Assembly (NCBI RefSeq): GCF_003574835.2 | Contig: NZ_CP063196.1 | Location: forward strand, 3,844,001 to 3,908,000 | Reading direction: 5' to 3' | Length of the DNA stretch: 64,000 nucleotides | Source of the DNA: Thermobifida halotolerans | GTDB taxonomy: Bacteria > Actinomycetota > Actinomycetes > Streptosporangiales > Streptosporangiaceae | Part shown: piece after piece, positions 1 to 64,000 of the stretch | Layout: each line of letters starts with the position of its first letter | Numbering within the stretch: the first letter of the stretch is position 1 | The notes under the pieces: model-generated | The model's input: only the letters and a program-made list of their open reading frames with translations | What the model was told of the DNA's origin: nothing | Database searches by the model: none | Made by a program: the position numbers and the translations under genes

Positions 1-513
1 CCGGGAACCGGCCGCGTGGAGAAGAGGGGTCGGCTGATCGGCCCAGGGCATTCCGCACCAACCCCCGCGACAGGCCACCACGGGCTGCCGGTGGCCGGTC
101 GAGGCGCCCCCGGCGCCGAGCCCGGACACGGCCCCACCCACCCGCACCTTTGACAACGGTCCCGCCCCCCGGGGACACCGACCCGGGGTGACCGACGTCC
201 CTGCGGCCCATCCCCCCGTGGAGGCGCGCCCCGAACACGGAGGTGGAATACCGCGCCTCTCCCCGGTCTCTCCGAGAAGACCCCGCGTCCACCGCAGAAC
301 CCCACACCCAAACCTCAGTCAGCGGAGCGTGCGGACAGCGTGGGAGGCCGCCACCGCCTTTCCCGAGGAAACCCCGTACCGTTCTGCTCCTCGGGGGCGC
401 TCCTACGTCTTCACCGCCGTGGCGGTTTCCGGTCGGAACCGGGGGAGGGCCGCGACGGACGAGTTCTCCTCTCCGTTTCGGCTCCCTGGAGGGCAGCGAT
501 GAGCACGCGCGGT
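1..513. other. no gene recognised at left edge
   Basis: I see no convincing gene here. Several open frames overlap on both strands, but all are Arg/Pro-rich translations of GC-rich DNA with no recognisable domain and no good ribosome binding site. The stretch is the left flank of the inverted AbiE segment that begins near 518. It contains GGTTTCC/GGAACC-type short repeats like those in the other intergenic stretches of the first 6 kb. Confidence 0.5.
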
Positions 514-639
514 CAACCTCGTGGAGACGTGGTTGCGGATCTCGTGGGAAGGCGCGGTGCCGTTCGCCTTCGCGGCGGCGTTGGCCTTGCTGTTCAACTC
601 CCGCCAGAAGTCGCTGCCGGAAACGGGACCGCTACTCAT
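514..639 (-). pseudogene. N-terminal fragment of a broken AbiEii-like toxin gene
   Basis: Reading leftwards from an ATG at 639, about 42 codons resemble the N-terminus of the intact AbiEii-like protein at 6908-8035: both share an FWREL-N-K stretch, then G-T-(S/A)-P and a similar helix. The ATG overlaps the TAG stop of the upstream AbiEi-like gene (634-632), the same coupling as in the intact pair. Homology stops at about 514-518, where a 10-bp sequence is repeated in inverted orientation at 1917-1926. The rest of the toxin lies on the opposite strand from there. The fragment lacks all nucleotidyltransferase motifs and cannot be functional. The inversion is inferred from the layout; the two pieces and the repeat are seen directly. 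Confidence 0.75.
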
Positions 640-1492
640 CGAGCACCGCTCTTCCGACCACCCGAGCCGCGATTTCCACGCCGAACTCCTCGTCATGGGC
701 GAGCGGTCCGGCCACTCCTGGGTCCCGGTCCGGACCGGCCATGTCCTCCAGTGCCGCCGCCAGTGCGGTGCGCACCTTCTCCACCCGGTCAGGGAACTTG
801 AGCGCGGCGTAGCCCAGGAGGTTGCGCGGCGGCAGCGAGGTGACCGGCAGGCGGCTCAGGAAGTAGTCCACGAACTTCGGCCCGGCGCCGGGGAATCCGT
901 ACTCGGCGGCCAGGGGCGCCAAGTCGCGGTACAGGTCGCGCAGGTCCACCAGGTCCTTGCGGACCGCGTTGGCCATGGCCTTGGAAATGCCGTCCGGATC
1001 ATTCCAGTCGCGGACCAGGTCGATGATCGTGCGATGGGCCGTGGTCACCGCGACGCCCTCCCGCACGACCACCTCGTCGGGCCGCAGGGTTCCCCTCCTG
1101 AGAGCCGTTCCCGGTAGGGCGGTCCGCTCGTCGTTGACCGTGAACACCACCACGGGCGCGGGGGGACCGCTGATTCCGAGGACCTCGCAGGCCGACTCGT
1201 GCGACACCACGGCGTCCTCGTGGCGTGCGGTGGGACGCTCCCAGGCGAAACGTTCCTCGTCGAGTGCCATCCACGCCGCGTACCTGTACACGTGCTCGGG
1301 GGCGGTACCGCTGCCGGCGATCTGGTGGACGCTCCACCCCGGTTCCACGAGCAGGCCAGCCTCCGTGAGGCGGGCCAACTCCGCTCCGTCCACTCCGACT
1401 CGGCGCGCTTGGGCCGCGGTGACCATCCCGTGCTGCCGTGCGGCCACGTCCGACAGTTCACGTAAGGAAGAGACGAGTTCTGGTCGGTTCAT
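632..1492 (-). CDS. AbiEi-like antitoxin / transcriptional regulator (left copy)
   Basis: A 286-residue protein of the AbiEi-like antitoxin family. The N-terminus (residues about 10-70) has the winged-helix pattern of these proteins, with A-A-R-Q-(H/Q)-G-(M/L)-V-T-A-A-Q-A-R-R-V as recognition region. A conserved middle part follows, containing W-E-R-P-T-A-R-H-E-D-A-V-(V/L)-S-H and T-T-(A/P)-H-R-T-I-(I/V)-D-L-V. It is clearly paralogous along its length to the protein at 6060-6908. In AbiE modules the antitoxin represses its own promoter and counters a nucleotidyltransferase toxin. Here the partner gene is broken: the toxin start overlaps this stop codon, but only about 42 toxin codons remain on this strand. 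The antitoxin frame is intact, so it could survive as an orphan regulator or act on the intact toxin at 6908. The start is ATG 1492. Confidence 0.8.
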   Translation of the reverse strand: MNRPELVSSLRELSDVAARQHGMVTAAQARRVGVDGAELARLTEAGLLVEPGWSVHQIAGSGTAPEHVYRYAAWMALDEERFAWERPTARHEDAVVSHESACEVLGISGPPAPVVVFTVNDERTALPGTALRRGTLRPDEVVVREGVAVTTAHRTIIDLVRDWNDPDGISKAMANAVRKDLVDLRDLYRDLAPLAAEYGFPGAGPKFVDYFLSRLPVTSLPPRNLLGYAALKFPDRVEKVRTALAAALEDMAGPDRDPGVAGPLAHDEEFGVEIAARVVGRAVLDE

Positions 1493-1916
1493 GAGCTGGC
1501 CTTCTCGTTCGGGATCGAGACGCGGAGTCCGGCCGGGGGTCGGTACCGCAGTGGAAGCATACGGTCACCTGACCGGGCAGGGGCCGAAGACCCGAACGGC
1601 ACTGCATGGGGTCCGGCCATCGTGGGGGTACCTGTCTCCTCGGGCCGTCACGGACGGCTGCGACGGGCCCTGGTCATCCCGGGGCCGTGGTGTTGGAGTC
1701 CCGCGTTCCTTTTCCGGTTCCCGCCCCTGAAAGGATGTCCGCTTCCGGCCATCGAAGCGACCGCAGCGTTCTCCGGGAAGGCGGTCTCACCTCGCTCCCC
1801 CAGCGACAACGCCCTTGGATGATCGCGCTCACCGCGCGGTTCCCGGAACCCGCAAGAAAAACCATCCCGCCCCCAACTCCGGACAAATATGATGAATGAA
1901 CGGATTGGGAAACGCA
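1493..1916. other. upstream region of the left AbiEi-like gene, inside the inverted segment
   Basis: No gene is supported. This should contain the promoter of the AbiEi-like gene starting at 1492 and was carried along in the inversion, so its right end now abuts the toxin remnant. An ATG-ATG pair at 1889-1894 opens a frame into the toxin remnant on the plus strand. That is probably accidental, because the codons before 1917 have no counterpart in the intact toxin. Confidence 0.4.
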
Positions 1917-2572
1917 TCTCCACGAGCTTTCGGCCGTGGCGGCCCGTCACACGTTGGCCTGATGCCCGGCAGACGAGCGACATCGACCTGATGCGGACCG
2001 AGACCGTGCCGACCCAGGAGTTGGTCGCTGATCACAACGCCGCGCTCGGACTCGACTACGGGGATCATCTCGTCTTCGTCCCCAGAGATGTCGAGCTCAT
2101 GGGGAACGGGACCACGGCGCGCATCCAGCACTCCGTGTACCTGGGTGGCGAGGAACTCATGGAGATCGGCAACGACGTGGTGCTGCCCGATCCCCTCCCC
2201 CTGCGGAAGCCACCGGAGACCACCGGGTTCCCAACCCACATCCACCCGTCCGGCGACGAGCGGGAGAATCCGGACCTGCCACTCATCTCCACCGCCGACA
2301 CCCTGGCCCACAAGGCCGCGGGAATGTACACCCGGCATTGGCAGGGCGGTCCCCCGACCGGGTCCAAGACCTGGTCGACGCTCTTTTCATTGCTGATCGG
2401 GCCAGCTGGGACGGTCCCGAGATCCACACCGTCATCGGCGGGGAAATGGAGTGGAGGCGCGAGCACGGGAGGATTCTGGACGTGCTCGACCACTTCGAGG
2501 TATCCAACCCGGCGTGGCGGGAGGGGTTCGCCCGGTACGCGGAGTCCACGCCGGGACTCCCGTACAACTTCG
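1917..2572 (+). pseudogene. main remnant of the broken AbiEii-like nucleotidyltransferase toxin
   Basis: This is the body of an AbiEii/AbiGii-type nucleotidyltransferase, homologous to the intact protein at 6908-8035. It keeps R-W-P-D-A-R-Q-T-S-D-I-D-L (the Arg-x-Ser-x-Asp-x-Asp part of the active site) but has lost the preceding K-G-G motif region. The reading frame shifts by one base in or near a run of five C at 2351-2355: before it, frame 2 matches to about W-Q-G; after it, frame 1 matches from D-R-V-Q-D-L-V-D-A-L-F to the end. Homology ends at T-P-G-L-P-Y, so the long C-terminal tail of the intact copy is missing. The gene is thus broken by separation from its N-terminus (minus strand, 514-639), a small deletion of the Gly-Gly motif and a frameshift. 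Confidence 0.75.
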
Positions 2573-3079
2573 GGAATCCACAACGGAGAACAGGGTCTCC
2601 TCCCTCCTCACCGCTTCCCGGTGGACCGGTTTTCTCCGCAGGTCACAGGGCTGCCGGGAAAAACGGTCCCGCCCGCGCGAACCGCGCCCTTCCCCGCACC
2701 GGGGAAAACACCGCCCGAAGGCACCGGTTTTCCGAGGTGACCGCAGTTCGGAAACAGCGTTGCCGCCCTGTTCGGTCCCCCCTTCGGAGACCGGCGGCCA
2801 CGGTCATCGCCCCGTCGGCGAGTTGAGCGGCCCTTCCCCTCCGCGATCACATCCGCTTGGCCGTCCGCCCCTCTGTGGCGCGTTTCCGGAAACGGGGCAC
2901 CCGCGGCCCCCTGACCACGTGCACCTCCCGAATCCCGCGGGAATCCGGGAGTGGTGTGGGCGGCGGGGCGACACGGCGGGCCCTCGGGGAACGCCCGTCG
3001 GAGCCGCGCCGCCCGCCCGTGCACGCGGCCGGGCAGGACCGCGTTCACCGCTGGTCATGGGGACCGCGTCGGTCGCCTC
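2573..3079. other. gap between toxin remnant and glycosyltransferase gene
   Basis: No gene is recognised. The stretch is unusually rich in short inverted repeats of the GGAAAAC…GTTTTCC kind, for example 2703-2709 with 2727-2733 (7-bp perfect arms). These could be terminators or remnants of a decayed element; I cannot tell which. Confidence 0.35.
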
Positions 3080-4567
3080 TCACTTCGAACGCGGTTTCCG
3101 ACCGGAGAACGACGGGGGTTCGGGGCCTCTGCGGGCGGAAGCCGGCCTGTTGGCGCCACCACGGCCCGGACGGCCGGACGCGAATGGACCGCGCCCCGCC
3201 GGATGGTCCAGGGCGACGAACTCCGTGCCCCGTGCGATCTGTCCGCTCCGGGACGTGTCCACCGCACGACCGTCCGGCCCCAGAAGTCTCCCCCCGGCTC
3301 CCTGGACAGTGTGCCCGTGGGAGTCGACAGCGGAGCGCAATGACGCGTTGACCAGGGCTGTGGAGGCGTCACGCCAGGAGTACTCCTGCAGGACGGAGCG
3401 CAGTTCGGCAGCTCTGGCCACCTGTGTGGGATAGTCCTCGATCACGTTGCTGATCGCCCGCGCCCACTCCGCCACTCGCTCGTCAGGCCTGTCGTCCAGC
3501 CCCCGGTCGGGCACCACGAACGAGCGGCCGACTGCCTCTGGCACCCGGTTCGTGTCGGAGAGGAACTGCCCGAAGCCGCTCTCGGCATTGACCAGCACGG
3601 GAAGTCCGCGTGCCGCAGCCTCCGCGGCGACCAGGCCGTATCCCTCGGCCACCGACGGCATGACCGCCAGTTGCGCTCCGACGAAATCGGCTTCGAGTTC
3701 CGCGTCGTCGGAAGTGTACGGACGAATGTCCACGGCCTCCGCGCTCCCCAGGAGCGTAGCGGCACGCCTGGTCTCGGCCTCGACGTTCGACTCCGCAACC
3801 CCCCGGACCCGCAGGCGCACGTCGACTCCGTTCTGGCGCAGTTCCCCCACTGTCCGCAGCAGGTGATCGTAGCCCTTGATGGCGTCGTTGACCCGGCCGG
3901 TGAACAGAATGGTGGTGGACTGCCCCTGGACTGGGACGACTGGCGCACCGGTGATCTCGGCGCCCGGAATCATCTCGTGGAAGGCCGGAAGCCGGGGATT
4001 GTCCGCAGCCATCTCCCGGGCCACAGCGGTGAGCAGGGGCCCCACACCGACCACCAGGTCTGAGCGGGCCATGACCTCCTGCTCGATGCGGGCGATTCTG
4101 TCCTGTTCCTCCTTCGGCCTTCCCTGGATCTGGGCGTAGCGCCTGACAGGCATGTGCACGAAGTGACCGAGCCGGGCCTCGGGATACCACCGTTGCTGGA
4201 TCGCCATCGCGGCTGGCCCGGAATACCGGGAGTGTCCGAAGACAAAGTCCGGCCGCCACTGCTCCGGAGACGGAAGACCGGGAACGTCCGACGGTCTTCC
4301 GTTTCGGGCGACGTCGAGCAACCGCACGGATTCCCAGTCATCGGTCGCGGGGATGAGCAGGATCCGGGCGTCACCGTGGTCCTCGGTGGAACCGACGGTG
4401 AGCAGGGTGACGTTGACGTTGGGCAGCGCGGCGAGGTTCTCCGTGATCTTGCCGCTGGCGACCGGCACCCCACCCAGCTTGCTGCCGCGGCCGCTGACAT
4501 CCGAGACCATCAGGATCTCCAGGGGGGAATCCGTGGTCGCACCGGGATCAACCGGCTGTGAGGGCAC
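3080..4567 (-). CDS. family GT4-type glycosyltransferase
   Basis: A 495-residue GT-B fold glycosyltransferase. The N-terminal half has I-L-M-V-S-D-V-S-G-R-G-S-K-L-G-G-V-P at residues about 18-35, an acceptor-domain start typical of GT4 proteins. The nucleotide-sugar half shows F-T-G-R-V-N-D-A-I-K-G (loop after the linker) and the diagnostic E-G-Y-G-L-V-A-A-E-A-A-A-R-G-L-P-V, with the first Glu of the E-x7-E motif contacting the donor sugar. The last 70 residues are low-complexity and basic. There is no signal peptide, so it is cytosolic. The start is GTG 4567; it overlaps the end of the preceding unknown gene by 20 bp, so the two are probably translated together. The acceptor is unknown; no other sugar genes are nearby. 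The family assignment is firm; the role is open. Confidence 0.85.
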   Translation of the reverse strand: MPSQPVDPGATTDSPLEILMVSDVSGRGSKLGGVPVASGKITENLAALPNVNVTLLTVGSTEDHGDARILLIPATDDWESVRLLDVARNGRPSDVPGLPSPEQWRPDFVFGHSRYSGPAAMAIQQRWYPEARLGHFVHMPVRRYAQIQGRPKEEQDRIARIEQEVMARSDLVVGVGPLLTAVAREMAADNPRLPAFHEMIPGAEITGAPVVPVQGQSTTILFTGRVNDAIKGYDHLLRTVGELRQNGVDVRLRVRGVAESNVEAETRRAATLLGSAEAVDIRPYTSDDAELEADFVGAQLAVMPSVAEGYGLVAAEAAARGLPVLVNAESGFGQFLSDTNRVPEAVGRSFVVPDRGLDDRPDERVAEWARAISNVIEDYPTQVARAAELRSVLQEYSWRDASTALVNASLRSAVDSHGHTVQGAGGRLLGPDGRAVDTSRSGQIARGTEFVALDHPAGRGPFASGRPGRGGANRPASARRGPEPPSFSGRKPRSK

Positions 4568-5651
4568 GGTGGAACCGTCCTTTCAGGAACACGTGGAGCG
4601 GGTGGGCGGTGAAGTGCATCATTCCGGTACGCATGCCGGGGGTCAGCCGGGCGGCAAGTTCGTCCAGGAGTTCGGCGGCCACCAGCGCCGCCGACCGGGA
4701 GACGGCGACCCGTGCCCCGTCGGGTTCCGGGGTCTCCAGCACTGGATCGGCCGCCGAGGCGACGCGGGGTGCGGTCACCCCCGCGAGATCGGAGCGCAGT
4801 TCGGCGGCGCGTTCGGCGAATGAGAGCGGCCGTCCCGCCTTCTCGTCCCAGCGGTACCCCTGGAGCAGATGTCGTTCCGGTTCGATGTCGGGATAACGCT
4901 CCCGCCATCCCGGGGCGGCCTCTCCTTCGGTGATCCTCACCAGGTCGGCTGCCGCGTCGCGGGCGGCGGCCCGCACCGAGAAGTCCGCCCCGCGCTGGAC
5001 GGCGACACTGCCGGGTACGGCACGAGCCGCGGACCGGGCGGTCTCGCGCAGCCGGGTGTAGTCCTCCTCAGCAACAGTGACGGACCGCGTCACCGCCGAG
5101 CCGTCCGGGAGCGGTGGCGCGGTGCCCACTCCCTCCGGAGCCGGTCGCTCCGTGAGAGGGCCACGGAAGGCCGCGGCCATCTCCCGCACCGCCCCGGCCA
5201 GTTCTCCGGCCTCCTCCGCGATGACGCACGCGGGACGGCCCGGGGCCAGGCGCTGGTCGAGTTCGTCGAGCAGTTCCAGCACCGCCGTCAGCCACACGGC
5301 CTCGACGACCAGTGCCCCGCCGTCCGCCGAGGTGCCGTCACCGGCGCTCGTCGGCCCCCGGCCAGCGTCGAGGCGGGTCTCCCATTCGCGCACCGCGGCT
5401 CCGAAGGAGAGCGCGCGACCGTCGTCCGCGCGCCGGGAGACGAGGTGGAAAGCGGGGTCGACCGGCCCCGGAGGCGGGGCGCATCCGGTCGGAGCCACCG
5501 AGAGCAGGGTCTCCAGTTCACGCCATCTCCACGCACGTTCCCGAGGCCAGCGGTCCCCTCTCCACGCGACGCCTCCCTGCGCCCACAACATGCGGGCCGC
5601 CGCCGAGTAGAGCCGCTGATAACGCTCGGCAAGATCGGAAACTGTGGTCAT
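4548..5651 (-). CDS. conserved-looking protein of unknown function, coupled to the glycosyltransferase
   Basis: I do not recognise this 367-residue protein. I chose ATG 5651 because it is preceded by AAGAAAGGGTGG, a good ribosome binding site; a longer frame upstream to 5792 is Arg/Gly-rich and looks non-coding. The protein is mostly helical and acidic, without membrane segments or signal peptide. The N-terminus is rich in Trp and Arg (residues about 20-45). Two stretches resemble each other: V-x-A-V-L-E-L-L-D-E-L-D-Q-R-L-A-P-G and A-L-V-A-A-E-L-L-D-E-L-A-A-R-L-T-P-G. This suggests an internal duplication of a helical unit. The downstream glycosyltransferase overlaps its 3' end, so it may modify, regulate or be the target of that enzyme; this is inference from position only. 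Confidence 0.65.
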   Translation of the reverse strand: MTTVSDLAERYQRLYSAAARMLWAQGGVAWRGDRWPRERAWRWRELETLLSVAPTGCAPPPGPVDPAFHLVSRRADDGRALSFGAAVREWETRLDAGRGPTSAGDGTSADGGALVVEAVWLTAVLELLDELDQRLAPGRPACVIAEEAGELAGAVREMAAAFRGPLTERPAPEGVGTAPPLPDGSAVTRSVTVAEEDYTRLRETARSAARAVPGSVAVQRGADFSVRAAARDAAADLVRITEGEAAPGWRERYPDIEPERHLLQGYRWDEKAGRPLSFAERAAELRSDLAGVTAPRVASAADPVLETPEPDGARVAVSRSAALVAAELLDELAARLTPGMRTGMMHFTAHPLHVFLKGRFHRALTAG

Positions 5652-5758
5652 GCCACCCTTTCTTTCCCGGATTCGTCTTCGGCCTGCCGCGTGGACGGTC
5701 CAGATTCCGCCGTTCCGCGGTCCGACGGAACCGTTTCCCTCCCTGCACCGCCTCGTGT

Positions 5759-5796
5759 GTCCGTGCCGGTGGCCGGTTCCGGCCGCCGGCACGGAC
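5759..5796. repeat. strong interrupted palindrome in a divergent promoter region
   Basis: GTCCGTGCCGG (5759-5769) pairs perfectly with CCGGCACGGAC (5786-5796), and inside it GGCCGG-TT-CCGGCC pairs again, giving a 38-nt hairpin with one mismatch and a 2-nt loop. It lies in the 408-bp gap between the unknown gene (start 5651, minus) and the intact AbiEi-like gene (start 6060, plus). There is no T-run, so an operator or mRNA structure is as likely as a terminator. The rest of this gap (5652-6059) shows no gene. Confidence 0.6.
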
Positions 5797-6059
5797 CATT
5801 ACGCGCTTCCCGCTCCCAGGATCGTTGGACTCCCCTCCGCGTCCGTCGGTTCCCGGGCACCGGAAAATTCTTGTGCCAACTCCCAGAGACATGAAGACTT
5901 GCACTGAAATCTCAAAATTCCGCAGCATCACGGCAGAAGTCCTTGATCAGGGTTCCGCACCTCCGTCCGTGTCGAACCGCAGAAGCGACCTTCGGCCCCA
6001 CCCCACGCCGACCCGTGAAATCCGTTCCGTCTGTCTTTACCGCTCAATAGAGTGAGATC

Positions 6060-6908
6060 ATGAACTGGGAGCCGTCTTTCTATGAGTTGTCGACCATCGC
6101 GGCCCGCCAACAGGGTCTTGTCACCGCTGCCCAGGCCAGGCGCGTGGAAGTCTCCCCCGACGCACTCGACCATTTCCGCAAGATCGGCCTGATATCGGAA
6201 ATCGATTCGTCGGTGTTCCAACTCGTGAGCAGTCTGGCCGATCCGATCTACGCCTATCCCTACGCCGCCTGGCTGGCTCTCTCTCCGGAGCGCTACGCCT
6301 GGGAGCGCGCCGCGACCCCCCACGAGGACGCCGTGCTCTCACATCACTCCGCGGCCCAACTGTTCCGTCTCGGCGCTCCCTCACCGTCGAACACCGTGTT
6401 CACCGCTCCGACAGAGATGGAGGCGCCGCCCGCCACGGCGATCCGGGTGTCCCCCCTCGCTCCGCACGAGGTCACCACAGAGGGCGGCGTCCCCGTCACC
6501 ACTCCACACCGCACCATCGTCGACCTGGTCTGTGGAGGCCTCAGCCATGACGAGGTCGGCGGAGTCATGGTCAGCGCCGTCCGGCGCGACCTCGTCGACA
6601 TCCGGATGCTGTATGCCGACCTCGCTCCCTTCGCTGACCGATATGCCTTCCCCGCAGACGGCCCCGGGTTCGTCGACCACTTCCTGGCCGACCTTCTCAC
6701 AGCGTCACCTGTCCCGAAACTGTCCCCTCGCAACCTGCGGGGCCTCGCGGAACTCCGGTTCCCCGACAACGTGCGGGAGACGGAGGACGCCCTGAGAACG
6801 CTGGCAGCCGACCGCATCGGCTCTGCCTTCGCCGTACTGGCGGAAGACCCGGACTTCGCCCGTGAGATCGCGGCGGAGGTCGTCGGCCGGAAGGGGCTGC
6901 GTGGGTAA
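6060..6908 (+). CDS. AbiEi-like antitoxin (intact module)
   Basis: A 282-residue AbiEi-like antitoxin and paralogue of the left copy at 632-1492. It has the N-terminal winged-helix segment A-A-R-Q-Q-G-L-V-T-A-A-Q-A-R-R-V near residues 18-33. The central region carries Y-A-W-E-R-A-A-T-P-H-E-D-A-V-L-S-H-H and the T-T-P-H-R-T-I-V-D-L-V block. Proteins of this family repress the toxin-antitoxin operon through the winged helix, and a C-terminal domain is needed for antitoxicity. The start is ATG 6060, preceded by GAGTGAG. Its TAA stop shares a base with the ATG of the toxin gene at 6908, so the pair is translationally coupled in the antitoxin-first order expected for AbiE. In phage-resistance AbiE systems the toxin is released on infection; that role here is inferred from the family. 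Confidence 0.85.
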   Translation: MNWEPSFYELSTIAARQQGLVTAAQARRVEVSPDALDHFRKIGLISEIDSSVFQLVSSLADPIYAYPYAAWLALSPERYAWERAATPHEDAVLSHHSAAQLFRLGAPSPSNTVFTAPTEMEAPPATAIRVSPLAPHEVTTEGGVPVTTPHRTIVDLVCGGLSHDEVGGVMVSAVRRDLVDIRMLYADLAPFADRYAFPADGPGFVDHFLADLLTASPVPKLSPRNLRGLAELRFPDNVRETEDALRTLAADRIGSAFAVLAEDPDFAREIAAEVVGRKGLRG

Positions 6909-8035
6909 TGGACAACGGTGCCCACTCCTACACCTCGTTCTGGAGAGAACTGAACGAGAAGGTCCAGGAACACGCCCGCCGGCGCGGCACCTCGCCTCGG
7001 AGCGAACTGCACCAGTGGGTCCTGCAACGGGTCATGGTCAGACTCTTCGACACCCAACCTGACGACTGGGTGGTCAAAGGCGGGCAGACACTCCTGGCGC
7101 GCTGGCCCGACGCACGCTCGACCGGCGACGTCGACCTGGTCTCCGCCGAGGAGACGACCTCCGACACCCTGGTGAACCGCTACAACCACGCTCTCAGCCG
7201 CGACTACGGGGACTATCTCACCTTCGTTCCGGACGAGATCGACCGCGGCATCATGGGCACCGGCAAGGCCGCGCGGATGCGCCACATCGCCTACTTCGGC
7301 GATATGAGACTCATGGAGGTACAGACCGACGCCGTACCGCCGGACAGCCGTCCGAAGTGGAAAGGTCTGGAGCAGGTTCCCTTCCCCGAGCAGATCCACG
7401 GATCGGGCACCGAACAGGAGAACCCGGATCTGCGGATACTGTCGGCCCACGATGCGCTTCTGCACAAGATCACGGGCATATTCATGAAAACCTGGCGCGG
7501 CGAGGCACCGGTCAGGAGCCAGGACCTGGTCGACACCCTCTTCCTCGCGGACCGGCTCGCCCTGGACGGCCCCGAGGCCCACGCCATGCTCCAGAAGGAA
7601 ATCGCCTACCAGCACTCCCAACACGACCGGCTTGCGATCCCCGACCGCTTCGAGGTGCCCAACCCGGCGTGGCGGGAGGGGTTCGCCCAGCACGCGGAGT
7701 CCACGCCGGGACTCCCGTACAAGACGCTCGACCAGGCGGTTCCCGCCGCGCAGCGGTTCCTCGACCCGCTGTTGGCCGCGGAACCGCCCCAGGCCGACTG
7801 GGACCCGCAGCGTCGGCAGTGGGTGGAGCGGTCCGCCCAGGACAGCAGGGGCACCACGGCGCGGCAGGAGCAGAACCGCCTGACCGCCCTCGACCACCCC
7901 CGCGGGGCCGCCCCCGACATCGGTGCGTTCCTCAGCGGACAGAAGGGGCGGTCGACGCCCTCCCGCGGTCCCCGTCAGACACCCGGCCAAGGCCAGGACG
8001 GCCCCCGCAGGCGCGGCCCGCGCAGCGGTGCGTGA
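6908..8035 (+). CDS. AbiEii-like nucleotidyltransferase toxin
   Basis: A 375-residue protein of the AbiEii/AbiGii nucleotidyltransferase toxin family (DNA polymerase beta-like fold). The N-terminal helix region contains F-W-R-E-L-N-E-K. The active-site signature is V-V-K-G-G-Q-T-L-L-A-R-W-P-D-A-R-S-T-G-D-V-D-L at about residues 55-77: Gly-Gly followed by an Asp-x-Asp pair that would bind metal and nucleotide. A helical C-terminal half follows (D-A-L-L-H-K-I and Q-D-L-V-D-T-L-F-L-A-D). The last 75 residues are Pro/Gly/Arg-rich and probably disordered, a tail missing from the broken copy. Characterised relatives block growth by nucleotidyl transfer to tRNA or other acceptors; the target here is unknown. 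It converges on the conjugation genes, and a perfect 17-bp hairpin separates them. Confidence 0.83.
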   Translation: MDNGAHSYTSFWRELNEKVQEHARRRGTSPRSELHQWVLQRVMVRLFDTQPDDWVVKGGQTLLARWPDARSTGDVDLVSAEETTSDTLVNRYNHALSRDYGDYLTFVPDEIDRGIMGTGKAARMRHIAYFGDMRLMEVQTDAVPPDSRPKWKGLEQVPFPEQIHGSGTEQENPDLRILSAHDALLHKITGIFMKTWRGEAPVRSQDLVDTLFLADRLALDGPEAHAMLQKEIAYQHSQHDRLAIPDRFEVPNPAWREGFAQHAESTPGLPYKTLDQAVPAAQRFLDPLLAAEPPQADWDPQRRQWVERSAQDSRGTTARQEQNRLTALDHPRGAAPDIGAFLSGQKGRSTPSRGPRQTPGQGQDGPRRRGPRSGA

Positions 8036-8051
8036 GTCCGGCCTGTGACAG

Positions 8052-8089
8052 CGGTGGGGCCCCTCCCGGACCCGGGAGGGGCCCCACCG
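8052..8089. terminator. bidirectional hairpin between convergent genes
   Basis: A perfect 17-bp stem (8052-8068 with 8073-8089) and a GACC loop lie between the stop of the AbiEii-like gene (8035) and the stop of the DUF4913 gene (8099, minus). There is no T-run, as is common for terminators in high-GC actinomycetes. Position and symmetry suit a bidirectional terminator. Confidence 0.8.
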
Positions 8090-8098
8090 GCAACAGCC

Positions 8099-8566
8099 CT
8101 ACCACTCGTCCTCGAACCAGCCCTCGGGAGCGGGGTCGGCCGGGAGGGGGCGGGGGTCCTGGTGGCGGCGCGACGTGCACTCGCGGAACGGACCGGTGTC
8201 GCCCATGATGTAGGACATCTGGTAGTCGAGGTGGTCGCGGTACCACACCGCCATTCCGGTGCCCGGCTCCCAGCGCAGCACCTCCCAGGCGTGCCACAGG
8301 GCGTGGAAGCGGGAGACCGCCTCGGGGTGGCGCCACCACTCCTTGCACCAGCGGAACTGCCCTCCCTCGGGGCGGGTGTACATGGGCAGGAACCGGTAGG
8401 TGACGAATTCCTCGACGTTTCTGAAGACCGGCTTGGCGTCCGGCCCGCCGTTCTGCTGGAGTTCCTCCTCCTCCGGGTCGTACAGGTCCTCTTCGGGACC
8501 CGGCCGCACGCCGTCCTGTGCGGCGGCCGCGGTGTCGCCGCTCCGGCTCTCGGGGGTGGCCGTCAT
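8099..8566 (-). CDS. DUF4913-type protein of the conjugative module
   Basis: A 155-residue protein. After a disordered acidic N-terminus (residues 1-45) it has the DUF4913 pattern: Y-R-F-L-P-M-Y, R-W-C-K-E-W-W-R-H-P-E-A-V-S-R, L-W-H-A-W-E-V-L-R and a G-M-A-V-W-Y-R-D-H block with conserved Trp and His. DUF4913 genes are typical cargo of actinobacterial conjugative elements; their biochemical role is unknown. I start at ATG 8566, with AAAGGA 11 bases upstream. A start 12 codons further up is possible but would place the initiation region next to the end of the preceding gene. It is the last gene of the leftward transfer operon. Confidence 0.75.
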   Translation of the reverse strand: MTATPESRSGDTAAAAQDGVRPGPEEDLYDPEEEELQQNGGPDAKPVFRNVEEFVTYRFLPMYTRPEGGQFRWCKEWWRHPEAVSRFHALWHAWEVLRWEPGTGMAVWYRDHLDYQMSYIMGDTGPFRECTSRRHQDPRPLPADPAPEGWFEDEW

Positions 8567-8598
8567 CGCTGCTGTCGTCCTTTCCTCGGTTCGCGGTC

Positions 8599-10209
8599 TC
8601 ACAGGGTGGCGTGCCGCTCGGTGCTCTGCGTCTGGCGGCGCTCGTCGGGCGTGCGGCCCGACGGGTATCTGCTGAGGCTCTCCAGGGCCCGCTCGTCGAT
8701 GTGGAGGTCGACCCCCCGCGCGTAGTCGGCCTCCGCGACGGCCCGGGGCGACGGTTCCGTTCCCGACCTGACGGCCTCGGTGAGCGCCAGGTCGTCTCCG
8801 GTGGACAGCCCCCGGGCGCTGTCGGCCGCGAGGGGCTCCTCCGGGGCGGATCCGGCCGCCCGCCGCTCCGGGAGGGGCCGGGCGGCGGGGTCGAAGGGGT
8901 GGCCGTCAAAGTTCCGGGACACCTCGACAAAAGCGCGGAGCGGCTCCCGCGTGTCCTCGAGCCGCTCCAGGAACTCGACGCCGGCCTCGCGGTTGGCTTC
9001 GAGCAGCCGGTCCCCGAACTCCGCGAGCGACCGCAGCGCCGGTTCCACGAGCACGGTGGGCGCCGTCTCCCCCAGGCCGCCGTGCGCGGTCCACGCGTCC
9101 AGCAGGTCGCGGATCTCCCGCTTCTCCATCTCACGCAGTCCGTTGGGGGAGGTGGTGACGCGGGCCCACTGCTCGGTGAGGCTGAGCGGCGCCCCGTCGG
9201 CGGAGGCCGCCACGTCGCCGGCGTACAGCGCGGCGTTCTCGGCCGCGCTGACCCGGTCGAGCGCCGCCGCGTCCACGCTGTTCCACCCGGTCCACACCGC
9301 CTCCCGCATCAGCCAGCGCGTGGACGCCTCGTAGAGTTGCGGCTCCCACCGGGCCACGAGTGTCTCGACGCGCCGCCGCGCGCCCGCGGCCTCGGTGTCC
9401 AGTGACGCGATGGCGCTCAACCACGCGGCGTTGAGGTGGTTGACCAGATCGTCGGTCGGCGCGGTCGCGGGGTCCCATTCCGCGAACCTCCGCCACGAGC
9501 CCTGCGGGTGTCCGGACAGGCCCGCACCGTCCGGGTCCCCGACAGCGGGGTTGACCACCGCGTACCGCCAGGCGTCCTCGAAGGCGCCCTCGAAGCCGAG
9601 CCCGTCGTTCCACTGCTCGGACACCCGGGTGATCAGCTCTTCCTGACGCCTGACGTGGCGCAGCGACATCGCCACACTCCGTACGTCCATCGTGGCCAGC
9701 ACCCCGTCGACCGTCCGGTCGCCGTCCGGTCCGGCGACGTGCTCCCTGATTCTCGGCGGGATGCCGGGGTCGCGCGCGGCCGCGACCCGGATCGCTTCGG
9801 TGAGTCGGCGGTCCCCGGTTCCCGCCCGGGCGGCCCGGGCGATCTCGACGTTCACCGGGTTGGCGGTCCTCGGGTTGGCCACGTGCACGACCTGACCACC
9901 CTCCGTGCCGCTGCGCGCGGCCCGGTTCCGCAGCGCCCGGGCCAGCAGGGCGCCCGCGGCGAGCACGGCCATCCCGTCCCAGCTCCGCGCGCGCCGTCCC
10001 GACCGTCGGCCGGGGCGGACCCCGCCGCGCAGGAACGCCGTCAACACCTCCAGCACGGCCGCGCCCACCACGCCCGTGTTCTGCTGCGCCTGTTCGGCGA
10101 CGGGGATGTCGAGATCCGCGCGTCGCGGCGCCGGGTCCGCGGGCGCCGCCGAGGGCCTGTCCCGGTCGGCGGCGCCGGACCGACCGACCGGTTGCCGTCC
10201 GTCGCTCAT
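8599..10209 (-). CDS. unrecognised protein of the transfer operon
   Basis: A 536-residue protein I do not recognise. Residues 1-45 are Pro/Ala/Arg-rich. Around residues 45-95 lies a weakly hydrophobic stretch (V-V-G-A-A-V-L-E-V-L-T-A-F-L, then A-V-L-A-A-G-A-L-L-A-R-A-L). The remainder is predicted largely helical and charged, with repeated Trp residues (Q-W-N-D, D-A-W-R-Y, W-T-G-W-N). The size, the place directly downstream of the coupling ATPase gene (73 bp) and the shared strand suggest an accessory or cytoplasmic factor of the transfer apparatus, conceivably a substrate adaptor. No relaxase metal motif (H-x-H-x3-H) or catalytic Tyr context was found, so I do not call it a relaxase. Confidence 0.65.
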   Translation of the reverse strand: MSDGRQPVGRSGAADRDRPSAAPADPAPRRADLDIPVAEQAQQNTGVVGAAVLEVLTAFLRGGVRPGRRSGRRARSWDGMAVLAAGALLARALRNRAARSGTEGGQVVHVANPRTANPVNVEIARAARAGTGDRRLTEAIRVAAARDPGIPPRIREHVAGPDGDRTVDGVLATMDVRSVAMSLRHVRRQEELITRVSEQWNDGLGFEGAFEDAWRYAVVNPAVGDPDGAGLSGHPQGSWRRFAEWDPATAPTDDLVNHLNAAWLSAIASLDTEAAGARRRVETLVARWEPQLYEASTRWLMREAVWTGWNSVDAAALDRVSAAENAALYAGDVAASADGAPLSLTEQWARVTTSPNGLREMEKREIRDLLDAWTAHGGLGETAPTVLVEPALRSLAEFGDRLLEANREAGVEFLERLEDTREPLRAFVEVSRNFDGHPFDPAARPLPERRAAGSAPEEPLAADSARGLSTGDDLALTEAVRSGTEPSPRAVAEADYARGVDLHIDERALESLSRYPSGRTPDERRQTQSTERHATL

Positions 10210-10281
10210 CTGTTCACCTACTCCTCTTCCGTCCTGCGTCTGTGCACCCCGGGGGCCTGGGGGCGACTTCCGTCATCGGCC

Positions 10282-12108
10282 TCACACGGTCCGGTTGTCG
10301 GTGTACCTGCGCTGCGCGCCCTCGGTGACCGACCGCTCGGCCTCCCGGATCGACGCACTGATCAGCGGCGCCTCCGCGCTTGTGTACCAGGGGCTCATCC
10401 GCAGCAGGGTCGCCTGGGCCGCGGTGGCGAAGAGCAGCGCCTCGCCCTTGCCGATCCTGCGGATGTCGGCGCCCTCCATGACCTCCTGGCGGCGCAACTG
10501 CACCGAGTGGTTGCCCTTCCCGTCGCCGTAGCTGAACGACGTGGTGGACACGTCGTGCTGGCCGATCAGCTTGGACAGCGCCTCGACGATCTTGTGGTCG
10601 TCCAGTCCGGCGCCGAACAGCTTGACGGTCGCGGCCGACCACATGGCCTCCATCCCGTTCTCCGTCCACACCCGCACCCCCTGGCGGTAGCTCTGCAGGA
10701 TGGTGACGGGGACGATGCCGCGAGATCCCAGGTGGGAGTAGAGGTCGGGCAGGTCCGCGATCTTGCAGATGTTGGCGGCCTCGTCGAGCACCGCCACCAG
10801 CGGCGGGTCGAGCCTGCCGCCCATTCCCTCGGCGGCCTCCTCGGCGGCGATGAAGATCGCGTCGGTCATCGCGGCGATCAGCGGGGCGGCCGCCGAACGC
10901 GACTTGCTGAGCAGGTGCAGCGTCTGCCGGGACCGGACGAACTCGCGGGGGTCGAACTCGTCGACGCCGGGATCGTCCGGCGGGGTCACCCAGGCCATGA
11001 TCTCCGGATCGTCCAGGCAGCGGGCCGCGGTGCGGGCGGTGGTGTAGATGCCGTCGCGCGTCTCGCTCACGATGTTCTGCGTCTCGCGCAGCGCCTCGGC
11101 GTAGGCGACGAACCCGTGGTCGAAGAGGATGTCGATCGGCCGCGGCTGCTTGGCGTCGTGCAGCCACTCGCCCACCCGCTCCATGCTCTCCCCCGCGAGC
11201 GCCGCGGCCAGCGTCAACTGCGAGATGAGCGCCTTCGCGGCCGGGCCCCACATGTCCTTCTTGGAGTCGTCGTCGTCGATCGTGAGCACGAAGTGGCTGG
11301 CCAGCCGGTAGGCGTCCTCGACGCTGCGGACGTTGCGCAGCGGGTTCCACCAGAAGGTCTGCGGCTGGTGGGTGACGTGCTGGGGGTCGAACAGCCAGAC
11401 CCGCTCACCGGTGCGCTGCTCCCGCAGTTTCGCGGTCGCCGCCCAGACGTCGCCCTTGTTGCTGGTCGCCAGGGCAGGTCCGGGAGCGTTGAGCACGTAG
11501 GGGATGGCCAGGGCGGTGGTCTTTCCGGCCCGGGGCGCCATGTAGGCGAGGACGGTGTCCTCCCACGACGCGAACAGCCGCTTCCCGCTCCTGCCGTGGG
11601 GCATCTTCACGTCGCCGAGCACCAGCCCCACCTCGGCCTCCGGAAGCTCCTTCGGTCTCCTGCCCTTCAGGCTGGACCTGCGCAGCCGCAGCGCCTTCTC
11701 GGCGGCCTCGGGGAGCGCCAGTTCCGCGACGTCGGAGTTGTCCACGTTGAGCACGGTGACCGGGTCGTAGCCGCCGCCGATTCGGGCGCGCACCCGGGGC
11801 GCGACCGCACGGCCGAGCAGGACCAGACCGGTGGCCTGCGCGCAGCAGAACAGCACGACCAGGAAGGTGGGCGTGCCCGGCCACGCGCGGTCGGTGGCGC
11901 CGGTGAAGAGCCAGAACACCCACCGCGCGCCGAAGGGCGCGACCTCGCCCGGTGTGACCAGCGCGGCGAGCCACGCCGCCAGCCACACCAGGAACACCAG
12001 GCAGACCACGCCCCACAGTGCGAGCACGGCGAGCAGCGGCGGCGTGCCCGCCGCCATGACCCCGCCGCGCGGCTGGTACCTGTTCGTCTCCTTGGCCACC
12101 GCCCTCAC
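10282..12108 (-). CDS. TraG/VirD4-family type IV coupling ATPase
   Basis: A ~608-residue coupling protein that would link the DNA substrate to the transfer channel. Two hydrophobic stretches near the N-terminus (residues about 21-50 and 79-100) anchor it in the membrane. The ATPase domain follows, with an unusual Walker A, Y-M-A-P-R-A-G-K-T-T (residues about 188-197; the usual G-x-x-G-S/T-G is replaced by A-P-R-A-G), a Walker B L-V-A-V-L-D-E-A-A-N, and a TraG-like end with L-L-R-M-S-P-W-Y. I place the start at GTG 12108, whose bases overlap the TGA of the upstream ATPase gene (GTGA); ATG 12057 behind GGCGGGG is an alternative. The neighbourhood (VirB4-like, SCO6880 and TrbL-like genes) supports the role. 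Confidence 0.85.
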   Translation of the reverse strand: MRAVAKETNRYQPRGGVMAAGTPPLLAVLALWGVVCLVFLVWLAAWLAALVTPGEVAPFGARWVFWLFTGATDRAWPGTPTFLVVLFCCAQATGLVLLGRAVAPRVRARIGGGYDPVTVLNVDNSDVAELALPEAAEKALRLRRSSLKGRRPKELPEAEVGLVLGDVKMPHGRSGKRLFASWEDTVLAYMAPRAGKTTALAIPYVLNAPGPALATSNKGDVWAATAKLREQRTGERVWLFDPQHVTHQPQTFWWNPLRNVRSVEDAYRLASHFVLTIDDDDSKKDMWGPAAKALISQLTLAAALAGESMERVGEWLHDAKQPRPIDILFDHGFVAYAEALRETQNIVSETRDGIYTTARTAARCLDDPEIMAWVTPPDDPGVDEFDPREFVRSRQTLHLLSKSRSAAAPLIAAMTDAIFIAAEEAAEGMGGRLDPPLVAVLDEAANICKIADLPDLYSHLGSRGIVPVTILQSYRQGVRVWTENGMEAMWSAATVKLFGAGLDDHKIVEALSKLIGQHDVSTTSFSYGDGKGNHSVQLRRQEVMEGADIRRIGKGEALLFATAAQATLLRMSPWYTSAEAPLISASIREAERSVTEGAQRRYTDNRTV

Positions 12109-13730
12109 CTCTTCCGGATCGCCTGGTCGGTGTCGTACAGTTCGAACTCGTCGCCGGTGAGCGTCATCTGCACGGGGATCCCCAACCGCTCGGCTCCGGT
12201 CTTGATGAGGTAGCGGCCCCGTCCGGGGTGCAGGGTGCCCGGCTGCCAGGAGTCCGGGGAGGACCACGACGACACCAGGTCCCGTTCCGGTTCGGTGAGC
12301 GGGGTGATCTGGTTGACCCGCGCCAGTTCCCGGGGCGGCAGTCCGGCGAGGATCGTGATGGCGGACCGGTCGACGAACCCGCGCGCCTTGGCCCGGTCCT
12401 CCTCGTTGGCCAGCGCCTCCAGGTCGCTCAGCGAGTGGGTGACCATCACCGACGCCATGCCCTTGCTGCGGTTCAGCCGGGTCAGCGAGTCGGCGTACTC
12501 GACCAGGCCGGGAGCGCCGCGCAGGGCGCGCCACAGCTCGTCCATGACCCCGATGTAGGACCGCGGCCGGATGACGCCCTGTTCGGCGAGCAGCGTCGCC
12601 GCGTCCACCATGCCGAACCCGTAGCTCCAGGTACACAGCATCGCGGCGGTCAGCAGTTTGTCTCCGGCCGCTCCCACCCGGGAGATGTCGACGCTGATCC
12701 CCGGGGCCGACAGGTCGATCGGGTTGGTCGTCGGCCCGTCGAACACCCCGGCCAGCGATCCGGTGCACAGCAGCCGCAGCGTGAACACCAGGTCGTCCAC
12801 ACGTTCGTCGTAGCGGTCCCCGCCCTCGGCGCGGGCCATGCGCCGCAGGTCATCGGGTCCCTCTTCGACAACGCGGAGCACGTCGACGACGGTGGGCGGG
12901 GTCTGCGGTCCCAGCCGCTCGTCGAGCAGGTCGATCGCGGCACCGAGCACGACCTCCTCGGCGTTGGTGATGCGGTCCTCGCGGACCAGCGTGCACAGTG
13001 CCATCATCAGCGAGATGCGCCGGGAGCGGACCTCCCACCGGAGTTGTTCGCGCTCGTCGGCGCTCAGGTGGAGCAGGGACGCGCCGAGCGGTCCGGCGTC
13101 GAGCGGGTTGATCCGGTCCATGCCCCGGCCGATCGTGACGACCTGCCCGCCCAGGTAGCGGATCAGGTTGGTGTAGTCGGGCTTGGTGTCGCCCAGGATG
13201 ATCGCCTGCGTCCCGAAAGCGATCGCCCCGGTCACCATCCGTTTGACCAGCGTCGATTTTCCGGTTCCCGGTTGGCCGAGCACGAAGCATCCCGGGTTGG
13301 TGACGAGTCCGGCGCGCAGCCAGGCCAACGGGTCGAGGCAGACGACCTCGCCGGAGAGCAGGTCCCGGCCGATCGGGGTGCCGACGGCGGGCGGCTTGCT
13401 GCTGGTGACGAACGGGAAGAGGCCGCACGCCTGGGCGGTGGTGGCCTGGTACTCGGGGACGTTGGGGATGTTGACCGAGACGCCGCCGTCGCGGTGCGCC
13501 CAGCCCATGACCGGGGGCGGCATCTCCTTTCCGCTGTCGCGGGGGGCGGCACCGGTCCGCTTCCCGCCTCGTTCGCGCCCCGGACGCTTCTTTCCTCGGG
13601 CGGCGGCGCGCTGGGCCGCCCGCTCGCGCCGGGCGCGCGCCCGGCGCTCCTTGCGCTCGGCGCGGGACGGCCGCGCGGCCGGGGTGTTCGGGGCCGCGGG
13701 CTCGGTTCCGTCGCCGGTGGTGGAAACCAT
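12105..13730 (-). CDS. VirB4/TraC-like conjugation ATPase
   Basis: A 541-residue cytoplasmic ATPase. Residues 1-70 are strongly basic and disordered. Walker A is L-G-Q-P-G-T-G-K-S-T-L (about 151-161). An R-I-N-P-L-D element follows G-D-T-K-P-D-Y, and Walker B is Y-I-G-V-M-D-E-L-W-R (near 395), with the D-E-x-W typical of VirB4-like proteins. Such ATPases energise assembly and substrate movement in type IV secretion-like conjugation. It lacks the long N-terminal VirB4 half; the SCO6880-family protein encoded just upstream may supply that part. Start ATG 13730; the stop overlaps the GTG of the coupling-protein gene. Confidence 0.85.
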   Translation of the reverse strand: MVSTTGDGTEPAAPNTPAARPSRAERKERRARARRERAAQRAAARGKKRPGRERGGKRTGAAPRDSGKEMPPPVMGWAHRDGGVSVNIPNVPEYQATTAQACGLFPFVTSSKPPAVGTPIGRDLLSGEVVCLDPLAWLRAGLVTNPGCFVLGQPGTGKSTLVKRMVTGAIAFGTQAIILGDTKPDYTNLIRYLGGQVVTIGRGMDRINPLDAGPLGASLLHLSADEREQLRWEVRSRRISLMMALCTLVREDRITNAEEVVLGAAIDLLDERLGPQTPPTVVDVLRVVEEGPDDLRRMARAEGGDRYDERVDDLVFTLRLLCTGSLAGVFDGPTTNPIDLSAPGISVDISRVGAAGDKLLTAAMLCTWSYGFGMVDAATLLAEQGVIRPRSYIGVMDELWRALRGAPGLVEYADSLTRLNRSKGMASVMVTHSLSDLEALANEEDRAKARGFVDRSAITILAGLPPRELARVNQITPLTEPERDLVSSWSSPDSWQPGTLHPGRGRYLIKTGAERLGIPVQMTLTGDEFELYDTDQAIRKR

Positions 13731-13751
13731 GCGGAATCTCCTGGGGTGGGG

Positions 13752-15218
13752 TCAGTTCCGTTGGGCGAGGTAGGGAGGGCAGACTCCCAGCGGAAGCGTG
13801 GTGGCGAACGCGACGTCCTGCGCGCCCCACGCACGGCGCAGGCGGATCCGCGACGTCTCGGCGGAGGACTCGGTGTGGGAGACGGCGCGGTCGAACTCCT
13901 CGGGGCTTTCGACGGTGACCGACGTGTAGAGGCTCATCTGCACCAGGCCGGCGCCCATGGTCTCCTCACGGGCGGCCTGCCGCGCGTAGGCCAGGTCCTG
14001 GCTGTCCCGGGCGCTGACCCGGTGCCGGACCCGGGCCGACAGTTCGCTCTTGTACTGGGCCGCGGTGTTCTGGCTTTCCAGGGCGCGCGCCGCGGAGGAG
14101 GCGGGCCAGGGGCGGAAGAGCAGCGTCGTCCGCTTGTTCCACCGGGTGGGGGTGAGCAACTGCGACAGGACGGTGCTGGTCACGTGGGTTCGCGGCGCCT
14201 GCTGCCAGACCCAGGCCACGCTCATGCCGCTGTCGTGGATGTAGCGGTCGTGCAGGGTTTCGGCGGCGACCGGTGTGGCCTCCGACCAGTTGGCCGTCTC
14301 GATTCCGTCCTTCTCGGCGTCGAGCATCTGCGCCATCACGCCGCGGGCGGCCGGGTCGTAGGCGCTGCGGACGGTGGCGACGAGCTGTTCGGGGGTGGCC
14401 CGTCCGACCACGCTGACACCGCAGCCGCCCAGTCCGTTCTCGATCTGGTTGAGGAAGTTGTTCACCTCCGCGGCGGCCTCCATCCGGCCTTTCGGGTTGG
14501 TGGGGAAGCGGCGGGGGTCGAAGGTGATGGAGACCCTGGTTTCGACCTGGGCGCTCACCGCGGGGGCCAGGGACACCAGTTCGCCCAGGATGCGGCGGGC
14601 CGGTTCGGGGGAGTCGGGGTCGACCTCGGCTGAGATCTGGCCGCGCAGGGTGGCTCCGGGGTCCGGGCTCGACTCGACGGTCACCGCGATCCACGGCACC
14701 CACGGCATGTAGCCGAATCCGGCGAGCCAGTTGTGCCAGTTGGCGACCCAGGTGTCGACGTCGCTCTCCTCGGCGAGCCACACCGAGTTGGAGGACACCA
14801 GGAGGGTCGCTGTCATGTGGCCGAGGCGGCGGTTCCAGGCGATGCCGAACCTGCCGTTGCGGCCGTCCTCGACCGAGAGGAGGGTGACGGGCGCGAGGAC
14901 GCCGGGCAGTTGGAACGCGCGGGGGTGCTCCACCATGACTCCGGCGCGGTAGCGGGTGCGTCCGAGGACGGTCGCCCACCACCAGCGGACGCGGGTCAGC
15001 ACGAATCCGAGCAGAGACGTACCCTGCACCGGGACGAGGGCCAGGGCGAAGACCACCACGAGGGGGGGCACGAGGTAGCCGGCGTAGCGCTGGTTGACGA
15101 ACGCGACCAGCATGAGCAGGATCAGGCTGGCCATGAGGAGCATCGTCGAGGTGAAGCCCAGACCGAGCAGTCCGATGCTGCGTTTGCGGCGCCACCCGCC
15201 GTAGGTCCGCTGTGTCAT
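13752..15218 (-). CDS. SCO6880-family conjugation membrane protein
   Basis: A 488-residue protein of the SCO6880 family found in actinobacterial conjugative elements. Two closely spaced transmembrane helices lie at about residues 15-40 and 45-68, as in PrgI-type proteins. A large soluble domain follows, with W-x-x-W-L-A-G-F-G-Y, R-V-S-I-T-F-D and L-L-T-P-T-R-W-N-K-R-T-T-L-L-F-R-P. These resemble the N-terminal part of VirB4-type proteins without the ATPase. Together with the next gene, which encodes the ATPase half, it probably forms a split VirB4-like unit at the membrane; that is an inference. Start ATG 15218, 21 bases upstream of the next gene region. Confidence 0.83.
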   Translation of the reverse strand: MTQRTYGGWRRKRSIGLLGLGFTSTMLLMASLILLMLVAFVNQRYAGYLVPPLVVVFALALVPVQGTSLLGFVLTRVRWWWATVLGRTRYRAGVMVEHPRAFQLPGVLAPVTLLSVEDGRNGRFGIAWNRRLGHMTATLLVSSNSVWLAEESDVDTWVANWHNWLAGFGYMPWVPWIAVTVESSPDPGATLRGQISAEVDPDSPEPARRILGELVSLAPAVSAQVETRVSITFDPRRFPTNPKGRMEAAAEVNNFLNQIENGLGGCGVSVVGRATPEQLVATVRSAYDPAARGVMAQMLDAEKDGIETANWSEATPVAAETLHDRYIHDSGMSVAWVWQQAPRTHVTSTVLSQLLTPTRWNKRTTLLFRPWPASSAARALESQNTAAQYKSELSARVRHRVSARDSQDLAYARQAAREETMGAGLVQMSLYTSVTVESPEEFDRAVSHTESSAETSRIRLRRAWGAQDVAFATTLPLGVCPPYLAQRN

Positions 15219-15236
15219 CTTCTCCGTCCTTGGGGT

Positions 15237-17399
15237 CTAGACCGCACCGTCGGGGAGATCACCGGGGTCACCGGCGCCGGTGGGCAGAGAGGAGTGGTGG
15301 TCCAGGGCGCCGGTGGGCTGGGAGGGGCTGCTGTCCACGGCGCCGTCGGTGGCAGGGGGCGGCGCCGGGGTGTCCGGTGCCGGGGCCTGCTGTGCCGGGG
15401 GGTTCGGCGGCGGGTCTGTTCCGCCGGAGTCCGGGGCTCCGTCCGCGGGGGTGCCTCCTCCGCTGTCGGTCCGGCCCGCTCCACTGGGCGTCGACGGTTC
15501 CGGGCCGCCGCTGACCGCGCCCCCGGATCCCCCGGTCGCCCCGGTGGGGGTGGTGGCGGGGGCGCCGCCGGTCACCCCGGTGGGAGTGACAGCGGAACTC
15601 CCGCCCCCATCGACGGAAACACCACCTCCCCCCGCACCGGCCGCAACCGGAGACGACCCCCACCCGCCCGACTGGGCCGCACCCGCCGGGGTGACCGCCG
15701 CACCCCCCGACGAGGACCCGCCGTCCGAGGCGTAGGCCGCCGCACCCCCACCGGGCGCTCCCGAACCACCGGTCGCCCCGGTGGGAGTGACAGCGGGGGC
15801 GCCGCCGGTCACCCCGGTGGGAGTGACAGCGGAACTCCCGCCCCCATCGACGGAAACACCACCTCCCCCCGCACCGGCCGCAACCGGAGACGACCCCCAC
15901 CCGCCCGACTGGGCCGCACCCGCCGGGGTGACCGCCGCACCCCCCGACGAGGACCCGCCGTCCGAGGCGTAGGCCGCCGCACCCCCACCGGGCGCTCCCG
16001 AACCACCGGTCGCCCCGGTGGGAGTGACAGCGGGGGCGCCGCCGGTCACCCCGGTGGGAGTGACAGCGGAACTCCCGCCCCCATCAGCGGAAACACCACC
16101 TCCCCCCGCACCGGCCGCAACCGGAGACGACCCCCACCCGCCGGTCGAGGCCGGAACCGCTCCGGGCGTTGCGGTCCGGGCCGCTCCTCCGGGAGTGGCG
16201 GTACCGGTTCCCCCGTTTCCGGAGGCCCCGGCCGTGTCGCTGTTCTCCGCGCCCGCGGGCAGCACCGCACCGCTCTGCGCCTCCGCGGAGCCGCTCTCGT
16301 CGACTCCGCCACCGGTCTGTGCCGCGCCGCCGTCGGCCGGTCCGCCCACCGCCGCGCCCGCGCCGCCCAGCGCGGCCGTTCCCGTCGCCGCCGCTCCCGT
16401 CGCGCCCGCACCTCCGGTCGCCGCGACGGTCGTCGCCGAGGGCAGTCCCTGGTCGACTGCCGCGGCCCGGCTCACGACGCCGGAGCCCTGCGCGGCGTTG
16501 CCGGCTCCCGAGAACCCGGTGCCGCCGAAGCCGCCGCCTCCGCCGCCGCCTGCGCCCGCGACGGCACCGGCCGCGCCGAAGGCGACCGCGCCTCCGGTCA
16601 GCTTGGTCGCCACCGTGCCGAGCAGGCTCCACAGCATCGGCAGCGCGCCGGTGGCGATGAGGATCAGCGCGACGCCGAGGAAGTACTGGAAGACTCCGTC
16701 CTCGTCTCCGCTCGACTCGTAGTAGAAGATGAAGCCGAGGGCGTAGATCAGCGCGATGACCGGCTTGTACAGGATGGAACCGAGCAGCCATCCCATGATC
16801 TTGGAGAAGATGGTGGTTCCCGGCCCCGGGATCATCGCCGCACTGGCCGCGAGCGGCAGTACGGCCGCGCAGATGTAGACGACCCCCTGGGTGTAGAAGA
16901 GCGCCACGATCTGGATCGTGGCGCCGACGACGACCGCGATCCCGATGATGACGCTGAGCAGCATCCGGAACGGACCCGCGATGATCCCCCCTTCGGGGAT
17001 GCCCGTCAGATCCTGGGAGAGCCGTGCCCCGAAGTCCCCCGCGACCCCCTGGCTGAGCATGTACTCGGCCAGTCCGTTACCGAAGTCCACGAGCCCCTGG
17101 ATGACGAAGACCCCGGCGAACGTGGTGAAGACGAGCACCAGGAGTCCCTTGACCGTGTCCATCATCGGGTCCAGGCGCCGGTACCACAGCAGCCGGATCG
17201 CCGCGACCAGCAGCCCCGCCGTGGCCAGCAGTGTCACCAGCGGAAAGACCAGGTTCTGGAAGGCGGAGATTCCTTCGCTGTTCTGGATGCCGCCGGTGTT
17301 GTCCACCATGGGGTTGTTCCAGAGGAACTTGAAGACCGTCTCGATGGCGGGCGCGATCAGTCTACCGATGTCCTCGGACAGTTCTTCGAGACTGGCCAT
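15237..17399 (-). CDS. TrbL/VirB6-like channel protein with a repeat-rich tail
   Basis: A 720-residue membrane protein. Residues about 1-330 contain several hydrophobic helices (for example L-V-F-P-L-V-T-L-L-A-T-A-G-L-L-V and I-V-A-L-F-Y-T-Q-G-V-V-Y-I), matching TrbL/VirB6 channel subunits of conjugation systems. Residues about 330-720 are a Gly/Ala/Ser/Thr/Pro low-complexity tail built partly from a 79-residue repeat (DNA period 237 bp). I start at ATG 17399 because AGGAAG stands 5 bases upstream; the frame is open further up but lacks a site. The tail may reach into the cell wall or act as a flexible spacer; this is speculation. The gene sits between the small membrane proteins and the SCO6880 gene. 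Confidence 0.8.
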   Translation of the reverse strand: MASLEELSEDIGRLIAPAIETVFKFLWNNPMVDNTGGIQNSEGISAFQNLVFPLVTLLATAGLLVAAIRLLWYRRLDPMMDTVKGLLVLVFTTFAGVFVIQGLVDFGNGLAEYMLSQGVAGDFGARLSQDLTGIPEGGIIAGPFRMLLSVIIGIAVVVGATIQIVALFYTQGVVYICAAVLPLAASAAMIPGPGTTIFSKIMGWLLGSILYKPVIALIYALGFIFYYESSGDEDGVFQYFLGVALILIATGALPMLWSLLGTVATKLTGGAVAFGAAGAVAGAGGGGGGGFGGTGFSGAGNAAQGSGVVSRAAAVDQGLPSATTVAATGGAGATGAAATGTAALGGAGAAVGGPADGGAAQTGGGVDESGSAEAQSGAVLPAGAENSDTAGASGNGGTGTATPGGAARTATPGAVPASTGGWGSSPVAAGAGGGGVSADGGGSSAVTPTGVTGGAPAVTPTGATGGSGAPGGGAAAYASDGGSSSGGAAVTPAGAAQSGGWGSSPVAAGAGGGGVSVDGGGSSAVTPTGVTGGAPAVTPTGATGGSGAPGGGAAAYASDGGSSSGGAAVTPAGAAQSGGWGSSPVAAGAGGGGVSVDGGGSSAVTPTGVTGGAPATTPTGATGGSGGAVSGGPEPSTPSGAGRTDSGGGTPADGAPDSGGTDPPPNPPAQQAPAPDTPAPPPATDGAVDSSPSQPTGALDHHSSLPTGAGDPGDLPDGAV
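15541..16140. repeat. 237-bp tandem repeat inside the TrbL-like gene
   Basis: Two full copies (about 15541-15777 and 15778-16014) and a partial third (16015-16140) repeat with a period of 237 bp, exactly 79 codons. They are nearly identical at DNA level; the first copy differs at its left edge and the third at one codon near 16086 before diverging at 16141. The high identity suggests recent expansion or repeated unequal recombination, so copy number probably varies between strains. Confidence 0.9.
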
Positions 17400-17490
17400 T
17401 GCACTTCCTAGTCGTGGCTTCGGTGGTGCCTTCCGGGGCACGGAACCGCCGGGCGGGGCCTCGGAGCCGGTGCGCCGGGGACCGGTTCGG

Positions 17491-17883
17491 TCAGACGCCC
17501 GTCGGGCCGGAGGGGGAGGGGTCCAGGGTGGGCATGGGCACCGGATTGGAGTCCAGGTGGACTTCCAGGTAGGAGTACCAGGTGTCGAAGGCGTTGCCCG
17601 AGGATGCGCCCAGCAGCAGGGTGACGAGCGGGGCCGCGGTCATCAGCAGGACGACTCCCAGCAGCACCCACGGCAGCTCCCCCATGCCGCGGGCGGCGAT
17701 CCAGGGGTCACCGGTGAGGTTCGCCTGCACCATCTTCCCGGCGATGATCAGGAGCGCGATGATCGCGATGACGGCTCCCAGGCCCATGACCCAGCCGAGG
17801 ATGGTGTTCCCGCACGTCTGCCATGTCGCGTCCTCGGCTCCGCAGGGGGGCGCGGCGAGGACGGGGGCGGTCGGGGCGTCCAC
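17491..17883 (-). CDS. small two-helix membrane protein (VirB2/TrbC-like)
   Basis: A 130-residue protein starting at GTG 17883, directly behind the strong ribosome binding site GGGAGGAG. It has two hydrophobic helices, roughly residues 25-47 (W-V-M-G-L-G-A-V-I-A-I-I-A-L-L-I-I-A-G-K-M-V) and 65-90 (W-V-L-L-G-V-V-L-L-M-T-A-A-P-L-V-T-L-L-L-G). The layout, the A-G-K-M after helix 1 and the position before a TrbL-like gene fit a VirB2/TrbC-type pilin or core protein. Two Cys residues flank the N-terminus (P-C-G-A…Q-T-C-G). The C-terminus is Pro-rich and hydrophilic. It belongs to a set of three similar small genes. Confidence 0.68.
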   Translation of the reverse strand: MDAPTAPVLAAPPCGAEDATWQTCGNTILGWVMGLGAVIAIIALLIIAGKMVQANLTGDPWIAARGMGELPWVLLGVVLLMTAAPLVTLLLGASSGNAFDTWYSYLEVHLDSNPVPMPTLDPSPSGPTGV

Positions 17884-17894
17884 TTTCTCCTCCC

Positions 17895-18266
17895 TCACAC
17901 GAACACGACGTCCGGTACGGCGTCCGGGTCGCTCCCCGAGAGCAGCGCCAGGACGATCGACGTGGCGGCGATCATGAGGAGGATCCCCATGACGATCCAC
18001 AGCAGGCCGCCCACGCCGTCGACCGCCACGTCGGAGCGGCCGAGTCTGCCGACCACGATCTTCCCGGCGCAGTAGAGGACGCCGATGACGGCGATGACGG
18101 TGACGATTCCCCGACCCCACGCGAGCATCTGCTCGAGGGGTGGCAGGACACTGGTCGGAAGCTGCGGTTCGGGGGTCCAGACCTGCGTGAGCGGGACACC
18201 GCCCGCCTCCGTCGCTCTCATCGCCGCGGCCTGCACGCGCACCGACGCATTCAGCAGGATGGGCAC
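17895..18266 (-). CDS. small two-helix membrane protein, paralogue 2
   Basis: A 123-residue protein starting at GTG 18266 behind GAGGAAG. After a ~45-residue N-terminal part it has helices at about 50-70 and 88-110 around the block L-Y-C-A-G-K-I-V-V-G-R-L-G-R-S-D-V-A. The gene at 18357-18701 has nearly the same block (L-F-C-A-G-K-M-A-V-G-K-F-G-R-S-D-L-A), so the two are duplicates. This is a likely pilin-like or membrane-core component of the transfer system; family membership is inferred from shape and context. Confidence 0.68.
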   Translation of the reverse strand: MPILLNASVRVQAAAMRATEAGGVPLTQVWTPEPQLPTSVLPPLEQMLAWGRGIVTVIAVIGVLYCAGKIVVGRLGRSDVAVDGVGGLLWIVMGILLMIAATSIVLALLSGSDPDAVPDVVFV

Positions 18267-18356
18267 GGTCTCTTCCTCGTCGTCTGGGTGCCGTGGCCGA
18301 CGCGGAGAGCCTCTGGCCACGGCACGGCGGTATCCGCCACGGGGGTCGGGGACGGA

Positions 18357-18701
18357 TCAGGTTTCGGTGCTGAGCGCCGGAAGCAGGGCTGTGATCAGTG
18401 GAACCGCGATCAGCATCAGCGAGATGCCGAGGATGGTCCACACCAGGCCGCCCACGCCTTCGGCGGCCAGGTCGGATCGGCCGAACTTGCCGACCGCCAT
18501 CTTTCCGGCGCAGAACAGCACGCCGATGATGCCGATGACCACGACGACACCGCGGCCCCAGGAGAAGAGGGTGTCGATGGACGCGAGCGCGTCCGTGGGC
18601 AGCTCGATTCCTTCTCCCCAGTCCCTGTTCCTGATGTCCACACTGGGCGCCGTCGTGGAACTCGTCTGCATTTTGGTGAATCCGTAGAGCAGCAGATTCA
18701 T
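18357..18701 (-). CDS. small two-helix membrane protein, paralogue 3
   Basis: A 114-residue protein starting at ATG 18701 (GAAGAG upstream). The two hydrophobic helices (about 48-68 and 85-108) flank C-A-G-K-M-A-V-G-K-F-G-R-S-D, the motif shared with the 17895-18266 product. It is the first of the three small membrane genes downstream of the NTPase gene, from which it is separated by 2 bp. It is probably a structural, pilin-like subunit; several paralogous copies in a row suggest a mixed filament or a membrane ring. Confidence 0.68.
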   Translation of the reverse strand: MNLLLYGFTKMQTSSTTAPSVDIRNRDWGEGIELPTDALASIDTLFSWGRGVVVVIGIIGVLFCAGKMAVGKFGRSDLAAEGVGGLVWTILGISLMLIAVPLITALLPALSTET

Positions 18702-18703
18702 GT

Positions 18704-19258
18704 TTACTCTTCTCGTCCCTTCGTGTCCGACGCTGCCGAACCCGTCGCCGCGCACACCTCACGGATCTCCGCGAGAGCGCGTTCGGCCTTTCTCGGCAAC
18801 CTGACCTTGTCCGCGTCCGCGGTGTCGGCGTAACGCAGCCCCGCGACGAACGGAAACCGCACGATCCGTCCGACCCGGTCCTCGACGAGCCGGAACCGCA
18901 CCGCCGCCTCGCGGGGTTCGGGGCCGGAACCGTCGGCGATGACCACCAGGCAGGAAATGGCCGCCCCGGATCCGCTGAGCCCGGTCACGGCCTCGACCGT
19001 CCGAGCCGAGGCCGGCGCGCTGTCTCTCGTGACCAGGAGCAGCGGCCGACCGAACGTCTCGATCCGCTGGGTCTGCGGCGTGTAGCCGCCCAGATCCCAC
19101 GGCGTGCCCAGGAGAGTCGCCAGCGTGCTGGTCCCCGCACCGCCGTGGCAGCCGAGCAGGACCGCGTCCACGGATTCGGCCGTGTCCGGAACCGCCTTCA
19201 CCGGGGCGCCACGACTTCCGGACTCCCGGCCCAGCCGACGGCCGAGTGCCACCACCAC
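18704..19258 (-). CDS. MinD/ParA-like P-loop NTPase at the head of the transfer operon
   Basis: A 184-residue protein. Residues about 34-45 read L-L-G-C-H-G-G-A-G-T-S-T-L, a deviant Walker A (G-G-x-G-T-S) of the SIMIBI type seen in ParA/MinD proteins, though the signature Lys of MinD (K-G-G) is replaced by H-G-G. Further on, C-L-V-V-I-A-D-G is a plausible Walker B-like strand. It is shorter than usual for MinD. I prefer GTG 19258: AGGAGG stands 8 bases upstream, whereas GTG 19282 lacks a site and would place the AGGAGG inside the gene. It may position the transfer machine or regulate the element; similar small NTPases head SCO6880-type transfer operons. Confidence 0.7.
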   Translation of the reverse strand: MVVALGRRLGRESGSRGAPVKAVPDTAESVDAVLLGCHGGAGTSTLATLLGTPWDLGGYTPQTQRIETFGRPLLLVTRDSAPASARTVEAVTGLSGSGAAISCLVVIADGSGPEPREAAVRFRLVEDRVGRIVRFPFVAGLRYADTADADKVRLPRKAERALAEIREVCAATGSAASDTKGREE

Positions 19259-19618
19259 GACGGTCACCTCCTCATCGTGCACAACGGATTACCCGACGCC
19301 CCGGACATTTTTCGGGACGCCCGGCGTCTCCCGCGTAGATGCGGACCGCGACACAGAAGTTCCACTTCCTCAGAAAAGCCTCCTGGCCACTTCCGGCCAA
19401 ATCCTGACAGAACCGAAACGGGGGAAACGGAATCCGATGATGGTGGCGACCCGAACAGCCGGATGGAAAACCGCGCTTTCCCGCTCGCCGCGACCGAAAC
19501 GGACAGGGAGAACGGCCGAGAAACGACAGGAGCGCGCGGTGCGCGCCCGGACCTCTTCCCCCGGCCGACGCCGTGACCGGTTGTCGGCCGTCGTGAGCAG
19601 GACCGACGAAAGGCGATC
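19259..19618. promoter_or_regulatory. divergent promoter region of the two transfer operons
   Basis: About 360 bp between the leftward operon (start 19258) and the rightward operon (start 19619), with no supported gene. The section 19305-19480 is visibly less GC-rich than its surroundings and should hold both promoters. I could not identify a convincing -35/-10 pair or operator. Confidence 0.5.
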
Positions 19619-20203
19619 GTGAGCAACCTCGACAGCAGTTCCCGGCGTGCGGTCCTCGTTGTCGCCGCCATCGCGGTCGTCGTGCTGACCGTGGGGCTGT
19701 CCGTGACGCGCATCCTCGGCGGCGGCGACCCCGCCGAGCCCTCCGCCGCGCCGTCCTCCTCCCCCACAGACGGCGCCGACTCCCCCACGGAGAGCACCGA
19801 CGTGGCCGCCCTGCTGCCCAACTCCGAATCCGAACTCCGCCGGGCGGCCGCGGTCGCCACGGAGTTCACCGAGGTCTTCTTCGGAGCGGACGGCGACCGC
19901 GAGCAGCGGATCACGGAACTGGCCGTGCCCGAGTACGCCGACCTGCTGACAGCCCAGGAAATCCTCCCGCCGTCGGTCGGGGAGCCTCCCGAGGGGACGG
20001 CGGAGACCGCCGTCGCCGCGGAGGTCACCGGCATCCGCGCCCTCTCCACGGACAGCGTCACCTACCTGGTACGCGCCGACGTCACCGTGTCCGGCTCCAC
20101 CGAGCGGCGGTTCGAGTACGCGGCCACCCTCGTCCTGCACGGCGACTCCTGGCTGGTCACCGGCTTCTACGACGCGGCCCTCGGTGACTCGGGGGCGGGC
20201 TGA
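19619..20203 (+). CDS. membrane-anchored protein, first gene of the rightward transfer operon
   Basis: A 194-residue protein starting at GTG 19619. One transmembrane helix (residues about 10-30, V-L-V-V-A-A-I-A-V-V-V-L-T-V-G-L) is followed by a Ser/Pro/Thr linker and an extracytoplasmic domain of about 130 residues ending L-H-G-D-S-W-L-V-T-G-F. That ending, an antiparallel strand before a Trp, is typical of NTF2-like folds such as VirB8/TcpC domains. The product of 21578-22153 has the same plan (E-W-L-V-I-G-V near the end). The role is probably a VirB8-like bridge in the transfer channel; the assignment is by architecture only. Confidence 0.65.
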   Translation: MSNLDSSSRRAVLVVAAIAVVVLTVGLSVTRILGGGDPAEPSAAPSSSPTDGADSPTESTDVAALLPNSESELRRAAAVATEFTEVFFGADGDREQRITELAVPEYADLLTAQEILPPSVGEPPEGTAETAVAAEVTGIRALSTDSVTYLVRADVTVSGSTERRFEYAATLVLHGDSWLVTGFYDAALGDSGAG

Positions 20204-20204
20204 C

Positions 20205-21503
20205 ATGGGCGTTGCGGCAGCGGAGTCGCGCCTGCGGGGGCTGTGGCGTGCCGTGCGCCGCCGACCGCGCCCCGCCCGCCCGAACGACCTGGGACGCAGC
20301 ACGCTCTCCTACGGTCTGGCCGCCTCCCTCCTCCTGGGATCGGTCACGTTCGTGGTCGGCGGCGAGCACATCCTCGGCTACCTGGGGCTCACCGGCGGCA
20401 CGGGCGGCTGCGCCACCTCGCTGGGCGGCTTCACCGGGGAGGCCGACCCCGACTCGATTCCCGAGAACTTCCTCGAGCACATCAAGGAGGCCGGGAAGCG
20501 CTTCGACGTCCCGTGGGAGTACGTCGCCGCTCTCTCCTGGCGCGAGACCAACCACGGCCGTATCGCCGACACTCTCGACTACAACGCCTACGGGCGGCTG
20601 CCGAGCGGCATCGTGTACGGCACCGCCAACCCGGCCGGAGCCGCGGGCCCCCTCCAGTTCGGCATCAGGCACCCGGACACCGGACTGACCGGCGGTCCGA
20701 TGGGCGACGCCGCGAACACCTGGGGCGGTGAGGCGGACCAGCCCGCGAGTGAACGCGAGCACGAACCCGGCACGAACGGTCAGTGGTTCGGCATCGACGG
20801 CAACGGCGACGGTCGGGTCAACGTCTGGGACCCGGCCGACGCCGTGCACTCGGCCGCGGGCTTCCTGCGCTACTGGATGGACCGCGGCCACAGCATCGAG
20901 TGGGCCGTCGGCCGCTACCACGGCTCCGGTGTCGGCGGAACCTACCAGGTGGAGGTCAGCGGCAAGGCCGCGCAGTACCGCAGCGGCGACTTCACCGTCG
21001 CTCCGCCCAACGGGGTGCGGACCGACTGCGCCCAGGTGCCGAACGGCAGCGCCGTCGAGAGGGTCATCGAGTACGCGCGGGCGCAGACCGGCAAGCCCTA
21101 CATCTGGGGCGGGGTCGGCCCCACCGGCTACGACTGCTCGGGGCTGCTCCTGGAGGCCTACCGTGCGGCCGGACTGCCGAAGCGGTACCTGGACCACCGC
21201 TGGACCACGCACACCATGTTCCGCATGGAGGAGGCCCGGACGGTTCCCTCCCTGGACCAGGCCCAGCCCGGCGACATGATCCTCACCGGCAGCGGAAGCT
21301 CCCCCACCCACGTGTCGATGGTGACCGGGCGGCGGGACGGAAAGCTCTTCGTGATCGAGGCGTACAGCTCCCGTGTGCCGCTGCACGCGCAGATCCACGA
21401 GCACGAGTTCAACTCGGGACTGTGGCCGCAGGGCGACCCGATTCTCAGGATCATCCGGCTCAGCCACCTCTTCCCCTCCGGCGACACCACCGAGGAGGTG
21501 TGA
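20205..21503 (+). CDS. bifunctional cell-wall hydrolase: lytic transglycosylase plus NlpC/P60
   Basis: A 432-residue exported enzyme that would open peptidoglycan for the transfer apparatus. A membrane anchor (residues about 35-60) leads to a lytic transglycosylase domain (about 85-265) with the catalytic Glu in S-W-R-E-T-N-H-G. It contains a calcium-loop-like D-G-N-G-D-G-R-V-N-V-W-D. The C-terminal NlpC/P60 peptidase (about 285-425) has Cys in G-Y-D-C-S-G-L, His in P-T-H-V-S-M-V and a later His-rich segment H-A-Q-I-H-E-H-E. The gene starts at ATG 20205, one base after the previous stop. Such two-domain hydrolases (VirB1-like) are a regular part of Gram-positive conjugation systems. Confidence 0.87.
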   Translation: MGVAAAESRLRGLWRAVRRRPRPARPNDLGRSTLSYGLAASLLLGSVTFVVGGEHILGYLGLTGGTGGCATSLGGFTGEADPDSIPENFLEHIKEAGKRFDVPWEYVAALSWRETNHGRIADTLDYNAYGRLPSGIVYGTANPAGAAGPLQFGIRHPDTGLTGGPMGDAANTWGGEADQPASEREHEPGTNGQWFGIDGNGDGRVNVWDPADAVHSAAGFLRYWMDRGHSIEWAVGRYHGSGVGGTYQVEVSGKAAQYRSGDFTVAPPNGVRTDCAQVPNGSAVERVIEYARAQTGKPYIWGGVGPTGYDCSGLLLEAYRAAGLPKRYLDHRWTTHTMFRMEEARTVPSLDQAQPGDMILTGSGSSPTHVSMVTGRRDGKLFVIEAYSSRVPLHAQIHEHEFNSGLWPQGDPILRIIRLSHLFPSGDTTEEV

Positions 21504-21577
21504 CGTGCCGCCGCCCGACCTCCCGGAAGCCCTCCGCGGTCCATGCGACCGCCCCCACCCCAGAAGGGCGCAACGGT

Positions 21578-22153
21578 ATGCGTGACCTGTTCCTGTTCCA
21601 CCGCGAGCGGGTGGCGACCGGCGCGGTCGTCGCCGCGCTCCTCCTGCTCGCCGCCTTCGCCCTCACCCGCCTCACCGGCGGAGGCGGCGCCGAGACGGCC
21701 GGGACGTCGATGCGCGACCTCCTTCCGCTGACCGAGGCGGAGTTCCAACGGGCGCTGGCCACCGCGGTCGAGCACGGGCGGGCCATGGGCACGTTCGCCC
21801 CCGAGGCACCGGAGGAGGACTACTTCGACCGGTTGGGCGAGACGGCGGCCCCCGAGTACGCGCGGCACGCCTCTGTCGAGGGGTCGGCCGCCGGCACGGC
21901 GGTGCGTCGACTCGCGGAGTGGGGCCGTCCGACGTCGGGAGTCGCCGAGGTGACCGGAGCCCCGATGATCGCCACCGCGCTCGTCACCCTCGAACTGTCC
22001 CTGCGCGCCGAGGAGACCGCCTCGGCCGGGCGGGACTTTCTGGACCTCGGCGACGTCCAGGTCTCGCTGCGCGAGGACGGAGGCGAGTGGCTGGTCATCG
22101 GCGTGACCGACACCGAACGGCTGGAAGAGCTGCGGAACGAGGGGGTGCTCTGA
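21578..22153 (+). CDS. membrane-anchored protein similar in plan to the 19619 product
   Basis: A 191-residue protein from ATG 21578 with AGAAGGG upstream. A single transmembrane helix at about residues 13-32 (A-V-V-A-A-L-L-L-L-A-A-F-A-L) is followed by an acidic extracytoplasmic domain. The end E-W-L-V-I-G-V-T-D resembles the NTF2/VirB8-like end of the first gene in this operon. It ends one base before the next GTG. It is a likely structural partner of the transfer channel; no enzymatic motif is seen. Confidence 0.65.
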   Translation: MRDLFLFHRERVATGAVVAALLLLAAFALTRLTGGGGAETAGTSMRDLLPLTEAEFQRALATAVEHGRAMGTFAPEAPEEDYFDRLGETAAPEYARHASVEGSAAGTAVRRLAEWGRPTSGVAEVTGAPMIATALVTLELSLRAEETASAGRDFLDLGDVQVSLREDGGEWLVIGVTDTERLEELRNEGVL

Positions 22154-22154
22154 C

Positions 22155-22796
22155 GTGACCCGCCTCCTCCGGCGTCTCCTCCGGCGGCGGTCGGCCGACA
22201 CGGGCAGGATGAGCCTCGGCGCGGGCGCCGCCGTCTGCTTCACCGGGCTCTTCGCCCTGGTCACCGGGGTGCAGGTGATCGACACCTACAACGTGGGCAC
22301 CGCGGGCGGCGGCTTCCGTTCCGGTGACATCCCCTACCACGCGGACGACATCCCGCCGGGTTCCCTGGTCGGTTGCGGCACCGCGGGCCAGGTGACCGAG
22401 CTGACCTGCAACGCCTACCGGACCGTCCTCGCCAACTACCCGGAGTTCGACCGCCCCGGGTGGCGGGGCTGCTACCGGCCCGGTCCGCCCGACCACGGGA
22501 CCGGGCAGGCCTGCGACTTCATGACCAACGTCGACAGGAGCGCCGGAACCGCCGAGCAGAACGCCCTGGGGTTCGAACTCTCCCGCTGGCTGATGCGCAA
22601 CCACGAGCAGATCGGGGTCAAGTACCTCATCTGGCACCAGCGGATCTGGAACCCGAACCCGGGCTTCGAGGATCCGCTCTGTGTCGACGAGACCACCCCC
22701 GAGTCGTTCGCGCGGAGCTGCTGGAGGCAGATGGAGAACCGCGGAAGCAACACCGAGAACCACTACGACCACGTGCACGTCTCGTTCCTCCGCTGA
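22155..22796 (+). CDS. membrane-anchored LAS-type peptidase-like protein (ARB_07466-like domain)
   Basis: A 213-residue protein from GTG 22155. A transmembrane anchor (residues about 22-42) precedes a domain with A-C-D-F-M-T (near residue 116), G-V-K-Y-L-I-W-H-Q-R-I-W-N-P and the final N-H-Y-D-H-V-H-V-S-F. The Asp and paired His match the zinc site of LAS/M15-like peptidases with an ARB_07466-type C-terminal domain. It is the second wall-active protein of the operon. Cys pairs in the extracytoplasmic part could form disulphides. Substrate unknown; peptidoglycan is likely. Confidence 0.75.
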   Translation: MTRLLRRLLRRRSADTGRMSLGAGAAVCFTGLFALVTGVQVIDTYNVGTAGGGFRSGDIPYHADDIPPGSLVGCGTAGQVTELTCNAYRTVLANYPEFDRPGWRGCYRPGPPDHGTGQACDFMTNVDRSAGTAEQNALGFELSRWLMRNHEQIGVKYLIWHQRIWNPNPGFEDPLCVDETTPESFARSCWRQMENRGSNTENHYDHVHVSFLR

Positions 22797-22872
22797 GAGG
22801 GCGGCGGCCGTTCCGGGCGGTGCGGCCCGGACGGTGGAGAACCGGAAACCGAGAAGGAGAAGGAGGTGGGAG

Positions 22873-23565
22873 ATGCCTGCTCCGCTACTGCTCGCCGGCA
22901 TCGCGGGCAGAGCCGCGCTCTCCGTGGGCGCCAGGATGCTCGTCCGGCAGGGTGTCAAGGCCGGGGTCCGACAGGGAGTCCGGCAGGGGATCCGGGGTTC
23001 GCTGCGGCAGAGCGGCAAGGACTTCGCGTCGGATCTCGCGTCGGACGCCGTCAGCAGCCTGCTGCCCAACCCGCTCGACCCCACCGGGATCGTCGGCATC
23101 ATCGCCGAGGAGAAACTCGGCTACAACCCGCTCGACCCCATGTCGACGGCTGGCCACTTCGCCGAGAAGAAGCTGGGATTCGACCCGTTCGACCCCGTCG
23201 AGGCGGGCGGGAGAGTCATCGACGAGGTGTTCGGGAACTCCTCCGAGGAGTCGGAGGAGCGTGCGCAGAGCCCGGGCGGCCGGGACTCGGACGACCGGCG
23301 GGGGACCGACCCCGGCGACCTCTTCGGTGACCTGGCCGCGATGGGCGGGATCGGCGTCGTGGCGGGGCTGCTCCTCGCCGCGATCAAAAGCCTGGCGGCC
23401 GCCGGGGACGGCAGGGACGAGGGCCGCAGCGACGACAGGAACAACGCAAGAGGCGACTCCCCCGGCGGAGGCGTCGTCATGGCCGGGTTCACCCCGATCG
23501 CCTCCGCCTACAGCGGTGACGACAAGGCACCGCAACTCCAGCAGGGCGTCCTGCTGGGCACCTGA
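22873..23565 (+). CDS. unrecognised membrane-associated protein of the transfer operon
   Basis: A 230-residue protein from ATG 22873 behind AGGAGGTGGG. The N-terminal 50 residues are basic and amphipathic (R-Q-G-V-K-A-G-V-R-Q-G-V-R-Q-G). Three similar short units follow: L-P-N-P-L-D-P, Y-N-P-L-D-P and F-D-P-F-D-P, each ahead of a helix. A hydrophobic helix lies at about 160-180 (G-I-G-V-V-A-G-L-L-L-A-A-I). I do not recognise a family. It lies late in the operon and is probably a membrane-associated accessory protein. Confidence 0.6.
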   Translation: MPAPLLLAGIAGRAALSVGARMLVRQGVKAGVRQGVRQGIRGSLRQSGKDFASDLASDAVSSLLPNPLDPTGIVGIIAEEKLGYNPLDPMSTAGHFAEKKLGFDPFDPVEAGGRVIDEVFGNSSEESEERAQSPGGRDSDDRRGTDPGDLFGDLAAMGGIGVVAGLLLAAIKSLAAAGDGRDEGRSDDRNNARGDSPGGGVVMAGFTPIASAYSGDDKAPQLQQGVLLGT

Positions 23566-23593
23566 GCCCACGACAGCAGCAGAGAGGACAGCG

Positions 23594-24094
23594 ATGGTCG
23601 CAGCGGCGGCAAGACCGCTCTCCGTCGAGTTCGCCCCGTCCGGTCGGCTCGGTCCGGGCGGGGACGAGCACGACAGCGCCTTCCAGCCCCTGGCCGCGGA
23701 CAGCGGCGTGTCCGTCCCGGCCACGTCCGCTTCCCCACCCGACATCGTCCAGGTGAGGGGAGGCAAGCCGGGCGGAGGCAGAAGGGGCGACAAGGGCAAC
23801 GACAACGGCACCGAGCGCGGGCCCGAGAACAACGGCTCCAACCGCAGACCGGACGACGACAGGCGGGGGCAGCGCGGCAACAAGTACGAACTGGAGTTGG
23901 AGGACGGCCAAGGCCAGGGGCAGCAGGATCAGCAGCAGGGGCGATCGGCCTCCGGCGGTTTCCGCCTGGCCTGGGAGAACCCCCTCAACCTGGTCCACGA
24001 ACTGGTGGACCTCTTCACCCATGACAAGACCCCCCGGCGGCCCGCCTACGGAATGACGGTGGGACACCGGAAGACGCGGAGCGCGCGCCGGTAA
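23594..24094 (+). CDS. disordered small protein, last gene of the rightward transfer operon
   Basis: A 166-residue protein from ATG 23594. It is mostly low-complexity: Gly/Lys/Arg/Asp/Asn and Gln-rich between residues about 50 and 118 (G-K-P-G-G-G-R-R-G-D-K-G-N-D-N-G, Q-G-Q-G-Q-Q-D-Q-Q-Q). It ends with a short ordered segment, W-E-N-P-L-N-L-V-H-E-L-V-D-L-F. Coding is supported by its place in the operon and codon pattern. Function unknown. Confidence 0.5.
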   Translation: MVAAAARPLSVEFAPSGRLGPGGDEHDSAFQPLAADSGVSVPATSASPPDIVQVRGGKPGGGRRGDKGNDNGTERGPENNGSNRRPDDDRRGQRGNKYELELEDGQGQGQQDQQQGRSASGGFRLAWENPLNLVHELVDLFTHDKTPRRPAYGMTVGHRKTRSARR

Positions 24095-24145
24095 CGGGTC
24101 CTTCCCGGAAGACTCCCTGCGGGGCTGAGGGGCCCGGCACGCCCG

Positions 24146-24177
24146 CGGCGGTCCCGTCCGGTCGGACGGGACCGCCG
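24146..24177. terminator. bidirectional hairpin between transfer operon and narK
   Basis: A perfect 14-bp stem (24146-24159 with 24164-24177) and a GGTC tetraloop, lying between two convergent genes (stop 24094, plus; narK stop 24188, minus). No T-run. It probably terminates both transcripts. Confidence 0.8.
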
Positions 24178-24187
24178 CCGACTCCGG

Positions 24188-25381
24188 TCACTCCACGTCG
24201 GTGAAGGCCCGGGCCGTGTAGACCGCCGTGCCCAGGGCGACCAGCGCCAGCAGGGCGAAACCGACCGTGTAGGCGCCGGTGGCCTGGAAGACGACCCCCA
24301 TGACCAGCGGCGGGAAGTAGCCGCCGAGTCCGCCCGCCGCGCCGACCATGCCGGTCACGGTGCCCACGCGGGACGGCTCCACCAGCCTGGCGACCAGCGC
24401 GAAAACGCCTCCGGTGCCCAGTCCGAGGAAGGCCGCCATCAGCACGAACACGGTCCCCGCGGGGATCTCCGGCGGCAGGTCCAGCATCATCACGACGGCC
24501 ATGGCCGCGGTGCCGACGAAGGAGGTCAGGCAGACCCGAACCGGGCCGACCCGGTCCGACAGGATGCCGCCGACCGGCCGGGCGACCACCGCGACCAGGG
24601 AGAACCCGGCGGCGCGCAGTCCGGCCTCGGTCTGGGAGAAACCGTAGTCGTTGCTGAGCAGCGTCGGCAGGTAGGTGGAGAACGCCACGAACCCGCCGAA
24701 CGCCACCGCGTAGAGCAGGATGTTCTGCCAGGTCGCCCTGAGGCCGAGGGCCTCGCGCATCCGCGGCAGGATCGGCTGGGCGGACGGCCGCCGGTCGGGG
24801 GCGGTGCGGCACACCGCCAGCACCAGCACGCCCATCGCCGCCAGCGCGGCCGCCATGAGCAGGTGGGTCTGGACCCGCCCGACCGCCTCGGCGAGGTAGG
24901 GGGTGAGGAACGCCGAGAGCGCGGTGCCGCCCATGCCCGCGCCGAACAGGCCGGTGGCGAAGCCGCGGCGTTCGGGCGCGTACCAGGAGTTCACGAACGG
25001 CACGCCGACCGCGAACGACGCGCCCGCGATGCCCAGCAGGAACCCGAAGACCAGCAGCAGGAGGTAGGAGGTGCCGAACACGCCGAGCAGCACCACCGGG
25101 ACGACCGTGACGAAGCAGATCCCGGCCAGCATCACCCGGCCGCCGTAGCGGTCGGTGAGCGCTCCGGCGGGGATGCGCCCCAGGGAGCCGACCAGCACGG
25201 GGCAGGCGATCAGTACGGAGGTCTGGGTGGGGTCGAGCCCCAGTTCCGCGCTGTAGGCGGGGGCCAGCGGTCCGATCAGGTTCCACGCCCAGAACAGCAG
25301 GGTGAACGCGGCCGTGGCCAGGGCGAGGTTGACACCCGCCGAGCCCCGCCTGACGGTGCCCGCTTCCGGTCGCGTCCTCAC
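24188..25381 (-). CDS. nitrate/nitrite transporter NarK
   Basis: A 397-residue major facilitator protein with about 12 transmembrane segments. The NarK signature region appears as G-V-P-F-V-N-S-W-Y-A-P-E-R-R-G-F-A-T-G-L-F-G-A-G-M-G-G-T-A; the R-x-x-G-F-A-x-G-x-x-G-x-G-M is characteristic of nitrate porters. The second nitrate signature is G-G-V-F-A-L-V-A-R-L-V near residue 320. It would bring nitrate in and/or expel nitrite. The start is GTG 25381, overlapping the TGA of narI (GTGA), so it is the last gene of the narGHJIK operon; a Met-less N-terminus is otherwise a problem for annotation here. Confidence 0.88.
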   Translation of the reverse strand: MRTRPEAGTVRRGSAGVNLALATAAFTLLFWAWNLIGPLAPAYSAELGLDPTQTSVLIACPVLVGSLGRIPAGALTDRYGGRVMLAGICFVTVVPVVLLGVFGTSYLLLLVFGFLLGIAGASFAVGVPFVNSWYAPERRGFATGLFGAGMGGTALSAFLTPYLAEAVGRVQTHLLMAAALAAMGVLVLAVCRTAPDRRPSAQPILPRMREALGLRATWQNILLYAVAFGGFVAFSTYLPTLLSNDYGFSQTEAGLRAAGFSLVAVVARPVGGILSDRVGPVRVCLTSFVGTAAMAVVMMLDLPPEIPAGTVFVLMAAFLGLGTGGVFALVARLVEPSRVGTVTGMVGAAGGLGGYFPPLVMGVVFQATGAYTVGFALLALVALGTAVYTARAFTDVE

Positions 25382-26121
25382 CGCGGACCGCCCTCGCCGA
25401 CGCGCTCCCAGCCGCGCCGCCGCGCCCGGCCGCCCAGGCGGGGTTCCCTGCTGCGGTAGGGGACGTAGGGGCGCCACAGGTAGCCGACGGGCGCGCTGAA
25501 GACGTGCACCAGGCGGGTGAACGGCCAGAGCGCGAACAGCAGGAACGCGGTGAGCCCGTGCGCCTGGAAGGTGGGCGGCGCCTCGGCCATGAGTTCGGGG
25601 TGCAGGTCGAAGCGGAAGAGGCCGCGGAACCACACCGACAGGCCCTCGCGGTAGTCGTAGTGGTCGATGATGTTGCCGCCCACGGTGTTGGCCAGCCCCA
25701 GCACGATCACCACGGCCAGGGCCAGGTACATGACCTTGTCCATGCGGGTGGTGGCGCTGAACACCGGGCCGACGGTGCGGCGGCGGTAGATGAGGATGGC
25801 CATGCCGACCAGGGTGCAGAACCCGGCGACCGCGCCGATGCCGACGGCCAGGACGTGGTAGACGCCCTCGGTGATGCCGACGGCCTCGGTCCAGCTCTTG
25901 GGGATGCCCAGGCCCATGACGTGGCCGAGGAACACCGCGAGGATGCCGAAGTGGAACATGGGGCTGCCCCAGCGCAGCAGGTGGTCCTCGTACAGCTGCG
26001 AGGAGCGGGTGGTCCAGCCGAACTTGTCGTAGCGGTAGCGCCAGTAGTGGCCGACGACGAACACGGCCAGGCAGGCGTAGGGGATGACGACCCACAGCAC
26101 CAGGTCGAGTGTGCTGGTCAT
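25378..26121 (-). CDS. respiratory nitrate reductase gamma subunit
   Basis: A 247-residue membrane cytochrome b subunit with five hydrophobic helices. Candidate haem-ligand His residues lie in F-H-F-G-I-L-A-V-F-L-G-H-V-M-G, G-V-Y-H-V-L-A-V, and the last helix pair A-H-G-L-T-A-F-L-L-F-A-L-W-P-F-T-R-L-V-H-V-F. It ends W-R-P-Y-V-P-Y-R-S-R before a basic tail. It oxidises quinol at the membrane and passes electrons to the NarH Fe-S chain. ATG 26121 overlaps the narJ stop (ATGA). Confidence 0.93.
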   Translation of the reverse strand: MTSTLDLVLWVVIPYACLAVFVVGHYWRYRYDKFGWTTRSSQLYEDHLLRWGSPMFHFGILAVFLGHVMGLGIPKSWTEAVGITEGVYHVLAVGIGAVAGFCTLVGMAILIYRRRTVGPVFSATTRMDKVMYLALAVVIVLGLANTVGGNIIDHYDYREGLSVWFRGLFRFDLHPELMAEAPPTFQAHGLTAFLLFALWPFTRLVHVFSAPVGYLWRPYVPYRSREPRLGGRARRRGWERVGEGGPR

Positions 26122-26777
26122 ACGTGCGCCTTCCGGTAGTCCACGGTTGTGTAGGGTTCCAGGCCGACCTCCTCGCCGGGAGGCCCCTCGGCGGCGAGGC
26201 GGGCGACGGCGTCGCGCAGGCGGCCGGTGAGCGGCGGCAGGGTGGCGCTGACCGCCGCCACCGCGCCCGCGTAGGGGGAGCCGGAGTCCAGCAGCGCCAG
26301 GCGCAGCAGCTCCAGTCCGGCGCGGTGCTGCAGCAGCAGGCGGGAGCCCGCGTCCGGGTCGACGGTGGCGGCGAACTCCAGCACGACGCACAGGTGGTCG
26401 GGGAGTTCGTCGGTGACCGGGTCGAAACCGGCGGCGCGGTAGGCGTGGGTGAAGGACAGCAGCGCCGTGCCGCGCTTGCGGGTGTCGCCGTAGGCGTAGT
26501 AGGTGAGGTGCAGGCAGCAGCGCCTGCGCAGGTCGAAGATCGCGACGTAGTCCTCGGCGAGCCGCTGCGGCGGGGTGCGCTCCAGGTGGTCGAGGATCTC
26601 GCCGAGTCCGGTGCGCACGGCGTCGGGCAGCTCGGCCGTCGCCGTGCGCAGCAGCGGCAGGTCGGCGAGCAGCCGCTCGTCGGGGTAGTCGAGGACGAAC
26701 GCGGCGATCCGGTGGGTGAGCGCGCGGTCGCGCTCGGAGAGTCGGTGGCGGCGCAGGGCGCGCGGCAGGCGGCTCAC
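26118..26777 (-). CDS. nitrate reductase assembly chaperone (delta)
   Basis: A 219-residue NarJ/NarW-type chaperone. The typical helical start L-D-Y-P-D-E-R-L-L-A-D-L-P appears at residues about 28-40. It is followed by E-D-Y-V-A-I-F-D-L-R-R-R-C-C-L-H-L-T-Y-Y, the family hallmark (F-D-x-x-x-x-x-x-L-H-L-x-Y), and then Y-G-D-T-R-K-R-G. NarJ binds NarG during molybdenum-cofactor insertion and is not part of the final enzyme. The start is GTG 26777 overlapping the narH stop. Confidence 0.92.
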   Translation of the reverse strand: MSRLPRALRRHRLSERDRALTHRIAAFVLDYPDERLLADLPLLRTATAELPDAVRTGLGEILDHLERTPPQRLAEDYVAIFDLRRRCCLHLTYYAYGDTRKRGTALLSFTHAYRAAGFDPVTDELPDHLCVVLEFAATVDPDAGSRLLLQHRAGLELLRLALLDSGSPYAGAVAAVSATLPPLTGRLRDAVARLAAEGPPGEEVGLEPYTTVDYRKAHV

Positions 26778-28492
26778 GGCTTCGGCTCCGCTTCTCCACC
26801 GGGGTCGGTGCCCTCCATGAGTTCGGGGGCGGCGCGCTCCTGGCCGGGGCGGGGCGGAAACAGCCGTTCGGCGCCGCCCTTGCCGTCCCAGTTGAGCAGG
26901 TTGACGCGCTCCTCGCGGCTCTCGGGGTCGACGAAGGTGTCGGTGGTCTGGCGCTGCTTGAGCGCGTGGAAGTTCTCCACGGCGACGGGCGTGGTCCCGC
27001 CGGAGCTCTCCCCGAACGGACCCCAGCCGCCCATGCCGGGGCCGCCCTCGTAGTCGAGGCTGCACTCGGTGGCGAGCTCCTCCAGTCCGTGCGCCTGCTC
27101 GGCGTGGGCCGGGGGGATGACGTAGCGCTCGTCGTACTTGGCGAGGGCGAGCAGCCGGTACATGTCGTAGATCTCCTCGCCGGTCATGCCGACCGAGGCG
27201 GGGACGGACTCGTCGGCGTCGCGGCCCAGGTTGATGTCGCGCATGTAGGAGCGCATCGCGGCCATGCGGCGCAGCACGTCGGTGACCGGGGCGGGGTCTC
27301 CGGCGGTGAACAGTTCGGCGAGGTACTCCACGGGGATGCGCAGGGCCTCGATGGCCGCGAAGAGGTTGCCGCGGTCCTCGGCGTCCTCACCGGTCTCGGC
27401 GACCGCGTCGACCACGGGAGACAGCGGCGGGATGTACCAGACCATCGGCATGGTGCGGTACTCGGGGTGCAGCGGCAGCGCCACCCGGTAGCGGTTGATG
27501 AGCGACCAGATCGGCGAGCGCCGCGCGGCGTCGATCCAGTCGCGGGGGATTCCGGCGCGTTCGGCCTCGCGGGCCACCTCGGGGTCGTGGGGGTCGAGCA
27601 GCACGCCGCGCTGGGCGTCGAGCAGGTCGCGCTCGTTCTCCACGGAGGCGGCCTCCAGGACCGCGTCGGCGTCGTAGAGCACCAGGCCGATGTAGCGGAG
27701 CCGTCCCACGCAGGTCTCGGCGCACACGGTGGGCAGGCCGACCTCGACGCGGGGGAAGCAGAAGGTGCACTTCTCGGCCTTGCCGGTGCGGTGGTTGAAG
27801 TAGACCTTCTTGTACGGGCAGCCGGTGACGCACTTGCGCCAGCCCCGGCAGCGGTCCTGGTCGACCAGGACGATGCCGTCCTCGCTGCGCTTGTAGATCG
27901 CCCCGGAGGGACAGGAGGCGGCGCAGGAGGGGTTGAGGCAGTGCTCGCAGATGCGCGGCAGGTAGAACATGAAGGTCCGCTCGAACTCGAGGCGGATCTT
28001 GTCGGACACCCTGCTCAGCACCGGGTCGTCCTGGGCGAGTTCGGGGGCGCCGGCGAGGCTGTCGTCCCAGTTGGCGCTCCAGGAGATGTCCATGTCCTTG
28101 CCGCTGATCAGCGACTTGGGGCGGGCGACGGGGGTGTGCTCCTGCAGCGGCGCGTTGGTGAGGGTCTCGTAGTCGTAGGTCCAGGGTTCGTAGTAGTCCT
28201 GGATGGACGGCATCTTGGGGCTGGCGAAGACGGTGAGCAGGTTCTTCAGCCTGCTGCCCGCCTTGAGGACGAGGTGGCCCCGCTTGTTCAGCTTCCAGCC
28301 GCCCTGCCAGCGCTCCTGGTCCTCGTAGGTGCGGGGGTAGCCCTGGCCGGGGCGGGTCTCGACGTTGTTGAACCAGATGTACTCGGTGCCGCTGCGGTTG
28401 GTCCAGGTCTGCTTGCAGGTGACCGAACAGGTGTGGCAGCCGATGCACTTGTCCAGGTTCATCACCATTGCCATCTGCGCCATGACGCGCAT
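26774..28492 (-). CDS. respiratory nitrate reductase beta subunit
   Basis: A 572-residue iron-sulphur electron-transfer subunit. Four cysteine clusters are visible: C-I-G-C-H-T-C-S-V-T-C-K near residue 16, C-E-H-C-L-N-P-S-C-A-A-S-C-P near 190, C-R-G-W-R-K-C-V-T-G-C-P (Trp in the position that marks the [3Fe-4S] cluster) and C-T-F-C…C-A-E-T-C. It carries electrons from NarI to NarG on the cytoplasmic face. The start ATG 28492 shares its A with the narG stop (TGATG). Length is slightly above the usual ~510-560 because of a ~20-residue C-terminal extension. Confidence 0.95.
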   Translation of the reverse strand: MRVMAQMAMVMNLDKCIGCHTCSVTCKQTWTNRSGTEYIWFNNVETRPGQGYPRTYEDQERWQGGWKLNKRGHLVLKAGSRLKNLLTVFASPKMPSIQDYYEPWTYDYETLTNAPLQEHTPVARPKSLISGKDMDISWSANWDDSLAGAPELAQDDPVLSRVSDKIRLEFERTFMFYLPRICEHCLNPSCAASCPSGAIYKRSEDGIVLVDQDRCRGWRKCVTGCPYKKVYFNHRTGKAEKCTFCFPRVEVGLPTVCAETCVGRLRYIGLVLYDADAVLEAASVENERDLLDAQRGVLLDPHDPEVAREAERAGIPRDWIDAARRSPIWSLINRYRVALPLHPEYRTMPMVWYIPPLSPVVDAVAETGEDAEDRGNLFAAIEALRIPVEYLAELFTAGDPAPVTDVLRRMAAMRSYMRDINLGRDADESVPASVGMTGEEIYDMYRLLALAKYDERYVIPPAHAEQAHGLEELATECSLDYEGGPGMGGWGPFGESSGGTTPVAVENFHALKQRQTTDTFVDPESREERVNLLNWDGKGGAERLFPPRPGQERAAPELMEGTDPGGEAEPKP

Positions 28493-31400
28493 CAGTACCG
28501 CACCTCCTGGGAGCGTCGGCGGATCACGGTCACCTCGTCGCGCTGGTTTCCGGTGGGTCCGAGGTAGTTGAGGGCGTAGGAGAGCTGGGCGTAGCCGCCG
28601 ATGAGGTGGCTGGGTTTGACGAGCAGGCGGGTGATCGAGTTGTGGATGCCGCCGCGTTTTCCGGAGGTCTCCGAGCGGGGGACGTCGATGAGCCGGTCCT
28701 GGGCGTGGTACATGTACACGGTCCCCTCCGGCATGCGGTGGGAGACGATGGCGCGGGCCACGACGACGCCGTTGCGGTTGACCGCCTCGATCCACTCGTT
28801 GTCGCGCACGCCGATCCTGGCGGCGTCCTCCACGCTCATCCAGATCGTCGGTCCGCCCCGCGACAGGCTGAGCATCAGCAGGTTGTCCTGGTACTCGGAG
28901 TGGATCGACCACTTGTTGTGCGGGGTGAGGTAGCGCACCGCGACCCCGAGTTCCCCGGTCTCGCCGACGCGGGGTTCGGCGAAGAGCGCCTGCATGTTCA
29001 GCGGCGGCCGGTAGACCGGCAGGTTCTCGCCGATCTCGGCGATCCAGTCGTGGTCGAGGAAGAAGTGCTGGCGGCCGGTGAGGGTGTGCCAGGGCTTGTC
29101 GCGTTCCACGTTGATGGTGAACGCGGAGTAGCGGCGTCCGCCGCTCTCGCTGCCCGACCACTCGGGCGAGGTGATGACGGGCACCGGCGCGGCCTGGATG
29201 TCGGCGAAGGTGATCTGCTTGCCCTCGTGCTCGGCGGCGAGGTCGGCGAGCCGGGTTCCGGTGCGCCGCTCCATGGTGCGAAAGCCCTGGGTGGCGAGGT
29301 GGCCGTTGGTGGTGCCCGACAGCGCCAGGATCGCCTCGCACATGTGGACGTCGCGGGCCAGGGACGGGCGGCCGTCGGCGACTCCGCCGCGGACCGTGCC
29401 GTTCTTGCGCCGCAGGTAGTCGACCTCCCGCTCGACGTTGAAGGTCACGCCCTTGGTGGTGGCGCCGAGCCGGTCCACCAGCGGGCCGAGCGCGCCCATC
29501 TTGTCGGCGACCGCGGTGTAGTCGCGCTCCACCTCCATGAACTTGGGCATGGTCCTGCCCGGCACCGGCTCGCACTCCCCCGCCTTCCAGTCGCGGACGA
29601 CCCCGTGCGGGTTGGCCAGTTCGTCGGGGGTGTCGTGGGTGAGCGGCATCGCGACGACGTCGGTGCGCGTGCCCAGGTGGTCGGCGGCCAGGCGGCTGAA
29701 GACGCGGGCGAGCGAGGTGAAGGCGTCGAAGTCGGTGCGGGTCTGCCAGGGCGGCGCGATGGCCGGGTTGAACGGGTGCACGTAGGGGTGCATGTCGGTG
29801 GTGTTGAGGTCGTGCTTCTCGTACCAGGTGGCGGCGGGCAGCACGACGTCGGAGAACAGGGTGGTGCTGGTCATCCGGAAGTCCAGCGACAGCAGCAGGT
29901 CGAGCTTGCCGGTGGGGGCCTGCTCGCGCCAGACCACGTCGGCGGGCCGCGCGTCGGGCGGGGCCTCCTCGGCGCGTACGGCGGCGTCGGTGCCCAGCAG
30001 GTGCTTGAGGAAGTACTCGTTGCCCTTGCCGGAGCTGCCGAGCAGGTTGGCGCGCCACACGGTGAGCACGCGCGGGAAGTTGCGCGGGTCGTCGGGGTCC
30101 TCGCAGGCGAAGCGGAGCCGCCCCTCCTTGAGCTCCCGCACCACGTACTCGCCCGCCGGAAGATCGGCCCGCTTGGCCTCGTCGGCGAGGTCGAGCGGGT
30201 TGCGGTCGAAGGTGGGCTGGGAGGGCATCCAGCCCATCCGCGCGGACTGGGCGATGACGTCGGCGACCGTCCTGCCCGCGAACAGCCCGCGGCCGTTGGC
30301 GGAGGTCAGCGCGTCGGCGCCGAAGTGGTCGTAGCGGAACTGGTCGGTGTGCAGGTACCAGTAGGCGGTCTGCACCATCTGGCGGGGCGGGCGCGACCAG
30401 TCCAGCGCTCCGGCGAGCTGGGTGTAGCCGGTGACGGGCCGCACCTTCTCCTGGCCGACGTAGTGCGCCCAGCCGCCGCCGTTGACGCCCTGGCAGCCGG
30501 TGAGCGTGGTCAGGGTGAGAAACGTCCGGTAGATGGTGTCGGAGTGGAACCAGTGGTTGGCTCCGGCGCCCATGATGATCATGGAGCGGCCGCGGGTCTC
30601 CTCGGCGTTGGCGGCGAACTCCCGGCCGATGCGTTCGGCCTGGCGCGCGGGCACGCCCGTGAACGCCTCCTGCCAGGCGGGGGTGCCCGGCTGGGTGGCG
30701 TCGTCGTAGCCGGTGGGCCAGGTGCCGGGCAGTCCGTCGCGGGCCACCCCGTACTGGGCGAGCAGCAGGTCGAAGACGGTGGTGACGAGGTGTCCGCCGA
30801 CCTCGCGGACGGGCACGCCCCGCAGCAGGGTGTCCGCCGAGCCGTCGGGGGTGTCGAAGCGCGGCAGTTCGACGGTGGCCGTGTCGGCGTCGGGGCCGTA
30901 CAGGCTGAGGCTCGGCCGGACCTCGCCGAGGTCGAGGTTCCAGCGGCCCTCGCCCTCCTGGGAGTAGCGGAAGCCGAGGGAGCCGTTGGGCACGGTCGGC
31001 TCGCCGGTGTTCTCGTCGAGCAGCACAGTCTTGAACGCGGCGTGCTCGCCGTCGTCGCCGAGGTCGGCGGCGGTGAGGAACTTGCCGGGCCGCCGGGTGT
31101 CGCCGTGGGCGTCGAGGCGGACGAGGAACGGCAGGTCGGTGTAGCGGCGGACGTAGTCGTCGAAGTAGGGCGTGGTGCGGTCGACGAAGAACTCCCTCAG
31201 CACGACGTGGCCCATCGCCATCGCCAGCGCGCCGTCGGTGCCGGGCTGGGCGGGCACCCACTCGTCGGCGAACTTGGTGCTGTCGGCGTAGTCGGGGGAG
31301 ACGACGACCGTCTTCTGGCCGCGGTAGCGGGCCTCGACCATCCAGTGCGCGTCGGGGGTGCGGGTCACCGGCACGTTGGAGCCCCACATGATGAGGTATC

Positions 31401-32208
31401 CGGCGTCCCACCAGTCCCCGGACTCCGGCACGTCGGTCTGGTCGCCGAACACCTGCGGGGAGGCCACGGGCAGGTCGGCGTACCAGTCGTAGAAGGACAG
31501 CATCGCCGCGCCGATCAGCGAGTAGAACCGGGAGCCGACGGCCTGCGACACCATCGACATCGCCGGGATCGGGGAGAATCCGGCGATCCGGTCGGGGCCG
31601 AACTCCCTGACGGTGTGCACGTGGGCGGCGGCGGCCAGTTCCAGGGCCTCCTCCCAGGTGGCGCGCACCAGTCCGCCCTTGCCGCGGGCGGCCTTGTAGC
31701 GGCGGGCGCGCTCGGGGTCGGAGACGATGTCGGCCCAGGCGGCGACGGGGTCGCCGGTGCGCTGCCTGGCTTCGCGGTACATCCGCAGCAGCACGCCGCG
31801 CACGTAGGGGTAGCGCACCCGGGTGGGCGAGTAGGTGTACCAGGAGAAGGCGGCGCCGCGCGGGCAGCCGCGCGGCTCGTACTCGGGGCGGTCCGGTCCC
31901 ACCGACGGGTAGTCGGTCTGCTGCCCCTCCCAGGTGATGATCCCGTCCTTGACGTAGACCTTCCACGAGCAGGACCCGGTGCAGTTGACGCCGTGGGTGG
32001 AGCGCACCACCTTGTCGTGGCTCCACCGGTCCCGGTAGAAGGTGTCGGCGTCGCGGCCGCCGACCCGGTGCTCGGTGCGCAGGTCCGCCGAGACCTCCCG
32101 GGGGCGCAGGAAGCGGCGGGTGCGCAGCAGGGCCTCGGTGACCGGGCCGTCCAGGGCCGGGGCCGGCCTGGGCGGTGCCTTGCCGGGGGGCTCTGCGGGG
32201 TTCGTCAC
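28492..32208 (-). CDS. respiratory nitrate reductase alpha subunit
   Basis: A 1238-residue Mo-bisMGD catalytic subunit, full length for NarG. The N-terminal cluster motif H-G-V-N-C-T-G-S-C-S-W (H-x3-C-x3-C) with the fourth ligand in R-G-C-P-R-G is the FS0 site. Further family blocks include T-W-E-G-Q-Q-T-D-Y-P and the cofactor segment W-G-S-N-V-P-V-T-R-T-P-D-A-H. It reduces nitrate to nitrite at the cytoplasmic side. The start is GTG 32208; AAAGG stands 9-10 bases upstream. It is the first gene of the operon, preceded by a hairpin at 32241-32260. No molybdenum-cofactor genes are present in the window. Confidence 0.95.
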   Translation of the reverse strand: MTNPAEPPGKAPPRPAPALDGPVTEALLRTRRFLRPREVSADLRTEHRVGGRDADTFYRDRWSHDKVVRSTHGVNCTGSCSWKVYVKDGIITWEGQQTDYPSVGPDRPEYEPRGCPRGAAFSWYTYSPTRVRYPYVRGVLLRMYREARQRTGDPVAAWADIVSDPERARRYKAARGKGGLVRATWEEALELAAAAHVHTVREFGPDRIAGFSPIPAMSMVSQAVGSRFYSLIGAAMLSFYDWYADLPVASPQVFGDQTDVPESGDWWDAGYLIMWGSNVPVTRTPDAHWMVEARYRGQKTVVVSPDYADSTKFADEWVPAQPGTDGALAMAMGHVVLREFFVDRTTPYFDDYVRRYTDLPFLVRLDAHGDTRRPGKFLTAADLGDDGEHAAFKTVLLDENTGEPTVPNGSLGFRYSQEGEGRWNLDLGEVRPSLSLYGPDADTATVELPRFDTPDGSADTLLRGVPVREVGGHLVTTVFDLLLAQYGVARDGLPGTWPTGYDDATQPGTPAWQEAFTGVPARQAERIGREFAANAEETRGRSMIIMGAGANHWFHSDTIYRTFLTLTTLTGCQGVNGGGWAHYVGQEKVRPVTGYTQLAGALDWSRPPRQMVQTAYWYLHTDQFRYDHFGADALTSANGRGLFAGRTVADVIAQSARMGWMPSQPTFDRNPLDLADEAKRADLPAGEYVVRELKEGRLRFACEDPDDPRNFPRVLTVWRANLLGSSGKGNEYFLKHLLGTDAAVRAEEAPPDARPADVVWREQAPTGKLDLLLSLDFRMTSTTLFSDVVLPAATWYEKHDLNTTDMHPYVHPFNPAIAPPWQTRTDFDAFTSLARVFSRLAADHLGTRTDVVAMPLTHDTPDELANPHGVVRDWKAGECEPVPGRTMPKFMEVERDYTAVADKMGALGPLVDRLGATTKGVTFNVEREVDYLRRKNGTVRGGVADGRPSLARDVHMCEAILALSGTTNGHLATQGFRTMERRTGTRLADLAAEHEGKQITFADIQAAPVPVITSPEWSGSESGGRRYSAFTINVERDKPWHTLTGRQHFFLDHDWIAEIGENLPVYRPPLNMQALFAEPRVGETGELGVAVRYLTPHNKWSIHSEYQDNLLMLSLSRGGPTIWMSVEDAARIGVRDNEWIEAVNRNGVVVARAIVSHRMPEGTVYMYHAQDRLIDVPRSETSGKRGGIHNSITRLLVKPSHLIGGYAQLSYALNYLGPTGNQRDEVTVIRRRSQEVRY

Positions 32209-32240
32209 GCGAAACAACCTTTCTTGGTCTGCGTCGCCCG

Positions 32241-32260
32241 TGGCCGCCTGTCGGCGGCCA
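32241..32260. promoter_or_regulatory. palindrome just upstream of narG
   Basis: TGGCCGCC-TGTC-GGCGGCCA is a perfect 8-bp inverted repeat centred about 42 bp before the narG start. It could be an operator of a nar regulator or a leader hairpin. The 354-bp divergent gap 32209-32562 shows no gene. I found no FNR- or NarL-type consensus. Confidence 0.5.
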
Positions 32261-32532
32261 GACCTGGCGGGCGCGTCTGCCCACGTCGCGCCGGGGTGAA
32301 ACGTGGACCCGGTCTCGATCCGGTCACCGCGGCGGCGCGGACCGTCGGCCGCGGGGAGCCGGTGCCCCCACCCCATCAGTCCCCCTCCGAGGAACGGAAA
32401 GGCCGAGCGTCCACGGCCGGAGGGACGAAGGTCCCTGGCCCGGTCGGCGTGCCAGGTCACACAGGACCGCTGAGCTCGGTGGACGCCGGTCGGGGGGTGG
32501 GCCCAAGGTCCCGCGTGCTCCCCCGGATTTTT

Positions 32533-32563
32533 TACGGCCGAGACCGTATTTAAACTGGGGCCG
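32533..32563 (+). promoter_or_regulatory. putative promoter and operator of the regulator-nirK operon
   Basis: TACGG-N6-CCGTA (32533-32548) overlaps an AT-rich TATTTA (32547-32552) resembling a -10 element. The GTG start of the regulator follows at 32563, about 10 bases later, so the mRNA would be nearly leaderless. The dyad over the -10 suggests autorepression. This is reading by eye; no transcription start is known. Confidence 0.5.
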
Positions 32564-33324
32564 TGGCAACCGACAGCAGGGACGTCCCCGGGTCTCGGGG
32601 CATCGACCCCGGGGAGCACCGGGTGTTCGCGGACGTGAGCCGGGTGGCCGTCCTGGAGACCGTCCGCGCCGCCCGGAGCCCGGTCACCGTCCGAGAGATC
32701 GCCGACCGGGTCGGCCTGCACGCCAACACCGTGCGGGGCCACCTGGCGATCCTCGCCGAACGCGGGTACGTGGTGAGCGCCGCCGAGGAGCGCGGGCGCC
32801 CCGGACGGCCCCGCCTGCTGTACTCCGCGGCCGACGTCGACGACGGCTCCTCGCGCAACTACCGGCTGCTGGCCGAGACGCTGGTCGCCTACCTCTCCGA
32901 ACTGGACACCGACCACGCCGCGGCGGCGATCGCCGCCGGACGGAGGCAGGGCGGTCGGGCGGTCCGCGAGGCGGGGCCGCCCGACCGGGTGGACGCCGAC
33001 ACCGCGATCCGCTCGGTGACGGCGCTGCTGGACCGGGCCGGATTCCGGCCCCGGCGCAGCGCCGAGGGCATCGACCTGCACCGCTGCCCGTTCCGGGAGC
33101 TCGCCGAGAACGCCCCCGACATCGTCTGCGGCGTCCACCTGGGCATGATGCGCGGCGCGCTCGCCGAACTGGGCGCGCCGGTCGAGGCGGTGCGGCTGCG
33201 CCCGTTCGCCGAACCCGACCGCTGCGTCGCCGAGCTGCGCGTCGCCGGGGGGACCGCTCCGCCCCCGTCAGCGGAGGCCGCCTTCTCCCCCTCCGATCCG
33301 ACCCCCGTGAGGAAGCCGTCATGA
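32563..33324 (+). CDS. HTH regulator with a possible Fe-S or metal-sensing cysteine domain
   Basis: A 253-residue regulator. A winged-helix DNA-binding domain occupies residues about 22-90 (V-R-E-I-A-D-R-V-G-L-H-A-N-T-V-R-G-H-L-A-I-L is the helix-turn-helix; G-R-P-G-R-P-R-L-L-Y the wing). The C-terminal domain holds Cys175, Cys189 (13 residues between) and Cys221, with His192 in C-G-V-H. This resembles the SufR-like arrangement H-x-C-P-F-x-x-L-A…C-x-x-H, in which an Fe-S cluster is bound. The start is GTG 32563. Its stop overlaps the nirK ATG (ATGA), so it most likely controls the nirK operon and perhaps the divergent nar operon. NO, nitrite or redox sensing is an inference. Confidence 0.8.
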   Translation: MATDSRDVPGSRGIDPGEHRVFADVSRVAVLETVRAARSPVTVREIADRVGLHANTVRGHLAILAERGYVVSAAEERGRPGRPRLLYSAADVDDGSSRNYRLLAETLVAYLSELDTDHAAAAIAAGRRQGGRAVREAGPPDRVDADTAIRSVTALLDRAGFRPRRSAEGIDLHRCPFRELAENAPDIVCGVHLGMMRGALAELGAPVEAVRLRPFAEPDRCVAELRVAGGTAPPPSAEAAFSPSDPTPVRKPS

Positions 33325-35897
33325 CCTCCACGGACGTGCGCCTGGAACCGCCTCCTCGGCAGCCGCTCCCCGGCGGCCCGCCCCGGCGCTCCTCCTGGCA
33401 CGCCCGCGCCAACGCGGTGGTGCTGGTGTGGCTCGCCCTGGCCCTGGCCGCCGCGGCACTGGGCGACCCGCTCGCCCTGCCGCGCTGGCTCCCGGTGCAC
33501 CTGCTCCTGCTCGGCGCGGTGACCAACGCCGCGGTGACCTGGAGCGAGCACTTCGCCGTCGCGCTGCTGCGCCTGCCCCCGCCCCGCCCGCGCTGGTCGG
33601 GGCTGCGGCTGGCGGTGCTGAACACGGGGGTGACGGCCGTCCTCGCCGGTGCGGTGGGCGGCGTCCCGGCGGTCGCGGTGGGCGGCGCGGTGCTCGTCGT
33701 CGGCGTCGCCGTCGGGCACACGGCCGTGCTCGCCGTCCGCTCCCGCTCCGCGCTGCACGGGCGCTTCTCCTACCTGGCGCGCTGGTACATCTGCTCGGGG
33801 GCGGCGCTGGCGGTGGGCGCGGCCCTGGGGGCGGTGCTGGTCTCCGGCTCACTGCCGCAGGTGTGGCAGGAGCGACTGCTGGCCGCGCACGTCCACGCCA
33901 ACCTGCTGGGCTGGGTGGGTCTGGCCGTCCTCGGCACGCTGTTCACCCTGTGGCCGACGGTGCTGCGCACCCGGATCGTCGAGGGCACGTCCGCGTGGGC
34001 GCGCCGGTCCCTGCCTCTGGCCGCCGTCGGACTGGTCGGCGCGGTCGGCGCGCTGACCGCCGGAATACGCTGGGCGGCCGTCGTCGGGCTGGCGCTGTAC
34101 GCGGCGGCGGCCGTGCTCGCTCTCGTCCCACTGCTGCGCACCGCCCGGCAGCGACGCCCGCACAGCGGAGCCTCGTGGACGGTGGCGGCCGGAACCGGCT
34201 GGTTCGCCATCATTCTCGCCGCCGACGTCGCGGTTGTCGCGACCCATCCGGCGCACGCGGTCGCCGACGCCCTCGGGACGCTGCTGCCGCCGGTCCTGGT
34301 CGGCTTCGTCGGCCAGGTGCTGCTCGGTTCCCTGATGTTCCTGCTCCCGGTGGTGCTGGGCGGCGGACCGGCCACGGTGAAACGCGGCACCGCGCTGGTG
34401 GAGCGGTGGTGGCTGCCGCGCCTGATCGCGGTCAACGCGGCGGTGCCGCTGACCGTCCTGCCCGTGCCGCCGTGGGCGGAGACGTCCGCCTGGGCGCTGC
34501 TGCTGGCCGGGCTCACCGTGTCCGTGGCGCTGCTCGCGGCGGCGTTCCTGCGCTCGCGCGGCCTCACCTGGCACACCCCCTCCCCCGCGGTGGTCGGGAC
34601 GGCGCTCGGCGCGGCGCTGAGCGCGGTCGCGATCGGGGTGGCGGGCAGCGGGCTCGGCCCCGCAACCGAGACCGAACCGGTCGCGGCCACCGGCGGGACG
34701 CGCACCGTGGAGGTGAGCCTCGGGAACATGACGATCGACCCGGGCGTGGTCAGTGTCGACATCGGCGAGGAACTGGTGCTCCGCGTGCGCAACGACGACG
34801 TCCAGGCGCACGACCTGTACCTGGACAACGGCGCGCGCACCCCGATGCTCGATCCGGGGCAGAGCGCCGTGCTGGAGGTCGGCGTGGTCACCGGCCCGAT
34901 GGAGGGCTGGTGCACCGTCATGGGGCACCGCGCCGCCGGAATGGACATGCGCGTGGAGACCGGCGAGGGCTCCGACGCGGGGACGGACAGCGCCGCGGAC
35001 GGTTCCGTCAGCGGTGCCGAGTCCGCCCACCTGGACCTGTCCGGGGAGATGAGCCCCGACTGGCGGCCCTACGACGCCGTGCTGGAGCCCGCGCCGGGCG
35101 GTACCGAGCACGAGGTGGAGATCCGGGTCGAGGAGACCGAACTGGAGGTCGCCCCCGGAGTGCGCCAGAGCATGTGGACGTTCAACGGCAGCGTGCCCGG
35201 CCCCGTGCTGCGCGGGAGGGTCGGCGACGTGTTCACCGTGACCTTCGTCAACGACGGCACGATGGGCCACGGCATCGACTTCCACGCCGGAAGCCTCGCC
35301 CCCGACGAGCCCATGCGCACGATCCGGCCGGGCGAGCGGCTCACCTACCGGTTCCGCGCCGAGATGGCCGGGGCCTGGCTCTACCACTGCTCCACCGCGC
35401 CGATGCTGCAGCACCTGGGCAACGGCATGTACGGCGCGGTGGTCGTCGACCCGCCGGACCTGGAGCCGGTCGACCGCGAGTACCTGCTGGTGCAGGGTGA
35501 GCTGTACCTGGGCGAGCCGGGCGGCGCCGAGCAGGTCGCGCGGATGGACGCGGGCGAGCCCGACGCCTGGGTGTTCAACGGCACCGCCGCCGGATACGAC
35601 CACGCGCCGCTGGAGGCCGCCGCCGGGGAGCGGGTGCGGATCTGGGCGGTGGCGGCCGGACCGACCAGCGGCACCTCCCTGCACGTGGTCGGCGCGCGGT
35701 TCGACACCGTCTACAAGGAGGGCGCCTACCGCCTGCGCCCCGGTGACGACGGGGGCGCGCAGGCGCTGGACCTGGCGCCCGCGCAGGGCGGTTTCGTGGA
35801 GACCGTCTTCCCCGAGCCGGGCACCTACCCCTTCGTCGACCACGACTTCCGGCACGGCGAGAACGGCGCCCACGGGTTGTTCGAGGTGACGGAGTGA
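33321..35897 (+). CDS. membrane domain-cupredoxin-copper nitrite reductase fusion
   Basis: An 858-residue three-part protein. Residues about 30-445 form about 12 membrane helices with a H-V-H-A-N-L-L-G-W-V-G-L motif (190-201). Residues about 460-545 are a cupredoxin with type-1 copper ligands His497, Cys531, His536 and Met541/543. Residues about 600-858 are a NirK-type two-cupredoxin unit. By alignment to known NirK the type-1 ligands are His650, Cys690, His698 and Met703; the type-2 ligands are His655, His689 and His788, with His841 in the position of the second-domain catalytic His region, and Asp653 as catalytic Asp. All ligands are present, so it should reduce nitrite to NO outside the membrane. 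The membrane domain may feed electrons through the extra cupredoxin. Confidence 0.88.
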   Translation: MTSTDVRLEPPPRQPLPGGPPRRSSWHARANAVVLVWLALALAAAALGDPLALPRWLPVHLLLLGAVTNAAVTWSEHFAVALLRLPPPRPRWSGLRLAVLNTGVTAVLAGAVGGVPAVAVGGAVLVVGVAVGHTAVLAVRSRSALHGRFSYLARWYICSGAALAVGAALGAVLVSGSLPQVWQERLLAAHVHANLLGWVGLAVLGTLFTLWPTVLRTRIVEGTSAWARRSLPLAAVGLVGAVGALTAGIRWAAVVGLALYAAAAVLALVPLLRTARQRRPHSGASWTVAAGTGWFAIILAADVAVVATHPAHAVADALGTLLPPVLVGFVGQVLLGSLMFLLPVVLGGGPATVKRGTALVERWWLPRLIAVNAAVPLTVLPVPPWAETSAWALLLAGLTVSVALLAAAFLRSRGLTWHTPSPAVVGTALGAALSAVAIGVAGSGLGPATETEPVAATGGTRTVEVSLGNMTIDPGVVSVDIGEELVLRVRNDDVQAHDLYLDNGARTPMLDPGQSAVLEVGVVTGPMEGWCTVMGHRAAGMDMRVETGEGSDAGTDSAADGSVSGAESAHLDLSGEMSPDWRPYDAVLEPAPGGTEHEVEIRVEETELEVAPGVRQSMWTFNGSVPGPVLRGRVGDVFTVTFVNDGTMGHGIDFHAGSLAPDEPMRTIRPGERLTYRFRAEMAGAWLYHCSTAPMLQHLGNGMYGAVVVDPPDLEPVDREYLLVQGELYLGEPGGAEQVARMDAGEPDAWVFNGTAAGYDHAPLEAAAGERVRIWAVAAGPTSGTSLHVVGARFDTVYKEGAYRLRPGDDGGAQALDLAPAQGGFVETVFPEPGTYPFVDHDFRHGENGAHGLFEVTE

Positions 35898-35899
35898 CG

Positions 35900-36340
35900 A
35901 TGCTGACGATCTGGACGGTGGTGCGGTTCCTGCACGTTCTGGGGGCCGCGCTGTGGGTGGGCGGGCAGCTCACCGTGTCGCTGGTGGTGCTTCCGCTGGC
36001 CCGGCGCGGCCTGGACGCCGAACGCCGGGGTTCGGTGCTGACCGCGATCGGCAGGCGTTTCGGCCTGCTCACGGTGGCGTTCTTCCTTCCGGTGCAGATC
36101 GGCACCGGCATCGCCCTGGCCTGGCGTCGGGGGGTGACCTGGGAGTCGCTGCTGGTCCCCGGCTACGGCCGGATCCTGGCCGCCAAGCTGGCGCTGTTCG
36201 CCGTGGTGATGCTCGCCGCCGCGCTGCACGGCGCGGCCAGTTCCCGGGGGTATCCGGTCCTCGCCCGGGTCATGGCCGTCACCAGCCTGGTGACCTCGGT
36301 GGGCGTGGTCGCCCTCGCCACCGCGCTGCCCGTGACCTGA
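35900..36340 (+). CDS. CopD/DUF2269-like small membrane protein
   Basis: A 146-residue protein with four hydrophobic helices. The first is W-T-V-V-R-F-L-H-V-L-G-A-A-L-W-V-G-G-Q-L-T-V-S, in which F-L-H-x-x-G-x-x-x-W-x-G-G is typical of CopD-like and related proteins with a haem- or copper-binding His. I choose ATG 35900 because GGAG stands 5 bases upstream; GTG 35894 overlapping the nirK stop is the alternative. It probably helps copper or haem supply to NirK, an inference from linkage. Confidence 0.75.
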   Translation: MLTIWTVVRFLHVLGAALWVGGQLTVSLVVLPLARRGLDAERRGSVLTAIGRRFGLLTVAFFLPVQIGTGIALAWRRGVTWESLLVPGYGRILAAKLALFAVVMLAAALHGAASSRGYPVLARVMAVTSLVTSVGVVALATALPVT

Positions 36341-36449
36341 CCCTCCGGCCCGGCCGCGTGCCTGTTTGCGCACCCGCGACTCCGTCAGCACCGGAACTGC
36401 GCGCCGCGGCCCCTCCCCCGGTTCGGCCACCGACTTTCGCGAGGACGGT

Positions 36450-37076
36450 TCAGGGGCGACCCGTCTCCCGGAGTACCTCGCCGTTCCCCCTGTCCCGGCC
36501 TCCCGGCACTGCCGTTCGGACCGCTCGGCCGCCCCGTGCGCGGGCGTGGTGCCGGGCGGCCTTGGCGCGGTTGCCGCACGTCGCCATGGAGCACCAGCGC
36601 CGGGTGCCGTTCTTGGACGTGTCGAGGAAGCGCAGGACGCACGCGGGGTTGGCGCAGCGTCGGATGCGGTCGGGGTGCTCCGCCAGGAGGGTCAGGTAGT
36701 TGTCGGCGGCGGTCCACGCGGCCGCCCACGAGGGGTGGTCGAACTCCACCGTCTCCTCGGGTCCGCCCGAGCGCAGCGACCGGCGTACCAGGCCGTGGGC
36801 GAGCACGGCGTTGAGCGCCTCGGCCGCCTCGGGGTTGCCCGGGGTGTCGACCAGTCGATCCAGGATCTCGCGGGTGTGCACGAGGTTGGCGAGCGTGGGG
36901 AGGTCGGCGGGGCACCGCCCGGTCAGGTCGACGTCGTCGAGCCACCGCCGCAGTCCGTCGAGGGTCTCGAGCAGGTCACGGTCTGCGGAGCCCGCGATCC
37001 ACCGGGTGTTGAGCAGGTCGAGGGCGACCGGTTCCCCGACGAGCGGTCGCGCTGGCGTCGTGCTCGATGCGGCCAT
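36450..37076 (-). CDS. CGNR zinc-finger regulator (ABATE domain), first copy
   Basis: A 208-residue protein. The N-terminal ABATE-type ligand domain starts P-V-A-L-D-L-L-N-T-R-W. The C-terminal CGNR zinc finger reads C-A-N-P-A-C-V-L-R-F-L-D-T-S-K-N-G-T-R-R-W-C-S-M-A-T-C-G-N-R, with four Cys and the name-giving C-G-N-R; it should bind DNA. It is divergent from the VOC and PPOX-fold genes. The intervening 194 bp hold CTAAC-N20-GTTAG operator-like sites shared with the second CGNR locus. It most likely controls that divergent pair and itself. Confidence 0.85.
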   Translation of the reverse strand: MAASSTTPARPLVGEPVALDLLNTRWIAGSADRDLLETLDGLRRWLDDVDLTGRCPADLPTLANLVHTREILDRLVDTPGNPEAAEALNAVLAHGLVRRSLRSGGPEETVEFDHPSWAAAWTAADNYLTLLAEHPDRIRRCANPACVLRFLDTSKNGTRRWCSMATCGNRAKAARHHARARGGRAVRTAVPGGRDRGNGEVLRETGRP

Positions 37077-37162
37077 CGACTCTCCTTGCCGGGACGGGAG
37101 ATCGCTGTTCGCAGCCTATCCCGCCGACCGTGCGCAGCTCCTCGGGCGGCGACCCCCCTGAT

Positions 37163-37233
37163 CTAACCCTCCAAACATATTTTAGTGGTTGCCAATCGAA
37201 CACCTAACCTCTAAAGTCATTTTTGCCAGTTAG
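37163..37233. promoter_or_regulatory. CGNR operator-like sites, locus 1
   Basis: CTAAC at 37204-37208 and GTTAG at 37229-37233 form CTAAC-N20-GTTAG, 38 bp before the VOC gene. A second, imperfect copy starts with CTAAC at 37163 and has GTTGC at the expected place (37188-37192). The outermost elements extend to GATCTAAC (37160-37167) and GTTAGATC (37229-37236), a perfect 8-bp inverted repeat. The region is strikingly AT-rich for this genome. Two perfect copies of the same motif occur at the second CGNR locus. Confidence 0.75.
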
Positions 37234-37270
37234 ATCGAAGGGGTTTCGCCCCGGAGAGTTGAGGTGTGCC

Positions 37271-37723
37271 ATGGCGCCGTCGAACCTGCGGACGGGTCAC
37301 GTGGGGCTGAACGTCACCGACATCAGCCGCTCGGTCGACTTCTACGTGCGCGTCTTCGGCTTCGAGGTGGTGGACAGGAGCACGGAGCCGGGGCGGGAGT
37401 TCGCCTTCCTCGGCCGCGACGGCCGACTCGTCCTGACCCTGTGGCCGCAGGGCGGCACCCCGTTCGACGGGGGCACGGCGGGGCTGCACCACCTGTCGTT
37501 CCAGGTCGACTCCATGGAGGAGGTGCGCGCCGCCGAGGCGCGACTGCGGGAGTTGTCCGCCGACTTCGCCTATGACGGCGTCGTCCCGCACGGTGAGGGG
37601 GCCTCCTCCGGGGGCGTCTTCTTCCACGACCCCGACGGCATCCGGCTGGAGATCTACGCGCCCACCGGTGCGGAATCCGCCAGGGTCCCCGTCACCGCCG
37701 CTCCCACCTGCGGCTTCTTCTAG
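37271..37723 (+). CDS. VOC-family (glyoxalase-like) protein
   Basis: A 150-residue single VOC protein with two beta-alpha-beta-beta-beta modules. G-H-V-G-L-N-V-T-D-I-S-R-S-V-D-F-Y starts the first, with His as first metal ligand. G-L-H-H-L-S-F-Q-V starts the second, and F-F-H-D-P-D-G-I-R-L-E-I-Y-A-P ends with the Glu metal ligand. Members bind a metal and act as isomerases, dioxygenases or resistance proteins; the substrate is unknown. The start is ATG 37271 with GAGG upstream. It is followed 61 bp on by a PPOX-fold gene and is controlled from the operator sites just upstream. Confidence 0.85.
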   Translation: MAPSNLRTGHVGLNVTDISRSVDFYVRVFGFEVVDRSTEPGREFAFLGRDGRLVLTLWPQGGTPFDGGTAGLHHLSFQVDSMEEVRAAEARLRELSADFAYDGVVPHGEGASSGGVFFHDPDGIRLEIYAPTGAESARVPVTAAPTCGFF

Positions 37724-37784
37724 CCGTCCGCGGGGCGCCCCGGCGGGGCGCCCCGTCCTCCACCGCAGAAAGGACGATCGGGAC

Positions 37785-38699
37785 ATGTTCTCCTATCACC
37801 GGGGGGAGCGCGCGGTGCAGGAGCGGGCCGGCCTGACCGCCCGGGCGGACCACTCCGCCCGGGCGGTCGCCCGGACGATCCCGGAGGTGGCCGCCCGGTT
37901 CCTGACCGACCGGCCGATGCTCGTGGTGGGCGCGGCCGACGGGCGCGGCCGCGTGTGGTGCTCGGCGCTGACCGGACCGCCCGGCTTCCTGCGGGTCCCC
38001 GACGAGCGGACCCTGGAGGTCGCCGCGGTGCCGCGTGCCGACGACCCACTGGCCGAAACCCTCACCGGGGGCGAGACGAAGGTCGGCACGGTGGCCGTCG
38101 ATCCGGCCACCCGCAGACGCATGCGGCTCAACGGCACCGCGCGTCCGGTCGACGGCGGCCTGCGGATCACGGCCGACCAGGTCTACGCCAACTGCCCCAA
38201 GTACATCCAGCGGCGCACCCCCGAGGCGCCCGCCTGCGGAAGCGCGGGCGAACCGCGGCGCAGCACCGGCCTCGACACGCGCCAGCGCGCCCTCCTCGCC
38301 CGGGCCGACACCTTCTACGTCGCCACGTCCGACGACGCGGGAAACGCCGACGCGAGCCACCGGGGCGGCGACCCCGGCTTCCTGCGGCCGCTCGCCCCCG
38401 ACCGACTCGTCTGGCCCGACTACGTCGGCAACGCCATGCTCATGACCCTGGGCAACCTGGCGGTCAACCCCGGCGCCGGACTGCTCGTGCCCGACTGGGA
38501 GACGGGGGACCTGCTGCACCTCACCGGCACCGCGCGCCTCCTGTGGGACGTCGAGGTTCCGCAGACGCGGCGCGCCGTGGAGTTCACGGTCGCCGAGGTC
38601 GTCGAGACGCCGGGGGCGGGCCCCGTCGCCCGCGGCGGTGTCGAGCGCTCCAGGCACAACCCACCGGTCGTCCCGATGTCTTCGGCGGGCATCCGCTGA
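37785..38699 (+). CDS. pyridoxamine 5'-phosphate oxidase-fold flavoprotein
   Basis: A 304-residue protein of the PPOX/FMN-binding split-barrel family. Signature: V-Y-A-N-C-P-K-Y-I-Q-R-R near residue 140, followed by a second half beginning D-T-F-Y-V-A-T-S-D-D-A-G-N-A-D-A-S-H-R-G-G. G-N-L-A-V-N-P-G-A-G-L-L lies in the FMN-binding strand region. Enzymes of this kind reduce or oxidise small molecules using FMN or F420; the substrate is not predictable here. ATG 37785. With the VOC protein it forms a likely CGNR-controlled detoxification pair. Confidence 0.82.
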   Translation: MFSYHRGERAVQERAGLTARADHSARAVARTIPEVAARFLTDRPMLVVGAADGRGRVWCSALTGPPGFLRVPDERTLEVAAVPRADDPLAETLTGGETKVGTVAVDPATRRRMRLNGTARPVDGGLRITADQVYANCPKYIQRRTPEAPACGSAGEPRRSTGLDTRQRALLARADTFYVATSDDAGNADASHRGGDPGFLRPLAPDRLVWPDYVGNAMLMTLGNLAVNPGAGLLVPDWETGDLLHLTGTARLLWDVEVPQTRRAVEFTVAEVVETPGAGPVARGGVERSRHNPPVVPMSSAGIR

Positions 38700-38707
38700 G
38701 GCCGCGG

Positions 38708-38729
38708 CGGCCCGGCCCCGGCCGGGCCG
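38708..38729. terminator. hairpin between convergent genes
   Basis: A perfect 10-bp stem (38708-38717 with 38720-38729) and a CC loop between the PPOX gene stop (38699) and the HPP gene stop (38733, minus). Probably a bidirectional terminator. Confidence 0.65.
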
Positions 38730-38732
38730 TCC

Positions 38733-39263
38733 CTACCACCAGTAGACGGGGTAGGGACGACCGGAGAGTCGGGCGCCGACCATGCCGACCAGCACGAGCA
38801 CCGTGGTGGCCAGGGCCAGCAGCGCGGTGAACGACACAAGCGGAGGCGCGTCGACGGCGACGATGACGGCGGTGGCGGCGGCCGGGGAGTGCGGGGTGCG
38901 GGCCAGCGCCATGACGCCCAGCGCGAGTCCGCCCGCGACCGCGGCGCTCCAGAGCCCCGGACCGAGTACGGCGAGCACGGCGAAACCGGTCAGGGCCGAC
39001 AGCAACTGTCCCCCGACGACACTGCGGGGCTGCGCCAGCGGGAGCGCGGGCGCTCCGGCGACGAGGGCCATGCTCGCCGCGAGCGGCGGGATGAGCAGCG
39101 GCACGTCCAGCAGTACCGCGAGGAGCGCCAGGACGAGCAGCGCGGTGACGCTGGTGGCGGTGGCCAGGAGCAGGACGCGCGGCCCCGGTGACGCGGGGGC
39201 GCGGCCCGCGAGACGGGCGAACGGGGTGGCGGGCCGCTTCGACACGGTCGGGGGGTGGGTCAT
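38733..39263 (-). CDS. HPP-family membrane protein
   Basis: A 176-residue membrane protein with about five helices. It contains P-R-S-V-V-G-G-Q-L-L-S-A-L-T-G and A-R-T-P-H-S-P-A-A-A-T-A-V, both hallmarks of the HPP family (named for a His-Pro-Pro motif, which is H-S-P here). Plant and cyanobacterial HPP proteins include nitrite transporters. A nitrite role is therefore possible beside a denitrification region, but is an inference. ATG 39263. It diverges from the second CGNR gene, with two copies of CTAAC-N20-GTTAG between them. Confidence 0.8.
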   Translation of the reverse strand: MTHPPTVSKRPATPFARLAGRAPASPGPRVLLLATATSVTALLVLALLAVLLDVPLLIPPLAASMALVAGAPALPLAQPRSVVGGQLLSALTGFAVLAVLGPGLWSAAVAGGLALGVMALARTPHSPAAATAVIVAVDAPPLVSFTALLALATTVLVLVGMVGARLSGRPYPVYWW

Positions 39264-39293
39264 CTCAGGTGATCCGATCGACGGAGAGACGAA

Positions 39294-39323
39294 CTAACGG
39301 ATGTATATATCCTCATCCGTTAG
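39294..39323. promoter_or_regulatory. CGNR operator-like site, locus 2, proximal to HPP gene
   Basis: CTAAC-N20-GTTAG. Here the inverted repeat extends to 10 bp per arm (CTAACGGATG / CATCCGTTAG) with the spacer TATATATCCT, whose TATATA could be the -10 of the HPP gene promoter (start 39263). Binding would therefore repress. Confidence 0.8.
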
Positions 39324-39353
39324 CAAATGCCTTGGAGGAGTCTGCCAGATTTC

Positions 39354-39383
39354 CTAACCGCAAGCAAGAGCAGATACCGTTAG
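39354..39383. promoter_or_regulatory. CGNR operator-like site, locus 2, proximal to CGNR gene
   Basis: A second CTAAC-N20-GTTAG, with start exactly 60 bp from the first and ending 4 bp before the CGNR ATG at 39387. It would overlap the translation start region and suits autorepression. Confidence 0.75.
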
Positions 39384-39386
39384 TAG

Positions 39387-40007
39387 ATGGACGTCTCCGC
39401 ATCCGTGAAGGACATGCCGGTCCGCGGGGAGCATCCCGCGCTGGACCTGGTCAACACCACCTTCATCAGGGGAGGGCTGCGCGGGCAGCTCATCGACGTA
39501 CTGCGCACCCCGGCCGACCTGGACGAGTGGATCGCCGACCACCGCGGCCCGCTGGACCTGGTCGAGCCGTACCCGGCACTCGACGGTCCGGATGGTCCGG
39601 CGGCGCTCGCGGCCTTCCTCGAACTGCGCGAGGCACTGCGCCGCCTGCTGCGCGCGACCGTCGACGGCGAGTCCCCCACCGCCGCCGACGTGACCGCCGT
39701 GAACTCCGCCGCCCGTGCCTGCGTGGACTGGATCGAACTGCCGCCCTCCGCCGACGGGCCGCCGCTGCGCCGCTCCTCCTCCGCCGACCCGGCCACCGTC
39801 CTGCGCGCCCGCGTCGCCCGGACCGCCGTGGAGTTGCTGACCGGCCCCGACCGCGCCCTCCTGCGCGCCTGCCCGGCCCCCGGGTGCATCCTCTTCTACC
39901 TGCGCAGCCATCCCAGGCGCGCCTGGTGCTCTCCCGCCTGCGGCACCCGCGTCCGCGTCGCCCGCCACAGCCGACGGCACGGCGTGGACCCCTCCCACGA
40001 CCGCTGA
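39387..40007 (+). CDS. CGNR zinc-finger regulator (ABATE domain), second copy
   Basis: A 206-residue paralogue of the 36450-37076 regulator. The N-terminus has H-P-A-L-D-L-V-N-T-T-F. The C-terminal finger is C-P-A-P-G-C-I-L-F-Y-L-R-S-H-P-R-R-A-W-C-S-P-A-C-G-T-R; here the name motif C-G-N-R is C-G-T-R. Start ATG 39387; ATG 39414 is an alternative. It probably represses the divergent HPP gene and itself through the two operator-like sites. Confidence 0.85.
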   Translation: MDVSASVKDMPVRGEHPALDLVNTTFIRGGLRGQLIDVLRTPADLDEWIADHRGPLDLVEPYPALDGPDGPAALAAFLELREALRRLLRATVDGESPTAADVTAVNSAARACVDWIELPPSADGPPLRRSSSADPATVLRARVARTAVELLTGPDRALLRACPAPGCILFYLRSHPRRAWCSPACGTRVRVARHSRRHGVDPSHDR

Positions 40008-40022
40008 CCGGGCTCCCGCGCC

Positions 40023-41213
40023 TCAGCCGACCGGCTGCCGCCCTCCCACCGCCGTGGCCCCCTCCCTGTACAGGGTCAGCGCGGTGACGTCGTCCCGGAA
40101 GTGGTCACCGGTGAAGCGGCGCAGGTCGGCGGCGAGCGTCTCGATGACCCGCTCCGAGGGCACGTCCTCCCAGCCGCGCAGGCGCTCCTCCAGGGGATAG
40201 AAGGCGCCGCCGCGGTCGCGCGCCTCGGTGACGCCGTCGGTGCACAGCAGCAGGGCCCCGTCGGGCGGCAGGGCGAACTCCCCGAGGGCACGGGGTTCCG
40301 GGACGAGCCCGCCGAGCCCCAGGGGCGCGCCGGGCTCGGACAGGGCGACCGGACCGGTCCGACCCGGCCTCACCAGGTAGGGCGGGATGTGTCCGCAGTT
40401 GACGGCACACACCTTGGCCTGCTCGTCGATGTCGAGGATGAGCGCGGTGACGAAGCGCTCGGGTTCCTCGATCTGCTGGGCGTGGAAGTTGTACTGCACG
40501 ACCGCGTCCTCCATGGCGTCCACCAGTTCGCGGATGTCCTTCGTCCGGTAGGCGGTACTGCGGAAGGCCCCGAGGACGGAGAAGGCGGTGCCGATGGCGG
40601 GCAGGCCCTTGCCCTGGACGTCGGCGATCAGCACCCGGACCCCGTGCGGGGAGTCCACCACCTCGTAGACGTCGCCGCCGACCATCCTGTCCTCCTCCAC
40701 CGGCCGGTAGCGACCGTCCACGACGACACCGCCCGCGCGGGCGGGCAGCGGACGGAGGATACGCCGCTGCAGTTCCGCGACGGTCGACCGCAGGCGGCGG
40801 ACCTCGTCCTCGTGGGAGCGCCGCCGGGCCGTCTCCTCGCCGTGGCGGATGCGGTACCAGCACGCCGCGGTGCTCAGCGCGCCGAACGCCGCGGCGAGAA
40901 GCAGTGAGTAGGCGTCGGTCACGTCGATTCCGCCCCGAAGGGTGAACGTCACGGCCGCCACGAGGAGGATCCACACCGAGACGGCCGCGGTCTGCCAGAC
41001 CGCGCCCACGCCCGCGACGACCGCGGGAAGGAAGACGAGGAACGGGACCAGTCGGACGAGCGCCCCCACCTGGTAGCCGACGGCGAGGATGAGCGCGGCG
41101 ACCCCGGCCCCCCAGAACACGAACGTGCGGAAGGAGAGGGACAGCAGTCGTGTCGCCCGGTGGTCGGGGGCCTGCTCCGTGCTCGCGGCTCCGTCAACGC
41201 CGGAACTGCGCAT
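40023..41213 (-). CDS. membrane-bound SpoIIE-type PP2C phosphatase
   Basis: A 396-residue protein with about five transmembrane helices in residues 27-125, a helical linker with likely coiled coil (about 125-160), and a SpoIIE-type serine phosphatase domain. Metal-binding motifs are V-G-G-D-V-Y-E-V (Asp after Gly-Gly), I-A-D-V-Q-G-K-G-L-P-A and, near the end, F-R-D-D-V-T-A-L. Such proteins act on anti-anti-sigma factors in stress or development signalling; no partner kinase or antagonist is encoded nearby. ATG 41213 has GGAGGAG 6 bases upstream. It converges on the CGNR gene, with 15 bp between the stops. Confidence 0.88.
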   Translation of the reverse strand: MRSSGVDGAASTEQAPDHRATRLLSLSFRTFVFWGAGVAALILAVGYQVGALVRLVPFLVFLPAVVAGVGAVWQTAAVSVWILLVAAVTFTLRGGIDVTDAYSLLLAAAFGALSTAACWYRIRHGEETARRRSHEDEVRRLRSTVAELQRRILRPLPARAGGVVVDGRYRPVEEDRMVGGDVYEVVDSPHGVRVLIADVQGKGLPAIGTAFSVLGAFRSTAYRTKDIRELVDAMEDAVVQYNFHAQQIEEPERFVTALILDIDEQAKVCAVNCGHIPPYLVRPGRTGPVALSEPGAPLGLGGLVPEPRALGEFALPPDGALLLCTDGVTEARDRGGAFYPLEERLRGWEDVPSERVIETLAADLRRFTGDHFRDDVTALTLYREGATAVGGRQPVG

Positions 41214-41606
41214 CGCGGTCTCCTCCCGGATCGGTGTCGTGCGTCTCCGGTTCCCGTGGGTGCACCGTGAAAACGTCACCACGGTGACCCGGAAAACTGC
41301 CGGACCGAAACCGCCGACGGCCGCCCCGCCGGAGGGGGTGGGCTGGCGCAGGAGTGGGGAGGCGCCCCCGGCACCGACCCACCCGCGCCCCACCTCCCCG
41401 CACTGCGGAGATGCCGTGCACCACAGGCTTCCCCAGCCCAGGAGGGGGAATCCAGGTGGCCCCCACCTCAGGGGGTCTTGCAACCCCACCCCCACGGGGC
41501 TGAGGCCACACAGCCCCTGAGGCGGAGGCCGCCCGAAAGCCCATGCCGGGAAGCCCCTCCGGCACACCGCCGCCGAAGGAGCCGGGCCGAGCCGGGAGCC
41601 GTGGCC
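41214..41606. other. 393-bp gap with a long hairpin
   Basis: No gene seen. CCTCAGGGG (41466-41474) pairs with CCCCTGAGG (41514-41522). Several further C-rich and G-rich runs could refold with these. It lies after the DadA-like gene and before the SpoIIE gene on the minus strand, so it may be a terminator, a leader RNA or both. Confidence 0.4.
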
Positions 41607-42866
41607 TCAGCGCAGCGGGTCGAACGCGGCCAGTTCCGCGGGCCGCGTTCCGGTGGTGATCTGCTCGGCGAGCAGGCGCCCGGTGACCGGGCCGAGGGTC
41701 AGCCCCCACATGCCGTGTCCGCCCGCGACATAGACGCCCGGCGCCTTCGTCGCCCCGATCAGGGGGAGCCCGTCGGGGGTCACCGGGCGCGGCCCCACCC
41801 ACTCGTCGGTGCGCTCCTCCCAGGCGACCCCGTCGAGCAGGGGCCGCGCGGAGGAGACGATCGCCTCGATCCGGCCCCGGTCCAGCGGGTCGTCGGGGCC
41901 GCGGAACTCCATGGTGCCCGCGACACGCAGCCTCCCCTGGTAGGGGGTGCAGGCCACCCGGACGGCGGGCAGGTACAGCGGCCCCGGCACGGGTTGCTCG
42001 GTGGGCACGGTGAAGGAGTACCCGCGTCCCGCCTGGACCCGCGTGCGCACTCCCAGTCTCCGGCCGAGCCCGCCCACCCAGGACCCGGCCGCCAGCACCG
42101 CGGCGTCGGCCCGGACGGTCTCCCCCTCCTTCGACCGGACGGCGACCGCGCCGCCCGCGGGCCGGACGTCGGTCGCGGTGAAGGCTCCGCGGACGGTTCC
42201 GCCCCGCTTCTCCACCGACTGCGCCAGCGACCGCGTGAACCCGCCCGGGTCCACGTAGCGCTGCCCGTCCAGCCGGATGCCGAACTCCACGCGCGGGGAG
42301 ACCTGCGGCATCCGCTCCCGCAGCTCCTCACCGGTCAGTTCGGCGAAGCCGATGTCCTGGCCGGAGGAGCGGATGAGCGCCAACTCCCGCCGCAGGTCCT
42401 CGGCCTGCGCGCGTCTCTCGAACGCCGCCGTGATCGGGGCCTGGACCGTCGGGGCGGCGACCCCGCCCTCGGTGAGCCGGTCGTAGGCGTCCAGGCAGCG
42501 GGAGTTGATCGGAACGAACCCCCGCATCGCGCGCCGCCAGGACCGCATGGTGCAGTGCGCGGCGAACCGCAGCAGGAAGGACCACAGCCCCACGTCGACG
42601 CGCACCGGAACGTACAGGGGGGCGTCGCGGTCCAGCAGCGACCGCAGCCCGTAACGCAGGACCGCGGGTTCGGGCAGCGGGATCGACAGTCCGGGCGAGA
42701 TCCACCCGGCGTTGCCCCACGACGCCCCCGCCGCCACGTCGTCGCGGTCCACCACGGTCACCTCGACGCCCCGCTCCTGCAGAAACCAGGCGGTGGACAG
42801 GCCGACCACTCCGGCCCCGACCACCACCGCCGTGCGCGGTGCGCCGCCGCTACGCGCCTCGCCCAT
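41607..42866 (-). CDS. DadA-like FAD-dependent amino-acid oxidoreductase
   Basis: A 419-residue DAO-family flavoprotein. The N-terminal dinucleotide site is A-V-V-V-G-A-G-V-V-G-L-S-T-A-W-F-L, followed by E-V-T-V-V-D-R and G-A-S-W-G-N-A-G-W-I-S-P-G. These match D-amino-acid dehydrogenase DadA. A second FAD block A-A-V-L-A-A-G-S-W-V is near residue 250, and G-H-G-M-W-G-L-T-L-G-P-V-T-G is the C-terminal one. It would oxidise a D-amino acid or a proline-like amine to the keto acid. ATG 42866 is preceded by GGGAG. The divergent-sense neighbour upstream is a PucR regulator on the same strand; two 17-bp direct repeats lie between them. Confidence 0.85.
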   Translation of the reverse strand: MGEARSGGAPRTAVVVGAGVVGLSTAWFLQERGVEVTVVDRDDVAAGASWGNAGWISPGLSIPLPEPAVLRYGLRSLLDRDAPLYVPVRVDVGLWSFLLRFAAHCTMRSWRRAMRGFVPINSRCLDAYDRLTEGGVAAPTVQAPITAAFERRAQAEDLRRELALIRSSGQDIGFAELTGEELRERMPQVSPRVEFGIRLDGQRYVDPGGFTRSLAQSVEKRGGTVRGAFTATDVRPAGGAVAVRSKEGETVRADAAVLAAGSWVGGLGRRLGVRTRVQAGRGYSFTVPTEQPVPGPLYLPAVRVACTPYQGRLRVAGTMEFRGPDDPLDRGRIEAIVSSARPLLDGVAWEERTDEWVGPRPVTPDGLPLIGATKAPGVYVAGGHGMWGLTLGPVTGRLLAEQITTGTRPAELAAFDPLR

Positions 42867-42937
42867 CACCACTCCCGAAAGCCGCCGGTCTCCAGTCCCT
42901 CTGCCCTTGAGCATGGCGAAAAACGGCGCCCGGTGGT

Positions 42938-42986
42938 CTGTTCGCTCCGGACAAATCGACCCGTCAGGCCTGTTCGCTCCGGACAA
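42938..42986. promoter_or_regulatory. 17-bp direct repeat operator upstream of the DadA-like gene
   Basis: CTGTTCGCTCCGGACAA occurs twice without mismatch, at 42938-42954 and 42970-42986, 32 bp apart (about three helical turns). Both lie between the pucR stop (42991) and the DadA-like start (42866). This is the expected form of a binding site for two dimers of a regulator, most simply the adjacent PucR protein. Confidence 0.78.
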
Positions 42987-42990
42987 CGGG

Positions 42991-44526
42991 TCAGCCGTCC
43001 GCCTCCGCCGCCAGCGCGATGGCCAGGGCGAGCCGGGTACGCGGGCTGTCCAGGTCGACGTGCACCGCCTCGGCCATGCGCCGCATCCGGTAGCGGACGG
43101 TGTTGGGGTGCACGCCCAGCAGGTCGGCGGCGGCCCGGTGGTCCCCCAGCGCGTCGAACCAGGCGCGCAGCGTCTCGACGTAGCGGGTTCCGTTCTCGCG
43201 GTCGTGGCGGGCGAGTGCGGCGACCGGGTTCGCGGCGGGCACGCGCCCGGAGGCCGCCGCCCTGCGCAGCCGTTCCAGCAGGATCTCGTCCCAGGACTCG
43301 TCGTAGACGACGGCGTGCTCGGAACGGGGGCGAGCGGCGTGCAGGGCCAGGCTCTCGTCGGCCTCCTGGCGGCTCTGCGGGAGCCGGTCGAGTCCGACGG
43401 CGCCACCGATTCCGGCGTGCACCACCACGTCGCCCGGGGTGTCGGCGACCACCCCCGCCACCCAGTCGCGGGCCCGGTCGGCCGTCCCACCGCCCGGCAG
43501 GACCGTGTAGACGGTGGTGCCGAACAGCGCGCTGCGTCCCGGCCGCGCCCACCCGAACCCGGTGGTGACGTGTTCGAAGGTGAGCAGTGCCGCGGCGTGC
43601 TGGTCGTCGCCGACGTGCGCCTGCAGCGCGACAACCCTGAACGGGCCGGACGGCAGGCCGAGCTGGGCGGTCACCAGCGCGTCGGCTCCGCCCTCCAGCA
43701 GCCGGATCACGCCGTCGGACTCGACCTGGCGTTCCAGGTCGGCGCTGGCGCGGGCGCGCAGCAGGTGCAGCGCCGCCGTTCGGGCGCCGCTCTCCAGGGC
43801 CGCCGCCCGCGACGGCGGCAGCGGCGCGTCGGCGTCGACCCAGATCGATCCGAGCAGTTCGCGTCCCGCGCGCACGGCGACCACGACGCGCCCGTTGAGT
43901 CCGTGCTCGCGCAGCGGCGGCACGAACAGCGGCCGGTCGGACGCCGTCAGGTGGGCGAACACTCCGCGTTCGGCGAGCGCGGCACGCACCTGCCCGGGAA
44001 CCCGCCGTCCCAGGATGGTCCGCGTCCGCGCCCGGTCGGCGTGCTCCTGGAGGCTGGAGTAGGCCAGCACCCGCGACAGTACGTCCTCCACGGTCACCGG
44101 GCCGCCGACCGTCCCGGCGATGGTGTCGGCGAGCGCGAACAGGTCCGTGGGGCCGCGCCCCGCCTCCGTCTCCCGGCCCTCCAGCACCAGTCCGTAGGCG
44201 ACCGCGGCCAACTGGCTCCACGACACCGCGGGGTCGACGGCGGCCACCGCGAGCCCGTCGCGCCGCGCGCGGTCGAGGGCGTCGGCGTCGAGGGGAGGGG
44301 CCGCGCGCACCAGCGCGACCACGGCGTTCGCGGCCACCGCCAGGTCGACCGCCCGCGCCTCGGTCGCGACGCCCACCGCCAGGAAGACGTCGCCGCCGAC
44401 CCGGCGGGGGTCGGTCGGGTCGTGCGTCACCACGCTGCGCAGTTCCGTGTCGCGCGCCCCCGGTTCGCAGTACAGCCGCACTCCGAACCGCCCGAGGACG
44501 TTCACCAGCCGGTCGAGCCTGATCAT
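42991..44526 (-). CDS. PucR-family transcriptional regulator
   Basis: A 511-residue regulator. The N-terminal PucR-type ligand domain is at about residues 15-125. A GGDEF-like middle region follows. The C-terminal PucR helix-turn-helix (about 445-505) reads F-D-A-L-G-D-H-R-A-A-A-D-L-L-G-V-H-P-N-T-V-R-Y-R-M-R-R, the family signature. PucR proteins activate purine, proline or amino-acid catabolism genes in response to the substrate; this one most likely controls the DadA-like gene. ATG 44526 lies inside one arm of a 22-bp perfect inverted repeat, so translation may be controlled too. Confidence 0.87.
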   Translation of the reverse strand: MIRLDRLVNVLGRFGVRLYCEPGARDTELRSVVTHDPTDPRRVGGDVFLAVGVATEARAVDLAVAANAVVALVRAAPPLDADALDRARRDGLAVAAVDPAVSWSQLAAVAYGLVLEGRETEAGRGPTDLFALADTIAGTVGGPVTVEDVLSRVLAYSSLQEHADRARTRTILGRRVPGQVRAALAERGVFAHLTASDRPLFVPPLREHGLNGRVVVAVRAGRELLGSIWVDADAPLPPSRAAALESGARTAALHLLRARASADLERQVESDGVIRLLEGGADALVTAQLGLPSGPFRVVALQAHVGDDQHAAALLTFEHVTTGFGWARPGRSALFGTTVYTVLPGGGTADRARDWVAGVVADTPGDVVVHAGIGGAVGLDRLPQSRQEADESLALHAARPRSEHAVVYDESWDEILLERLRRAAASGRVPAANPVAALARHDRENGTRYVETLRAWFDALGDHRAAADLLGVHPNTVRYRMRRMAEAVHVDLDSPRTRLALAIALAAEADG

Positions 44527-44615
44527 CCGCTTCCGCCCGCTCCTGTGGCACCGGCACCGAGCCTACGGGACGGTGTCCGCCTCCGGCGCCGGTGCGGGCG
44601 GAAGCGGATGATCAG
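44519..44615. repeat. 22-bp perfect inverted repeat covering the pucR start
   Basis: Positions 44519-44540 are the exact reverse complement of 44594-44615 (22 of 22). The lower arm contains the pucR start codon (44526-44524) and its GGAAG ribosome binding site. In the mRNA the distal arm would come first and could sequester the ribosome binding site in a long stem with a ~53-nt, itself GC-rich, loop. Alternatively the repeat is an operator pair or an inverted duplication of the gene start. Confidence 0.85.
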
Positions 44616-44645
44616 CCGGTGGGCGGGGCGGTCCAGGGGAACGGC

Positions 44646-45263
44646 TCACCTGCGGTAGCCGTTGAGCAGCAGCTTCGCGATCTGCTCGGCCACCTCGTCG
44701 GCCGACAGCCTGCCCTCCGGATCGAACCAGCGGTAGGACCAGATCGAGGCGCCCAGCAGGGTGGCCGTGGCGACCGCCGGATCGACGTCCAGCAGTTCTC
44801 CGTTGGCCACGCCCTCGGCGTAGAGGCGCTGCATGACCTCGGTGTACTCGCGCTCCCGTTTGCGCATCTCCTTCTCCCGCTCGGGCGAGAGCAGGCCGCG
44901 CTCGTTGTAGAAGACCGTGTTGGCGTCGAGGTTCCGCAGGATCGTCCGGGTGTGCTCGACGAGGAGGGCGTGGACGCGTTCCCCGGGGCTGCCCGGTCCC
45001 TCGGCGATGGCGTGGAACCGTTCGAGCGCCTCGTCCACGATCCCGTTCACGATCGCGAACAGTACGTCTTCCTTGCTCTTGAAGTAGTAGTAGATGGCCG
45101 GCTTCGTGAACCCGATGCGGTCCGCGATGTCGTCCAGCGACGTGACGTGGTAGCCCTTCTCGCGGAACAGCGCGGTGGCGACCTCGATGATCTGGGCGCG
45201 CCGGTCGTTGCCCGTCTGCCCCCGGGTGCGGCTCTGCCGCCTGCCTGTTGTTGCCTTAGCCAT
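44646..45263 (-). CDS. TetR-family regulator
   Basis: A 205-residue TetR protein. The N-terminal helix-turn-helix (residues about 23-68) shows A-T-A-L-F-R-E-K-G-Y-H-V-T-S-L-D-D-I-A-D-R-I-G-F-T-K-P-A-I-Y-Y-Y-F-K-S-K-E-D-V-L in its expected order. The ligand domain has the TetR_C-type ending A-A-L-L-G-A-like stretch T-A-T-L-L-G-A-S-I-W-S-Y-R-W-F. It resembles KstR2/FadR-like TetR proteins that respond to acyl-CoA, but ligand specificity cannot be read. The start is ATG 45263. The azomycin-like operon ends 575 bp away, so control of it is possible but unproven. Confidence 0.83.
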   Translation of the reverse strand: MAKATTGRRQSRTRGQTGNDRRAQIIEVATALFREKGYHVTSLDDIADRIGFTKPAIYYYFKSKEDVLFAIVNGIVDEALERFHAIAEGPGSPGERVHALLVEHTRTILRNLDANTVFYNERGLLSPEREKEMRKREREYTEVMQRLYAEGVANGELLDVDPAVATATLLGASIWSYRWFDPEGRLSADEVAEQIAKLLLNGYRR

Positions 45264-45838
45264 CACATGGTCCGTATCCGGATCGTTGCCCCGCCTGCGT
45301 CGGCGTCGACGCCGTGCCACCCGGCCGGTCGGCACGGGCGGCGCCCTGCCCGCCCGGAAGCGGAAGGGGCGCGTCGTTCCCCGAACGCCGCCACGCCCTC
45401 CTGGTGGCCGCCGCTTCCGTGGCGGGCAGGGCGGTCGCCTCGACCGAGTCATCGTATCCCTCCGCACCGCCGCCGTTGGGAATCCGTTTCACCGCCTGCG
45501 GGGCGGGGGCGACTCCGGCGGTCGGGGGCCGGGTGACCGGGGCGCCGAGCGGCACGGGAGCGGCCGGCGGGGCCGCGGTCACGCGCTCCCGGGGGCACCG
45601 GGCGGGGCGAGCGCGTCGTCCCGCCCGAGGCCCCGAACCGGCCGACGCCCCCGACACCGGAAAACGCCTGGTCGCCGTCCCCTTCGCCGCGGTGGGCCCC
45701 GAGGCCCCCACCGACCCGCTGCTCGCCCGGGTCCGCCACTACCGCCCCGACCTGTTCGGCGGACGACCCGCGCAGACGCCGGGGCCGCGGGCACGAGGAC
45801 CCGCGGCCCCGGCTACGGGATCGCCTTCCGGGAGCCCG
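45264..45838. other. 575-bp gap between TetR gene and permease gene
   Basis: No convincing gene. One plus-strand frame contains a protein-like stretch around 45660-45770 (V-A-V-P-F-A-A-V-G-P-E-A-P-T-D-P) without a start signal, possibly a decayed gene end. The TetR promoter should lie near 45264-45330. Confidence 0.4.
45781..45810. terminator. terminator hairpin after the azomycin-like operon
   Basis: GGGGCCGCGGG (45781-45791) pairs perfectly with CCCGCGGCCCC (45800-45810), 8-nt loop, 28 bp beyond the permease stop (45839, minus strand). It is well placed to end the six-gene operon. Confidence 0.7.
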
Positions 45839-47281
45839 TCACCCGATCGGAGGCCCCGAGTACGTCTCGGGCCACCGGCGGCACAGCGCCGCGTACAGCG
45901 CCGCGGCGACCGCGAAGGCCACCGGCACGCTGAGGTCCACTCCTCCGGTCATCACGGCGAGCGGTCCGACGTACATCGAGTTGTTGACCCACAGAATCCC
46001 GCAGACGCTGCCGACCGCGAAGGCGGCGACCGCGCGCGGGTTCACCCCGTTGCGGTACCAGTACCGGCTGTCCCCGGCGCCGTTGCCGGAGCGCAGTTCG
46101 TGCACCGCGTACCGTCCCCGATGGGCGGCGAAGCCCACGAGCATGACGGCGGCCCAGGGGGCCACCACCGTCAGCACCAGCGTGACGAACGCCGCCATCG
46201 AGTCCATCGCGTCGTAGACCACGGCCCCCAGGTAGAGCAGTGTCGCGGCCGCCACCGCCACCACCGCCGTCACCCGCGTCCGGGGAACCCGCCAGAACAC
46301 CGCGTTGGCCGACAGCCCCGCCGCGTACAGGCACAGGGCTCCCTGCGGCAGGGTGCCGACGAACCCGAACAGGATGACCACCGCGGCGAACCACCCGGGC
46401 ACCGCGTCGGTGAGCCCCTGGAGCCACGGGGTCACCGGGTCGGGGAAGAAGGTGGTCACGTACGCGCCGACGAGCAGCGCGACCAGGCAGCTGAGGAACA
46501 TGCCGCCGCCGGTCCAGACGACGGCCCGCAGGTCGCCTCGGGCCGACATGTACCGGCTGTAGTCGCCCTGGAAGGTGGCGTACGACATCGGCACGGCCGA
46601 CGACGCCGTGGCCGCCAGCAGCCAGGTCCGCGTGTGGTCGCCGAGCGCGTACTCCCCGCCCGCGTATCCGGGGTCGAATCCGGGGGCGAGGACGAGGACC
46701 AGTGCCGCGAGCACCGCTCCGCCGAGGATCGCGGTCACCTTGTAGGTGTTGACCAGGGCGTCGTGGCCTCGGACCGCGACCAGCGCCACCACCAGGGCGG
46801 CGAGGGCCATGGCCGCCGTGAGCGCTCCGCTTCCGGTGGGGGTGCCCAGCAGGCGCTCACCCGCGACCATGACCGCGGTGCCGCCGACCCAGACGGTGAT
46901 CGCGAAGAAGCCGAGCGCCACCACGACGGTGATGAGGTTGCTGATCGCCCGGCCGCGCAGCCCGAAGTGGGCTCCGCTGGACATGGGGTCGTTCATGCCG
47001 GTGCGCAGACCGACCCGGACGAGGGGGGCGAGGACCGCGGTGCCCACCGCCACCCCGACGACGATCGACGTGACAGCCGACCACCAGCCCAGTCCGAAGG
47101 AGATCGGCAGCGCGCCGAGGACCACCGTGCCCAGGGAGAACTGGGCGGCGGGCCAGATCCAGGCGAAGTCGGAGGGACGTCCGGTGCGCTCGTGGTCGGG
47201 GATCGTCTCGATCCCGTCGACCCCGCTCCGGGGCGCGGTGCGCGCCCCGGAGCCGAGCGTCCCGTCCTGGGACGTGGTCAT
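45839..47281 (-). CDS. NCS1-family permease, last gene of the azomycin-like operon
   Basis: A 480-residue membrane protein with about 12 helices. It has the NCS1 (purine-cytosine/allantoin) permease pattern: W-I-W-P-A-A-Q-F-S-L-G-T-V-V-L-G near residue 42, then G-M-N-D-P-M-S-S-G-A-H-F-G-L-R-G, and A-T-F-Q-G-D-Y-S-R-Y. NCS1 carriers take up nitrogen heterocycles such as cytosine, uracil or allantoin, sometimes in reverse. In this operon the natural cargo would be azomycin or 2-aminoimidazole, i.e. export or recovery of the product. ATG 47281 overlaps the Rieske gene stop (ATGA). Confidence 0.85.
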   Translation of the reverse strand: MTTSQDGTLGSGARTAPRSGVDGIETIPDHERTGRPSDFAWIWPAAQFSLGTVVLGALPISFGLGWWSAVTSIVVGVAVGTAVLAPLVRVGLRTGMNDPMSSGAHFGLRGRAISNLITVVVALGFFAITVWVGGTAVMVAGERLLGTPTGSGALTAAMALAALVVALVAVRGHDALVNTYKVTAILGGAVLAALVLVLAPGFDPGYAGGEYALGDHTRTWLLAATASSAVPMSYATFQGDYSRYMSARGDLRAVVWTGGGMFLSCLVALLVGAYVTTFFPDPVTPWLQGLTDAVPGWFAAVVILFGFVGTLPQGALCLYAAGLSANAVFWRVPRTRVTAVVAVAAATLLYLGAVVYDAMDSMAAFVTLVLTVVAPWAAVMLVGFAAHRGRYAVHELRSGNGAGDSRYWYRNGVNPRAVAAFAVGSVCGILWVNNSMYVGPLAVMTGGVDLSVPVAFAVAAALYAALCRRWPETYSGPPIG

Positions 47282-47598
47282 GGTCGTCCTTTCTGCCCGA
47301 CGGGCACCACCGCGGCGTCCGCTCCGGTCTTCTCCGCGTCGGCCTCCGACAGGTCGACCACGATCCGCAGCGGATCGCAGCGGGGCCCCGCCAGACGTCG
47401 ACCGTCCCGGATGTCGAAGGTGGACTGGTGCAGCGGACACCTGATGCGCAGCGTCCGGCCGTCCACGTGGCCGAACCTCAGCAGTCCGCGGCGGTGCGGG
47501 CAGTGCGCCTCCGCCAGGATCCTGCGCCCGGCCACCTCGATGAGCACCAGGTCCTCGGTGACCTGCCGCACCACGGGGCCGTCGGCCTGCCCGCTCAT
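47278..47598 (-). CDS. Rieske-type [2Fe-2S] ferredoxin of the azomycin-like operon
   Basis: A 106-residue Rieske protein with both cluster motifs, C33-P-H35 and C54-P-L-H57 (C-x-H…C-x-x-H). It is too short for a terminal oxygenase and is therefore an electron carrier. In this operon it most likely supplies electrons to the RohS-like diiron N-oxygenase encoded next door, with which it overlaps (ATGA). Some azomycin clusters carry a Rieske gene at this place; I do not assign a symbol because I am not sure of the name. Confidence 0.85.
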   Translation of the reverse strand: MSGQADGPVVRQVTEDLVLIEVAGRRILAEAHCPHRRGLLRFGHVDGRTLRIRCPLHQSTFDIRDGRRLAGPRCDPLRIVVDLSEADAEKTGADAAVVPVGQKGRP

Positions 47599-48470
47599 GG
47601 GGCCGTGACCCCGCGCGCCCGGGCGATCGCCGCCTCGTTGGCCTCGTCGACGATCGCGCTGGTGATCTCCACTCCGGCCCACACCTTGGCCGTGTCCAGT
47701 CCGACCTCCTCGTCCATCGCGCGGATCGCGATCCGCATCTGCTGGCTGTGGTAGCTGTCGATGTAGAGGTGCTCGGTGTAGTAGGCGTGCTTGTGGATGC
47801 CCAGGCGTTCCGCGGCCCGCGCGAAGCCGCGGAAGCCGTAGAGCACGCTGGCCTCGAAGTAGGCGTAGGCGCCCAGGAAGTAGTCGGGCGCGGGCGCCCG
47901 ACTGGTCAGCCAGTAGAAGAGGTTGACGTAGGCGAGGCTCTCCGGCCCGGCCTCCTCGACGTAGTGCTCCAGGTCGGTGGACATGCCGAGTTCGGTCAGC
48001 AGGTCCCGGTAGAGCTGGGAGTGCGCCTGCTGCTCGTTGCCGCAGCCGAGTTCGTCGATGAGCACCCGGAACACGGCCATACCGGACCGGTAGGGCAGGC
48101 GGGGCACGATCGGCAGCAGCGACTGCGACTCGGTGAGCCCGTCCACGGCGAACTCGGCCACCACCTTCTTGAACTGCTCCATGGTGGCTTCCTCGGCGAG
48201 GAAGCGGTGGCTCTCGGACTCCCCGATCTCCGCCTCCTCCGCGGCGTGCCGCTCCCGCAGCGCCTTGAGCAGGTCGCCGCGGGTGGCGAAGTGGGGGGCG
48301 CGGCTCTCGAACTCCTGGACGCGGGGGATGATCCAGTTCCGCTCCAGTTCCAGCATCCGCGCGTAGTCCTCGGTGTCGGGCACCGAGCGGTAGTGCCGGT
48401 ACAGCTTCTTCTGGTCGATGTCCGCGCTGCGGTGCCGCGCGTCGGTGTCCCGGGTGGTGGATGTGGTCAT
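47595..48470 (-). CDS. rohS: RohS-like haem-oxygenase-like diiron N-oxygenase
   Basis: A 291-residue helical protein of the haem-oxygenase-like diiron oxygenase (HDO) superfamily. Likely iron ligands by pattern: Glu140 and His150 in I-D-E-L-G-C-G-N-E-Q-Q-A-H, Glu206 in Y-F-E-A-S-V, and His234, Asp238 and His241 in H-L-Y-I-D-S-Y-H. RohS of Streptomyces cattleya oxidises the amino group of 2-aminoimidazole to the nitro group of azomycin. The assignment rests on the complete neighbouring pathway (RohP-, RohQ- and RohR-like genes in the same order) as well as on the fold. Both junctions overlap. Confidence 0.85.
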   Translation of the reverse strand: MTTSTTRDTDARHRSADIDQKKLYRHYRSVPDTEDYARMLELERNWIIPRVQEFESRAPHFATRGDLLKALRERHAAEEAEIGESESHRFLAEEATMEQFKKVVAEFAVDGLTESQSLLPIVPRLPYRSGMAVFRVLIDELGCGNEQQAHSQLYRDLLTELGMSTDLEHYVEEAGPESLAYVNLFYWLTSRAPAPDYFLGAYAYFEASVLYGFRGFARAAERLGIHKHAYYTEHLYIDSYHSQQMRIAIRAMDEEVGLDTAKVWAGVEITSAIVDEANEAAIARARGVTAP

Positions 48471-49267
48471 GCCTGCTCCAGGGAGGGTTGGGGGGTGATG
48501 ACCCCGCGCCGACCGAGTTCCTGTTTGACCCGCGCGTACCAGTCGTCCTCGAAGACGCCGTAGTTCTCGCACACCGCGTTGATCACCTCCTGGCGATCGG
48601 GGGTGGGGTCGACCAGCATGGCGTTGCACAGTCCCGGTTCGAGGTTGGCCAGCGGGCCGACGAAGCCGTCGATCCCGGCGGAGGCGAGCAGCAGGTTCTC
48701 CCACCCCTCGAAGACCGGGACGCCGGTTCCGGCGGCGGCGAGCTTCCGGGTGAACTCGGGGGAGCCGCTGGACTCCTTGACGCCGACCACGCCGGGCAGT
48801 TCGCACAGGCGCAGCATGGTCTCGTACTCGATGCGGTTTCCGGAGACCGCCTCCTCGTTGTAGAGGAAGATCGGGAGGTCGACGCCTTCCCGCAGGGTCC
48901 GGTAGTGCTGGTAGATCTCCTCCTGGGTGATGTCCATGCGGAAGGGGGTGGTCACCACCACCGCGTCGGCGCCCATGGCCCTGGCGAGGCGTGCCCGCCG
49001 CAGGACCCCCTCGGTGTCGGGGAGTTGGATTCCGACCAGCACGGGCAGCCCGTGGGAGTTGGCCACGGTGTAGGACACCATGTCGTGCCACTGCCGCTCG
49101 GTGAGTCTCCAGCCCTCGCCGGAGCTGAGCGTCGGCATCAGCGCGGTGACGTCGGCGTGGACGTACTCGATGAGGCTGACGACGTCCCTCTTGGAGACGG
49201 CGCCGGTGGGGTCGAAGGGGGTGACCAGGGGGACGATGGTTCCGGAGTACACTTCGCTGCTCCTCAC
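48467..49267 (-). CDS. rohR: RohR-like aldolase of the dihydrodipicolinate synthase family
   Basis: A 266-residue (beta/alpha)8 Schiff-base enzyme. The catalytic Lys164 lies in G-V-K-E-S-S-G, and Tyr136 in F-L-Y-N-E. The phosphate-loop-like L-S-S-G-E-G replaces the usual G-T-T-G-E. In azomycin biosynthesis RohR splits 4-hydroxy-2-ketoarginine by retro-aldol reaction to guanidinoacetaldehyde and pyruvate. True lysine-pathway DapA is unlikely given this operon. Start ATG 49267, stop overlapping the rohS ATG. Confidence 0.84.
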   Translation of the reverse strand: MRSSEVYSGTIVPLVTPFDPTGAVSKRDVVSLIEYVHADVTALMPTLSSGEGWRLTERQWHDMVSYTVANSHGLPVLVGIQLPDTEGVLRRARLARAMGADAVVVTTPFRMDITQEEIYQHYRTLREGVDLPIFLYNEEAVSGNRIEYETMLRLCELPGVVGVKESSGSPEFTRKLAAAGTGVPVFEGWENLLLASAGIDGFVGPLANLEPGLCNAMLVDPTPDRQEVINAVCENYGVFEDDWYARVKQELGRRGVITPQPSLEQA

Positions 49268-49758
49268 AACTGGTCGGCGACCACGGTCAGGACGAGGGAG
49301 TCCCGGTAGTGGCGCTCCAGGTGGTCGGGGAAGGAGGGTTCCCAGGCGAGCGGGCCGACCGCCTCGACGGGGAGGTCCGTGCGCGCGGCGAGCCTGGGGC
49401 TGGCGGTGTGGAGCCTGCCGCCGCGGTTGAGCGCCTGGGCCACCGCCAGCCGCTCGTGCGCCGGGAGGCCGTGCAGCCGGGGGTCGTCCCAGGCGGCGCG
49501 CACGTCCTTCTCGTCGTAGCCGACGCGGTGGATCTCCATGTCGGTGTGCAGGCGGTCCATGAACGGGTAGTAGGCGTCCTGCACCTCCCGCGGGTAGCCC
49601 CAGACCAGGTCGTCGCAGCGTCCGACCTGTTCCAGGCTCATCACCACGCGGCCGTCGATCCGGTCGGCGAAGAAGCGCTTGCAGGCGTTGCGGAGTTCGG
49701 CGTCGCGGCTGTGCATGCCCATGAACAGCGCGGCGTCGACGAAGACGTCACCGCTCAT
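49264..49758 (-). CDS. rohQ: RohQ-like cyclodehydratase (PIN-like fold, DUF6190-type)
   Basis: A 164-residue protein. Its secondary-structure pattern and D-A-A-L-F near the N-terminus, S-L-E-Q-V-G in the middle and [19 protein letters not shown] near residue 115 resemble a PIN-like fold. In the azomycin pathway the RohQ protein converts guanidinoacetaldehyde to 2-aminoimidazole. Assignment is by operon position between the RohP- and RohR-like genes and size; sequence identity to a known RohQ could not be checked. Its start (ATG 49758) lies inside the rohP gene by 11 bases. Confidence 0.75.
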
Positions 49759-50980
49759 AGCGCGTCAGCATCCCGCTCATGCGTTCCATGGCCGCGGCGA
49801 AGGTCCGGGGCTCGCGCGCCAGGGCCAGTCGGACGAACCGCTCCCCCAGGGCCGGGCTGTTCCAGTAGAAGTAGGTGCCGGGCAGGACGTAGATCTCCTC
49901 CTTGAAGAGGTCCTCCTGCAACTGCGACGCGGTCAGTTCCTCCGATTTGATCCGGAACCAGGCGACGCTGGTCCCCACCACCGGTTTCTGGTATTCCAGG
50001 ACGGCGCCGTCCAGGGCGCTTCGCGCCTCATCGTTGTTCTGGGTGATGACTTCGCGCACCGAGGCGAAACCGTCCTGGATCGAGTCCTCGACATATTGGG
50101 TGACCATGTTGAGGACGAATGGCGAGACGTTGAGCAGCACACTGGTGTGCAGGTTGTAGACCTCGTTGTGGATATTCCTGCTCGCGGTGAGCATCGCGCA
50201 TTTGGCGTCCTGGATCGGCCAGGTTTTTCCGGTGTCCTCGATCACCATGTAGGTGACGCCGGACTCCTCCAGGAGTTCGTAGACGTCGACACGTCCGATT
50301 CTGCTGTCGCACAGCGCGAAAGAGGCGAAGCAGAAGTCGATCATGAGGAGTTTGTCGTGGTCGACGCAGAACCGCACGACTTCCGCGAATCCGTCCAGGC
50401 CGTGCGGCAGCAGGGTGAAACCGGTCGGGTTGTTGGGGTCGACGAGGTAGATCGCGTCGGTTTCCACCTGTTCCTTGAGCCGCTGGTATATCTGCCCGGG
50501 CTCCGCCAGGGTCTCCTCCGGCAGCGGGGACAGCGGGACCTTCATGTTGCGTAGCAGGTCGACGAGGTTGTCGAAGCACGGCTCGATCAGCGAGACCGAC
50601 ATCTCGTGCTGCTTGAGGTACATGCCGGCGACCATGGTGGACACGCTGGCCGAGTAGGAGAGCAGGGTCCGGTCCATGGTGCGCGCGGTCGGCTGCCGGT
50701 GCAGGCGGAAGAAGGCGTCGAGAAAGCGCTTCTCGAAGAACGCCTGCTGGTTGTTCTCGGATTCGTACCACAACTCGGGGAGCCTGGAGACGATTTTGTC
50801 CTGGCTGCCGGACTGACGCTGGTGCGTGTGCGCGTCGGCGAGGTTGAAGCGGGTCTTCAGCGCCTGGATCTCGTGCTGGGTCAGGTCGGCAAACGCGGAG
50901 ACGTCGACGTTGTCGGAGTTTCCACCGATGCCGTTCGGCGTGAACGGAACGGGGTTGTTCTCGGCATGGGCTCCGGGCAT
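49748..50980 (-). CDS. rohP: RohP-like PLP-dependent L-arginine oxidase/hydroxylase
   Basis: A 410-residue fold-type I PLP enzyme. Asp215 (M-I-D-F) contacts the pyridine nitrogen, Lys252 in I-E-D-T-G-K-T-W-P forms the Schiff base, D-P-N-N-P-T-G is at 181-187, and Arg384 (F-V-R-L-A-L) binds the carboxylate. The start N-L-A-D-A-H, the E-P-C-F-D-N-L-x-D-L-L-R segment and V-I-E-D-T-G-K-x-W-P are shared with MppP and RohP, which use O2 to oxidise L-arginine to 4-hydroxy-2-ketoarginine. This is step one of azomycin formation. ATG 50980 has AAAGGAC upstream; it is the first gene of the operon. Confidence 0.88.
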
Positions 50981-51190
50981 TTGAAGTCCTTTCTGGACAG
51001 GGGAAACTCATATTCCGCGAGGTGACAGAAGGGGCGGAACAGAGCATCTCGGCGTCAGTTACGAACAATTCGACATGGCGGACATGTCAGATATTGCCCG
51101 AGCCAGAGATTAACCCGCAATACCGACTTTGCATAGAGGAAACATTTGCTGGCCACATTCGGCCACCCAAATTCCGAGGGAAGCACGAAT

Positions 51191-51216
51191 AGGCATTCCG
51201 GTCCACCGGAATGCCT
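51191..51216. promoter_or_regulatory. 12-bp-arm palindrome upstream of the azomycin-like operon
   Basis: AGGCATTCCGGT and its exact reverse complement ACCGGAATGCCT are separated by CC only, about 210 bp before the rohP start. It lies in an AT-rich stretch (50981-51260) of the 495-bp gap 50981-51475, which has no gene. It could be an operator or, with the T-run at 51233-51240 on the plus strand, a hairpin-type terminator. Confidence 0.7.
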
Positions 51217-51475
51217 TCAGAAGTTCAGTTGTTATTTTTTGGGTGAACGGATTTTCCGGTCAGCGGCGTGGAGGGGCTGCGGCGGTTCGGCCCACGGCCG
51301 CCTTTCCGCGCGGTGCGGGCCGGCCCCGCCCGACCCCGGCGGTGCCCACGCGGACGGTCCTGTCACGGCCCGCCCGCCGGGAGGCCGTGTGCGGGCGGGC
51401 CGACCGCCCCGGCTGCCGCACGGCCTCCCGCGCCCCTGGACTCCCCCCACGGACGCCTCAGGCGCCCGGACCGCC

Positions 51476-52165
51476 TCAGGCCGCGGCGCGCAGCACGAGT
51501 TCCTCGTAGGCCTTGGGGTTGTCGGAGCGGATCACCGGCCAGCCGATGCCGTAGGACCCCTGCCAGCCGACGTCGATCCCGGGGTTGGCGTGGTCGGTAC
51601 CGTCGGGGAGGAACAGGTGCGGGCTGCACACGACCCGGTCGGTCCGCGCGATCGCGGCCTGCTCCGACAGCGCCCGCCGGGCCCTGCCGTCGTCCAGCGC
51701 CTCGGCGAGGCGGTCCACGTCGACCGCCCCGGTGGCCTCCGCGGCGTCGAGGATGACCTTGCGGTGGCTGATGCAGCGCGACTCCGCCCAGAAGGCCCGC
51801 CGCAGGGCGAGGTCGAGCTGTTCGGAGGCGCGCGTGCCCTGTTCCTTGGCCGCCTGGACGGCCTCCAGGGCGGGCAGCGTCGTCGAGGGGTAGAGCCAGT
51901 CCTTGGCCTGCCACAGCTGCCAGCCGGCCTCGGGTTCCAGCGCCGCCATCCGACCGACCTCGCTGTCGGTTCCCGGGCGCGGGCTGGGGGCGTCGTTGAG
52001 CAGTTCCAGCGGGAAGGCGCGGTGGTCGAAACTCACCCGCTCCTCCAACCCGAGGCGGGCCCGGGCCTCGTGCAGGCGGTGGACGCCGATGTGCGCGAAC
52101 GAGCACCAGATGTCGGAGAAGACGACGATGACGCCCGGGGGCGGGGTGAGCTGTGCTGCGGGCAT
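51476..52165 (-). CDS. DsbA/FrnE-like thioredoxin-fold oxidoreductase
   Basis: A 229-residue protein of the DsbA-like family. The active-site region is V-F-S-D-I-W-C-S-F-A-H-I-G, with a single Cys in place of the C-x-x-C of FrnE and DsbA. A helical insertion domain sits between residues about 60 and 160. A cis-Pro region follows, V-C-S-P-H-L-F-L-P-D-G. The single-Cys site points to glutathione/mycothiol-S-transferase kappa- or isomerase-like chemistry. ATG 52165 is preceded by GGAGGA. It is the last of three same-strand genes divergent from a TetR gene. Confidence 0.78.
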   Translation of the reverse strand: MPAAQLTPPPGVIVVFSDIWCSFAHIGVHRLHEARARLGLEERVSFDHRAFPLELLNDAPSPRPGTDSEVGRMAALEPEAGWQLWQAKDWLYPSTTLPALEAVQAAKEQGTRASEQLDLALRRAFWAESRCISHRKVILDAAEATGAVDVDRLAEALDDGRARRALSEQAAIARTDRVVCSPHLFLPDGTDHANPGIDVGWQGSYGIGWPVIRSDNPKAYEELVLRAAA

Positions 52166-52194
52166 GGTGGGATCCTCCGTCGGGATGTGTCGGG

Positions 52195-52989
52195 TCAGCG
52201 GTTCGTCTCGTGGGCGTCGAGTGCGGCTTCGAGGTCGAGGTCGGCTCCGGGCAGCCACTGCGGCAGCGAGGGGATCTCCGCCATGGCGTCGACCAGGGCG
52301 TCCACACGGCCCTCCACCGCGGGGCCGTGCGCGCTCAGCAGCCGGGCCGCCCGCAGGTCGCGCACCTCGGCGAGGACGCGGAGGAACCGGTCGGGGTCGA
52401 CCAGCCGCGTCCACGGGGCGATGGCCCGGTTGAGCACGGCGAAGCCCTCGAAGAACTCCTTCTCCGGCAGGTCCTCCAGACGGTTTCCGATCCCCGGGAC
52501 GACGGTGCCGAAGCTGTCGGAGCTGAAGAGAGTGGCGTCGGTGTGCTCGAAGACGGCGAGGGTGCCCGGCGAGTCGAAGGTCGGCGGCCGGAGGAAGCTG
52601 AACTCCCGGTCGCCCGCGCGCAGGCGGCCCCCCGGGTTCACCGTCACGACGCGGTCCGGCGGAATCCGGAACTCCTCCGACAGCCGGGTCAGCGAGATGG
52701 CGTTGGTGACCAGGGTGGCCCGGGGCGCGGCTTCGAGAATCCGCATGAGGCTTCCGGTGTGATCCCGGTCGTCGTGGGTGACGATCACCCAGCGCAGGTC
52801 CTCCGGGTCGATCAGCGGCCACAGCGTCGCTTCGAAGTCCTCCCGGTCGACGGGCATTCCGGCGTCGATCAGCACCGGTTCGCCGCCGCGGAGCAGGAAC
52901 GCGTTCACCGGTTGCAGGCCGAGGTCGGGGATGGGCAGTTCCGAGGGCAGGGCGTGGATGTCCGGGCCCGCCAGGTAGGGCTCTCTCAT
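52195..52989 (-). CDS. metallo-beta-lactamase-fold hydrolase
   Basis: A 264-residue protein with G-E-P-V-L-I-D-A-G-M-P and the metal motif T-H-D-D-R-D-H-T-G-S (H-x-D-x-D-H) at residues about 65-75. Further metal ligands probably lie in F-S-S-D-S-F-G and L-S-A-H-G-P. The plain H-x-D-x-D-H arrangement and the S-S-D-S-F-G strand resemble the flavodiiron-type MBL fold without the flavodoxin part. The substrate is unknown. It overlaps nothing; 16 bp separate it from the transporter gene. Confidence 0.8.
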   Translation of the reverse strand: MREPYLAGPDIHALPSELPIPDLGLQPVNAFLLRGGEPVLIDAGMPVDREDFEATLWPLIDPEDLRWVIVTHDDRDHTGSLMRILEAAPRATLVTNAISLTRLSEEFRIPPDRVVTVNPGGRLRAGDREFSFLRPPTFDSPGTLAVFEHTDATLFSSDSFGTVVPGIGNRLEDLPEKEFFEGFAVLNRAIAPWTRLVDPDRFLRVLAEVRDLRAARLLSAHGPAVEGRVDALVDAMAEIPSLPQWLPGADLDLEAALDAHETNR

Positions 52990-53005
52990 CGTTCCTCCGT
53001 TGGGG

Positions 53006-54031
53006 TCAGAGCAGTTGGATCGCCAGGGAGCCCGCGAGCAGCAGGACCAGACCGGTGACGCGGGGGACGTTCATCGGGCGCCTGGGCATCCGGAACAGGC
53101 CGTAGTGGTCGATGGCGGCGGAGGTGAGCTGCTGGCCGGTCACGGTGAGGGCGATCGTGACGGCGGCGCCGATGACGGGGATCGCCAGGAACGTGCCGGT
53201 CACGTATCCGGCGGCGCAGGCGGCGCCGAGCCATCCCCACCACGGCATGCTCCGCAGCGGCGCCAGTCGGGGGCGCGGGGTGCGTCCGGTCGTGTACAGC
53301 ACCAGCAGCACGGCCACGATCGTGGCAGTGGCCACGGTGAAGCTGACCAGGGCGACGGCGAGCGGCTCGCCGAGTTCGCCGCGCAGGCGGGCGTTGACCG
53401 CTCCCTGCACCGGCAGCACCGCGCCCGCCAGGATGCCCAGCAGGATCCAGCCGACGCGGCCCACCCCGGAGGGCGCCCCGCCGCCGGGCGCGGGCGCGGG
53501 GGGCGGGGCGGGAGAGCCGCCCGCCCCCCGGTCGCCGACCGCCGCGGCCGCGGGCGCGGGCGCGGGTACGGCTGTGGCCGCGGCGCGCTTCTGGCCCTGG
53601 ATGATGACGACGATTCCGACCAGGACCGCGACGGCTCCGATCACCATCCCCGCGTCGAGCGGTCTGCGTTCCACGCCCAGCAGCCCGAGCAGGTCGAGGC
53701 CGAGGGAGGCGAACATCTGCCCCGCGACGAACAGTCCGACGGAGGCCACCGCGCCCAGGCGCGGGAACAGCAGGATTCCGCAGGTGATGTAGAAGGGGCT
53801 GGCCAGGCCGCCGAGGAGGTGCCAGCCCGTCGCCTCGGGCAGGCGGCCCAGCGCGCCCAGGGCGCCGACGGCCAGGGCGAGGACGGCGAGCAGTCCGGTC
53901 GCGAGCGCCAGTTGGATCGTCGACGCGCCGTAGGGCGTACCGACCGCTTTGTTGAGTTGGAGGTTCGCCGAGGCCTGAACGGCCAGCAGGCAGCCGATCA
54001 GCAGCGCCACAGCGAGAAGAGCGGTGTACAT
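53006..54031 (-). CDS. YdcZ/DUF606-type DMT transporter, internally duplicated
   Basis: A 341-residue membrane protein with about ten helices in two related halves separated by an Ala/Pro/Gly-rich linker (residues about 155-200). Q-A-S-A-N-L-Q-L-N in the first half and P-V-Q-G-A-V-N-A-R-L in the second are the duplicated YdcZ motif. These are drug/metabolite-type exporters. ATG 54031 (GGGAG 4 bases upstream) opposes the TetR gene across an operator-like region, so the transporter is the likely regulated resistance pump. Confidence 0.83.
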   Translation of the reverse strand: MYTALLAVALLIGCLLAVQASANLQLNKAVGTPYGASTIQLALATGLLAVLALAVGALGALGRLPEATGWHLLGGLASPFYITCGILLFPRLGAVASVGLFVAGQMFASLGLDLLGLLGVERRPLDAGMVIGAVAVLVGIVVIIQGQKRAAATAVPAPAPAAAAVGDRGAGGSPAPPPAPAPGGGAPSGVGRVGWILLGILAGAVLPVQGAVNARLRGELGEPLAVALVSFTVATATIVAVLLVLYTTGRTPRPRLAPLRSMPWWGWLGAACAAGYVTGTFLAIPVIGAAVTIALTVTGQQLTSAAIDHYGLFRMPRRPMNVPRVTGLVLLLAGSLAIQLL

Positions 54032-54045
54032 GACTCTCCCGGACA

Positions 54046-54115
54046 CACTAAATGGACATTGTGTCCGTTTAATCTAAGCTGCCACCTGGTAAGCGGTCAA
54101 CATGTCCACTTAGTG
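54046..54115. promoter_or_regulatory. TetR operator-like inverted repeats
   Basis: CACTAAATGGACAT (54046-54059) and ATGTCCACTTAGTG (54102-54115) are inverted repeats with 13 of 14 matches. In between, AATGGACA-TTG-TGTCCGTT forms a compact GGACA-N3-TGTCC dyad, typical of TetR operators. They sit between the divergent transporter and TetR genes. Confidence 0.75.
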
Positions 54116-54140
54116 TTGGATGGTTTGTAGGATGAGGTTC

Positions 54141-54833
54141 ATGAACGACGGCGACGAGCACGGCCGACCGGTCTTCCTGGATCTTCTGGAGGCGAGTCCG
54201 ATCCCGGACGGCGCCGCGCCGACCGGTCCGGGCCGGGGCCACGGCACGCGGGGGTCACCGGGCGCCGCCGGGACACGCGGCAGGGAGCGGGCCGACGCGG
54301 CGCGCAACCGCGCGCGGATCCTGGCCGCCGCCGAGCAGTTGTTCGCCGAGGTCGACCCGCGCACGGTCACCATGGCCCAGATCGCCGAGGCCGCCGGGGT
54401 GGGCCGGGCCACCCTCTACCGGCGCTTCCCCACCCCCGCCGCCGTCGCGGTGGCACTCCTCGACGAGCACGAGCGCCGCCTCCAGGGGGCGATGCTGCAC
54501 GGCCCGCCGCCGCTCGGCCCCGGCGCGCCGCCCGCCGAACGGCTGGCCGCCTTCTACACCGCAGCCGTCGACCTGCTGGAACGCCACCTTCCGCTGGCGC
54601 TGGGCGCGGAGACGGGGCAGCAGCGGTTCGCCACCGGCGCCTACGGGTTCTGGCGCGCCCACGTGCGCGCCCTGCTCGCGGCGGCGGACACCCCGGACCC
54701 GGACGCGCTCGTCGACGTGCTGCTCGGCCCGCTCGACCCGGAGCTGTACCGCCACCAGCGCCACACCGCGGGCCTGTCCCGCGAACGGATCACCCGCGCG
54801 CTGGGCCTGCTGGCCCGGCGCGTCCTCGGCTGA
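54141..54833 (+). CDS. TetR-family regulator of the adjacent transporter operon
   Basis: A 230-residue protein. A ~45-residue Gly/Pro-rich N-terminal stretch is followed by the TetR helix-turn-helix (about 52-98) R-I-L-A-A-A-E-Q-L-F-A-E-V-D-P-R-T-V-T-M-A-Q-I-A-E-A-A-G-V-G-R-A-T-L-Y-R-R-F in order. The C-terminal domain is short and Ala/Leu-rich. I prefer ATG 54141 (AGGATGAGG upstream); ATG 54120 and 54132 are in frame. It most likely represses the divergent transporter gene. Confidence 0.82.
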   Translation: MNDGDEHGRPVFLDLLEASPIPDGAAPTGPGRGHGTRGSPGAAGTRGRERADAARNRARILAAAEQLFAEVDPRTVTMAQIAEAAGVGRATLYRRFPTPAAVAVALLDEHERRLQGAMLHGPPPLGPGAPPAERLAAFYTAAVDLLERHLPLALGAETGQQRFATGAYGFWRAHVRALLAAADTPDPDALVDVLLGPLDPELYRHQRHTAGLSRERITRALGLLARRVLG

Positions 54834-54896
54834 CGCGACACGCGCCCCCGCCCCGGAGCCCCGGTGGCCCCGGGAACAGGTCGTGCTCCCTGAAGG

Positions 54897-57107
54897 TCAC
54901 CCGCTTTCCGCGACCCCGGCCAGGAACTCCATCGCCCCCGGAACGTCGAGGGCCCGCGCGGCGTAGGAGCGGGACAGCAGGTCCTCCCCCAGGTAGTGGT
55001 CGTACTTGTGGCGGCGCTTGTCGGCGACCATCCGGGCCAGCTCCACGGGATCGGGAGGTCCGGCCGCCACCAGGTGCTGCGCGACGGCGCGGAGCCGGCT
55101 CCGGTCCATGTCCGGCACCGTTACGAGCGCCCCGGCGTGCGCCGCCCTGACTCCCACCCGGCGCAGCAGGTGGCAGATGGTCTCGGCGACCCGGTCCCCC
55201 CGCCACGGGAACAGCAGCGACTCCCCGTCGTACTCGTGGACGTACGCGTCGTCCAGACCCATCTTCCGGAATGCCGCGCGCCCCTCCTCCAGCAGGATCG
55301 CCCCCGCCTCGTCGAGATAGCGGGGCACGTCCGCGCCGAGGTACACCTCCCGCATGCGCTGCCGGACCCCGTCGCCGACCGGAACGGGCGACCCGACGAA
55401 CCCGGGGGGCACGGCCTCGCCCCGGGCCGGGACGACGAGCACACGGCGTTCCGCGGGTTTCACCTCCACCACCTGCCAGGAGCGTCCACCGAACGCCAGC
55501 AGCGCCCCCGCGTCCACGGCCGGGCTGATCGGCATGGTGCCCATGTCGCCGTCGGCGGTGGCGATCGCGTACTCCTCGGCCGTGTCGAACGCCGAGTAGA
55601 ACGAGTAGTGGTTGAGCAGCAGCTCCCCCACTTTCCCGGGTAGCAGCAGGCCACCGCGCTCCTGGGTGACCAGTTCGCGTTCCCCGAGGGCGCGCAGCAG
55701 GTCCGCGAAGGTCCGCTCGTCCATGCCCGGGAACGCGCCCTCAACGCACAGCTCCCGGTACAGCCGCAGCGCGCTCGCTCCACTGCGCTGGGCGAGCACC
55801 GACAGGACCTGCTGTACCAGTGTGGACAGGTGCGGCGTCTCCAGGTCGGGGGGTTCGCACCAGCGGCGCAGCAGCAGTTCCACCATGGCCACGGTCTGCA
55901 CCAGGTCGAGACGCAGCCGCTCCACCGGGGTCTCGGGCAGGCTCTGCTCGGTGACGTACACGTACAGCTTCGCGGGCGCGCCGCTCCGCCCGGAGCGGCC
56001 GAGCCGCTGCCGCAGCCCCGCCACGGTGGGGGGCGCACCGAGCTGCACGACCGTGTCCACCCAACCCACGTCGATGCCGAGCTCCAGGGTGGCGGTGCAC
56101 ACGACCGTGGCGGGTGACGACCGGTTCTTCAACCGCTGCTCGGCGTGGGCGCGCAGCTCCGCCGAGAGCGAGCCGTGGTGGGGGGTGAAGGGATTGGGCA
56201 GCCGATCCTGTTCGGCGAGCGCCGACAGGGCGGCGGCGCAGCTCTCCGCCTCTGCCCGCGAGTTGACGAACACCATGTTGTGCCCGGTGCGCACCACCTG
56301 GTACAGGTGCTCAACGGCCGCGTCGCACGCCCCGCCTCCGGTCTCCTCCCGCAGGTCCGCCACGTAGCCACGCACCTGGAGCAGCAGTTCCTTGCCCGCT
56401 CCCCGGTCCTCCACGACCGCGACCCGCTCGCCCTCTCCGGAGCGGAGGAACTCGGCGGCGGCCCGCAGGTCCGCGAGGGTCGCGGACAGCCCGATCCGGG
56501 CGGCCCGATGACCCGCCGCGTGTTCCAGCCGGTGCATCAGGGAGCGCAGTTGCGCGCCGCGCGCGGTGCCGAGGAAGGCGTGCAGTTCGTCGACGACGAT
56601 GTAGCGCAGGTCGGCGAAGAGCCGCGCCACCGTGGAGCCGCGCGTGACGAACATCGCCTCCAGCGACTCGGGGGTGATCAGCAGGATGCCGGAGGGCTCC
56701 TCGCGCAGCCGGTCCTTCTGCGCCGCACCGATGTCGCCGTGCCAGGCGGTGACCGGCACCCCGATCCGCGCGCACAGGTCGGTGAGGCGCGTGTGCTGGT
56801 CGTTGATGAGCGCCTTGAGCGGGCTCAGGCACACCGCCTGGATACCGGTGGTCTCACCGTGTTCGGCGTCGCGGGCCAGCACCGAGCACACGGGCAGGAA
56901 CACCGCCTCGGTTTTGCCTCCGGCGGTCGCCGCGGCCAGGAGCACGTCGGTGTCGCCGCCGACGATCGGCCGGATGGCCTGCTCCTGGATGGGGCGCAGG
57001 CTGGTCCAGCGCTGTTCCCAGACCCAGCGCTGGACCCCCCGGTGCAGCAGCGCGAACGCGTCCGGTGCCGTCGTCTCAGAGCCGGAAGGAGGCGAGGGGC
57101 GAGTCAT
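54897..57107 (-). CDS. Lhr-type superfamily 2 helicase of the defence-like operon (SngC/BrxHI-like)
   Basis: A 736-residue DEAD/DEAH-type helicase. Motif I is A-A-A-T-A-G-G-K-T-E-A (about residues 58-68), motif II D-E-L-H near 175, motif III S-A-T-L near 208. The second RecA domain has T-L-E-L-G-I-D and Q-R-L-G-R-S-G-R-S-G. The C-terminal half is Lhr-like with a winged-helix module. It matches the BrxHI helicase of type 2 BREX and the helicase of Shango. The gene starts inside the end of the ATPase gene (32-bp overlap), so the two are coupled. Confidence 0.88.
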   Translation of the reverse strand: MTRPSPPSGSETTAPDAFALLHRGVQRWVWEQRWTSLRPIQEQAIRPIVGGDTDVLLAAATAGGKTEAVFLPVCSVLARDAEHGETTGIQAVCLSPLKALINDQHTRLTDLCARIGVPVTAWHGDIGAAQKDRLREEPSGILLITPESLEAMFVTRGSTVARLFADLRYIVVDELHAFLGTARGAQLRSLMHRLEHAAGHRAARIGLSATLADLRAAAEFLRSGEGERVAVVEDRGAGKELLLQVRGYVADLREETGGGACDAAVEHLYQVVRTGHNMVFVNSRAEAESCAAALSALAEQDRLPNPFTPHHGSLSAELRAHAEQRLKNRSSPATVVCTATLELGIDVGWVDTVVQLGAPPTVAGLRQRLGRSGRSGAPAKLYVYVTEQSLPETPVERLRLDLVQTVAMVELLLRRWCEPPDLETPHLSTLVQQVLSVLAQRSGASALRLYRELCVEGAFPGMDERTFADLLRALGERELVTQERGGLLLPGKVGELLLNHYSFYSAFDTAEEYAIATADGDMGTMPISPAVDAGALLAFGGRSWQVVEVKPAERRVLVVPARGEAVPPGFVGSPVPVGDGVRQRMREVYLGADVPRYLDEAGAILLEEGRAAFRKMGLDDAYVHEYDGESLLFPWRGDRVAETICHLLRRVGVRAAHAGALVTVPDMDRSRLRAVAQHLVAAGPPDPVELARMVADKRRHKYDHYLGEDLLSRSYAARALDVPGAMEFLAGVAESG

Positions 57108-58407
57108 TGTCCACGTCGTCCTTGGCGGCCAGCGGCTGCAGGTCGGGGTTGGTCTCCTCGACGATCTCCACGTTCGGCAGCAGGGTGCGCCAGTCGGCGC
57201 CCTCGTTCTGCGCCAGCACGTCCATGAGGCCGATGAACTGCTTGATGGTGCTGCGCGGGGTGCGGAAGTAGGCGTCGCCGACCCGTTCCGCGCAGTGCCG
57301 CATGAACGCCTCGATCGCCTCGTCGGGCAGCGGGTACTTCTCGGGGTCGCCGCCCGCGTAGACGTGCCGGACCTTGCGCAGCAGCTCGTAGAAGTGCTCC
57401 TTGGTGAAGTGGCTGAGCCGCAGCACCGGGCCGTGGTAGTCGACGAGCCCGCCGGTGGCGTAGGGGTTCTCCTCCAGCCGGGAGCGCAGCGCCTCGTAGG
57501 AGTACAGGCCGCGCAGCGGGTCCTCCAGGAACTCGGGGGTGCCGCCGAACAGGAAGCCGATGTGCTCGGCGCGGCCCTGCTGGGTGTCGTTGACGATGTT
57601 GAGGATCTGCTCGTAGTTGGCGACCCGCGACCCCTTGTGGGTGAGCTTGTAGAGGTTGACGAGTTCGTCGAAGCAGACCAGCAGCCCCCGGTACCCGGCC
57701 ATGGTGGTGAAGGCCGCCATGAGTTTGAGGTGGTCGAACAGGGAGCGGTCGTCGATGATCTCGCTGACGCCCAGGTCGCGGGCGGCCTCGGTCTTCTTCG
57801 CGTACTCGGCGCTGAGCCAGCGCAGGGTGTGCGCGCGCAGTTCCTCGTCCTGGTTGACGTGGGAGCGCCAGTAAGCCTCGATGACCTTGGCGAAGCTCGG
57901 TCCGCCGGGGAACTCGCGCAGCCCCCACAGGCGCTCGCTCAACTGCTGTTCGACGGTGGTGCCAGTGGCTTCGGCGTCGCGCCGCACCTGGGTCACGAAC
58001 TGCTCGACGACGGTGGTGAGCGCCTGGCCACCGGGCTTGGCGCGGGTCGCCATGTTCGCCATGAGGGTGGAGTACAGCTTGCGGGCCCGCCCCTGGCTGC
58101 CCTGGAGGCGGCGGTCGGGGGTGAGGTCGGCGTGGACGGTGACCAGTTTCTCCTGGTGGGCGACGGAGCGCACGAGGTGCAGGAAGAACGTCTTTCCGGA
58201 GCCGTAGTCCCCGATGACGAACCGTACCGCGCCCGCTCCGCTCCTGACCTGCTTGATGCTGGTGTGCAGGGCTTCGAGTTCCCTGCCCCGTCCAACCTGG
58301 ATGAGGTGGGCGCCGCGGTGCGGGACGACGCCGTTGCGCAGCGCGTCGAGCAGGGGACCCTTGTCCCGACTGCGGATGGGGAGGGGGGTCGCGGGGGCTT
58401 CGGTCAC
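57076..58407 (-). CDS. BrxD/DUF2791-type ATPase (SngB-like)
   Basis: A 443-residue P-loop ATPase. Walker A is V-I-G-D-Y-G-S-G-K-T-F-F (about 64-75). Walker B is L-L-V-C-F-D-E-L-V-N-L near 230. A block G-F-L-F-G-G-T-P-E-F-L and R-L-S-H-F-T resembles DUF2791/BrxD ATPases of type 2 BREX. The C-terminal part (Y-F-R-T-P-R-S-T-I-K-Q-F-I) is the winged-helix end of that family. The start is GTG 58407, overlapping the TGA of the TerB gene (GTGA); a longer upstream frame is Arg-rich and out of context. Confidence 0.87.
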   Translation of the reverse strand: MTEAPATPLPIRSRDKGPLLDALRNGVVPHRGAHLIQVGRGRELEALHTSIKQVRSGAGAVRFVIGDYGSGKTFFLHLVRSVAHQEKLVTVHADLTPDRRLQGSQGRARKLYSTLMANMATRAKPGGQALTTVVEQFVTQVRRDAEATGTTVEQQLSERLWGLREFPGGPSFAKVIEAYWRSHVNQDEELRAHTLRWLSAEYAKKTEAARDLGVSEIIDDRSLFDHLKLMAAFTTMAGYRGLLVCFDELVNLYKLTHKGSRVANYEQILNIVNDTQQGRAEHIGFLFGGTPEFLEDPLRGLYSYEALRSRLEENPYATGGLVDYHGPVLRLSHFTKEHFYELLRKVRHVYAGGDPEKYPLPDEAIEAFMRHCAERVGDAYFRTPRSTIKQFIGLMDVLAQNEGADWRTLLPNVEIVEETNPDLQPLAAKDDVDNDSPLASFRL

Positions 58408-61400
58408 TGGGTCATCTCCTCGAAGATCACCGTGCGCACGGTGACGTGGTCTTCTCTTTCGTTGATCACGGCGGTACCGGTCAGGTCCAGCGCGGCCTCG
58501 TTGATCTCGTCGATCGCCTCGTACATGTCCATCCCGTACCAGCGCGCGAGCCGGGCGACGTCGGCTGGGCTCCATCGTTCCCGGGTGGCGAGGTCGATGA
58601 GCAGCGCGGCGTGGCGCTGGTCGAGTCCATTCACCGATTCAGTCGTTTCTGCGGGGGGTTTCACGTTGAGGAGGAACACGTCGACGTCAACCGCCCCCAG
58701 GGCGGTTTTTTCAGGTTGTGGGGCAATCCCCCTATAGCTCAACCGCAGCCGGAACACGGCCTCCTGACCGAGTATTCGGTGCGCGCCGAGCAGGAAGGAC
58801 GTCTGGTCGTCGGTGATCTTTCCACCGCTCTCGGCGACACCAAGCAGTAAATCGCCGATTTTCTCCCGGTCACGCAAGGGAAGTTCAGCAAGACTGCGGC
58901 AAAGAGTGATGGGCGCTTTTCTGGCCGTGGACACGTACTCGTGGAGGTACAACTTCTGCCATTCCTCCTCGGCCAGGTCGACGAGGGTTTCGATGGCGCG
59001 CGCGACCGCCAGGCGGTGTTCCACGGTCAATGGCCCGTCCAGCGCCGCCAACTGAGCGGCGAGGTCCGCGAAGTCCCGGACGGTCTTCACGTGCTGTGCT
59101 GCCGGTTCGGAGGCCTTGGCCGGTGGTGCGGCGGGTTCCCGGGGGGCTTCGGCGGTCCGGGGTGTCGTCCAGTCGACGACTGTGGGCCGTTCCCCACCGG
59201 TCACCGCCACGGCCGCCGGGCGGCGCGGGGCCGTCCCCTCGCAGATCTCCCGCACTCGGCGTATGAGATCCTCCGGCGGAGGAAGCTGCGCCACGTCCGG
59301 TACTCCCCGCACCGGAAACCGCACCTCGCCCAATCCAGGGCAGGAAGCCTGGTAGACGTATTCGATTTCAGGAACTTTCGCCACCGTGTCCGGATCGAAC
59401 CGGTACGGCAGCCGGTAATTCCAGAAAGGTGCCAGCTTCCGGTACCTCTCGGGATCATCGGGACGCAGGTGGTACAGCACCCACTCCAGCGCCCATTCCG
59501 CACTGGGGAACTGACCTTCCTGAGCCAGGAGCCCGAGGGTCAGCCGAAAATTAAACGGAGGAGTTCCGCTCTTGGGAGAATATCGGGAAGGCGCGTGCGG
59601 CCGTCTCGGATGTCTTCCTTCCGTCAGGTCGACAAGAGTGGTCAGTTTCCGTGTCTGGGCAGCAAATTTTGCGTCCACCCAGTGGAGGAGGTATGGCTTT
59701 TCCAATTCCTCGCGCAGCTTTGGAGGAACCTGCGCCAGCCCTTCTCTGGGAGCACGGACGCTCTCCACAATTCGACGTTCCAGGCCGTTGCGGAACAGAC
59801 GAGCGAAGACTCCTGGGATGAGACCCTTGACGTTCCTGTTACTCAGCCAGACCAGATACTGGGCCCGTTGCCCGGCAGTGAGATCGGCGTACCCGGTCAC
59901 CTCCTGTGCGATCTTGCCGCTCGGATCAGTGACGGTTTCGTCCCGCTCCTGGGAGAGATCGATCGCCGAGGCCCACTGCACGTTGTCGGTCTCCGCCGGT
60001 GCGTACCCCGTGTACACCATTCCCTCGGGGATGGTGTACCTGCCGATCCGCACGGTCGTCCCGGGTGCGTGCCAGGTGGACCAGCGGCTTGCCGTGGCCG
60101 TTCCGGCGGGCTTGGCCACTGGTCGGGTCAGGGGCGAGGCCGGAGTCTGCGGTACCCGGGTCTTCTTCCCGGCGTCCTCCACGTCGGCGAGCGCGGCGCG
60201 CACAACGCTTCCCAGGTGGTTCAGCGGGAGGGTGAGTCCGCTGATGTCGTCGACCTCGGCAACGGGAATCCGGACCGTGTCGAGGTCGGGGTTGGCGGGC
60301 TGGTAGCTCCAGGCGAATGTCTTTCCCCCGCTGAACGGGACGGGCAGCCCACCCGGGAACTTCTCGGTGAAGCGCTTCCGGAACGCCTCGTGGAAGTCCT
60401 CGGAGGTCCGCAGCGCCAGGGGCGGGCGTACCTGCTCGTGGTGTACGGCCCAGGACAGCGCCCAGTCGACCGGGATCTGCCTGTTTTGGGCTTTCAGCGC
60501 TCCCAACCCGTAGCGGAGTTCGTCGGGCACCGAGTCATAGGGGTCCTTGGGCGATGGCGGCTCACCCGGGTCATCGTTGTTCCCCCGAGCGAGGTACCCG
60601 ACCACCGCGCGCAGCGCGCGCGCCCGCTGCCGGAAGCGCCGCATAACGCGGTACTCGCTGATCAGGCGGTCCAGTTCCGCGCGGATATCCGTCAGTCCGC
60701 TGGTGGGCGCACGGCCGGGCAGAATGTCGCACAGCACCCGCTGCTCCAGGCCGTAGAGGAAGAGGAAGAGCGGTGTGTCGTTGCTGAGCGTCCCCCTGCG
60801 GTCGGCGGCGAGCCAGTCCAGGTAACGGCCCCGGGTGTCAGGGAAGACCTGGTGGTAGCCCTTGCCGTGGTGGCCGGAGAAGGGCTTGGCCAAGGTGACC
60901 TCGGCGGGGAGGATCGGGTTGACCAGCGCGGCCCGCCGGTTGTCGCCGTCAGACGCTCCGACGTAGACCAGTCCAACCGTGATCTTTCGTCCCTGGACAT
61001 AGACGGTCTCTCCGGCGTCGATCCAGGACGTTTTCTGGCTCTGATCCGCCCCGGAGGGTGTTGTGGTGCTGGGCGGCAGCACGTTTTCGGAGGCAGCGGG
61101 GCGCGGCTTCCCGGCTTCGGGTGTCCGCCTCTCGGCGGGGTCGGGCATCGCTCCCCGCTCCCGGAGTTCAGCCAGTACCTCGGGGTCCACTCTGACCACG
61201 TCGCCGTCCTCGTCGAGGAGTTCCATATCGACGAGGTCGAGGGCGTACTCGTTGATCTCCGAAAGTGCCGCGTCGACCATCAGTCCGTGCCGTCGGGCGA
61301 GCGCGGTGACGTCGGCGCGGGACCATTCCTGTCCGGTCACCAAGGCCGTGAGGAAGAGCCGACGGGTGGGTTCCAACTCGGGGAGCGCCGGGTTGTCGGC

Positions 61401-62468
61401 TTCGGCATCGGTGGGGACGGGCTTGGATTCAGCAAGGGCGACAACCGATGACGAAGGCGCCTCCTCGGTCTCCTCGTCGTCTTCGTCGTTGTACAGATCA
61501 GCGAGCAGCGCGTCGGCCCGACGCGCGTCGTCCTGCACGGTGGCGAGTCGGTTCAAGTCGAGGAAGTCGCTTCGCGCGGGGACCGATTCCGACCGCGCCG
61601 CTTCCTCCTGTGGTTTCTCCGACGGCTGCCCGGCCGAAATCACGGTGGGCTTTTTGATGCCGGGGACATCGTTCGGCAGCGCCGCCGGTTCCGGTCTCGC
61701 TGTCTTCCCTGCTGGCTGTTCGACCGGGAGGGTGATCGTCTTGGCCGGTTCTTCCTTCCGTGCCCGCCGCTCCGGCGGAGTGGCGGGCTTCACCGGAGCG
61801 CTGCCGGTCCCCTGTTGCTCCCGGTAGTGGAGCGGCTGGTGCCTGCGGCTGGCCGGAAGGTAGGTCTTCTCTCCCGGGGAGGGCTGCTTTTCCCAACTGA
61901 GCTGCCAGTCCTGTTCCCGGGTGCCTTCGAGGTAGGCGAGCAACTTGAGGAGACTCGTCGCCTGCTGTTTCAGCAGTGGGTCATCTCCGTAGACAGTCAG
62001 CAGCCGGTCCGTCTCCCTGCGGATGGCCGGGAGGTCGTCCGCTCGCTTGTTCTCCTTCAGCTTCCGCAGCACCCGGCTCTCCAAGCCGGTGAAGAAGAGG
62101 TAGACGAAGCTGATGGTCACGTCGCGTCTTTTTCGGCCGCTGGCAAGCCATCGCAGGTAGGCGGTCCTGGCCGAGGGGAGAAGTTCGTAGTAGGGGAGCA
62201 GTGAGACACCCGCCGGCAGGGGAGGGCGGAGGTCAGCGGCCCAGCCGATGGGCAGGGAGGGGTCGATCTCCGACAGTTCGGGGAGGGTGCTCCGCGGTGC
62301 GCGGACATCCCCGACATAGATCATCCCGTCGGGAATGGTCTGGTTCTTGACCACCACCGGAGTTCCGGCAGGGAGCCACCAGAGGTTGTCGCCTTCCTGC
62401 TGCCAGTTCTTCTGTGGCTTGAGACCGTTCTTTCTCGATCCCGTGGTAGACGACACTTTCTTGGCCAA
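58404..62468 (-). CDS. giant TerB-domain protein with three TerB-N repeats (SngA-like)
   Basis: A 1354-residue protein. Three TerB-N-type repeats lie at about 29-140 (W-W-L-P-A-G…Y-L-R-W-L-A-S-G-R…G-L-E-S-R-V-L), 482-580 (W-I-D-A-G…Y-L-D-W-L-A-A-D-R…G-L-E-Q-R-V-L) and 799-905 (W-H-A-P-G…Y-L-V-W-L-S-N-R…G-L-E-R-R-I-V). A TerB helical core is at about 1125-1240 (L-D-G-P-L-T-V-E). Two related C-terminal modules are at about 366-432 and 1282-1354 (W-S-x-A-D-V…G-L/M…E-I-N-E). Pro/Glu-rich linkers join them. I choose TTG 62468: AAGGAG stands 6 bases upstream, and no ATG or GTG with a site exists further up. It heads the helicase/ATPase operon and resembles Shango SngA, but known ones are described with a single TerB unit. 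Confidence 0.83.
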   Translation of the reverse strand: MAKKVSSTTGSRKNGLKPQKNWQQEGDNLWWLPAGTPVVVKNQTIPDGMIYVGDVRAPRSTLPELSEIDPSLPIGWAADLRPPLPAGVSLLPYYELLPSARTAYLRWLASGRKRRDVTISFVYLFFTGLESRVLRKLKENKRADDLPAIRRETDRLLTVYGDDPLLKQQATSLLKLLAYLEGTREQDWQLSWEKQPSPGEKTYLPASRRHQPLHYREQQGTGSAPVKPATPPERRARKEEPAKTITLPVEQPAGKTARPEPAALPNDVPGIKKPTVISAGQPSEKPQEEAARSESVPARSDFLDLNRLATVQDDARRADALLADLYNDEDDEETEEAPSSSVVALAESKPVPTDAEADNPALPELEPTRRLFLTALVTGQEWSRADVTALARRHGLMVDAALSEINEYALDLVDMELLDEDGDVVRVDPEVLAELRERGAMPDPAERRTPEAGKPRPAASENVLPPSTTTPSGADQSQKTSWIDAGETVYVQGRKITVGLVYVGASDGDNRRAALVNPILPAEVTLAKPFSGHHGKGYHQVFPDTRGRYLDWLAADRRGTLSNDTPLFLFLYGLEQRVLCDILPGRAPTSGLTDIRAELDRLISEYRVMRRFRQRARALRAVVGYLARGNNDDPGEPPSPKDPYDSVPDELRYGLGALKAQNRQIPVDWALSWAVHHEQVRPPLALRTSEDFHEAFRKRFTEKFPGGLPVPFSGGKTFAWSYQPANPDLDTVRIPVAEVDDISGLTLPLNHLGSVVRAALADVEDAGKKTRVPQTPASPLTRPVAKPAGTATASRWSTWHAPGTTVRIGRYTIPEGMVYTGYAPAETDNVQWASAIDLSQERDETVTDPSGKIAQEVTGYADLTAGQRAQYLVWLSNRNVKGLIPGVFARLFRNGLERRIVESVRAPREGLAQVPPKLREELEKPYLLHWVDAKFAAQTRKLTTLVDLTEGRHPRRPHAPSRYSPKSGTPPFNFRLTLGLLAQEGQFPSAEWALEWVLYHLRPDDPERYRKLAPFWNYRLPYRFDPDTVAKVPEIEYVYQASCPGLGEVRFPVRGVPDVAQLPPPEDLIRRVREICEGTAPRRPAAVAVTGGERPTVVDWTTPRTAEAPREPAAPPAKASEPAAQHVKTVRDFADLAAQLAALDGPLTVEHRLAVARAIETLVDLAEEEWQKLYLHEYVSTARKAPITLCRSLAELPLRDREKIGDLLLGVAESGGKITDDQTSFLLGAHRILGQEAVFRLRLSYRGIAPQPEKTALGAVDVDVFLLNVKPPAETTESVNGLDQRHAALLIDLATRERWSPADVARLARWYGMDMYEAIDEINEAALDLTGTAVINEREDHVTVRTVIFEEMTQ

Positions 62469-62852
62469 GTCCTGCTCCTTGTCCTGCCGGGTTGCGCTCG
62501 GATCCAGCGGCGTGTCCCCGTGGCCGAACCACCCGATGCTCTCGGAGACGAAAAGCCGACCGGCTCCCCTTCGCCCTGCGTGCGCCCGAGGCCGCCGGGC
62601 CGCTTTTCGTGTGTGCGGACGTCTCCGCGCACACCTCCTTCTCCTATCAACCCCTCCGAGGAACCGCGTCCCGAATTGTGGTGATTTCCGGACGCCGCAC
62701 TCCAAGGTGTGTCACGATCCCCTGGAATCCACCCGCCAACCATGTCTGTGTGAACTCAGCTAACAATATAATCTCCCCTCTCGACAGATCACAACCCCAC
62801 CCGTAAGTTAGATCCGCGTCCGCGCCCATCCGTCCGACGACGAGGAACCCCG
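62469..62852. promoter_or_regulatory. divergent promoter region of the defence-like genes
   Basis: An AT-rich island at 62750-62800. On the minus strand TTGTGA (62794-62789), 17 bases, then TTATAT (62771-62766) form a good promoter toward the TerB gene, with a leader of about 290 nt. On the plus strand TATAAT (62767-62772) is a perfect -10 for the SNF2 gene (start 62853), overlapping the minus-strand -10. The two promoters would compete. No gene is seen in the gap; a short plus-strand frame over 62335-62763 has no support. Confidence 0.65.
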
Positions 62853-64000
62853 ATGGCGAGCACAACCGAAGCCACCCTCTCCCCCGGCGCCCTGGTGGCG
62901 GTCCGGGGGCAGAAGTGGGTGGTCAGCCAGGTCGAACCGGCCGGAGAGCAGGCCACCCTGGTGGCCTTGCAGAGCGTCGAGGACGGCCGCTACGGCGAGA
63001 CCCTGGAGGTGATCTGGGAGGTGGAGCCGGGCCGCCGGGTACTGCCCGCCGGTTCGCTGCCCGAGGTCTCCGCACACACCGGCTTCGACCCGCCCGAACG
63101 GTTGGCCGCGTTCCTCGACGCGGTGCGCTGGTCGGCAGTCACCTCCGCCGACGTGCGGCTGCTCCAGGCCCCGTTCCGCTCGGGGGTGACTGTCGAGGAC
63201 TACCAGTTGGAGCCGGTGTCGCGCGCCGTGGCCGCGCCCCGCGTGAACCTGCTGCTCGCCGACGACGTGGGCCTCGGCAAGACCGTCGAGGCCGGGCTGG
63301 TCGCCCAGGAGCTGCTGCTGCGCCACCGCGCCAAGCGCGTCATGGTCGTCTGCCCGGCGGGCCTCACCGTGAAGTGGAAGGACGAGATGGCCGAGAAGTT
63401 CGGCCTGGACTTCACGATCGTGGACTCCGAGCGCTGCGCCGAGGTGCGCCGCGACTTCGGCAGCGCCGCCAACCCGTTCAACGTCTACCCGCTGACCATC
63501 GTCAGCCTGCCGTGGCTGCGCGGCGCGAAGGCCCAGCGGCTGCTCGACGAGGTGCTGCCCGCCGGCGGCCCCGGCTATCCGCGCGCCTTCGACCTGCTCA
63601 TCCTCGACGAGGCGCACCACGTCGCCCCGGCCGCGCCCAAGCAGGTCTACGCGGTCGACTCCCAGCAGACCAAGCTGATCCGCCGCCTCGCCCCGCACTT
63701 CACGCACCGGCTGTTCCTGTCGGCGACCCCGCACAACGGCTACCAGGCGTCGTTCACCGCGCTGCTGGAGATCCTCGACGACCAGCGCTTCGCCCGCGGC
63801 GTGGCCCCCGACAGGGCGGCGGTGCGCGACACGGTGGTGCGCCGCCTCAAGACCGACATCGTCGACGCCGACGGCAACCCGCGCTTCCTGCGCCGCGAGG
63901 CGAAGGCGATCCCGGTGGTCTACCCCGACAGCGAACGCGAGATCCACGGCCTGCTCACCCGCTTCGCGGAGCTGCGCCGCGCCAAGATCGCGTCGCGCCG
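62853..64000 (+). CDS. SNF2-family helicase, DrmD-like (5' part; runs off the window)
   Basis: About 382 residues of a larger SNF2 ATPase. Residues 9-30 (L-S-P-G-A-L-V-A-V-R-G-Q-K-W-V-V) are a start typical of DISARM DrmD-like helicases. Motif I is L-A-D-D-V-G-L-G-K-T-V-E-A-G, motif II L-I-L-D-E-A-H-H, and motif III L-F-L-S-A-T-P-H-N-G-Y. ATG 62853 has GAGG 8 bases upstream. The gene continues past 64000, so the C-terminal RecA domain and any downstream partners (methyltransferase, DUF1998 or PLD genes of a DISARM locus) are not visible. Confidence 0.85.
   Translation, partial: MASTTEATLSPGALVAVRGQKWVVSQVEPAGEQATLVALQSVEDGRYGETLEVIWEVEPGRRVLPAGSLPEVSAHTGFDPPERLAAFLDAVRWSAVTSADVRLLQAPFRSGVTVEDYQLEPVSRAVAAPRVNLLLADDVGLGKTVEAGLVAQELLLRHRAKRVMVVCPAGLTVKWKDEMAEKFGLDFTIVDSERCAEVRRDFGSAANPFNVYPLTIVSLPWLRGAKAQRLLDEVLPAGGPGYPRAFDLLILDEAHHVAPAAPKQVYAVDSQQTKLIRRLAPHFTHRLFLSATPHNGYQASFTALLEILDDQRFARGVAPDRAAVRDTVVRRLKTDIVDADGNPRFLRREAKAIPVVYPDSEREIHGLLTRFAELRRAKIASR

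Follow-up and report, generated by a model that had tools for sequence, protein, structure and literature searches.

The window analysed here, a stretch of 64,000 nucleotides from Thermobifida halotolerans, appears to contain a complete azomycin operon of the rohPQRST kind, which belongs to a clade distinct from that of Streptomyces eurocidicus and lies beside a separately regulated accessory cassette (we assign this reading a probability of about 0.6). Azomycin (2-nitroimidazole) is the parent compound of the nitroimidazole drugs. A preliminary description of this DNA had placed six genes at positions 45839-50980. All six were found, in the described order and overlapping, and a Pfam search placed each of the encoded proteins above the curated cut-offs; the range itself is too short, since the associated upstream unit reaches about position 54833.

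The roh operon and its core enzymes

All six genes are located on the minus strand. The first four encode (i) a predicted PLP- and O2-dependent L-arginine oxidase (rohP, 49748..50980; 410 aa, Pfam Aminotran_1_2), (ii) a predicted cyclodehydratase with a PIN-like fold (rohQ, 49264..49758; 164 aa, DUF6190, PF19689, 228 bits), (iii) a predicted retro-aldolase of the DHDPS fold (rohR, 48467..49267; 266 aa, PF00701, 110 bits), and (iv) a predicted haem-oxygenase-like diiron N-oxygenase (rohS, 47595..48470; 291 aa, Pfam Haem_oxygenas_2). These are followed by the gene of a Rieske-type [2Fe-2S] protein with the motif CPH...CPLH (rohT, 47278..47598; 106 aa, PF00355, 38 bits) and by that of an NCS1-family permease of the cytosine/purine/allantoin type (45839..47281; 480 aa, PF02133). 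ATGA overlaps had been reported for nearly all of the junctions; such 4-bp overlaps join R/S, S/Rieske and Rieske/NCS1 (three of the five), whereas rohQ and rohR share a 4-bp GTGA, and rohP and rohQ overlap by 11 bp. Most of the 80 roh loci that we compared in other genomes repeat the order P-Q-R-S-Rieske (our home-made gene caller misplaced some starts and in one run missed rohS), so the arrangement is not a matter of chance.

Comparison with the rohP-rohS genes bore out the assignment of the four enzymes. Identities to the S. eurocidicus proteins amount to 66% for RohP, 56% for RohQ, 50% for RohR and 50% for RohS (45% for the Rieske protein), and the naming of S. cattleya as the source of the reference RohP agrees with excerpts of PMC7497351. 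RohP matched the PDB chain 6c3a with 64% identity (phmmer E 9e-165), and its segment EDTGKTWP, which includes K252, is unchanged in all five aligned sequences. Two other identities were rejected for this protein on the basis of NCBIfam scores: MppP of enduracididine biosynthesis (TIGR04462, 178 bits, cut-off 450) and GntC of guanitoxin biosynthesis (62 bits, cut-off 415). For the AlphaFold model of RohQ (pLDDT 96.5), the ten best Foldseek matches were all 9oq8/9c5w, annotated as 'cyclodehydratase RohQ' (TM 0.81-0.87, 33-35% identity), with PIN/VapC proteins next. RohS matched PbrRohS (9pfx, E 7e-48) and SznF (6m9r, E 4e-10); its residues E114, E140, H150, E206, H234, D238 and H241 align with the seven diiron ligands of SznF and are invariant in 75 of 75 RohS sequences. 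RohS therefore carries the full ligand set of the SznF-type 3H/4C class of haem-oxygenase-like N-oxygenases, as this class is given in excerpts of PMC13108848. SaRohS could not be placed among the A-type enzymes (those of loci that share the cassette, operators and core of the window), because the predicted RohS of the Saccharothrix locus L036, with 271 aa, does not fit the published protein statistics.

Judged by these comparisons, RohP, RohQ, RohR and RohS are orthologues of the azomycin enzymes, encoded adjacently in the rohPQRST order. This assignment leads us to predict, with high confidence, a core pathway to azomycin. Because none of the enzymes assayed in the papers that we consulted could be assigned to the roh clade of the window, the identity of the substrates rests on the 50-66% identity given above. 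By analogy with the orthologues, RohP would oxidise and hydroxylate L-arginine, RohR would cleave off a three-carbon piece (pyruvate), RohQ would close the ring to yield 2-aminoimidazole, and RohS, using O2, would convert the amino group of the latter into a nitro group.

Electron supply to RohS and the NCS1 permease

The Rieske protein had been presented as a new redox partner; its gene is almost certainly the known rohT, the fifth gene of the published rohPQRST. This is indicated by printed identities that we were able to reproduce: comparison of the Pseudomonas piscis locus (L087) with that of S. eurocidicus (L040) gave 54.6% (P), 38.2% (Q), 40.6% (S) and 38.8% (Rieske, over 67 residues, with both frames trimmed to the rohS-overlapping start), the values printed for RohP, Q, S and T of CMR5c. 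In the window, as in 76 of the 80 loci, which span several phyla, the gene directly follows rohS, and the cluster ligands CxH...CxxH are present in 74 of these 76 proteins.

RohT is a likely candidate for the electron donor to RohS, with electrons passing from an NAD(P)H reductase to RohT and on to RohS. A reductase with Fer2 and NAD-binding domains is encoded after the NCS1 gene in 20 of the 80 loci, all of them in Streptomyces; in the organism of the window it would be supplied from elsewhere in the genome, which encodes a 53% relative away from roh. It is unlikely that the Rieske protein has instead a structural or sensing role, RohS being reduced by general cell reductants. RohS is active in vitro with PMS, NADH and FeSO4 (excerpts of PMC10724926, on Hedges and Ryan), and the reductase gene adjoins roh in only a quarter of the loci, but the rate reported in the same excerpts for KaRohS is only 5% of that of AurF and PrnD, and such a role would leave the conservation of both the position and the ligands of RohT across phyla unaccounted for. 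A RohT/reductase chain feeding RohS is therefore the probable arrangement. The near-universal Rieske protein, together with the adjacent reductase of the 20 Streptomyces loci, provides a candidate native electron chain for an enzyme that is reported as slow in vitro (excerpts of PMC10724926).

The membership of the permease in the NCS1 family is indicated by Transp_cyt_pur (172 bits, gathering score 23.5); its score with TIGR00800 (ncs1) was 88 bits, below the cut-off of 353, and a search of the PDB returned no match at E 0.01. NCS1 proteins are symporters, which usually import their substrates. The permease is not the new carrier it had been taken for, as one is encoded near roh in 29 of the 80 loci as well as in the window (four Nocardiopsis roh loci are without it). 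Its substrate is probably a small azole or precursor, and the YdcZ-type putative exporter described below is the better candidate for efflux.

The upstream cassette

According to the preliminary description no obvious self-resistance gene was present, which overlooked a candidate unit, TetR-DMT-MBL-DsbA, upstream of rohP. Its minus-strand genes encode a DsbA-like/kappa-GST-like thioredoxin-fold protein (51476..52165; 229 aa, PF01323, 45 bits), a metallo-beta-lactamase-fold (MBL) protein of the flavodiiron/ODP branch with the motif HxDxDH (52195..52989; 264 aa, PF19583 ODP, 47 bits) and a DMT/YdcZ-type putative exporter (53006..54031; PF04657, 210 bits; the ATG start at 54031 is preferred, a GTG at 54046 being possible). 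The TetR-family regulator TetR2 is encoded on the plus strand (54120..54833; PF00440, 49 bits; start uncertain), divergently from the exporter gene, which it adjoins in A-type loci.

Two predicted TetR2 operators were identified in the gap between these divergent genes: the first (54050..54070) is an exact match to AANNGGACANNNTGTCCNNTT, and the second (54091..54111), 41 bp away, differs by 1 mismatch. Paired operator-like palindromes occur at this position in 34 of 34 regions; the pattern, which was derived from the same 34 regions, gave 63 sites in the gap and 1 elsewhere in 758,548 bases. No such operator was detected ahead of rohP in the DsbA-rohP gap in any of the regions searched, and therefore TetR2 does not co-regulate roh through this motif; control of roh by TetR2 was rejected on this ground, and in L044 there is no such gap. 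In the window the gap measures 495 bp and contains a strong hairpin (51191..51216, minus strand; z -3.4), which is terminator-like with no T run after it. Hairpins with an arm of at least 9 are present in this gap in 23 of 33 regions, as against 3 of 330 shuffles. Comparison of the two intergenic regions gave weak matches only.

The MBL protein matched flavorubredoxin (E 1e-10), and its residues H72, D74, D76, H77, D139, D158 and H221 are invariant in the 20 aligned of the 34 proteins found. Flavodiiron NO/O2 reductases have the ligands HxExDH and further His/Asp residues, plus a flavodoxin domain. The window protein shares with flavodiiron/ODP domains the fold family and a carboxylate as the third residue of the metal motif, but it has HxDxDH, Asp139 in place of a flavorubredoxin His, and no flavodoxin domain within its 264 aa, and its identification as such a reductase was rejected. 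The model of the DsbA-like protein (pLDDT 90.8) resembles kappa-class GST, FrnE, DsbM and HCCA isomerase (Foldseek TM about 0.5-0.65), in agreement with the Pfam DSBA domain; PDB sequences gave no match. Unlike kappa-class GST, FrnE and HCCA isomerase of the DsbA superfamily, it has a single active-site Cys (C21, in WCSFAH, with no CxxC) and a second conserved Cys, C180. The active site of the mycothiol-dependent nitroreductase Rv2466c is a CxxC of the CPWC type. The window protein is not of this kind, since WCSFAH has no second Cys and Rv2466c ranked 46th by fold (TM about 0.43).

We tentatively regard the cassette as a putative producer self-protection module. The repressor, bound at the two palindromes, would control the exporter, the diiron-type MBL and the DsbA/kappa-GST-like thiol enzyme, and this unit would export or detoxify azomycin or a reactive intermediate. 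More doubtful is a detailed scheme in which the thiol enzyme acts on the nitro group or on a reactive intermediate, by removal or conjugation, while redox by-products fall to the MBL and azomycin leaves through YdcZ; the whole would be a tolerance module for nitroimidazoles, present in non-producers as well. Two routes to nitroimidazole resistance are described in excerpts of PMC11659421: either NnhA hydrolyses the compound, or the nitroreductases that activate it are lost. In the roh literature that we searched we found no account of the accessory cassette, nor the term 'self-resistance'. The conserved, apparently TetR-controlled unit, beside roh and in roh-less strains, provides named resistance candidates with a directly checkable operator. 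Two other proposed connections fared less well: a PPOX-like gene is indeed present at 37785 (PNPOx_N), but no tie to roh was found here, and the link to nitrogen-oxide respiration is one of proximity only, as narGHJI, although real, ends 13.6 kb away (farther than the 10-kb flanks of the fetched roh loci).

The MBL gene was detected near roh in 33 of the 80 loci and in the window, and the DsbA-like gene in 62, i.e. in 62 of 69 actinomycete loci (three architectures) and none of 11 others, so the latter is not required for synthesis everywhere. Among 392 Streptomyces genomes, 30 carry RohQ; the MBL (at least 68% identity) was found in 18, of which 17 are RohQ-positive, and DsbA (E 1e-70) in 37, of which 29 are (leaving a single RohQ genome without it). 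These counts are not independent, since the MBL-positive loci form one RohP clade and many Streptomyces loci occupy one chromosomal site, and the linkage of roh and the cassette may partly reflect an inherited neighbourhood. In its strict form, with an ancestral roh operon inserted beside an unrelated unit and carried along by descent, this explanation is rather unlikely. It would account for the single RohP clade, for the missing operator before rohP and for the roh-less sites, which keep TetR-DMT-(MBL)-DsbA and are also without NCS1 and the reductase; in L116, L117, L119 and L120 the same Streptomyces site still holds TetR-DMT-DsbA but no roh, as does a different site in L118, and hence this unit may serve another job. 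It does not explain why a related DsbA accompanies roh in two other architectures without DMT and MBL (one with a methyltransferase and a multicopper oxidase, one with a GntR regulator), why in L044, and seemingly in G023 too, the cassette is found on the downstream side of roh, or why, among 60 related genomes including that of the window, the MBL (at least 47%) occurs in the same 3 genomes as RohQ. No relative was found in viral contigs.

The variation of accessory genes with cluster type would also be expected if the end product were a modified nitroimidazole or 2-aminoimidazole, on which NCS1, the MBL or the DsbA-like protein acts, as would the distance of the window RohS from those of S. 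eurocidicus (only 50%) and A. terrae L061 (46%; an A. terrae RohS is reported active in excerpts of PMC10724926). We consider this improbable: the methyltransferase and multicopper oxidase of B-type loci were not found in A loci, the retention of DsbA in roh-less strains fits tolerance better than tailoring, and S. eurocidicus makes azomycin despite the extra genes in its cluster (PMC12713392).

Comparison with known roh loci

In content and order, the five roh genes of the window agree with those of S. eurocidicus ATCC 27428 (L040) and with the Pseudomonas rohPQRST. The surroundings differ: upstream, S. eurocidicus carries MarR, rhodanese and YceI genes where the window has TetR-DMT-MBL-DsbA, and downstream a PRMT5-like methyltransferase, a multicopper oxidase and DsbA where the window has NCS1. 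The A-type loci (in Streptomyces, e.g. L009 and L026, Nocardiopsis, Microbispora and others) share the cassette, the operators and the core with the window, with RohP up to 77% identical; they differ in that the 20 Streptomyces loci add the Fer2/NAD-binding reductase after NCS1 and the four Nocardiopsis loci are without NCS1.

The roh operon and its Rieske protein

The six genes of the preliminary description, which proposed an azomycin operon with a Rieske protein and an NCS1 permease, are all present on the minus strand (45839-50980), each above the Pfam cut-off. According to the sequence reading, consecutive frames overlap by 11 bp at rohP/rohQ and by 4 bp at rohQ/rohR, rohR/rohS, rohS/Rieske and Rieske/NCS1; since every junction overlaps, a single transcript is likely. 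RohP shares 64% identity with the chain of PDB 6c3a, which we take to be RohP of Streptomyces cattleya; MppP and GntC were rejected as identities, the scores lying below both cut-offs. RohQ belongs to DUF6190; in a phylum-wide sample of 396 genomes, 2 contain this family, one of them being T. halotolerans. The best matches of its model (pLDDT 96.5) were the solved structures of RohQ, 9c5w and 9oq8, followed by VapC-type PIN-domain proteins; PDB entries thus already document a PIN-like fold for RohQ. RohS matched PbrRohS (9pfx) and SznF; at the seven positions corresponding to the SznF ligands, residues were invariant in 75/75 RohS sequences (74 loci and the window). PMC7497351 gives S. cattleya as the source of RohP and L-arginine as its substrate.

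Identities of the window proteins with those of the S. eurocidicus locus L040 were 66% (RohP), 56% (RohQ), 50% (RohR), 50% (RohS) and 45% (Rieske protein). For Pseudomonas CMR5c and S. eurocidicus, the accessible portion of PMC12713392 reports 54.6% (RohP), 38.2% (RohQ), 36.1% (RohR), 40.6% (RohS) and 38.8% (RohT), and leaves the nature of RohT unstated. With P. piscis (L087) standing in for CMR5c, comparison with L040 gave 54.6, 38.2, 34.7 and 40.6% for RohP to RohS; the Rieske proteins, with both frames trimmed to the start overlapping rohS, were 38.8% identical over 67 residues (33.6% over 110 residues untrimmed). As only RohR departs from the printed set (34.7% for L087 vs 36.1% for CMR5c), we conclude that L040 corresponds to the published cluster and RohT, almost certainly, to the Rieske protein. 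Among the relatives (the best 80 of 115 RohP relatives from one scan of named genomes), a Rieske match followed rohS in 76 loci, with none in L064 (cut), L075, L079 and L085; 74 of these 76 proteins carry CxH...CxxH, which was not found in L010 and L080. The Rieske protein, previously regarded as a likely new redox partner, is therefore not new, being almost certainly the product of rohT in the published set. Our literature search found no paper testing it as the redox partner of RohS.

Gene-order types and neighbouring genes

The loci (n=81) were assigned to type A (TetR / DMT-MBL-DsbA-rohPQRST, mostly with NCS1; 34, the window counted), type B, as in S. eurocidicus (MarR / rhodanese-YceI-rohPQRST-methyltransferase-multicopper oxidase-DsbA; 20), type C (DsbA-GntR divergent from rohPQRST; 10) or 'other', without any of these arrangements (17); types were assigned from gene presence alone, and 'other' includes some truncated contigs. 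Twenty Streptomyces type A loci have an added reductase with Fer2 and NAD-binding domains. In the RohP tree (77 rows, 4 of the 81 loci lacking RohP in the gene calls and S. cattleya RohP being absent), a 39-row group with support 100/97 held all 34 type A rows, 4 'other' and 1 type C.

In four Streptomyces strains including S. eurocidicus (L040/L070, L042/L072, L046/L066, L037/L069) a type B and a type C cluster occur together; Streptomyces sp. Root431 (L016/L056) has one A and one B, and Kibdelosporangium banguiense (L044/L048) also has two roh clusters. In L075 (Kitasatospora sp. GAS204B, approximately 10001-12450) rohP, rohQ and rohR were found, with no rohS or Rieske match, and from this gene content the cluster is predicted to end at 2-aminoimidazole. 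In L037 and L041 rohR lies almost directly after rohP, and tblastn revealed no RohQ-like sequence. L079, from a MAG labelled Candidatus Peribacteria whose binning may be wrong, contains RohP and RohR homologues and a partial RohQ match on the opposite strand, with no RohS match.

Just downstream of the permease in the window are a PucR-type regulator (42991-44526) and a second TetR (44646-45263), both on the minus strand; no counterpart of either was found directly beside roh in the relatives' gene order. The narGHJI genes (respiratory nitrate reductase) and an MFS transporter, narK-like by position, occupy 24188-32208 (-) and end 13.6 kb from the roh operon. The protein encoded beside the nar genes at 33417-35897 (+) has 826 aa and combines cupredoxin with multicopper-oxidase domains; it may be a copper nitrite reductase with a fused membrane part.

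The cassette with and without roh

The surprise lies in the cassette upstream of rohP (TetR2, 54120-54833 (+), and DMT-MBL-DsbA), not in the six genes. DsbA was found near roh in 62/80 loci, i.e. 62/69 actinomycete and 0/11 other loci (origins from record titles). Four of the seven actinomycete loci without it (L018, L037, L055, L063) lie on contigs truncated at one end or both; the others are L060, L075 and L048, whose strain has DsbA at its second locus, L044. MBL lies near roh in 33/80 loci and the window (nine named genera), and NCS1 in 29/80 and the window. In 60 related genomes, the T. halotolerans genome included, RohQ occurred in three (T. halotolerans, G011, G023), and MBL at ≥47% in the same three. 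Weaker MBL matches (29-35%) came from three other genomes, and G023 had an additional one. DsbA at ≥60% was present in five, two of them without RohQ (G005, G039), and weaker matches (32-54%) in six more. Three congeners gave no RohQ, MBL or DsbA match at the search thresholds, so the block was either gained in T. halotolerans or lost in the congeners.

RohQ was detected in 30/392 Streptomyces genomes. MBL at ≥68% occurred in 18 (17 RohQ-positive; remaining matches ≤40%) and DsbA at E 1e-70 in 37 (29 RohQ-positive, G582 being the sole RohQ genome without it); scoring covered the 6 to 9 leading candidates of each genome, so that a small number of copies may have escaped detection. Fisher p values for association with RohQ (DsbA 1.8e-35, MBL 8.7e-21) are overstated because these genomes are related.

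We read the eight DsbA-positive, RohQ-negative sites and the separate cassette of G746. Four (L116, L117, L119, L120) carry TetR-DMT-DsbA, without MBL, roh, NCS1 or reductase, beside ADH-ALDH genes, which flank many A-type clusters. TetR-DMT-MBL-DsbA was found at the ADH-ALDH site in L115, whose strain has RohQ on another contig, and without roh in L114; L118 has TetR-DMT-DsbA at another site, L122 GntR-DsbA without roh, and L121 DsbA (56%) alone. At the ADH-ALDH site, then, the absence of roh is accompanied by that of NCS1 and reductase, while regulator, exporter and DsbA remain. This pattern would be expected of tolerance genes that non-producers have retained, and just as much of a cassette that is an older neighbour of unrelated function.

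Allowing ≤2 mismatches, AANNGGACANNNTGTCCNNTT has 63 copies in the TetR/DMT gap, in 34/34 regions (two copies in 29), one copy elsewhere in 758,548 bases and none between DsbA and rohP; because the pattern was derived from these regions, finding it there does not test it independently, whereas its absence elsewhere does. The window sites are at 54050-54070 and 54091-54111, and with ≤1 mismatch the genome has one further site (C1:1325148). We infer that TetR2 binds these sites. Hairpins with arms of at least 9 were detected between DsbA and rohP in 23/33 regions vs 3/330 single-base shuffles. The cassette is probably transcribed separately from roh.

Accessory proteins and the known pathway

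NCS1 proteins are symporters, and YdcZ is the plausible exporter. The DsbA-like protein was modelled as the kappa-GST/FrnE/HCCA-isomerase type; across 48 aligned proteins C180 is invariant, and C21 (in WCSFAH) nearly so. It may act in thiol-dependent detoxification. We assign a probability of about 0.6 to the combined reading, i.e. an azomycin rohPQRST operon, an electron path from RohT to RohS and the cassette as self-protection; the value is held there because the putative electron path and protection are part of the claim.

The MBL protein is nearest to ODP and flavodiiron domains, with HxDxDH, D139, D158 and H221 invariant (20 aligned). Its motif carboxylate is diiron-like, but two positions differ from flavodiiron enzymes, so that a flavodiiron-like metal site and function are no more than possible. 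The window operon itself represents the established azomycin pathway and falls in a clade marked by its own accessory genes.
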